Positions 1 to 29,138 of a stretch of DNA of 29,138 bases are shown in pieces. Position numbers and translations under genes: made by a program. The stretch comes from a virus. Positions within the stretch are counted from its first letter, which is position 1. Each line of letters begins with the position of its first letter. The stretch spans positions 1 to 29,138 of the IMG/VR virus record IMGVR_UViG_3300009034_000172. One strand, 5' to 3'. The notes below the pieces were generated by a model, which did not search any database, was not told where the DNA came from, and was given only the letters and a program-made list of their open reading frames with translations.

Positions 1-480
1 AAGCGAGCCATTTTGCGAAAGAAAACCATGTTAGAAAAGCGAGCCATGTTTGATAATAAACCCACAAAATGAAAGCGAGCCAATACAATAAAGAAATCCC
101 CTAACTATAAGCGAGCCGATATGCCATAGAAAGCCATCTTGAGTAAGCGAGCCAATTGTTTAAAGAAAACCATAGTGCAAAAGCGAGTCCAGTTAGCCAA
201 GAAATCCAAGATGGCACAGCGAGCCTTCGACCCAAAGGATTCCAATTAGGCAAAGCGAGCCATTTAGAATAAGAAATCCACATGAAGGAAGCGAGCCAAT
301 AAGGGTTAGAAACCCAAGGACAAGAAGCGAGCCATCTAGTTAAAGCAAACCAAACAGATAAAGCGAGCCACTGCGGACAAGAAAATCATTTAAGGAAAGC
401 GAGCCAAATAATTAAAGAAACCCATTTATTACAAGCGAGCCACTGCTCATAAGAAACCCAGTATAAAAAAGCGAAAGCCA
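1..480. repeat. TIGR-like guide array 1 (18-nt phase, alternating A/B repeats, 8-nt spacers)
   Basis: Twenty-seven 10-base repeats start at 1, 19, 37 and so on every 18 nt up to 469, with no phase slip. Odd units are AAGCGAGCCA (A; nearly invariant) and even units are AAGAAANCCA (B; position 7 is any base). Between them are 8-nt unrelated spacers such as ttttgcga (11-18), tgttagaa (29-36), ctgcggac (371-378) and ctgctcat (443-450). The full unit A-spacer-B-spacer is 36 nt. The last A repeat (469-480) carries a 2-nt insertion, and the left end is cut by the window edge. The layout matches TIGR arrays, whose 36-nt tigRNAs carry two short spacers. CRISPR is excluded because spacers are far too short. 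The transcribed strand cannot be decided here; it probably follows the adjacent plus-strand tas gene. The sequence shows the geometry directly, and the guide-RNA role is inferred. Confidence 0.9.
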
Positions 481-492
481 GAGGAGATTGAA

Positions 493-1380
493 ATGGCCAA
501 AAATCAGCACCTTTACGATTATCATTTCGAGAAGCAAGGGGGAAAATGTAATGAATGCGGTCGTGAGCTAGTAAGTCGCTTTACAAGCCGGCTCAAACGA
601 ATTATTCCAGGAAGAGATGGGGGCAAATGGACGCTTGGAAATACCAGGATTATCTGTCTCAAATGCGAATGGGAGCTAGAGGGCACGAAGCCAGATTCCC
701 CGCGCCCATTACTAAAAACCATCTACCGCTCATTCAAGCGATTTCAGGTAGACCATGGACGGCTGGATCGAATCATTCGAGCAGCCACTGGCGATATTAA
801 AGGAACCACCCCATCGCCATACATGGATGCTGAGACGCTCGCCATACTTCTAGCAGACCTTGAGCTTTTTTGGAAAAGAGTGAAGCGAGTCAAAAAAGAC
901 CTTGTAAAGATGGTTCATGAAATGCCGGAGTGGAAGGGGTTTATGAGTGACGCGCCAGGCATGGGGGAGATAACGGCGGCTTATTTACTATCAATAGTGA
1001 ATATCGCAAAGGCAAAAAGTGTTTCCGCGCTTTGGAAATTCTTTGGCTTTGATCCTGCGAATGCAGCCGGTGTGAAAGATCGCAATCCAGGGCTAGGTCA
1101 GCTTCGGGCACCACTTTACGCCGGTCTGTCTATTGCGCTCATAAGGAAAGACAGCCCTTATCGCGAGCATTACGATCATTGGAAATCGAAGGGCGTGAGC
1201 CATGGCGGAGCGCTGCGGAGGATTATGAAGTTATGGTTATCCCATCTATGGGTGACCTGGCGGGAGTTTGCGAAATTACCTGTTACGAAGCCATTTGTGA
1301 ACGATAAACTGGATCATACAACATATCATGATCCAAGGGATTATGGCTGGCTAGTCAAATCATCAAAGAAAACCGGATAA
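493..1380 (+). CDS. Tas-like RNA-guided protein (HNH-like zinc finger + Nop/IS110-C-terminal-type domain)
   Basis: This 295-residue protein lies between two guide-like arrays. Residues 14-62 form a treble-clef HNH-like module: C19-x2-C22, a GRDGG turn at 40-44, N50 and C55-x2-C58. The HNH general-base His is replaced by Arg (R36 in RIIPG) and the last H/N ligand position by E59, so nuclease activity is doubtful. Residues 110-145 are a charged, probably coiled helix. Residues 153-260 resemble the Nop / Transposase_20 fold, with PGMGEITAAYL (155-165) and LWKFFGFDP (180-188). No DEDD/RuvC domain is present, so it is not an IS110 transposase. The family match is to HNH-bearing Tas proteins (TasH), which bind tigRNAs to recognise DNA. 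The start is supported by GAGGAG 6 nt upstream. Its last codons (Lys-Lys-Thr-Gly) are encoded by an in-phase B repeat of the downstream array. Family assignment rests on motif and context, without alignment. Confidence 0.8.
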   Translation: MAKNQHLYDYHFEKQGGKCNECGRELVSRFTSRLKRIIPGRDGGKWTLGNTRIICLKCEWELEGTKPDSPRPLLKTIYRSFKRFQVDHGRLDRIIRAATGDIKGTTPSPYMDAETLAILLADLELFWKRVKRVKKDLVKMVHEMPEWKGFMSDAPGMGEITAAYLLSIVNIAKAKSVSALWKFFGFDPANAAGVKDRNPGLGQLRAPLYAGLSIALIRKDSPYREHYDHWKSKGVSHGGALRRIMKLWLSHLWVTWREFAKLPVTKPFVNDKLDHTTYHDPRDYGWLVKSSKKTG

Positions 1381-1573
1381 GCAAAGCGAGCCACCTTTGC
1401 TAAGAAAACCAGGAAAGGGTAGCGAGCCAGTAGAAATAATAAGCCCATTAAGATAAAGCGAGCCACATGTTTAAAGAAACCCAGGATGGTCAAGCGAGCC
1501 AGCTTAATGAAGAAAACCACATAAAGAAAGCGAGCCACCTTTGTTAAGAAGCCCAGGAAAGAGAAGCGAGCAA
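1366..1573. repeat. TIGR-like guide array 2, overlapping the 3' end of the tas-like gene
   Basis: Eleven clear repeats start at 1384 and recur every 18 nt to 1564 (A: 1384, 1420, 1456, 1492, 1528, 1564; B: 1402, 1438, 1474, 1510, 1546), with 8-nt spacers. The consensus is the same as in array 1. One further B repeat, AAGAAAACCG at 1366-1375, is exactly in phase but lies inside the upstream coding sequence, and its spacer (1376-1383) contains the TAA stop. The final A repeat (aagcgagcaa) is degenerate. Two units carry near-identical spacer pairs (cctttgct/ggaaaggg and cctttgtt/ggaaagag). Together with array 1, this array brackets the tas-like gene. Confidence 0.88.
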
Positions 1574-1577
1574 TCAA

Positions 1578-1796
1578 ATGAAAACCGATGAGTTTGAAGA
1601 ATTATATAATGGATTGAGAACAATTGGCCATATCAACGCAGATTTTCCAAAGCGAATGATAGATGATGATTCGGCTATGCTTGGGACAATCTTGAATTTT
1701 ATTTCCGCCGAATTGGGGATGTTGATTCGTGCGAATTTGGAAATGTGGAAGATGTTGCAAATCCTTATAGAGAGTAAAGGAGGTTTCAAATGCTAG
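1578..1796 (+). CDS. hypothetical small protein
   Basis: A 72-residue protein that I do not recognise. It is probably all alpha-helical, with a hydrophobic stretch around residues 32-55 (SAMLGTILNFISAELGMLI) and an acidic N-terminal half. Its ATG lies 5 nt after the last repeat of guide array 2. No ribosome site is evident, so it may be translated from read-through of the array transcript. The stop overlaps the next start by 7 nt, which suggests coupling. The first ten bases (atgaaaaccg) resemble a B repeat but are 4 nt out of phase. The context (first gene after the array) makes an accessory role in the array system possible, but nothing in the protein shows it. Confidence 0.55.
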   Translation: MKTDEFEELYNGLRTIGHINADFPKRMIDDDSAMLGTILNFISAELGMLIRANLEMWKMLQILIESKGGFKC

Positions 1797-2359
1797 ACCT
1801 GAAAGCGATTGTTAAAAATGCTACGCTGCCCGTGGATCAAGAAATTGTCGAGTTGGCCAAGGGATTAGCGAGCGTGTCAGATAGAACCATCCGCGAGGGG
1901 GGCATATATTTATTGGGACAGGCACTAGAAGAAAAGCTGCCAGTCATTGACTTGGAAAAAGCGCTAAGATCGGGTGGTGTTGATCCCAAGATGCAACTTC
2001 CCAAATTGGCAATTGCCCATGCTAATGCCAATAATGTGTTTTGCAGAGTCCTCACAGATGGATCGATAAATTTTAGCGGCATAGTAACTATTCAAGACAT
2101 GATGCCCACATCGTTCATTAGAGAATGGTTCGGCAGTCCAATAGAAGCCGAGGCTCCAGTGCCCATGATTCCATTGGAAATTCGACCGAAGAATCTAAGC
2201 CGATATGACATACTATGGGAACCTTTGTGGAAGAGGATTGTACGACCTATTGATCCATATTTGATCACACATGTAACCGGAGTTTTCTTTCAGATCATCG
2301 CAACCTGGAATGTGACCGAGGCGGAAGTCCGCGCCATGAGGATGGCACGGGTTGTATGA
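1790..2359 (+). CDS. hypothetical protein
   Basis: A 189-residue protein with no recognised family. The start is well supported: AAAGGAGG at about 1777-1784 sits 5-6 nt before ATG. The N-terminal half (residues 1-70) looks helical and charged. The middle (85-110) reads as beta-rich, with NNVFCRVLTDGSINFSGIVTI, and the C-terminus (135-189) is again helical. There is no signal peptide or clear membrane segment. It overlaps the next gene by the classical ATGA (2356-2359), placing it in an early/accessory phage operon with the following small genes and the methyltransferase. Confidence 0.7.
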   Translation: MLDLKAIVKNATLPVDQEIVELAKGLASVSDRTIREGGIYLLGQALEEKLPVIDLEKALRSGGVDPKMQLPKLAIAHANANNVFCRVLTDGSINFSGIVTIQDMMPTSFIREWFGSPIEAEAPVPMIPLEIRPKNLSRYDILWEPLWKRIVRPIDPYLITHVTGVFFQIIATWNVTEAEVRAMRMARVV

Positions 2360-2673
2360 TCCGCAATGCCAAGATCGGTGAAATAGTTTATTTGGAGCAG
2401 GGGCACGGGCCGAAGTGCAAGATTGTTGAGGTCGTGCCCTTTGCCCGATTCACTCTATATCATGTTAAAATACTAGAGCCGAGAACGCACGCATTTTTGA
2501 CCAACAAGGATTGGGTCGCCAGGCGCGCCGGCGAGTTTAGTCGAATGAAAAAATGTATTTCCGTCACGCGTGGCTTTAACTTTAAGGCACCCTCTATACG
2601 ATGTCCAAATGTCGTCGAGGGTGAGGGGGATTTTTGTGAAGTGCACAGAAGCGAGGATTCCGATGGAAAATGA
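2356..2673 (+). CDS. hypothetical small protein with C-terminal Cys/His zinc-like motif
   Basis: A 105-residue protein, translationally coupled by ATGA to the gene before it. Residues 1-55 form a probable small beta domain (IGEIVYLEQGHGPKCKIVEVV). The C-terminus has C67, C82, C93 and H97 in a pattern reading IRCPNVVEGEGDFCEVHR. This resembles the C-x(n)-C-x2-H knuckle seen in many small phage proteins (compare the CWVHG element of the protein at 5478), so one zinc ion may be bound. The function is not known. Its end overlaps the next gene by 11 nt. Confidence 0.6.
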   Translation: MIRNAKIGEIVYLEQGHGPKCKIVEVVPFARFTLYHVKILEPRTHAFLTNKDWVARRAGEFSRMKKCISVTRGFNFKAPSIRCPNVVEGEGDFCEVHRSEDSDGK

Positions 2674-2992
2674 AATGCTACCCGTTCTATATTTCGAGGC
2701 AGCGAGCGTGTCTGATGCAGCCAGGACGCTCAATGATTTAGTCGGCAATCTTTATAAAGATCATCTTGGAAATGTTTTCAGGATGACTGGCTTCTACCAC
2801 TTCCAGGTAGTGGTTGATCATTATGAGAACCAACGTAAAGGAGGTACAATTTCAGTATATGAAATAATCGCATTGCCCATCTATGAGCATGTCGATTGGT
2901 TATCGACGAGGCAAGAGGGCAAATCAATGGCTGAAATTTTGGCAGAACAGGTGGAAAATCTTGCCGAACCTACCCTCACTGTTGGAGGCTGA
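2663..2992 (+). CDS. hypothetical protein
   Basis: A 109-residue product starting at ATG 2663, supported by GAGGA 5 nt upstream. A longer in-frame reading from 2570 is possible but would overlap the previous gene by over 100 nt and has no good ribosome site. The sequence begins MENEMLPVLYF and looks like a small mixed alpha/beta domain with a helical C-terminus (MAEILAEQVENLAEPT). I do not recognise a family. The gene ends in GGAGGCTGA, so its last codons form a strong ribosome-binding site for the methyltransferase that follows. Confidence 0.6.
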   Translation: MENEMLPVLYFEAASVSDAARTLNDLVGNLYKDHLGNVFRMTGFYHFQVVVDHYENQRKGGTISVYEIIALPIYEHVDWLSTRQEGKSMAEILAEQVENLAEPTLTVGG

Positions 2993-4418
2993 CATCATTC
3001 AATTCGCCCGTGACTACACGGGCGAACGTTTTAACGCGATCCTGTGTGATCCGCCATATGCTTTGATTTCGGTCGCCAAGAGGTTTGGAAAACCTGGCAG
3101 CGCTCCTGCCCAAGAAGATGGAATGGACGGGAGCTTTGCGCGCTTGTCTAAAGGCTTCATGGGGCAATCCTGGGATTCGTTCGAGAGCCTTGACCAATAT
3201 CGGGAATGGGTCAAGACCTGGGCGAAACTTTTGATTGATAAAATGCTGCATCCTGGCGCGGTCTGTCTCTTTTTTGGCGGCACGCGGACTTGGCATCACC
3301 TGGCGGTCGGGCTGGAGGCCGGAGGCTTCGAGGTCTATGATACGCTGCTCTGGCTGTATGGATCGGGCTTCCCGAAGAGTCATGACATTAGCAAGGGGAT
3401 TGATAATGAGCAAGCCGAAGAGTGGCAAGGCTACGGGACAGCCCTCAAGCCGTCCTGGGAGCCGATCTTGCTATGCCGAGCACCAAGAGATGGCGAAACG
3501 TTTGCTAGGCTCGCTCTGGAGCACGGGAGCGGGGCATTGAATATTGACGGAGGGAGGATAGAAACAAAGGAAGATTTACAAAGAGACTGTAAAGGATGGG
3601 CAAGTGCACATCACCTTGGGTATAAAAGGCCATGGATGGATGATGCAGATAAAGAGGTATTTGGAAGTAATAGAGGCCGCTGGCCGGCAAACCTGCTGCT
3701 GTCCCATCATGAAGATTGTAAGCTCATCGGTAGTACCAGAGTACCAGCCAGGGTGATAAATCGGTGGGAAGAAGGAGCCAAACCGTTCGGCGGGGCAGGT
3801 GGACTAGGACTTGAGTACCAGTCAGAAACGGCCGGCGACGAAAATGGAATGGAAATAATCGAGCGCTGGGCGTGCGTGCCGGAATGCCCGATCCGGCAGT
3901 TGGATGACCAGGCGGGTATGTTGACTTCTGGCAAGGGTGCGATAAAGAAAGATACATCGCAAGGTCATTTAGGAATGACCTTTGGCGCTGAGAGCCGAGA
4001 AGCAGGAACGCCAATGATTTCATATGGCGATATGGGCGGTCCCTCTCGTTTCTTTTATTGCGGCAAGGCAAGCCCAGCAGAGAAGGACAAGGGATTGGAT
4101 AAATATTTTTGGAAGAGGGTGCCGGATGGCTTCGAGCGAATATCCGAAGATGAATGGCGGTGCCTGCCACGCAGAGAGAGGGCGCAGGGAAACATCCATC
4201 CGACCGTCAAGCCGCTCGATCTGTTGCGCTACTTGGCGAAATTGATAAAGCCTCCCAAGGGCGTCAAGGCACGATTGCTGGTTCCTTTCAGCGGATCGGG
4301 GTCGGAGTGTATCGCTGCGCACCAGGCCGGCTGGAGCGAGGTGGTGGGCATAGAAATCTCGGCACTTTACAATGAGATGGCTCAGGCGAGAATGTTGGGC
4401 ACCTTGGGCATGTTCTAG
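2982..4418 (+). CDS. DNA methyltransferase, beta class (N4-cytosine or N6-adenine)
   Basis: This is a type II-like DNA methyltransferase transferring a methyl group from S-adenosylmethionine to DNA. From TTG 2982 it has 478 residues. Motif IV DPPY is at 23-26, motif X HPTVKP at 406-411, and the SAM-binding motif I (PFSGSGSE) at 435-442. The order IV...X-I defines the beta class (DNA_methylase N4/N6 family). About 380 residues between IV and X hold the target-recognition region. The start is uncertain: ATG 2883 overlaps the previous gene by 110 nt, TTG 2982 overlaps by 11 nt, and GGAGG at 2984-2988 would best serve a rare ATT at 2997. In a phage it would modify its own DNA against host restriction; no partner restriction enzyme is seen. 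Confidence 0.88.
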   Translation: MEADIIQFARDYTGERFNAILCDPPYALISVAKRFGKPGSAPAQEDGMDGSFARLSKGFMGQSWDSFESLDQYREWVKTWAKLLIDKMLHPGAVCLFFGGTRTWHHLAVGLEAGGFEVYDTLLWLYGSGFPKSHDISKGIDNEQAEEWQGYGTALKPSWEPILLCRAPRDGETFARLALEHGSGALNIDGGRIETKEDLQRDCKGWASAHHLGYKRPWMDDADKEVFGSNRGRWPANLLLSHHEDCKLIGSTRVPARVINRWEEGAKPFGGAGGLGLEYQSETAGDENGMEIIERWACVPECPIRQLDDQAGMLTSGKGAIKKDTSQGHLGMTFGAESREAGTPMISYGDMGGPSRFFYCGKASPAEKDKGLDKYFWKRVPDGFERISEDEWRCLPRRERAQGNIHPTVKPLDLLRYLAKLIKPPKGVKARLLVPFSGSGSECIAAHQAGWSEVVGIEISALYNEMAQARMLGTLGMF

Positions 4419-4485
4419 TATGTAGCAAGCGCGCGCACTTGTTACATTCTCCCCACTTGAATTTTTTGGTAAAATTAGGGATTGC

Positions 4486-4523
4486 ACTCCCTAGATTCAC
4501 CCGAATTTAGGGAGTTTGTTTTT
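4486..4523 (+). terminator. intrinsic (Rho-independent) terminator
   Basis: A 13-bp stem pairs 4486-4498 (ACTCCCTAGATTC) with 4503-4515 (GAATTTAGGGAGT; one G-T wobble) around an ACCC loop. It is followed at once by TTGTTTTT (4516-4523). This closes the methyltransferase operon. A competing hairpin is possible just upstream: TAGGGA (4476-4481) can pair with TCCCTA (4488-4493), which is the left arm of the terminator. Confidence 0.85.
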
Positions 4524-4549
4524 AAGCAGCGCGCAAATGTGCTTGCATC

Positions 4550-4578
4550 GGAACATATACTCTGCTAGGATATGTTCC
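4550..4578. promoter_or_regulatory. perfect 9-bp inverted repeat abutting a start codon; probable operator/promoter
   Basis: GGAACATAT (4550-4558) and ATATGTTCC (4570-4578) are perfect inverted copies 11 nt apart. The right arm touches the ATG at 4579. A possible promoter overlaps it: TTGCAT at 4543-4548, 17 nt, then TAGGAT at 4566-4571, which would give a nearly leaderless transcript. Alternatively TATACT (4556-4561) could be the -10. The position just after a terminator fits an operator controlling the packaging/structural operon. The GAAC/GTTC half-sites recall LexA boxes, but the spacing is too wide for a standard one. Confidence 0.5.
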
Positions 4579-4971
4579 ATGAACGATCACTATCATGACA
4601 GTGAACAAGGTATCCAATTGTTGGCCGCGCAAGTCGAGGTAGTGGTCGATCACCTCTCTACTCACAGCAACCGCTTCATGGGGCTGGCCAAAAAGATCAA
4701 TACTGATCATTTCGATAATATGTACAAGGTCTTAAAAATGGTTGGCTCTCTAGCCTGCAATCCAGAGACAAAGGAATCTGCTGTGAAATTGTTAGATCAG
4801 ATGCGGGATTGGAATGATCTGGTCGAGCAGGTGGGCGAAGTGCTGATTGACATCTCTCAAGATTTGGTTGCTTTTTTTGATGCCACAACATTTTGGGCGA
4901 TGACTGAAGCACAGCGGGCGATGGCAAAAAGAGAGGCAATGGAAAATGTCCAGGAGCTTGAAGGCTTATAA
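4579..4971 (+). CDS. hypothetical helical protein
   Basis: A 130-residue protein starting at ATG 4579, immediately after the inverted repeat. The upstream in-frame extension from 4516 runs through the T-tract of the terminator and is rejected. The protein is almost certainly all alpha-helical, with long heptad-like stretches (QLLAAQVEVVVDHLS; VKLLDQMRDWNDLVEQVGEVLIDISQDLVAFF). It is acidic overall and has no membrane segment. No family is recognised. It is the first gene of the unit running into the terminase genes. Its 3' end overlaps the next gene by 26 nt. Confidence 0.65.
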   Translation: MNDHYHDSEQGIQLLAAQVEVVVDHLSTHSNRFMGLAKKINTDHFDNMYKVLKMVGSLACNPETKESAVKLLDQMRDWNDLVEQVGEVLIDISQDLVAFFDATTFWAMTEAQRAMAKREAMENVQELEGL

Positions 4972-5467
4972 GATATATTGTCCGCAGGAGCGGAGCGATT
5001 ATATAGCCTGGCGTCCCACTGGTATTGCAATATTAACATCTGATGGTTGGCAATACGAATGCGCCAGCCGCGTCTTTCGCCCACTAATAACCTGGAAATC
5101 TGGTGGTGGAAGTCAGGCGCTGATCGGATTTTTTATTGAAAAAAAGTTTCATTGGCTGATTGATGTTACTACCAATCAAGATGGTCAAATCGTTTATCAC
5201 CACATCGCGCTTGATAAATTTTTGCGCACCGCTTTCATCGCTGAGGAAGATGGGGTAAAGGGGCTTTATTCCAGCTACCTCAACTGGATATTGGGGAAGC
5301 CAGAAACGTACAAGTCTACAAAACGGCGGTGGCTGCCGCGCATCAAAATCTATGGTCACTATGCGGAGGCACTCTTGCCCCATCTTCGGGCGCAAGGGTA
5401 TTTTATCAGGGGGCTGACTGAGGATCGGACATGGGAAGTCAGTCAACCCGTGGGCGGGGAAGCATAG
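4946..5467 (+). CDS. hypothetical protein
   Basis: A 173-residue protein with a mixed composition and many aromatic residues. The N-terminal half is probably beta-rich (IAWRPTGIAILTSDGWQYEC; LIGFFIEKKFHWLIDVTT). The C-terminal part is basic, with TKRRWLPRIKIYGHYAEALL. GAGAGG about 9 nt before the ATG supports the start despite the 26-nt overlap with the previous gene. I do not recognise it. Its place directly before the terminase genes is typical for small packaging or early phage proteins, but no motif supports a specific role. Confidence 0.65.
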   Translation: MSRSLKAYKIYCPQERSDYIAWRPTGIAILTSDGWQYECASRVFRPLITWKSGGGSQALIGFFIEKKFHWLIDVTTNQDGQIVYHHIALDKFLRTAFIAEEDGVKGLYSSYLNWILGKPETYKSTKRRWLPRIKIYGHYAEALLPHLRAQGYFIRGLTEDRTWEVSQPVGGEA

Positions 5468-5477
5468 GGGCTTATAC

Positions 5478-6185
5478 ATGGCGAAGTTGCCAGCAGATCA
5501 CTTGCGCTGCATCGCACTAAATTCCAAATGCTATAACTGTTATCACGTATATGATGAAGAGCGATTGACAAAATGCCCTAAGTGTGGAGCACCAAGGCGT
5601 TGTCGAAAGCCCAGGGTAAAAGGGACGAATGTTTGCTGGGTGCATGGCGCGGCGGGGGGAAGGACACCCAAACACGGAAGATATATGGCACCGGCAAATA
5701 TTCTTGCCCAATACAACCGCGTTTTAAAAGACCCCAACATTTTGAATCTGGCAAGTGAGATAGCCTTGCTTTCAGGCAGGACTCAAATCATCATGGATGC
5801 ACTGGACGAATTAGATATTCCTGCTGCAATCGATGAATTAAATTTAAATGTGGCCAGTCTACGAACTGCAATTGATCATGATGATCGAAGAGGTATGTTA
5901 GCCGCGTTAAAGAAAATGGATAAGGCACTTGAGATATTAAATAAAGAGAGAATCTTTTGGATCGAAGCGCGCGAAAACATGAAGCTCCATAGTGAAATCA
6001 CCATGAAGCAAAACATTCTCATGCAGGATGCCAAAGAGCTAATTCCCACAGCCCAAGTTTTAGAAGTGCTGGTTTGGGGCAATAGAATTGCGGTGAAATA
6101 CATCCGTGCCCCAGAGGATAGAAAAGCATACTCGCGCGAAATGTTAGCCATATTGCCAAGAGCGCAGGGTGTGGATAAAAGATGA
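5478..6185 (+). CDS. putative terminase small subunit (zinc-finger type)
   Basis: A 235-residue protein that overlaps the large terminase start by 4 nt (ATGA at 6182). The N-terminus has a zinc ribbon, C18-x2-C21 and C33-x2-C36. It is followed by RRCRKPRVKG (40-49), CWVHG (53-57) and a PKHGRY element (64-69). The C...C-x2-HG...KHG arrangement is common at the N-termini of DNA-binding small terminase-like proteins. Residues 75-180 are helical and probably oligomerise. In the packaging motor such a subunit recognises phage DNA and regulates TerL. The assignment rests mainly on position and this zinc/KHG pattern; an unrelated DNA-binding protein is possible. Confidence 0.6.
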   Translation: MAKLPADHLRCIALNSKCYNCYHVYDEERLTKCPKCGAPRRCRKPRVKGTNVCWVHGAAGGRTPKHGRYMAPANILAQYNRVLKDPNILNLASEIALLSGRTQIIMDALDELDIPAAIDELNLNVASLRTAIDHDDRRGMLAALKKMDKALEILNKERIFWIEARENMKLHSEITMKQNILMQDAKELIPTAQVLEVLVWGNRIAVKYIRAPEDRKAYSREMLAILPRAQGVDKR

Positions 6186-7753
6186 TGGATGAAGTAAAAG
6201 CACCTGCAATGTGGGACTTTTATGTGTACGATCAGGTCCAAGATGCGTACATTGATGCTATTCGTGATGAATGCGGCACGCAGCCAATAGTTACCGATGA
6301 GGACAGGGCAAAGAAAAGGGCGCATAACGATCTTTTGGAATTTACTTTATACACTTTCCCCACATATAAAGCTGAGCCATTTCATCGGCACGTGTGCACA
6401 CAATTAAATAAGCTCGTTTTGCCAGAGGAGCTTGGCGGCACTCCTGATGTAAAAAATCTGATGCTGTTCGCTCCACCTCAGCATGGTAAAAGCGAGCTAG
6501 TTTCTACAAGACTTCCCAGTTTCTGGTTGGCTCACAATCCTGATTTGCCCGTGGCTTTGGTTTCATACGGTGCCAGTCTAGCCTACCGCAATAGCCGCAA
6601 TGCTAGAGCGGTTTTTGAATCCCCCTTCTATTGGCACGTTTTCAGAAATGTTTTCCGTGACACCATGAATTGGCGCATGGCTGACTGGCACTTGCGCGAG
6701 AACAAAGGCTATGTGATGGCAGCCGGCGTTGGTGGCCCGATCACTGGTCACGGCTTTGGTTTGGGAATCGTTGATGACCCAGTAGAGAATTGGGCTGCCG
6801 CGCAATCGGATGCGCTCAGGGAACGGATTTGGCAATGGTGGATCGGCACATTTAAAACCCGAATGTGGGAGGATGGAAAAATTGTTTTGATGATGACCAG
6901 ATGGCATGAAGACGATTTGGCTGGTCGCATCTTAAAACAAGAGGGTCGGATCGAAGAAGGCGGCAAATGGAAAGTAATTTCATATCCGGCGCTTGCCTTA
7001 GAGGGCGACATTTTAGGTCGGGCACCAGGGGAGGCATTGGCTCCTAGTCGTTTCTCCAGGGCATATTTGGAGGACTTGCGTCTGGACTTGGGAAGCTATG
7101 TTTGGTCGGCTGAATATCAACAAATGCCCACGAAGCCCGAAGGTGATTATTTTAAGATCGGGCGCATTCAAATCGTAGACAGTGTGCCAGCCGAGGTAGC
7201 CGAAATAAGGTTACCTCCTGCAACGCCAAGAAACCCTGATCCATTTCCAATCATCACCAAAGTTATTAGGGGCACCAGATTTTGGGACTTGGCAGCTAGT
7301 GAGAAAAAGCTGCTTAAACAAGACCCCGATGCAACCGCCGGCGCGTTGATCGTGGTTTACGAGGGTCATGTCTATTGGCTGGACCTCGTTCATGCTTTTA
7401 TGGGGCCGGAGATGGTGACAGATTTGGTAAAGCAAACCGCCAGAATTGACGGTCGGGGGGTCAGGGTACGATTGGAGCAAGAGCCAGGTCAGAGCGGAAA
7501 AGCACAGATCGCGTTTTATACACGTCAACTCATAGGCTTTGATGTAGCTGGCATACCATCGAGCGGGGATAAAACAACCAGAGCAACCCCATTGGCTGCG
7601 CAGATAAATGCCGGCAATTTGTTCATGCTCCGAGGTGCATGGAATAAGTCAGCATTAAATGAGCTTGCTGGTTTTCCTCATGCTGCGCATGATGACATTG
7701 TAGATTCTGGCGAATCATGGAGGCCGGCAAATGGCGAAAACTGCAATAGCTAA
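6182..7753 (+). CDS. terL: terminase large subunit (packaging ATPase/nuclease)
   Basis: A 523-residue motor protein that translocates DNA into the prohead and cuts the concatemer. The Walker A variant is APPQHGKS (97-104), Walker B is LGIVDD (194-199), and the coupling motif TRWHEDDLAGR is at 239-249. The C-terminal RNase H-like nuclease shows FWDLAAS (367-373, catalytic Asp369), LEQEPGQSGK (431-440) and FPHAAHDDIVD (498-508, Asp504/505). Length and order are normal for a complete TerL. The start overlaps the putative small subunit and the end overlaps the portal gene by 23 nt, as in a tightly coupled packaging operon. Confidence 0.95.
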   Translation: MMDEVKAPAMWDFYVYDQVQDAYIDAIRDECGTQPIVTDEDRAKKRAHNDLLEFTLYTFPTYKAEPFHRHVCTQLNKLVLPEELGGTPDVKNLMLFAPPQHGKSELVSTRLPSFWLAHNPDLPVALVSYGASLAYRNSRNARAVFESPFYWHVFRNVFRDTMNWRMADWHLRENKGYVMAAGVGGPITGHGFGLGIVDDPVENWAAAQSDALRERIWQWWIGTFKTRMWEDGKIVLMMTRWHEDDLAGRILKQEGRIEEGGKWKVISYPALALEGDILGRAPGEALAPSRFSRAYLEDLRLDLGSYVWSAEYQQMPTKPEGDYFKIGRIQIVDSVPAEVAEIRLPPATPRNPDPFPIITKVIRGTRFWDLAASEKKLLKQDPDATAGALIVVYEGHVYWLDLVHAFMGPEMVTDLVKQTARIDGRGVRVRLEQEPGQSGKAQIAFYTRQLIGFDVAGIPSSGDKTTRATPLAAQINAGNLFMLRGAWNKSALNELAGFPHAAHDDIVDSGESWRPANGENCNS

Positions 7754-10199
7754 AGTCCCATCTGAAGTTGAAACCCCACGTCGCCAGCGGGCAATAAATC
7801 TCCAGTCCTATCTTCAACGATGGATTCCATATTGGGGGCATCCTGGTTGGTTGCAAGCTGAGAGATGGCGTGCCTTTGTTCGCAATCAGCCATTGGCCGG
7901 CATCTGTCGTGATACTCTAATCTCCAACCTCAAAAACATGGAGTGGGACATCATCCCTAAGCACCCCGAAGATGTTGGAAATCGAAACATCCAAAAAGCA
8001 ATTGATTATTATAAAGACCTTTTCTTTCAAATAGAGGGCAGCTTTGATACCTATGTGGATTTAATGGGTCAGGACATGTATGACCTGCCATTTGGTGCGA
8101 TGTGCGAAGTTGTGCGTGAAGACGATGATCCCGAAGGTCATGTATTGGCATTGCATCACGTGGATGCAGCAACACTATTTCCGACCGGCGATCAAGATTT
8201 TCCGGTGCAGCAGCGAGTCCCTGAATTACCAGGGGCAATCGTAAACTTCCCCAAATATGCGATGGAACGAATGATGATTTCGCCCAGGCCCGAAATAAGA
8301 CGCAAGGGCTGGGGAATGGCTCCGCCTGAAAAAGCGTATTTGGCAGTGGAAATGCTTTTCAGAGGTGATCGATACTATGCCAATTTGCTGCTCGACACTC
8401 CAGAGGCCGGCATTTTAGATTTGATGGATATGGATGAAGAGACAGCCGATCAATGGATCGAGGGATGGAAATCGTTGTTCCAAGGGATTGACGGCTTTAA
8501 GGTTCCCATCCTGCACAGCCACGAAAAAGCAGCCCAATGGATTCCGCTCAATCGCCCACCCATTGACATGATGTATGACAATGTAACCGCCAAATATGCT
8601 CAGCTACTTGCCGCGGCGTATGGACTTCGACTTTCAGACATTGGATTGGAGCAGCAAAAAGGTGAGAAGACTTTAGCTGGAGTTATACGCGGTGAGCGGC
8701 AATCAAGACGATCAGGCTATGCTACAGGTAAGACCAATTTTGAAAATCATTTCGACAGGATTTTACCTGAGCAAATAAAATTTGTCTGGATTGATGTCGA
8801 TGAAGAATCAAAATTAATGAAGTCTAAAACACTTGTGTCTTATGGGCAGGCGCTATCCTCATTGGTCACAGGGAAGATGATCACCCAGCAAGAGGCACGT
8901 CAAGAGCTTGTGGCTCAAGGATTACTCGAAACCGAAATAGATGTGGATGAGCTACCCGAAGAATTAGCTATTCAAGAAGAGCAGATGGCTCCTGAAGCAG
9001 AGCCAGATTTTCCGTTTGGTAAATCAATGCCACCGGAAGAGGAGGTTCCGCCTACCCAGGGAGGAAGAGGAGGTCCGACCCCTAAGATGACCTGGAGGCA
9101 GGGACCAGAAGATGCGCGAAAGCAGCCGCACGAATGGGAATCAATCGAACTTAAAAATATGATGGCTCAGATTGTGAAACCGCACATGGATGCAATCAAT
9201 CAGCGCGCAGAAAGCCCTCGCATCCGGCGATTGATAAAAGTTGCTACACGGGCAATGGTGCCAAGCGTAGCCAAAACATTTGAAGTGATCACCGATGACC
9301 AGATAGAAGATTTCTGGCTGCCAGAAATGTGCGCAATGGACTTCGATCTGCCATCTGAGATGGAGAGCCTTATTTTGCGCCAAGGCATAAATGACATCCA
9401 TGAAGAGCTTGATAAACATCTGGAAGATGATCCTTGGTGGCAGACACTATCCGACCTCGATAAAGCTCAGATATTGGAAATATTTGTGTTGGCTTATGAG
9501 CGGGGGATGGAAACCATTGCGTTAGATGCGGTGAGGGCTTTGTACGAGGAAGGACTATGGGCGCGACCCAATTTGGTTGGCTACGAATTTAATGTGGTGA
9601 ACAAAACCGTCATGAGCGAATTAGAAGCGAAGGCGGCTGATCTTGTCACCCATGTCAATCAAGGCACGAAGACTTTTATTAAAAGAATCATCACTTCGGG
9701 TGTGCGTCAGGGACTTGCCGCGCCACAAATAGCTCAAGCATTAAGGGAAGGTGTAGCGGCTGAAACCTTGCTCAGATGGGATGAATATATGGGATCGGTC
9801 GAGGAGCTTGTTCACGATGGTTTGATTGAAATGAGCAAGTCGCGCTCGATCAGCATTGTAAATACCGAAATCAATCGAGCCGAGAACGCCGGCCAATTAG
9901 GACAGATGATACACAGCGGCTTGAGTGAAAAAGGATGGGTGCACTTAGGCGAGCGAGGGGTTACTGAAAAGGGGAATCCCTGTCCATGTCCAGTTTGTGA
10001 GGCAAATGAGAAGTTGGGTTTTGTACCATTGGATTATATTTATCGAACAGTTTTTAAAACGGGGGGTGTGGATGGTAAGGGCGGGCAACTTCATCCACCG
10101 GCACATCCAAACGTTTGTCACTGCACGATATTTTTTAAAGAGGAGGACTTGTTCGACGCGGTTGCAAAAGGGGATTGGAAAATTTGGAACGGCAAGTAA
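7731..10199 (+). CDS. portal protein fused to Mu F-like head morphogenesis domain
   Basis: This 822-residue protein joins two head functions that are usually separate genes. Residues about 20-410 are a portal of the DUF935/SPP1-like type, with FVRNQPLAGICRDTLISN near the N-terminus, RYYANLLLDTPEAGILDL, and a region (300-350) like the portal stem. A Pro/Glu-rich linker follows (about 430-480). Residues about 600-810 resemble the Mu gpF (MuF) minor head domain: a helical stretch with TEINRAENAGQLGQ, a CPCPVC element and the ending HPPAHPNVCHCTI (788-800), the family's PHPNC-type signature. The portal forms the DNA entry ring; MuF domains sit inside the head. Many phage MuF proteins carry toxin domains, which fits the effector-rich genes that follow. 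Confidence 0.85.
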   Translation: MAKTAIAKVPSEVETPRRQRAINLQSYLQRWIPYWGHPGWLQAERWRAFVRNQPLAGICRDTLISNLKNMEWDIIPKHPEDVGNRNIQKAIDYYKDLFFQIEGSFDTYVDLMGQDMYDLPFGAMCEVVREDDDPEGHVLALHHVDAATLFPTGDQDFPVQQRVPELPGAIVNFPKYAMERMMISPRPEIRRKGWGMAPPEKAYLAVEMLFRGDRYYANLLLDTPEAGILDLMDMDEETADQWIEGWKSLFQGIDGFKVPILHSHEKAAQWIPLNRPPIDMMYDNVTAKYAQLLAAAYGLRLSDIGLEQQKGEKTLAGVIRGERQSRRSGYATGKTNFENHFDRILPEQIKFVWIDVDEESKLMKSKTLVSYGQALSSLVTGKMITQQEARQELVAQGLLETEIDVDELPEELAIQEEQMAPEAEPDFPFGKSMPPEEEVPPTQGGRGGPTPKMTWRQGPEDARKQPHEWESIELKNMMAQIVKPHMDAINQRAESPRIRRLIKVATRAMVPSVAKTFEVITDDQIEDFWLPEMCAMDFDLPSEMESLILRQGINDIHEELDKHLEDDPWWQTLSDLDKAQILEIFVLAYERGMETIALDAVRALYEEGLWARPNLVGYEFNVVNKTVMSELEAKAADLVTHVNQGTKTFIKRIITSGVRQGLAAPQIAQALREGVAAETLLRWDEYMGSVEELVHDGLIEMSKSRSISIVNTEINRAENAGQLGQMIHSGLSEKGWVHLGERGVTEKGNPCPCPVCEANEKLGFVPLDYIYRTVFKTGGVDGKGGQLHPPAHPNVCHCTIFFKEEDLFDAVAKGDWKIWNGK

Positions 10200-10243
10200 G
10201 CGGGCGCTGCGGGGTAGCCCAAAAAAAATAATGGAGGTTACCG

Positions 10244-10990
10244 ATGACCGAGGCAGACGCCTTCTCAGAAGAATTGCATGAAAGTCTTGGGGCAATATTA
10301 GCTGAAGAGGCCCCAGAAGAAAAGCCAGCGCCAGAAGAAGAGCCAGCGCCGGAAGAAGAGCCAGCGCCGGAAGCTGAGGAGCAGATGATTGTGGCGACCG
10401 AGCCGGCTATGATTTTGGCCCGCGCAAGCAATATTGATCTGGCGGATGTTCGTGGCACAGGACAAGATGGACGAATCCTAAAAGGTGATGTGCAGGATTT
10501 GATTGAGGTTCGATTGAAAATTGCTGAGGCCGAAAAAAGGGTGGAAGAAATCGGATTACATGCTATTCCATATGTTCCCGATACCTTTGGCCGATATGAA
10601 AATCTCTATCATTACTCGCGCACCATTCATCCACTTGGTGGCTTGGGCGAGGGAATAAAATCGCCAGAAGAAATCAAGGGCAAAATTGAAAACGAATTTT
10701 TTGCCAAGGGATGGGAGCTTGCCTTTGTCGAGCCTTTGGGCTATGGCCCTGATGGACTTTCGGTGCTTTGGATATTTGGCAAAGTGCGAAATGGATTGGA
10801 GCCAAAACATAAAGAGATTTGGCATATTCAACGAACGCTAGGTTCTAACATCATGGAGGGGCAAGTAAGTGGATTTGGCGTTGATGCCTATCTGAAAAGC
10901 TATCTTGATGAAGGATGGTCGCTGTTCAGCGCCAGGGCACTTATGCGGGGTGGCTCGGAAGTCCCGATGATGTGGGTGCTTGTCAGATGA
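10244..10990 (+). CDS. E3-binding-like (PSBD) domain protein with duplicated C-terminal module
   Basis: A 248-residue protein preceded by GGAGG. Residues 22-46 are a Glu/Pro/Ala repeat (PAPEEE x3). Residues 52-88 closely follow the peripheral subunit-binding (E3-binding) domain of 2-oxoacid dehydrogenase E2 chains: PAMILARASNIDLADV, then RGTGQDGRILKGDVQDL. Even the E2-style acidic Pro/Ala-rich linker before it is mimicked. No lipoyl or acyltransferase domain is present. The C-terminal part has two similar halves (FFAKGWELAFVEPLG...LSVLWIF and YLDEGWSLFSARAL...VPMMWVLV). Similar helix-extension-helix units occur in phage proteins as binding modules. It is likely a head-associated or accessory protein; its partner is unknown. 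Confidence 0.7.
   Translation: MTEADAFSEELHESLGAILAEEAPEEKPAPEEEPAPEEEPAPEAEEQMIVATEPAMILARASNIDLADVRGTGQDGRILKGDVQDLIEVRLKIAEAEKRVEEIGLHAIPYVPDTFGRYENLYHYSRTIHPLGGLGEGIKSPEEIKGKIENEFFAKGWELAFVEPLGYGPDGLSVLWIFGKVRNGLEPKHKEIWHIQRTLGSNIMEGQVSGFGVDAYLKSYLDEGWSLFSARALMRGGSEVPMMWVLVR
10324..10377 (+). repeat. three 18-bp tandem repeats in the PSBD-protein gene
   Basis: The 18-bp unit beginning ccagcgcc repeats three times in frame (10324-10341, 10342-10359, 10360-10377), with small changes. It encodes a Pro-Ala-Pro-Glu-Glu-Glu linker that changes to Pro-Ala-Pro-Glu-Ala-Glu in the last copy. Such repeats can change copy number by slippage and so alter linker length. Confidence 0.85.
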
Positions 10991-11283
10991 GAATTTTGAC
11001 CTTGGCTGTTATCGGGCGATTGCTAATATGGGTCATTCAATCCAGTGGCCCGACCAACCTAATTTGGAAATTGCATCCATTTTTAACCGAGCTTGGTGGA
11101 TGTGATTTCTGCGTAGGTTGTTGGGTTTACGCTGGAATGGCTTATCTATTTAGTTTCAATTTGCTCGATCCGATCTATGTGCCAATCTTAAGCGAGGCAG
11201 TGACTGGAATTGCCTTAAGCCTTGTATCTCATCTGGCAGCGCTGGGCTGGAAACAAAGATGGGGGTATGAAATTTTAGAATAG
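10987..11283 (+). CDS. small membrane protein
   Basis: A 98-residue protein starting at ATG 10987, which overlaps the previous stop as ATGA. A longer reading from 10915 is less likely. It has a hydrophobic N-terminal segment (residues 1-18), a second around 42-58 (CVGCWVYAGMAYLFSFNLL) and a third around 68-88. The motif GGCDFCVGCWV resembles the C-x2-C-x-G-x-W element of DUF1360-like phage membrane proteins. It is probably inserted in the host inner membrane; a role in lysis or entry is only a guess. Confidence 0.65.
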   Translation: MRILTLAVIGRLLIWVIQSSGPTNLIWKLHPFLTELGGCDFCVGCWVYAGMAYLFSFNLLDPIYVPILSEAVTGIALSLVSHLAALGWKQRWGYEILE

Positions 11284-11302
11284 CGTAGCGGACGGAGGCG
11301 TA

Positions 11303-14300
11303 ATGGAAATCGAAGTTACGCGCGCACAATTCGCCGCACTGCTCCGCGGCGAATCTGTTGCTGTCGGTGCAACCAAAAAAATCGTCAAGTTGGCAGATGG
11401 GCCTTTTATAGTTAAGGGCGGTCCTGGCAGCGGCTTTAAGGGGCATGTTGGTCGTCCAGGTGAAGTTGGCGGGGCTGCACCCGAAGGCACTCCACCCCCA
11501 CCCAAGAAAATGCCTAGACAAAAATATGCCGGTGAGCCAAGAGGTTTGGGGCGCGTACGAGTGCCGGCTAATCGCGAAGAAATTAGCACGGAGCTATCGA
11601 AGATAAATGAGGTCCTTGATCATTTGGTATGGACTTCAAACGCGGTACCAATTGATGATCGCGAGCGAGTCCGCAAAGCAATGTATGTCGCTCATGATTG
11701 GAAATATAGATTGGATCAATTCCCTGAAGAAGAGTTAACCGATGCCGAAAAAGAGTTTGGAGCATACGCCTTAGATATTTTGGATCATTTGATCGATCAG
11801 TATCATTTAGATGATTATATAACTTCTGAGCATCAATCAACCCTCGCTGCATTGCGACAATCTCTTGGTGACGTGGATTATGATCCATTCAAAGACATAG
11901 AACCTGAAGACGTGCCTTATGTTCAGCAATATTTAGACTATACGCCGGAAAACGTGAGGGATGAAAAATGGTATCAGAAACAGGTATCAAGAGTAATGGG
12001 GCTTGGGCTTCGCGAATTTAATGGCGAAATAATATTTAATCCCAACGAGGCGTGGTCAAATGGGGCTTTCGATGAGGTTCAACCAGACATAGCCACAACG
12101 ATAATGGAAAATTGGGCTAGTAGAGCAATAACCGAAGGCACGCTAGAGCATAGATTAGCAAATGAGCTTGGCGGCAGCGATCCCTATTTTTATATTCAGA
12201 ATGCGTTATTAATGTATGACCCCAAACAATACGCGCCTAATATTGAGGGTCAAGATGCGGACTATGCAGCAATCATAAATGATGCTTGGTTGGAGGCAAC
12301 CACTCAGCCAGGATCGATCCTATTATCCGAGGCGGTAGCAGACCAATTTGGCGGTAATCCAATACCACGCGAACGGGCAGGAATCGATCTCGAAACCGTT
12401 GAAGAACTTGGGGTTGTCGAAGCATCGTTGATTGATATGCAGATGTCGGAAGAAGAGGTTTCAGAAGCAGGCAGTCGCATCGTAAATAGAATGTATCGAG
12501 ACACCCAGCGATGGTTGGCTGAAAGAGGGTATCAACCAGGCGATACGGTCAGACTTTATAGAGGAATTGGGGCAATAAATGATGAGCGTTGGAATCCCGA
12601 AGGTGATGAAGGTGTACATAGAGTGGAAATGTGGTCTGCATCATCCTGGTCATATGATTTAGACACAGCATATGGTTTTGCTTCAATGCAAGGTGGCGAT
12701 GGTGCCATTGTCGCCGCCGACGTGCCGATAGATAGATTGCTTGCTAACAGCGACACTGGTCCACCTAATCAAAATGAGGGCGAATGGATTGTGCTTGGTG
12801 GTGATGGCATAGATGCTCAGGTTTACGAAGCAGATAGGAATCCATATGTTATTGAATGGGGGATGAATCCCGATACTAATATGGTGCAAGTTATACAGGT
12901 TAAGCAATCTAATGATGCCTACGCCGATCAAAATGGATTCGAGCCAGGCAGCCGAGCAACCCGTGGGCGTCGAGGGATGCTGGGCTTGTGGGTCGAAGAG
13001 GCATTTCCATTTCGCTCGCCTCTTCCAGTGCTTCCGATTGATGCCATCGCAGATCGTTGGATCGGGCAGAATTTACAGGCAATGGGCATGAGCGGCAAGA
13101 TAGCCGACGATTTGGAAAAGGTCGATCCCGAACAAAGTCATATCGTTCAAGCCTATCGAGCATCCAAGCGAGCTATAAGGCGAAATAGGGAACGTGAATT
13201 AGAAAAGCTAAATGCAAGAATTTTAGCCGACCAAATATCATCCATTCCGCTTCCTCAAGTAGGGCCGATCGAGCCAGAGGACATTGCAGAAGCCATTGAA
13301 AAAGCTGACTGGATAACCCGTGGTGGTCCAGGATCAGGATTTGCAGGGCACGTGGGCAGGCCAGGAGAAGTGGGAGGAGCAGCACCAGCCGGTACGCCTG
13401 CACCCAGCAAATATGGCGAATATTCGCCCAGGCCGCGCCATCAAGTCTATGGTACTCAAGTATTCACTCCCATGCTCAAGGAAATCGTTTATTCATGGCA
13501 GGGCAAGGAAGGTTGGGGGGTAGCTCAGCAAATTTTATATGACATTGAGCGCGCAAGGCGACACGAAGATGATTCGATCCAGGGATTGGCATTGGGAAGT
13601 GATGGTGAGCTTGTAGGAATTGCTGCATTAGATTATGACGCGATGCCAAAGAGGATCATCGCTGATATTTGGGCTGCCGAGGGAATTAATCCTCAGGAGA
13701 TGATGAAAATAAATGGCATGTTCGCCGCTGAAGAAGGCAATGGCGAAGAAATGATGATTCAGGTAGCGATTGAGGCAGCGGCGCATGGAAAAGGCATCTG
13801 GGCTATTTGTGGCAGGGATTCACTGGCATGGTACGCGCAGATGGGTTTTGCAACAGAGCAATTTGAGGATAGGAATTTTACTTACTTGTCAGCCGAGCAG
13901 GTTAAGAATATCGCCGAAACCTTCACTATGCCGGAGCAATTAACCTATGTGCCACCATCAGCTAAGCCGAGGTGGACGATTAAATTTGAAGATGCCTTTG
14001 ATGAATATGTGCCAGAGAATCCAGTGAGTGATGAACCACCCCCAGCCGGTGTGGATCAAATGGATTTCCAGGAGCGCTATCGCTGGGAAACGATGAATTA
14101 TGAGAAAGGCGAGCCATTCAATCCTGAGCAATGGGGCAGGACGCAAGCAGGATATGGCGAAGAGGATTTTATCAACGATTTGTACGATGCCAAGACAATC
14201 GAGGAGGTTGAAAATATTACAAGAGGTTGGATCGATGGTGGTCCTACGGAGGAGTCTGATAATATCGCCAGCATCAGATTTTCAGAGGGCGTAGCCTTCG

Positions 14301-15004
14301 CATTTGGTGGAGAGGCAATACCAGAAGAGCGCGTGTTGGGCGGCGATTTAGATGGCACCTTTGATGCGCTTGTTAATGAATGGGGCGATGATGTTGTGTT
14401 GGGCGCATACGAAAATAAGGAGGCTTACTTTGATCGTCCAGAAGATGAGATTAGCGAAGAGTTGATCGAATTTTCAGCTTTCGTTGAAGGAATGCGCGAT
14501 CATGATATGAGCCTCGATACCACCGAATTTGCCCAGCGAATTTACGAAGATACACAAGCCAAACTTTCAGAAGCTGGCTTTCAAGAAGGGGATACTGTTC
14601 GGTTATATCGAGGGCTGCGCAGCACGCCGGAAGCGAGATTGCCCGAGGGAGCCGATGGCGGCTGGGTGGATTTGGATATGTATTCTGTGTCAAGCTGGAC
14701 GTTTTCAAAATCGAGAGCCGGTCACTTTGCTTGTATGGCGGGCGGCGCAGGTAGCCCAGCGGGATCAGGAACATTAATTGCAGCCGATGTACCGATTGAA
14801 AGATTGCTCGCTGATTATGAAACAGGACCAGCGGCTGGCGGCGAGTATGAATGGCTGGTTTTGGGGCAGGATGGTATTCGCGCATATGCGACTAAAGTTG
14901 ATCAACGGCGGCCGCTATATGAAGCATCGGAAGAACTGGCTGAGAAATTAACGGAAGAGGGTGTACCAGAAGCAGGACTTAAGATAGGCGAAGAGGCTGA
15001 ATAG
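11303..15004 (+). CDS. modular virion-type polyprotein: two ADP-ribosyltransferase domains and a GNAT-like domain
   Basis: A 1233-residue protein with two GGPGSGF-type linkers (39-60 and 674-695). Domain 1, about 330-510, is an R-S-ExE ADP-ribosyltransferase: LYRG with R420, SASSW with S447/S448, and E492-G-E494. After linker 2 comes a GNAT-like acetyltransferase (about 700-880; GELVGIAALDY, RDSLAWYAQMGF). A second R-S-ExE domain follows (about 1010-1200: R1103, SVSSW with S1130/S1131, E1181-Y-E1183). The two ART domains are paralogous through a shared FGG...IP.ER...GDTVRLYRG layout. ExE enzymes transfer ADP-ribose from NAD, usually to arginine. T4 Alt is a precedent for ARTs packaged in phage heads. 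Residues 61-330 are unrecognised. All catalytic residues appear intact. Host target unknown. Confidence 0.8.
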   Translation: MEIEVTRAQFAALLRGESVAVGATKKIVKLADGPFIVKGGPGSGFKGHVGRPGEVGGAAPEGTPPPPKKMPRQKYAGEPRGLGRVRVPANREEISTELSKINEVLDHLVWTSNAVPIDDRERVRKAMYVAHDWKYRLDQFPEEELTDAEKEFGAYALDILDHLIDQYHLDDYITSEHQSTLAALRQSLGDVDYDPFKDIEPEDVPYVQQYLDYTPENVRDEKWYQKQVSRVMGLGLREFNGEIIFNPNEAWSNGAFDEVQPDIATTIMENWASRAITEGTLEHRLANELGGSDPYFYIQNALLMYDPKQYAPNIEGQDADYAAIINDAWLEATTQPGSILLSEAVADQFGGNPIPRERAGIDLETVEELGVVEASLIDMQMSEEEVSEAGSRIVNRMYRDTQRWLAERGYQPGDTVRLYRGIGAINDERWNPEGDEGVHRVEMWSASSWSYDLDTAYGFASMQGGDGAIVAADVPIDRLLANSDTGPPNQNEGEWIVLGGDGIDAQVYEADRNPYVIEWGMNPDTNMVQVIQVKQSNDAYADQNGFEPGSRATRGRRGMLGLWVEEAFPFRSPLPVLPIDAIADRWIGQNLQAMGMSGKIADDLEKVDPEQSHIVQAYRASKRAIRRNRERELEKLNARILADQISSIPLPQVGPIEPEDIAEAIEKADWITRGGPGSGFAGHVGRPGEVGGAAPAGTPAPSKYGEYSPRPRHQVYGTQVFTPMLKEIVYSWQGKEGWGVAQQILYDIERARRHEDDSIQGLALGSDGELVGIAALDYDAMPKRIIADIWAAEGINPQEMMKINGMFAAEEGNGEEMMIQVAIEAAAHGKGIWAICGRDSLAWYAQMGFATEQFEDRNFTYLSAEQVKNIAETFTMPEQLTYVPPSAKPRWTIKFEDAFDEYVPENPVSDEPPPAGVDQMDFQERYRWETMNYEKGEPFNPEQWGRTQAGYGEEDFINDLYDAKTIEEVENITRGWIDGGPTEESDNIASIRFSEGVAFAFGGEAIPEERVLGGDLDGTFDALVNEWGDDVVLGAYENKEAYFDRPEDEISEELIEFSAFVEGMRDHDMSLDTTEFAQRIYEDTQAKLSEAGFQEGDTVRLYRGLRSTPEARLPEGADGGWVDLDMYSVSSWTFSKSRAGHFACMAGGAGSPAGSGTLIAADVPIERLLADYETGPAAGGEYEWLVLGQDGIRAYATKVDQRRPLYEASEELAEKLTEEGVPEAGLKIGEEAE

Positions 15005-16525
15005 ATGAGCAGGCACGATGATTATCTAATATCGGGGTCATTGCGCAGAGTGCAGGTCATCACCGTGAAGGGTAAGCCGGAGGTGGACGGCGCTCTTCGA
15101 CGTGTGATAGAGCGCGGTGGTCCAGGCAGTGGTCATCGTGCCCATAAAGGTAGACCTGGTGAGGTCGGCGGTAGTTTGCCAAGCACTGCTGGCACTTATG
15201 TAGGAATAGGGGGTGGGAAAGGTCAGCGGTATGGACAATATTCAAGTTTGCGTGATGCTTATCGCGAAGCGCTTGCCCAAGGCTGGATACCTGATCCTGA
15301 GCAGGAAGGCGTTTTCACCGGCCGGATTACATTGGAAACTGAGGAGGGCACCTTCAGCAGAGAGCAGCGATTAATGGCTCAAGAATTACGTGACCAATGG
15401 TTCTTCCGTGTAGTTTATGAAAAAACTTATGGACAACAGATGCCGGCTTTTGAAGAGCCGAGGCTGAGAATACCAGAGGCATATCAGATGGAGCCGCCTT
15501 CGGCGGTTGAAACAGAGGAGGGTAAACTATTTTGGCCAGGTGGAGAGCAGCCAGAATGGTTTATCAAGTTTAATCAGAATAGGATAAAGGCAGGGCTTGA
15601 CCCAGTTACGCCAGCAGGTTTAAGCGCAGCATTGGGCATTGCTGGATTTGGAGTAGAAACTGGCGCTACCGGAGGAGGGCGCAGACGTAGAGTGCCAAGT
15701 CCATTTGGCACTGATGTTAGCGCGTTTGCCAGTCGTGGTGGCCCAGGCAGCGGTCATCATGGGCACAGAGGTCGGCAGGGTGAGGTCGGCGGCTCGATGC
15801 CTGGCGCTGGATATGGCGCTCCAAGTGCGCAACCGACAATGCCTGGTTTTGGAAGACAGCCAAGAGCAAAGCGGCCGGCGGGCACCGCCGTTAGTGGGCT
15901 GGCTGATTTGGAGCCTGGCGATAGCCAGACAGTGGCGCAATATTATCAATCGCAGGCAGAACAATCCGAGCCTGCATTAACCGAAATGATGCAAACGTTG
16001 GCTGAGCTTTCTGGCGGTAATTTAACTGGGCTTGAACATGCGGTTAAATCCGCTGAGAGTTTGCAAAATAAGATTGAGCGAGACATGCTTGAAAAAGGCA
16101 TTTCTGCTCAAGAGGCAGCATCGGAAATAAACGACCGCAACCGCTATACATTGGTGCTCAACGATGAAGCCTTTGTTGAGAATGTGCAGCGCGTTCAAGC
16201 CGAGCTTGAGAAGCAGGGCTGGTCGCAATACGATGAAAAGTATAAAAATTTCTTTGCCAGTGGCGACAACTATGATGGATATAATACCGTGGTTATCCAT
16301 GAGAGTGGGCAGCGCTTCGAGCTACAATTTCATACCGAAGACAGCTTGCGGATAAAAGAGCAAGTGCACCCAATCTATGAAAAATTCCGCGAAACCAGGA
16401 ACACGGCTGATCGTCGTGTACTCTGGCAGCAGATGGCTGATGCTTATGCCACCGCAGAGCAGCCCCCAGGCTGGGAGAATTTACCAGGTAGACAAGTCGT
16501 TAGGGAGAAGCCAGGAGAGAAGTAA
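15005..16525 (+). CDS. linker-containing protein with C-terminal RelA/SpoT-like domain
   Basis: A 506-residue protein starting one base after the previous stop, with GAAGAGG upstream. Linkers lie at 38-59 and 245-266. The module between them (about 60-235) is unrecognised. Residues about 335-485 match a RelA/SpoT-like nucleotidyltransferase: NKIERD helix, EINDRNRYTLVL, NYDGYN (422-427, like the YxSxH loop) and FELQFHT (438-444, like the EIQxRT strand with catalytic E439/Q441), then an HPIYEKFR helix. Such domains transfer pyrophosphate from ATP to GDP/GTP, or in toxic relatives to ATP or tRNA. The divergent motifs suggest a toxin-like version rather than a housekeeping RSH enzyme. There is no hydrolase domain and no antitoxin gene beside it. 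Confidence 0.75.
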   Translation: MSRHDDYLISGSLRRVQVITVKGKPEVDGALRRVIERGGPGSGHRAHKGRPGEVGGSLPSTAGTYVGIGGGKGQRYGQYSSLRDAYREALAQGWIPDPEQEGVFTGRITLETEEGTFSREQRLMAQELRDQWFFRVVYEKTYGQQMPAFEEPRLRIPEAYQMEPPSAVETEEGKLFWPGGEQPEWFIKFNQNRIKAGLDPVTPAGLSAALGIAGFGVETGATGGGRRRRVPSPFGTDVSAFASRGGPGSGHHGHRGRQGEVGGSMPGAGYGAPSAQPTMPGFGRQPRAKRPAGTAVSGLADLEPGDSQTVAQYYQSQAEQSEPALTEMMQTLAELSGGNLTGLEHAVKSAESLQNKIERDMLEKGISAQEAASEINDRNRYTLVLNDEAFVENVQRVQAELEKQGWSQYDEKYKNFFASGDNYDGYNTVVIHESGQRFELQFHTEDSLRIKEQVHPIYEKFRETRNTADRRVLWQQMADAYATAEQPPGWENLPGRQVVREKPGEK

Positions 16526-17155
16526 ATGAGGTTTTTTGCCAGACAGAGTGAAAATCCTGACAGTGACAAATATCAGACGCCTCAATCTTTGCACAGGTTT
16601 GAGGTCGGTGAGGAATATATAGTCACTGAGCGATTTGATCCTGAGCAGGGTTGGGTTGACAATCCTGAAATGCTAGGTTTCATGGGCATTGGCGGTGACG
16701 AGGATTATATAGAGATTGATGAGGAAACAGCGCTGCATATTATTGGCCAATTGGCTGAAGAGAAAGACGCTAAAGAAGCATTATGGGAAATGGGCGAGAC
16801 TTTTCTGGAGCTTGCTGGTGGGCAAATCCCCATCGATGAATCAATGGAAATGGGGGATCGCATTCATATAGATCAAGAGGCCGGAGGTTGGTTGAGAGAT
16901 AAAGGTGGAGAAGGCGGGGATACATATCTTGGTGGAGCGAAGGAACCAAGTGATGGTGTTTTCGCAATTCCTGAAGGTCTGGTCAGCGCTCAGCGGCGCA
17001 AGGGATTTGTAAAGGATCAAATTGCACCAGCAGCCGAGGAAACCGAGTTGGAGGATGAAGAGGTGGCTGAAGCAGTTGGGCAAGTGCGGCGCACCTTCGA
17101 TAATTTTATGAGCGGATTGAAAAAGATGTTTGGTAAGCGGAGGCAAGATGGGTAA
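16526..17155 (+). CDS. hypothetical acidic protein
   Basis: A 209-residue protein starting directly after the previous stop, with GGAGAG upstream. It is the only sizeable gene in this region without a Gly/His linker. The central part (60-150) is strongly acidic and probably helical (DEETALHIIGQLAEEKDAKEAL). The C-terminus changes to a short basic amphipathic helix (FMSGLKKMFGKRRQ). No family is recognised. Its end overlaps the next gene by 8 nt. The acidic body with a basic tail could suit a scaffold or chaperone for the large modular proteins, but that is only inference. Confidence 0.6.
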   Translation: MRFFARQSENPDSDKYQTPQSLHRFEVGEEYIVTERFDPEQGWVDNPEMLGFMGIGGDEDYIEIDEETALHIIGQLAEEKDAKEALWEMGETFLELAGGQIPIDESMEMGDRIHIDQEAGGWLRDKGGEGGDTYLGGAKEPSDGVFAIPEGLVSAQRRKGFVKDQIAPAAEETELEDEEVAEAVGQVRRTFDNFMSGLKKMFGKRRQDG

Positions 17156-20100
17156 GAAAAAAGAGGGCAAAATCCGAGGATCACTTAGACGAGTCGCGCT
17201 CGAAGAAAAGGGTGGGCCGGGGTCTGGTCATCATGGACATAGAGGCCGGCAAGGAACCAGAGGTGGAAGTTTGCCCACATCGGCTGGTCTTCATCCTGGC
17301 GGTCGTGGTGTTCCTGATTTTAGGGACATTGAAAAACGCGCATTTGTCTCCGAAAAAACGGCAATGGTCGATGGTCAAATTGTCTATGCGATTGTGAGCC
17401 TCCGGCGCATGGTGGTTTTTCGAGACAAGCCGTACAGATTAGAAACATCGATAGGTAGGCGAGGGGGCAAATTTACTTCTACCGCCCAGGAGCAGGCTGC
17501 CCATCAGCTTCTGGCAGAGCTTACCGATGAGGTGACCACTAGATTAACCCTCGAGGGTTGGAAAAAGAATGCAAGGGGATATTATGTCGCGCCTTGGGGA
17601 CCTCAAACACTTAAGCGCATAAGATTGACCACTCGCCAAGCGCCAGATAGAACACTGTATGAACTTTTAACCCATTTGGATAATGATGGGATTTTATTCG
17701 TTCCTAGAAATCGAGCAGGATTCAATTACTTGCAGCGACAGCGAAACGCCAGTAATGACAGATATTGGTTGAAAAAGATTCGCCGGCTGCGCGATGACTA
17801 TTATGATCGCAACTTCGAGGCGGTGCCTGAGGATGAGCCATATCCTTACGAGGGGCAATCGTATGATGAATGGATATTAGAGCAGCAGGTAGATGCCTTG
17901 TCTGCTCCGCCCGAATTGCCACCAGCGGAGGAGCTTCCTCCAGAGGAGGCCGAAGAGCCAATTCCCGAAAGTCCTGAAGGCGAACCACCGGCTGCCCCAG
18001 GCGAGGCTTTGCCTTTACCAAAATCGGAGCCAATATCTGAGGGCGAGGCCGTGGGCGAAGCGCCAGAGGCCGAAGAAGATGAAGAGTCATTAGCCAAGCG
18101 CATATTCGGCGTACTGCGCAGATTTATTTCCCGCGGTGGTCCAGGGTCTGGGCATCATGGTCACAGAGGACGACCAGGCGAAGTCGGCGGCTCATTACCT
18201 GCCGGCGCTGGAGCGCCTGGGGTGTCGATCAGTGAAGAGCCAGGAGTATATGCCAGACAGCCGGAGTTAGCCCCAGAACAAATTGGACCGAGCGTATTGA
18301 AAAAGATGAATCGCATCTTAAATCCGATCACATCAATAGAGATTGGTGAAGATGTGCCATATGATGATTGGAAAATTGTTGCATCAGAAGTAGACAATCG
18401 TGAATGGGCTGAGGGTGAGAGCTTCGCTGGATCAGTAGCTGCCGATGCGCTCAACAGATGGCAAGAGGGCGAGCCGATTTTGGGGGAGCCTGAGGAAGAG
18501 CCAATCGACTATGTGGTGGATGATGATGCACTGCAAGAATATTTAACAAATCTCAATTATGAGAAGGCAGTACATTTCATTGAAGATGAATGGAATACGA
18601 TTGAGGCTGCGGAGCGTTCTCTTATAGATAAAGAGCTTCGCACCTATGAGGACATTCAAAATTTTCTTGGCCTCACTGATGAGGAATTTATCAGATGGGG
18701 AGAGGCCGATATTAAAAACGCTATCGAGCTTGAGATACAAAGACAGGTCGTTGGCACTTTGATTTCGGAGGGGCAGCTTCCTGTAGAAGCGGTTGAAGCA
18801 TTTGATGATCTGACTGAATTTTTACCTGGAGGGCGAGGATATATAAGAAGCGCTACCGCGGCCGAGATTACCCAAGAAGATGTGATCAGAGCATTTTCCA
18901 ATGAAGTGAATGATAGGCGATTTAGCTTGGTCGAGGAAGTAATTGAGCCGGCTACCGAAGATGATCTTGACGATGAAGAGATGGAGCAATTTCGGGATTA
19001 TCTGGAACCAGACCGCCCAATTATTGGATACGAGGCAGTTGGATATGAGCCAAGCAACCGTTTCATAGAATTGCTTGCGTATGATGGCAATGAGCCAGTT
19101 TGTGCAGCGCAATTAAGACGCATGGAGATAGATTTGGATGATGTGCCGGAGGAGACAATTGCTCGGATAGAGGCCGAGACAGGACTTTCAAGGGAAAACT
19201 TTACCAGGGATTTCTTCGCATTAAAGCTCATTCAATCCAAGCGCTCTGGCGAGGGCTATGGCACCGAGATGGTAATGGAAATATTGCGCATGGCTGCCGA
19301 AGAAAACAGGGGGATTGTAGGTAATGCGACTATGTCTGCTGCAATGTTTTATGCGAAGCTGGGTGCTGTCGGATATAGTGAGGTCTTCCAGACCGAGGGC
19401 GGCACCGCGTTCTGGACAGCCGAGCAAGTCCAGGAAGCCTATGGTTGGCTGCAAAGCGAAGCGGCAAGATTAGCCGCTGGTGGCGAAATGCCTGAGGTTT
19501 ATGAGCAGGAAATTGGAGCAATAAAAATACCTGCCACGCCAACTGCCCGTCCGAGGATGCTATTAGGTCCAGCAGAAATAAGAGAGACAGCCGGAGGTTA
19601 TACATATTTGGAAATGCCAGCCGGAAGAGCTAACGTTTCAATCCCCACTGATATGCCAATGATGTATGAGGCACCAGAGGGTGGCGCATCAGCTATTTAC
19701 GCCAGGCAGGATGACAGTCCAGAATTAGAAGGCGTTTCATATTGGATAAGTGGCGAGGGTTGGGAGGGGCGCAGGTTCGCCGATGCTGAATCGGCTGGTA
19801 ACGCATTAAATGAGGCCGGCTATACACCAGTCCCCCAAACATCCGTCGATGAAAATGAAAATTGGGTAACTGCTTATATTGGTGAGCAGTGGGAGTTGCA
19901 AGGGCCGGTTACATTAGGCGAGCTTGTCTCGCCCACCGCTCCTCCACCTGCTCCCGCGGTACCAGGCCCAGAGGGTTATAGAAGGGCTGATTTGGTGGAG
20001 CAGATTCCTGTCGTTGGCGGAGCGCCAAGGCATGAAACGCCCTACACGATGCAGGGTGGTGTGCGAATAGCTATTGGTGAAGCTGAGGCGACAATGGTCG

Positions 20101-22859
20101 TGCCTGATGTTGCACTGACTTGGTATCGTGCCTTTGGCGATGAGGTGAAAATTATACCTCGTGGTAATGGTCGAGGTGGAATGGATTATGAATTGATTGC
20201 CAGCGATGAACGTTTCTATGCAGACCTTGAAGGCAATTATTTCGGCAGCATAGAGGAAGCAATTAGTACCTTGGAGAATGCTGGCTATACAGAAATGGGA
20301 AATATGAGGCCTGGTTGGAGCAGTCAGGCGCGTGAACGGTGGGTGGATGCCTATGAGCAGATTTGGGCTGGGCCGGCTGAACCAAGCGAGGCAGAATTTG
20401 AAGCAGCGATTAGCGCGCTAGAGGCTCAGCCGACGCCGGTGACTGAGGAAGCTCCGCCAACACGGGAATGGAGCGAATATATAAGTGAAATGCGCCCACT
20501 TGAGGGACGAGAAGCCGAAGGGCTTGCCAGAGGCATAATTATCACTCAATTTGATGCGCAAACGGGCGAGGGCGAAACGCTTTCGCGAGTTACTTTATCC
20601 GGTGGTCCAGGTGCAAGTACATGGACAATTCCTAACGAAGCGATCCATTGGACGCCAGGGCCGGATGCTCAATGGGATGCGCCGATCAATATATTTGTTT
20701 TACCAGGCGGCGTAGAGGGCGCAGTCGAAATCCGATTGTCCTCAACAGGGCGCGAGGGCAGCCCTCAGGAATTTCATGATTTCTTGCTTGGGCAAGGCAG
20801 GATGTCCTCATACTTTCCAACCATGAGAAAAGCGCTGGACTTTCTGACCGAGATTGGTCATGAGCCACATCAAGATTGGGTGCCCACTGAAAATAATGCC
20901 GTCAGAGATGAATGGCTTACAGCCTTGGAGCGCTCAGGGCGTGAAAGATCAACAGTCGAAGCGTCTATTTATGGATCGATGCGCCGAGTGGCAATCGAGC
21001 GTTCCCCAGGAGGACCGGGCAGCGGGCATCACGCGCACAAAGGCCGCCCTGGGGAGGTGGGCGGCTCTCTCCCAAAAGGAGCAGCCGGAGCACCAGCGGC
21101 TAAGCCGGCAAAGATTGGATATGTCATGACCAAAGGCGGCCTTGGTTGGTATGGCACCAGATATGAGGTCATCGACATTATTGAGGATGAGAGCGGTAGA
21201 CACTATTTGACGAGCGAGCAAACATACAGGGAGACTGAGGGCGGCGAATACGAAAGAGTGCCCCTGGTCATTGATGAGGCAAGCGCTGAGTGGTTCATCC
21301 CGATGGAGCCTGAGGAGGAGCTTGAAGGCGAGGCGGGCATTGGAAAACCTGGCACCTATATTAGTGTGCCTGCATCTCAAATCCCCCCAGGAATAAAAGA
21401 TTTCGAGCTAAACGGTATGGGTATAAGTCAACGCAGTGGCGCACCGATTCGGGGGATCGTCATTGGTTGGGATGATGAGCGCATACCAGAAACTGTTTAC
21501 CATATGACGACGGCGCTCAACGAGGTGATGGAAAGCGATGAGCTTTCAGCGGCTGGCGTGGGCGGCCTCGGCGGGGATGCCAAGGATCAAATCGTTTCCA
21601 TGACAATTGATCAAGACATCGCCACAGATTTAGCGCATGACACAAGATTGGCCGCGATGGTATCAGCCGAATTTATAGAGAGCGAGCCGGATGTTGAATA
21701 TATTGGAGATGGCGAGCGTATCAGCCGCGATCCAGTTAGCAGGGAAGAGGTTGATCATTATGAGTGGAGCCGATCGGTCCTGGATCGATTGGGCGAGTTA
21801 GACGAGCTAGGTGGCGATTATAGATTTGATTTTGATCGCGAGATGTATGAGCATTCGCGTTATGCGGTCAGCGACCTCATGAGCCAATATTTCTTCGGCA
21901 GGGAATCGGCGACTGGCGTTGAAAATCCGCTATTTTTTACGCCACCCGAAGTGCTTGCGCAGATCGATCCTGAGAATGTCGGCATTGTCGCGATCCCCAA
22001 GGATAATTTGAACAATGGTGCTCTCATCACTGATTTCGATCTGCATAAAGGCTATGGCTTAAAAGAGATTCGATCCTATGGTGATGTGCAGCTAGAGGGC
22101 GCAGACTTCCATGGATGGGCTTGGTATCTGGCGCAGAGAAAAGCCAGGGCACATGGTGAAGAGCGCTCATTGGTTGAGAAAAGCCCAGGCGGTCCTGGCA
22201 GTGGGCACCATGGGCATCGCGGTCGCCCAGGTGAAGTCGGCGGATCACAAAAAGGAAAGGGTCTTGGCAAAGTTGCAGTAGGTATCACAAGTGCCAAGCC
22301 AGGAAAATCGGCTCAGCGGGTTTATGCAGAAATGGGTGTTTTCGAGAGCAGGATGACTGAAATTAAAGGAGTGAAAAACCTGTCGGTCCAGGCTGGTATT
22401 GGCGGTTGGGAGGGAGGGAGTGAGCCAACCTGGGTTGTTAGTTATTCAGGAAATGGTAATGCGCTGAGATTGATTGCCGAGACTGCTCGAAAGCATGATC
22501 AAGAAGCGGTTTTATTAATGAGGGAATGTGAGCCGCCTCAAGATTGTTCGCCAGTAACTGACTTCCATTTTGAAAATCCATTAAGTGATCAAGAGCGAGT
22601 TGAGGTTGAAGGGCTTTTGGTCAGCATGGGCTTGGGTGGTTGGACTTGGTTTCGAGATGGTGAAGAGCGAAGAGTGCTGCGCTCAGTCGCTGTCCCTCAA
22701 TGGGGAGGCAGCAGGCAGAAACATTTGAGCGCTACACGCCGATTGAGAAAGATGTTTGATGCAGTAGAATTGCCTCATGAATATACAGAGGGCGAAGTTT
22801 GGGTTGATGTCATGGAGCGGGAGGGCGATTATGCCTTTGAAACGATACTCACCCCGTGA
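17148..22859 (+). CDS. giant modular polyprotein: four linkers, GNAT-like, triplicated and ART-like domains
   Basis: A 1903-residue protein from ATG 17148 (GGAGG upstream; an in-frame TTG at 17130 is less likely). Linkers lie at residues 22, 330, 1288 and 1681. Module 1 (45-240) is unrecognised and ends in a long Glu/Pro-rich linker (260-315). Module 2 contains a GNAT-like domain (about 640-775; SGEGYGTEM at 700-708, MFYAKLGAVGY). It then has three related 90-110-residue units (about 825-920, 980-1075, 1155-1265), each running from V.IP...A to a GYT/GHE turn and ending W..A.....W. Module 3 (1310-1670) carries VYHMTT with later acidic and Tyr residues, suggesting an ART-like fold. Module 4 (1705-1903) is unrecognised. 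Probably a head-packaged multi-effector protein. Confidence 0.72.
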   Translation: MGKKKEGKIRGSLRRVALEEKGGPGSGHHGHRGRQGTRGGSLPTSAGLHPGGRGVPDFRDIEKRAFVSEKTAMVDGQIVYAIVSLRRMVVFRDKPYRLETSIGRRGGKFTSTAQEQAAHQLLAELTDEVTTRLTLEGWKKNARGYYVAPWGPQTLKRIRLTTRQAPDRTLYELLTHLDNDGILFVPRNRAGFNYLQRQRNASNDRYWLKKIRRLRDDYYDRNFEAVPEDEPYPYEGQSYDEWILEQQVDALSAPPELPPAEELPPEEAEEPIPESPEGEPPAAPGEALPLPKSEPISEGEAVGEAPEAEEDEESLAKRIFGVLRRFISRGGPGSGHHGHRGRPGEVGGSLPAGAGAPGVSISEEPGVYARQPELAPEQIGPSVLKKMNRILNPITSIEIGEDVPYDDWKIVASEVDNREWAEGESFAGSVAADALNRWQEGEPILGEPEEEPIDYVVDDDALQEYLTNLNYEKAVHFIEDEWNTIEAAERSLIDKELRTYEDIQNFLGLTDEEFIRWGEADIKNAIELEIQRQVVGTLISEGQLPVEAVEAFDDLTEFLPGGRGYIRSATAAEITQEDVIRAFSNEVNDRRFSLVEEVIEPATEDDLDDEEMEQFRDYLEPDRPIIGYEAVGYEPSNRFIELLAYDGNEPVCAAQLRRMEIDLDDVPEETIARIEAETGLSRENFTRDFFALKLIQSKRSGEGYGTEMVMEILRMAAEENRGIVGNATMSAAMFYAKLGAVGYSEVFQTEGGTAFWTAEQVQEAYGWLQSEAARLAAGGEMPEVYEQEIGAIKIPATPTARPRMLLGPAEIRETAGGYTYLEMPAGRANVSIPTDMPMMYEAPEGGASAIYARQDDSPELEGVSYWISGEGWEGRRFADAESAGNALNEAGYTPVPQTSVDENENWVTAYIGEQWELQGPVTLGELVSPTAPPPAPAVPGPEGYRRADLVEQIPVVGGAPRHETPYTMQGGVRIAIGEAEATMVVPDVALTWYRAFGDEVKIIPRGNGRGGMDYELIASDERFYADLEGNYFGSIEEAISTLENAGYTEMGNMRPGWSSQARERWVDAYEQIWAGPAEPSEAEFEAAISALEAQPTPVTEEAPPTREWSEYISEMRPLEGREAEGLARGIIITQFDAQTGEGETLSRVTLSGGPGASTWTIPNEAIHWTPGPDAQWDAPINIFVLPGGVEGAVEIRLSSTGREGSPQEFHDFLLGQGRMSSYFPTMRKALDFLTEIGHEPHQDWVPTENNAVRDEWLTALERSGRERSTVEASIYGSMRRVAIERSPGGPGSGHHAHKGRPGEVGGSLPKGAAGAPAAKPAKIGYVMTKGGLGWYGTRYEVIDIIEDESGRHYLTSEQTYRETEGGEYERVPLVIDEASAEWFIPMEPEEELEGEAGIGKPGTYISVPASQIPPGIKDFELNGMGISQRSGAPIRGIVIGWDDERIPETVYHMTTALNEVMESDELSAAGVGGLGGDAKDQIVSMTIDQDIATDLAHDTRLAAMVSAEFIESEPDVEYIGDGERISRDPVSREEVDHYEWSRSVLDRLGELDELGGDYRFDFDREMYEHSRYAVSDLMSQYFFGRESATGVENPLFFTPPEVLAQIDPENVGIVAIPKDNLNNGALITDFDLHKGYGLKEIRSYGDVQLEGADFHGWAWYLAQRKARAHGEERSLVEKSPGGPGSGHHGHRGRPGEVGGSQKGKGLGKVAVGITSAKPGKSAQRVYAEMGVFESRMTEIKGVKNLSVQAGIGGWEGGSEPTWVVSYSGNGNALRLIAETARKHDQEAVLLMRECEPPQDCSPVTDFHFENPLSDQERVEVEGLLVSMGLGGWTWFRDGEERRVLRSVAVPQWGGSRQKHLSATRRLRKMFDAVELPHEYTEGEVWVDVMEREGDYAFETILTP

Positions 22860-23070
22860 GATAGAAGCAATGAAAAGATTGAAAGCAGCTAAAGGCTCAG
22901 GCGAAGATACACAACTTGCAGACTTGCCCGATCTGCCTGAGCTACCAACTGGTGAAGGCACTGTAGCCATATTTATTCCAGGTGAGGCAGAACGTCCTGA
23001 AGATGTACAAGATGAAGAAATTGTAGAGGGTGAGCTTGAAGATGATGAAAATGTCTCTCCCATTGGGTAA
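22831..23070 (+). CDS. hypothetical small acidic protein
   Basis: A 79-residue protein from ATG 22831, supported by GGGAGGG 5-6 nt upstream inside the end of the giant gene (29-nt overlap). The N-terminus is basic and helical (PREIEAMKRLKAAKG). The C-terminal two thirds are Asp/Glu/Pro-rich and probably disordered. It resembles, in style only, the small acidic peptide at 27032. It could be a charge-balancing or scaffold-type peptide; no family is recognised. Confidence 0.55.
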   Translation: MPLKRYSPREIEAMKRLKAAKGSGEDTQLADLPDLPELPTGEGTVAIFIPGEAERPEDVQDEEIVEGELEDDENVSPIG

Positions 23071-23239
23071 GAGAATATTCTTGTTTATTTTGAACATGAG
23101 AGAAGCGTTGAAGTTGCTTTTATCAGACGAGCATGAGATTGCTCCTCCCGATATACCAATCGCTGTTTGGCGCAATGAAATAACAATCTGGGCTAGGAAA
23201 ATGGGGTATGCTGGACCTTTCCCAGAATTGGAGGACTAA
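23042..23239 (+). CDS. hypothetical small protein
   Basis: A product of about 65 residues. The start is ambiguous among ATG 23042, 23045 and 23051 (or 23030), with the GAGGGTGAG stretch at about 23027-23034 as the likely ribosome site. It overlaps the preceding gene by about 30 nt. The N-terminus is hydrophobic and basic (GKRIFLFILNMREALKLLL), followed by a compact helical part with W and Y residues (IAVWRNEITIWARKMGYAG). No family is recognised, and the short hydrophobic stretch is too weak to call a membrane anchor. Confidence 0.5.
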   Translation: MMKMSLPLGKRIFLFILNMREALKLLLSDEHEIAPPDIPIAVWRNEITIWARKMGYAGPFPELED

Positions 23240-23245
23240 CGGGGG

Positions 23246-25600
23246 ATGACGCTACAAAAACAAGCGGAGGCATTTACCCAGGCATTGGATAATTTATTGG
23301 GGCTGCTGACCACGCGCGGCGGTCCTGGTTCTGGTCATCACGGTCATCGTGGTCGTCTTGGTGAGGTCGGTGGCTCATTGCCAGCAGGTGTTGGCGCGCT
23401 ACCTCCCATACCGCATGAAGCACATAGACCAGAACCAGCCGACCAGGAAAAATATTTATATAAGATCGGTGAAAGAGTGGTAATGAATTGGGGGGTTGAG
23501 GGTCGTGTCATAGCTTATTTTGGCGGACCGCCAGACCCCTTGTTTTATATTGAATATTTGACAGGTCCAGATGCTGGCTTGGTTAGGAATCACCCACACT
23601 CATCTTTCATGAAAAAAGAAGATGCACCCCCTCCCCCTCCTACTGTCTCATGGGAGTACGATGAAGATGAGGCATGGGAGCTTGAGAAAGCATCAATCAA
23701 GGAATTTGGTGAAACTGAGAATCCAAGAGAAGCCGGCTACATTTTATCCGAAGGTCAGATGCTGGACTTCAGTGGCAAACGTGAAGGTGGACCAGCAGGT
23801 ACGCGCTCATATGATCATCGCGACATTGGTCGAGTGCTGCCCGATGAAGCGCCTGGCGGCACAGATGGCATGACCTGGTTCATGGTTAAGACTGGCGCGA
23901 TCCGAATGGGAATGTACGACACCGATTTTATCATTGATTTGGCGCGACCTCCAACCAATGCCCAGGATCGAAGAGTGCGCGAGCTTCTGGAATGGTCTGA
24001 AAATTTGGTGGTTGACATCTCGGATCAACAAGGCAATACGCTTTGGAGCACTGAGGAGAGTTTTGAAAAGGAACGTGCTTGGAACATTACTAAAAGAAAA
24101 GCAGAAGAGTTATTAGAAACTCGCAGCCTGGTCACGCTGGTTTTTCGTGGCGGTCCAGGTTCTGGTCATCATCGACATCGCGGACGACCTGGTAAGGTTG
24201 GAGGCAGTCTACCTGGTGAGGGTATCGGTCCAATTACTATCACCGTCGAGCGCCCAGTAGATGAAACCAAAACAGGTCTGTGGTTGAGAGGCAAGGAATA
24301 TCTTAAAAAGTACGGCGCTAAACATGATCCTGATGCCGGCTGGTATTTCTCGGCATTCAAATTGGTAAAAGATCGCGATCCTTTATTCGCCATCGACAAG
24401 CAGGGCAAGGTAATTGTTGGGCTGACGGGTCATCAGGACCACTTGGACCTAATGCCTTACGGCGAGGAATCTATACGCGGCTTCTCCACTTATGTTGGTG
24501 CTGAGCCGGTGCTTGTTTATTATCGAACCGGCTTTGAAAATCTGGATATGCTCTTCAGGAGATGGGAAGAGCTTTTAGAAGATATGGGGTATCCACCGGA
24601 ACAATCGTTAACCATCATGGTATCCGACGATGCCGGCTGGTCGATGAGATTTCCCACCTCGGAAGATGCCGAGCTTTTCCCGCCGCCTGATAAATATCGA
24701 AGTTTTATTGAAAAAGGTGGCCGAGGATCAGGGCATCATGGGCACAAAGGTCGTCCAGGGGAGGTTGGCGGGAGCTTGCCCAAGGGAGCGGTCGGCGTCA
24801 TTAGCGAAAAGGCTCCTTTATCGGTGCCAGAATTTGAGACAAAAGAAGAATATATCGATTACATTAATGAAAACTTCATGGGGAAAAATGGGTTGGGAAA
24901 GCTGCTGATCCAAGAAGAGGAATTGGAGAGTAAACAATATGAAAAAGTGATGAGGCTAGAAGATTATCGGGAGATGGCTGAGACATTTGCCCTGATTAAA
25001 AGCCTTTTCCCTGATCTGAAAACGATGCGGGAGTATGAGGAATTTGGCGAGGATGATTTGCTCTGGGAAATCCTTTATCCAAGCTATGGCGATTCGTCTT
25101 ATAAAAATGCTGGAGGCGGCTGGATTAAAATAAGCTCCTGGATTACCAAGCAATCTGAAAAAGCTCATAGAACTGGTATCGAAGCGAAAATGATGATGTT
25201 GCTTTCAGGAGGAAAATTAAGTCAAGATGAGCGCGATGAATATTCCAATTTGTCCAAGAAGATAGAGTTACTGGACGATCCGGCTCGACATAAAGAGTCC
25301 CACAGCCGATTTTGGGTTGAAAATCGTGAGACAGACCAATTCAAAGGAGCCATGCTTCATGAATTTGGTCACTACATTCATTTACACGATCATTTCCGCA
25401 GATATGAGGATGCTCTTCTTGGATCGTTTACAAACAATGCTACTTGGCGGCAGGATTATGGAATAACTCATAGGTCAAGGGATAACTGGCGCGAGTGTAT
25501 GGCTGAAAACTTCGCGATCTGGGCTATGGGGCATAGGGATGTGCTACACCCTGAAATCGTCAACTGGTTTGATCAACTTTCGGAGGAATATGGTGGTTGA
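23246..25600 (+). CDS. modular polyprotein with C-terminal HExxH metalloprotease
   Basis: A 784-residue protein with linkers at 25-46, 302-323 and 491-512 (the last begins GGRGSG). Module 1 (50-290) includes a segment, YILSEGQMLDFSG...YDHRDIGRV...GAIRMG...PPTNAQ, that I recall as a recurrent uncharacterised phage module. Module 2 (325-485) is unrecognised. Module 3 (530-784) is a zincin protease: HEFGH at 705-709 gives the two zinc His and catalytic Glu. ECMAENFAIW (750-759) supplies a Glu (750 or 754) suitable as third ligand, as in anthrax lethal factor-like peptidases. It would cleave either the phage head proteins, at the shared linker for example, or a host protein after entry. All core residues are present. 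Confidence 0.8.
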   Translation: MTLQKQAEAFTQALDNLLGLLTTRGGPGSGHHGHRGRLGEVGGSLPAGVGALPPIPHEAHRPEPADQEKYLYKIGERVVMNWGVEGRVIAYFGGPPDPLFYIEYLTGPDAGLVRNHPHSSFMKKEDAPPPPPTVSWEYDEDEAWELEKASIKEFGETENPREAGYILSEGQMLDFSGKREGGPAGTRSYDHRDIGRVLPDEAPGGTDGMTWFMVKTGAIRMGMYDTDFIIDLARPPTNAQDRRVRELLEWSENLVVDISDQQGNTLWSTEESFEKERAWNITKRKAEELLETRSLVTLVFRGGPGSGHHRHRGRPGKVGGSLPGEGIGPITITVERPVDETKTGLWLRGKEYLKKYGAKHDPDAGWYFSAFKLVKDRDPLFAIDKQGKVIVGLTGHQDHLDLMPYGEESIRGFSTYVGAEPVLVYYRTGFENLDMLFRRWEELLEDMGYPPEQSLTIMVSDDAGWSMRFPTSEDAELFPPPDKYRSFIEKGGRGSGHHGHKGRPGEVGGSLPKGAVGVISEKAPLSVPEFETKEEYIDYINENFMGKNGLGKLLIQEEELESKQYEKVMRLEDYREMAETFALIKSLFPDLKTMREYEEFGEDDLLWEILYPSYGDSSYKNAGGGWIKISSWITKQSEKAHRTGIEAKMMMLLSGGKLSQDERDEYSNLSKKIELLDDPARHKESHSRFWVENRETDQFKGAMLHEFGHYIHLHDHFRRYEDALLGSFTNNATWRQDYGITHRSRDNWRECMAENFAIWAMGHRDVLHPEIVNWFDQLSEEYGG

Positions 25601-27059
25601 AAGTGAAATCGTGCGCGAGCCACCTTGCTTTTATTGTGCCAATTATGTGATCTGGCCTTTTTGTCTCGCCTTTCCTGACGGCATTCCAATGGAAATAAGG
25701 AATGGCGATAACGACCATCGCCAGCCTATCGATGGGGATCACGGATTTCAATTCGAGCCACCAACAGCAATTTCCCCAATAATTGAGCGAGGCGGTCCAG
25801 GATCGGGTCATCATGGACACAAAGGTAGACCAGGCGAGGTGGGAGGTTCGCTACCCTCGAACGGTGGAGATTTACAAATTCCGCCTGAAGATCGGCCAGC
25901 GGTAACAGGCATGTGCTTTGAGGAAGCTGCTCGCTGGTTGGTTATGGGGGATGGAATGAAGTTTGGCGATGATGCCAAACTTGTGCATGGAACTGTCGCA
26001 GGAGAGGGGCGACTTGAAGGTATCAGGTTCGCCCATTCTTGGATTGAGATTGGCGATCATGTATTTGAGATTGAGAGAGGCCGGATTTTCCGCAAGGACG
26101 ATTTCTACGAGCGCGGAAAAATCAAGGATACTTTCAAATACACTGCTGATGAAGCGCGGATTAACTTGGCGCGCTATCAGCATTGGGGACCTTGGGAGCC
26201 TAAACTTTTGGAAGGGCCTTGGAAGGGAAGATGTTTGATCGGTCGGGGAGGTCCTGGCAGTGGCCACCATGGACATCGCGGAAGACCAGGAGAAGTGGGC
26301 GGGTCATTGCCCAGAGGAGCAGCCGGCATCCATATACCTGAGGGGCGGGCACCGATTCGACTACCTCCAGAAATGGAGTTGTCTGAGGGCTGGAGATTTA
26401 TGAGGAAAGAAGTCGAAGGCTTTAGGATGATGACGACTGATGAAGAGACTGGAGAGCGGGTCATTTTACGCGATATGCAGACTGCGCTTGATAAAATTGC
26501 CGAAGAACTGAGAAATTTGAATCATGAAGAATTTTATATGTACTCTAATCGTGGCCAAGATATTTATACTGTTGGTACAGAAACATCGGTTGTTATGAGT
26601 GATAGAGACTTGGCGTTGATGCAGATGCTCGACCGGAGGTATGAGTATCCTGATCCGGTGGCGAGCATCCATAATCATCCACCATCTTATGCTGGTCAAA
26701 GTTATCCGCCATCCATGAGTGATCTTAAATTAATGATTAAGTATGGGCACACTGAACTACATGTAGTTGTTCCTGATGGGCGTTGGATTGTGCTGGCAAA
26801 AAATCGAGAAATCCCTAAAGATTTTCATTATGATCTTATGTACTGGTGGAATGATTATGCTGATCGGCATTTATATGGTTATTTTCCTAATGAAACTAGA
26901 TCAACTGTTGGGACTTGGAGTTGGAATAATATGCTGAGGAAAAATAAAGATGCTTCTACTGCTTATTCTCAATTTTCCAGAGAACGCATCGAGGCGATGG
27001 GTGAAGAGTTTTCAGATATTTTGGAGGTTCAATGGAAACCCCTGACGAACCAAGAATAA
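25590..27059 (+). CDS. modular protein with papain-like and JAMM (MPN) metalloprotease domains
   Basis: A 489-residue protein from ATG 25590 (GGAGGA just upstream; 11-nt overlap with the metalloprotease gene). The N-terminal 65 residues contain C-x2-C and W/F residues. Linkers follow at 68-89 and 220-241. Module 1 (95-215) has a single Cys in GMCFEEAARWL, then LVHGTV and AHSWIEIGDHVFEIE. This Cys-His-acid order is like papain-fold amidases or peptidases. Module 2 (245-489) is a JAMM/MPN domain: H361-N-H363-P followed by S375-x-x-D378. JAMM enzymes remove ubiquitin-like tags or cut peptides next to isopeptide bonds; RadC- and phage NlpC-associated relatives are known. Both active sites look intact. 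A role in maturation or as a co-injected effector is inferred. Confidence 0.78.
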   Translation: MVVESEIVREPPCFYCANYVIWPFCLAFPDGIPMEIRNGDNDHRQPIDGDHGFQFEPPTAISPIIERGGPGSGHHGHKGRPGEVGGSLPSNGGDLQIPPEDRPAVTGMCFEEAARWLVMGDGMKFGDDAKLVHGTVAGEGRLEGIRFAHSWIEIGDHVFEIERGRIFRKDDFYERGKIKDTFKYTADEARINLARYQHWGPWEPKLLEGPWKGRCLIGRGGPGSGHHGHRGRPGEVGGSLPRGAAGIHIPEGRAPIRLPPEMELSEGWRFMRKEVEGFRMMTTDEETGERVILRDMQTALDKIAEELRNLNHEEFYMYSNRGQDIYTVGTETSVVMSDRDLALMQMLDRRYEYPDPVASIHNHPPSYAGQSYPPSMSDLKLMIKYGHTELHVVVPDGRWIVLAKNREIPKDFHYDLMYWWNDYADRHLYGYFPNETRSTVGTWSWNNMLRKNKDASTAYSQFSRERIEAMGEEFSDILEVQWKPLTNQE

Positions 27060-27175
27060 TTCTTGATGAAGATATAGCTAATCCTTATACGGAAATACCA
27101 CCAAAAGAGGCGGCGGTGCCTGCCGCGGAGCCAAAAGAAGGCGAATCTGAAAAAAAGGAATCTGAGCAAGTATGA
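27032..27175 (+). CDS. hypothetical acidic peptide (47 aa)
   Basis: Reads METPDEPRIILDEDIANPY and continues as a Glu/Lys/Pro-rich tail ending SEQV, 47 residues in all. GGAGG at 23023's counterpart position here, 27023-27027, lies 4-5 nt before the ATG. The gene overlaps the previous one by 28 nt in another frame, the same overlap style as the small acidic protein at 22831. It is probably disordered. The function is unknown. It is supported by ribosome site, overlap pattern and codon-like composition only. Confidence 0.5.
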   Translation: METPDEPRIILDEDIANPYTEIPPKEAAVPAAEPKEGESEKKESEQV

Positions 27176-27225
27176 CGCGGATGTGCTTTTTTTCAGATGA
27201 TGATTCTTGTAAGATGTATGGGTGA
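27172..27225 (+). CDS. possible 17-aa peptide
   Basis: ATG 27172 overlaps the previous stop as ATGA and opens a 17-codon frame, MTRMCFFSDDDSCKMYG, ending 6 nt before the next gene. It could be a real coupled mini-gene or simply a re-initiation leader that keeps ribosomes moving to the gene at 27232. Evidence is limited to the ATGA overlap and spacing. Confidence 0.25.
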   Translation: MTRMCFFSDDDSCKMYG

Positions 27226-27231
27226 AGCGAG

Positions 27232-28917
27232 ATGCCTGATACCGTAACCGTGCCAAATGTTTTGAAAGGCGAAGCCGCTGAGATTTGGCGCACTGAATTT
27301 TTACGGGCTTACGATGATACATGTGCATCTAAGTCCGAAGATGATAGGGATGCTTGTTCCGCGGCCATGGCATGGACTAAAGTCAAACAATCTTATAGGA
27401 AGGGCGAAAGTGGTGAGTGGGTCAGCAAAATGGATAACACATTCACCGTACCTGTACTTGCCCGCGCCCAAACAAATGGAGAACAGGCTTTAAGACCAAG
27501 TCAAGTCGCGGAACAGTATCCTAATCCAATGGGCAGCAATTTTCCTGTGCCGGCAAGATTGGCTGGCGAGGCTAAGGAGCTTTGGAAAAAATCGTTCGAG
27601 TTTGCGCTTACTGCTGATTGTGCAGGGGCCACTAATCCACGCGATTGTGCTATTCGTTACGCGTGGGAGCAAGTGAGAAAAAGTTATCCAAACGCCGAGG
27701 GTGGTGAAGGGGCCGAACATATGAGCGCAAGAACGACCGACCGGAGTCTGGTGGATATTATTAGGGATATTATCCATCGCGGAGGCCCAGGCTCCGGTCA
27801 TGTAGGACACGCGGGAAGACCAGGCGAGGTTGGTGGTAGTCAGCCAGGCGCTGGTGGACTGGCAGCACCAAAGCCCAGGCGGAAGGGTCGGACTGCTCGC
27901 AGCAGGTCAAGATACTTTAACAAAGCCAAACGAGAAGAATTAGCCACCAGGGGATGGGCACTCCCCTGGGGTGGTTATCCGATTGAAGATTTTGGAGATT
28001 TGAAACGTGCCATACGAGCCATAGGACGAGCGAAGGACCGCCGAGCTACCATTGCACACATTATTAGAAATGCAAAGCGGTTGGGCAGGGAAAAATTTGT
28101 ACCAAAAGCATGGTGGGCTGAGGCGGGAATGGAAATGGCCACCCGTTCGCTTGTCATAGGCAGGAGGGCTAAGTTTATGGATGAGCTTGTGGAACGTCGT
28201 GAATTTTCGCAAGGCCGTCGCAAAGAATTGGCGAGTGAAGGAAAGGCATTGCCCTGGGGAGGCTTCCCGATTGAAAATTGCGGGGATGTAAAAAATGCTG
28301 TCCAGGCAATTGGTCGCGCCAAGGATCGCTCGCGCACCATTGCTCACATTAAACGACATGCCAGCCGGTTAGGTTGCACTGGTCTTATCCCGAAGAAATG
28401 GGGGTCGGATGCTGAGGCCAAGTCGGAGGACATTCGAGCCATCTTTATTGGAAAAACGTTACTGACCGAAATGGATTTGGAGCGCAGGTCAGCCCAGCGT
28501 GAGATGGCTGAGATGTCTGATCAAGAAGTCCTCGCCACTTTTGGGAGCGGTGCATTAGCCAGGCGACCGGAGGGATTTGACAGCAATCAATGGTCAAAAC
28601 TTCCATTGGAGCTTAGAACGCTTCAAGCAGTCATTTGGAGGCGTCATTGTGAACGCACCTATTTAGAGGCGCTTGAAAATGCTGTGATCAATGGCTGGAT
28701 CGCCGAGTTAAGCCCGACGCGCGCAAATGAATATGTGCTCAAGCACTGGAAGGAAACGCCGGAAGGCATATTGCTATTGCGAGCCGTATTAGTGCGCAAG
28801 GCTGGTTCTGATGAGTGGTATTTGCGTGAAGTAGGACGTGGCGCGAGCATGTCCTTCGCCTTGAAAATGCCACCTGATGAAATCCGGCTAAGTGATGCGC
28901 CGCGCTTGGAGGGCTAA
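27232..28917 (+). CDS. phage protein with two ChaB-like and two DUF6582-like domains
   Basis: A 561-residue protein built from duplicated small domains. Residues 8-60 and 103-160 each read V/P..L.GEA.E.W...F..A...C....D.C..AMAW..VK.SY, a ChaB-like fold. The Gly/His linker is at 184-205 (variant HVGHAG). Residues about 228-300 and 328-397 are two copies of a module with ELAT(R)GWALPWGGYPIEDFGDL, AIGRAKD, HI...AKRLG and a final IP..W. This corresponds to the DUF6582-type module common in phage portal/capsid-operon proteins. A short ATRSLVIGRR stretch (about 303-312) separates them, like the SLRRV segments before other linkers. Residues 430-561 are unrecognised and helical. Probably a head-associated structural or accessory protein just before the capsid genes. 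Confidence 0.72.
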   Translation: MPDTVTVPNVLKGEAAEIWRTEFLRAYDDTCASKSEDDRDACSAAMAWTKVKQSYRKGESGEWVSKMDNTFTVPVLARAQTNGEQALRPSQVAEQYPNPMGSNFPVPARLAGEAKELWKKSFEFALTADCAGATNPRDCAIRYAWEQVRKSYPNAEGGEGAEHMSARTTDRSLVDIIRDIIHRGGPGSGHVGHAGRPGEVGGSQPGAGGLAAPKPRRKGRTARSRSRYFNKAKREELATRGWALPWGGYPIEDFGDLKRAIRAIGRAKDRRATIAHIIRNAKRLGREKFVPKAWWAEAGMEMATRSLVIGRRAKFMDELVERREFSQGRRKELASEGKALPWGGFPIENCGDVKNAVQAIGRAKDRSRTIAHIKRHASRLGCTGLIPKKWGSDAEAKSEDIRAIFIGKTLLTEMDLERRSAQREMAEMSDQEVLATFGSGALARRPEGFDSNQWSKLPLELRTLQAVIWRRHCERTYLEALENAVINGWIAELSPTRANEYVLKHWKETPEGILLLRAVLVRKAGSDEWYLREVGRGASMSFALKMPPDEIRLSDAPRLEG

Positions 28918-29138
28918 ATGGCCGATGTGAATGACCGAGAATCGGATCGTGACACCGCGTCGATAACTAAGGAATTTGCAAATTATCGTTACCAGGGTGG
29001 AACGGACAGTCGTAGCTGCGGGGATTGTACTTATTTTGAAGCTGGTCTATGTACCCGTGGCATCACTGGCATTGATAAAGTTGATCCAGGTGACCTTTGT
29101 GATGAGTTTAGGAGTAATTTACAGGATGGTTCAATGAG
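28918..29138 (+). CDS. small Cys-rich protein, 3' end outside the window
   Basis: ATG 28918 follows the previous TAA directly. At least 73 codons are open to the window edge. The protein begins MADVNDRESDRDTAS and contains SCGDCTYFEAGLCTRG followed by DPGDLCDEF. The C-x2-C-x2-F...C...V....CDxF pattern is common in small phage proteins and may bind a metal. The function is unknown and the C-terminus is not seen. Confidence 0.6.
   Translation, partial: MADVNDRESDRDTASITKEFANYRYQGGTDSRSCGDCTYFEAGLCTRGITGIDKVDPGDLCDEFRSNLQDGSM

What the first reader, a model, noticed from the sequence alone, without database searches (positions are those of the whole stretch)
1..1573. A phage TIGR-Tas-like RNA-guided locus: HNH-type Tas gene bracketed by two guide arrays
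Two arrays with identical repeat families and strict 18-nt phase flank a gene combining an HNH-like zinc finger with a Nop/IS110-C-terminal-type domain. Established knowledge: TIGR-Tas systems use 36-nt guide RNAs with two short spacers and Nop-domain Tas proteins, some carrying HNH. The 36-nt A-spacer-B-spacer unit seen here fits that. Inference: this is a TasH-type system carried by a tailed phage, next to its packaging genes.
Basis: partly seen in the sequence, partly recalled or inferred. Interest (0 to 1): 0.94.

Follow-up and report, generated by a model that had tools for sequence, protein, structure and literature searches.

The report
Divergent phage TIGR-TasH RNA-guided locus
This uncultured tailed phage carries a genuine TIGR-TasH system, a recently described RNA-guided DNA-targeting system with many 36-base double-guide units, but its protein belongs to a rare sister branch whose DNA-cutting domain has altered active-site residues and may bind DNA without cutting it.

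Summary
Eighteen 36-nt units (10-nt edge repeat AAGCGAGCCA, 8-nt spacer A, 10-nt loop repeat AAGAAANCCA, 8-nt spacer B) flank a 295-aa gene; shuffles give at most one. The protein matches the solved TasH of Salicola phage CGphi29 by sequence (E 1.7e-17), profile (1e-84) and fold (Foldseek E 1e-13), ahead of TasR and IS110. The edge repeat is identical to that of CGphi29. The repeat pattern occurs in over 100 IMG/VR stretches, mostly beside a Tas gene, and all six relatives found by protein alone carry arrays.

What it missed: the gene lies in a rare clade (four members, 100/99 support), sister to all CGphi29-type TasH. This clade adds a zinc knuckle and mostly replaces the HNH's terminal His pair by Asp/Glu; in this protein alone the Asp/His of the "D/H-R" motif is Lys35. 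Cleavage cannot be assumed; guided binding without cutting is a live alternative. No spacer pair has a convincing target in its own genome or in 2 Mb of related phage DNA. Within arrays, units often share exactly one of two spacers, a hint at how arrays diversify.

The parts
1..468 (+). TIGR array 1: 13 units of edge(10)-spacer A(8)-loop(10)-spacer B(8); probably continues off the left end of the record
469..474 (+). truncated edge repeat AAGCGA closing array 1
482..487 (+). ribosome-binding-site-like GAGGAG before the tas start codon
   Evidence: sequence read directly
493..1380 (+). tas gene, TasH type, 295 aa: N-terminal zinc-knuckle HNH-like domain, coiled coil, C-terminal Nop/IS110-type RNA-binding part
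547..666 (+). putative zinc-knuckle cysteines Cys19, Cys22, Cys55, Cys58 of the HNH-like domain (codons at 547, 556, 655, 664)
   Evidence: translation and alignment
595..597 (+). codon of Lys35, at the position that is Asp or His in the other readable TasH HNH domains
667..669 (+). codon of Glu59, at the position of the last conserved His (HM) of CGphi29-type TasH; Asp in L029 and L044
1366..1383 (+). partial unit (loop repeat AAGAAAACCG and spacer) in phase with array 2, overlapping the tas 3' end and stop codon
1384..1563 (+). TIGR array 2: 5 units; units 1384-1419 and 1528-1563 carry near-identical spacer pairs (CCTTTGCT/GGAAAGGG and CCTTTGTT/GGAAAGAG)
1564..1573 (+). degenerate/truncated edge repeat AAGCGAGCAA closing array 2, 4 nt before the next ORF (1578)

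Best explanation
This is a phage-borne TIGR-Tas system of TasH type. Inferred mechanism: the two arrays and tas are read in one + strand transcript. Tas binds it, a host RNase trims it into 36-nt tigRNAs cut within the edge repeats, and a symmetric Tas dimer holds one tigRNA through the AAG...CCA motifs shared by edge and loop repeats. The two 8-nt spacers pair with opposite strands of a 16-bp DNA site (spacer A followed by the reverse complement of spacer B, with 0-2 bp between), no adjacent motif needed. Whether the site is then cut is uncertain: the HNH fold is predicted to be kept, but Lys35 and Glu59 replace residues that are Asp/His and His in CGphi29-type TasH. I put about even odds on no or weak cleavage. 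Shown here: array anatomy, membership, predicted fold, clade, residue changes. Not shown: transcription, processing, DNA targeting, cleavage, identity of any target.
For: TasH is the best sequence match in the PDB (E 1.7e-17; profile 1.1e-84) and the best fold match (9w04, E 1e-13, prob 1.00). 18 units of dual-repeat array, far above chance. Edge repeat identical to the experimentally studied CGphi29 TasH locus and the same 8+8 spacer sizes. Same arrays in all six protein-retrieved homologues. Edge and loop repeats covary across 121 loci. All HNH-bearing Tas form one clade that includes this protein (95/83). Mechanism of TasH and TasR from PMC12045711.
Against: No rho-independent terminator after the arrays beyond chance. 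Pfam HNH score below cut-off and non-canonical active-site residues. No target found in any geometry. No expression data.
Confidence: 0.88

Rival explanations
1. A nuclease-dead TasH: the same guide mechanism, but the degenerate HNH only helps to grip DNA, so the complex blocks transcription, replication or repair at guided sites instead of cutting. (A sub-case of the best explanation, differing in the last step.)
For: Lys35 replaces the Asp/His found in the other readable TasH HNH domains, Glu59 replaces His/Asp, and the Pfam HNH score falls from 29.7 in L029 to 13.9. The related L005 has lost the zinc-knuckle form of the domain. Most Tas proteins with these same repeats have no nuclease domain at all.
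Against: Fold, zinc cysteines and Asn50 are kept; CGphi29 TasH also lacks the textbook His and still cleaves, so residue identity alone is a weak predictor.
Confidence: 0.4
2. An IS110-family transposase with an unusual array of bridge-RNA fragments.
For: Pfam Transposase_20 is the top, sub-threshold Pfam hit (16.9 bits, cut-off 21.3); IS621 shares the C-terminal fold.
Against: No DEDD domain hit, HNH-like N-terminus instead, TasH and TasR score far better than IS110, and a multi-unit dual-repeat array is present.
Confidence: 0.02
3. A decaying relic: arrays and gene are left over from an active system and no longer work.
For: Degenerate units at 181 and 217, altered HNH residues, first unit of array 2 swallowed by the gene end.
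Against: Uninterrupted 295-codon frame with a ribosome site, high-confidence fold model, seven of ten edge positions invariant over 18 units; array overlap with the gene end is also seen in L005 and L029.
Confidence: 0.07

Closest known systems
TIGR-TasH of Salicola phage CGphi29 (SpTIGR/SpTasH; PDB 21kl, 9vzx, 9w02-9w04; PMC12045711)
   Same: N-terminal HNH plus Nop-type domain, dual-repeat array with identical edge repeat consensus and 8+8-nt spacers, tailed-phage carrier
   Different: Sister clade: CxxC...CxxC zinc knuckle added, HM..HG replaced by C-D/E-W..EG, Lys35 at the Asp/His position, arrays on both sides with the second starting inside the gene; no activity known
TIGR-TasR (PDB 9mty)
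   Same: Nop-type domain and dual-repeat arrays, 36-nt unit
   Different: TasR carries an N-terminal RuvC and has other repeats (UG...CCA instead of AAG...CCA)
TIGR-TasA with the same repeats (e.g. L008, L016, L021)
   Same: Same edge/loop repeat family and 36-nt period, Nop-type protein
   Different: No N-terminal nuclease domain
IS110/IS621 bridge-RNA recombinases
   Same: Related C-terminal RNA-binding fold
   Different: DEDD catalytic domain, single bridge RNA instead of an array, transposition

Membership tests
TIGR-Tas (TasH) | Nop-type domain protein of the Tas family | tested here: met
   TasH/TasR best by phmmer, profile and Foldseek; nested among Tas proteins in the tree
TIGR-Tas (TasH) | Array of two alternating 8-12-nt repeats with about 9-nt (8 in SpTIGR) spacers next to tas | tested here: met
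   18 units, 10/8/10/8 nt, on both sides of the gene
TIGR-Tas (TasH) | Shared box-like motifs at both ends of edge and loop repeats, covarying between them | tested here: met
   AAG...CCA in both repeats here; first base covaries across 121 loci (the first search pattern favoured A/A)
TIGR-Tas (TasH) | N-terminal HNH domain | tested here: met
   Domain present by alignment and model topology; L029 passes PF01844, window scores 13.9 of 21.4
TIGR-Tas (TasH) | Catalytically competent HNH | tested here: inconclusive
   Lys35 and Glu59 replace Asp/His and His; Asn50 kept
TIGR-Tas (TasH) | Arrays end in truncated edge repeats followed by a rho-independent terminator (typical, not obligatory) | tested here: inconclusive
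   Truncated edges at 469 and 1564 present; no terminator above chance
TIGR-Tas (TasH) | 36-nt tigRNAs bound by Tas | not testable with these tools
   needs small-RNA sequencing
TIGR-Tas (TasH) | Tandem-spacer targeting of both DNA strands | not testable with these tools
   no natural target found; biochemistry needed
IS110 transposase | N-terminal DEDD (RuvC-like) catalytic domain | tested here: not met
   No DEDD Pfam hit; N-terminus is HNH-like
CRISPR array | One 25-36-nt repeat with spacers of similar length, with cas genes | tested here: not met
   Two alternating 10-nt repeats; no Cas family among the ORFs scanned with Pfam

The most novel reading that the evidence does not exclude
A phage TasH whose HNH has lost cleavage, making a naturally nuclease-dead, dual-spacer RNA-guided DNA-binding complex. 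The founding paper's main text describes inactive RuvC forms of Tas but not inactive HNH forms. In addition, arrays of this repeat family diversify by duplicating units and then changing only one of the two half-guides.
Probability: 0.38. Interest if true: 0.75.

Novelty: new variant of a known kind. Interest (0 to 1): 0.55.

Why it matters
TIGR-Tas was described only in 2025, and its natural targets, biological role and the way its arrays grow are open questions (PMC12045711). This locus adds a rare sister lineage of TasH with a different, zinc-knuckle HNH, a natural contrast for asking which HNH residues matter and whether some TasH act by binding only. The wider repeat family assembled on the way (156 arrays, about 1800 units) gives a concrete clue to array growth without acquisition genes: within one locus, unit pairs that share exactly one of their two spacers are about 20 times more frequent than expected.

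Tried and rejected
Targets. No A + rc(B) site with <=2 mismatches in the window. None with <=1 mismatch in own loci for 1062 units. No enrichment over permuted pairs in 714 kb. An apparent excess in 2 Mb (318 versus about 232) vanished against gap and geometry controls: gaps 0-2 gave 88, 102, 99; control gaps 3-10 averaged 89. No contig was hit by two guides of one array.

More relatives of the window clade: alignment and single-protein scans of IMG/VR gave only the same four; none in GTDB genomes or plasmids.

Seed-position constraint in drifting spacers: no clear pattern. The cross-unit spacer comparison contained half-phase artefacts and was replaced. Rfam: nothing. tRNA: none. Promoters and terminators no better than shuffles. 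Host assignment: the terminase relatives in GenBank are too distant; the one close relative, L084 (80%), is a 4.4-kb contig that does not reach the tas region. IS110 transposase and CRISPR readings were considered and rejected (see rivals and membership rows).

Full report
What is there. The left end of the 29-kb viral record (IMG/VR) holds 18 complete 36-nt units: 13 at 1-468 and 5 at 1384-1563, separated by one gene (493-1380). Each unit is a 10-nt edge repeat AAGCGAGCCA, an 8-nt spacer, a 10-nt loop repeat AAGAAANCCA and a second 8-nt spacer. Seven of ten edge positions are invariant in all 18 units, and all spacers differ within their class. Counting units with at most two mismatches per repeat gives 19 in the window, against at most one in 200 dinucleotide shuffles of 1-1600. 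Array 1 ends in a truncated edge repeat just before the ribosome site of the gene. Array 2 starts inside the last codons of the gene (loop repeat 1366-1375, in phase) and ends in a degenerate edge 4 nt before the next start codon. The record starts exactly on an edge repeat, so array 1 is probably incomplete.

The protein. The 295-aa product matches the solved TasH of Salicola phage CGphi29 at E 1.7e-17 and a second Tas structure, 9mty (TasR), at 4.5e-13 by single sequence, and 1.1e-84 and 2.3e-44 with a profile of 31 relatives. IS110 recombinases come far behind (0.00016). The AlphaFold2 model (pLDDT 88, pTM 0.78) matches the TasH-tigRNA-dsDNA complex 9w04 at E 1e-13 with probability 1.00, then TasR, then ISCro4 and IS621. 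In the viral structure library the best match is M4R212, which I take to be the CGphi29 protein from its length and rank; the table gave no name. The secondary structure follows strand, strand, helix of an HNH, two long helices, and a helical C-terminal part.

The family. Profile search of the first set gave 62 Tas-like proteins, including the window and two GenBank phages; one of them (L033 11675-12817) sits on a very long branch and looks IS110-like. The later loci gave 40 more hits, two of them re-fetches of known loci. All 50 records searched whole carry arrays, and the pattern read backwards is almost absent. Retrieval by protein alone, free of array bias, gave L080-L083, the Salicola phage and a Microcystis phage; all six carry arrays. 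The edge consensus of the CGphi29 locus is identical to this one and its loop is AAGACAACCA. Across 121 non-redundant arrays the first base of edge and loop covaries (A/A 48, G/G 43, G/A 3, A/G 10; Fisher p 9e-11), although the first search pattern favoured A/A. This agrees with the published statement that the repeat motifs covary because one symmetric dimer binds both (PMC12045711).

Where it sits. A tree of the Nop part places all HNH-bearing Tas in one clade (95/83); two CGphi29-type rows, L002 and L045, were mislabelled A by my regular expression in that output but carry the HNH. Within the clade, the window protein, L029, L044 and L005 form a group (100/99) that is sister to the CGphi29-type TasH. 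Directed scans found no further members. CGphi29-type members read D-x-[H/D]-R ... N ... H[M/Q]..HG. L029 and L044 instead read I-D-R ... N ... C..C-D-W..EG, and the window reads L-K-R ... N ... C..C-E-W..EG. By Pfam, L029 passes the HNH cut-off (29.7 against 21.4) and the window protein does not (13.9). The Lys codon is AAA; an Asp codon (GAT or GAC) differs from it at two positions, so a single sequencing error is an unlikely cause. L005 has lost the zinc-knuckle form altogether. I conclude that HNH activity is uncertain in this lineage and specifically doubtful in this protein. Because CGphi29 TasH itself has Asp-Arg where textbook HNH has Asp-His and yet cleaves in an HNH-dependent way, sequence alone cannot settle it.

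Mechanism. Faure et al. show 36-nt tigRNAs, pairing of the two spacers with opposite strands, tolerance of 0-2 bp between the half-sites, no adjacent motif, and 8-nt 3' overhangs. From the overhang I infer that the target reads spacer A followed by the reverse complement of spacer B. All of this is transferred to the window by homology. Shown here are anatomy, membership, predicted fold and residue changes; inferred are transcription, processing, guided binding and possible cutting.

Targets. None found. The window's own 29 kb has no site with two or fewer mismatches, and 1062 units have none with one or fewer in their own loci. Over 714 kb and then 2 Mb of related phage DNA, hits did not exceed controls once gap and geometry controls were added. 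The arrays therefore do not look self-directed, and these sister phages are not evident targets.

Array evolution. In 64 non-redundant loci, 27 pairs of units within a locus share exactly one spacer (15 A-only, 12 B-only), against about 1.3 expected when units are dealt to loci at random; only one pair shares both, and A never equals B. In the whole set, 36 pairs of units differ at two or fewer of 16 spacer positions, against 0 in permuted sets. In L021 a block of three units, with odd repeat variants preserved, is duplicated and shows 6 changes in 48 spacer positions but none in 60 repeat positions. Between related phages, shared spacers differ less than synonymous sites of tas (L016/L073: 2/128 against 0.16), though only near-matching units could be counted, which biases this downward. 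The window's own example is units 1384 and 1528. This suggests growth by unit duplication followed by change in one half-guide, without acquisition genes. It is an inference from sequence, and related loci are not fully independent.

Verdict. The locus is a member of TIGR-Tas (TasH) and, given the divergent zinc-knuckle HNH clade with altered active-site positions, a new variant of that known kind.

Noticed in passing
window 11303-28917 (14 copies, at 11417, 13322, 15116, 15737, 17211, 18135, 21009, 22188, 23318, 24149, 24716, 25791, 26247, 27781): A conserved about 20-residue motif GGPGSGHHGHRGRPGEVGGS recurs 14 times between domains of seven large ORFs downstream of the portal-like gene. The ORFs carry mixed enzyme-like modules: a DRAT-type ADP-ribosyltransferase match (PF07357), a HEFGH metalloprotease-like motif, a HNHPP...S..D motif and a ChaB domain. 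It could be a processing or cargo-loading signal of a modular set of injected proteins.
   Followed up: partly
64 non-redundant related loci; clearest in L021 reverse strand 6486-6593 and 8187-8294: Units within one array often share exactly one of the two spacers (27 pairs against about 1.3 expected), and a three-unit block duplication in L021 shows changes only in spacers.
   Followed up: partly
window 2883-4418: A DNA methyltransferase gene (PF01555, 4.7e-16) lies between tas and the terminase; it might protect the phage's own DNA.
   Followed up: no
L005 4872-4903; L044 10397-10403; window 1366-1383: The tas gene overlaps its own array: in L005 the last codons are a near-complete unit, and in L044 the start codon lies within the closing truncated edge repeat AAGCGATG.
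   Followed up: partly
L013 (IMGVR_UViG_3300020236_000031): Array units lie on both strands at distant places of this record, unlike nearly all the others.
   Followed up: no
L021 (IMGVR_UViG_3300005573_000321): Two tandem tasA paralogues (synonymous divergence 0.36) each lie beside an array in one phage, next to three array blocks.
   Followed up: no
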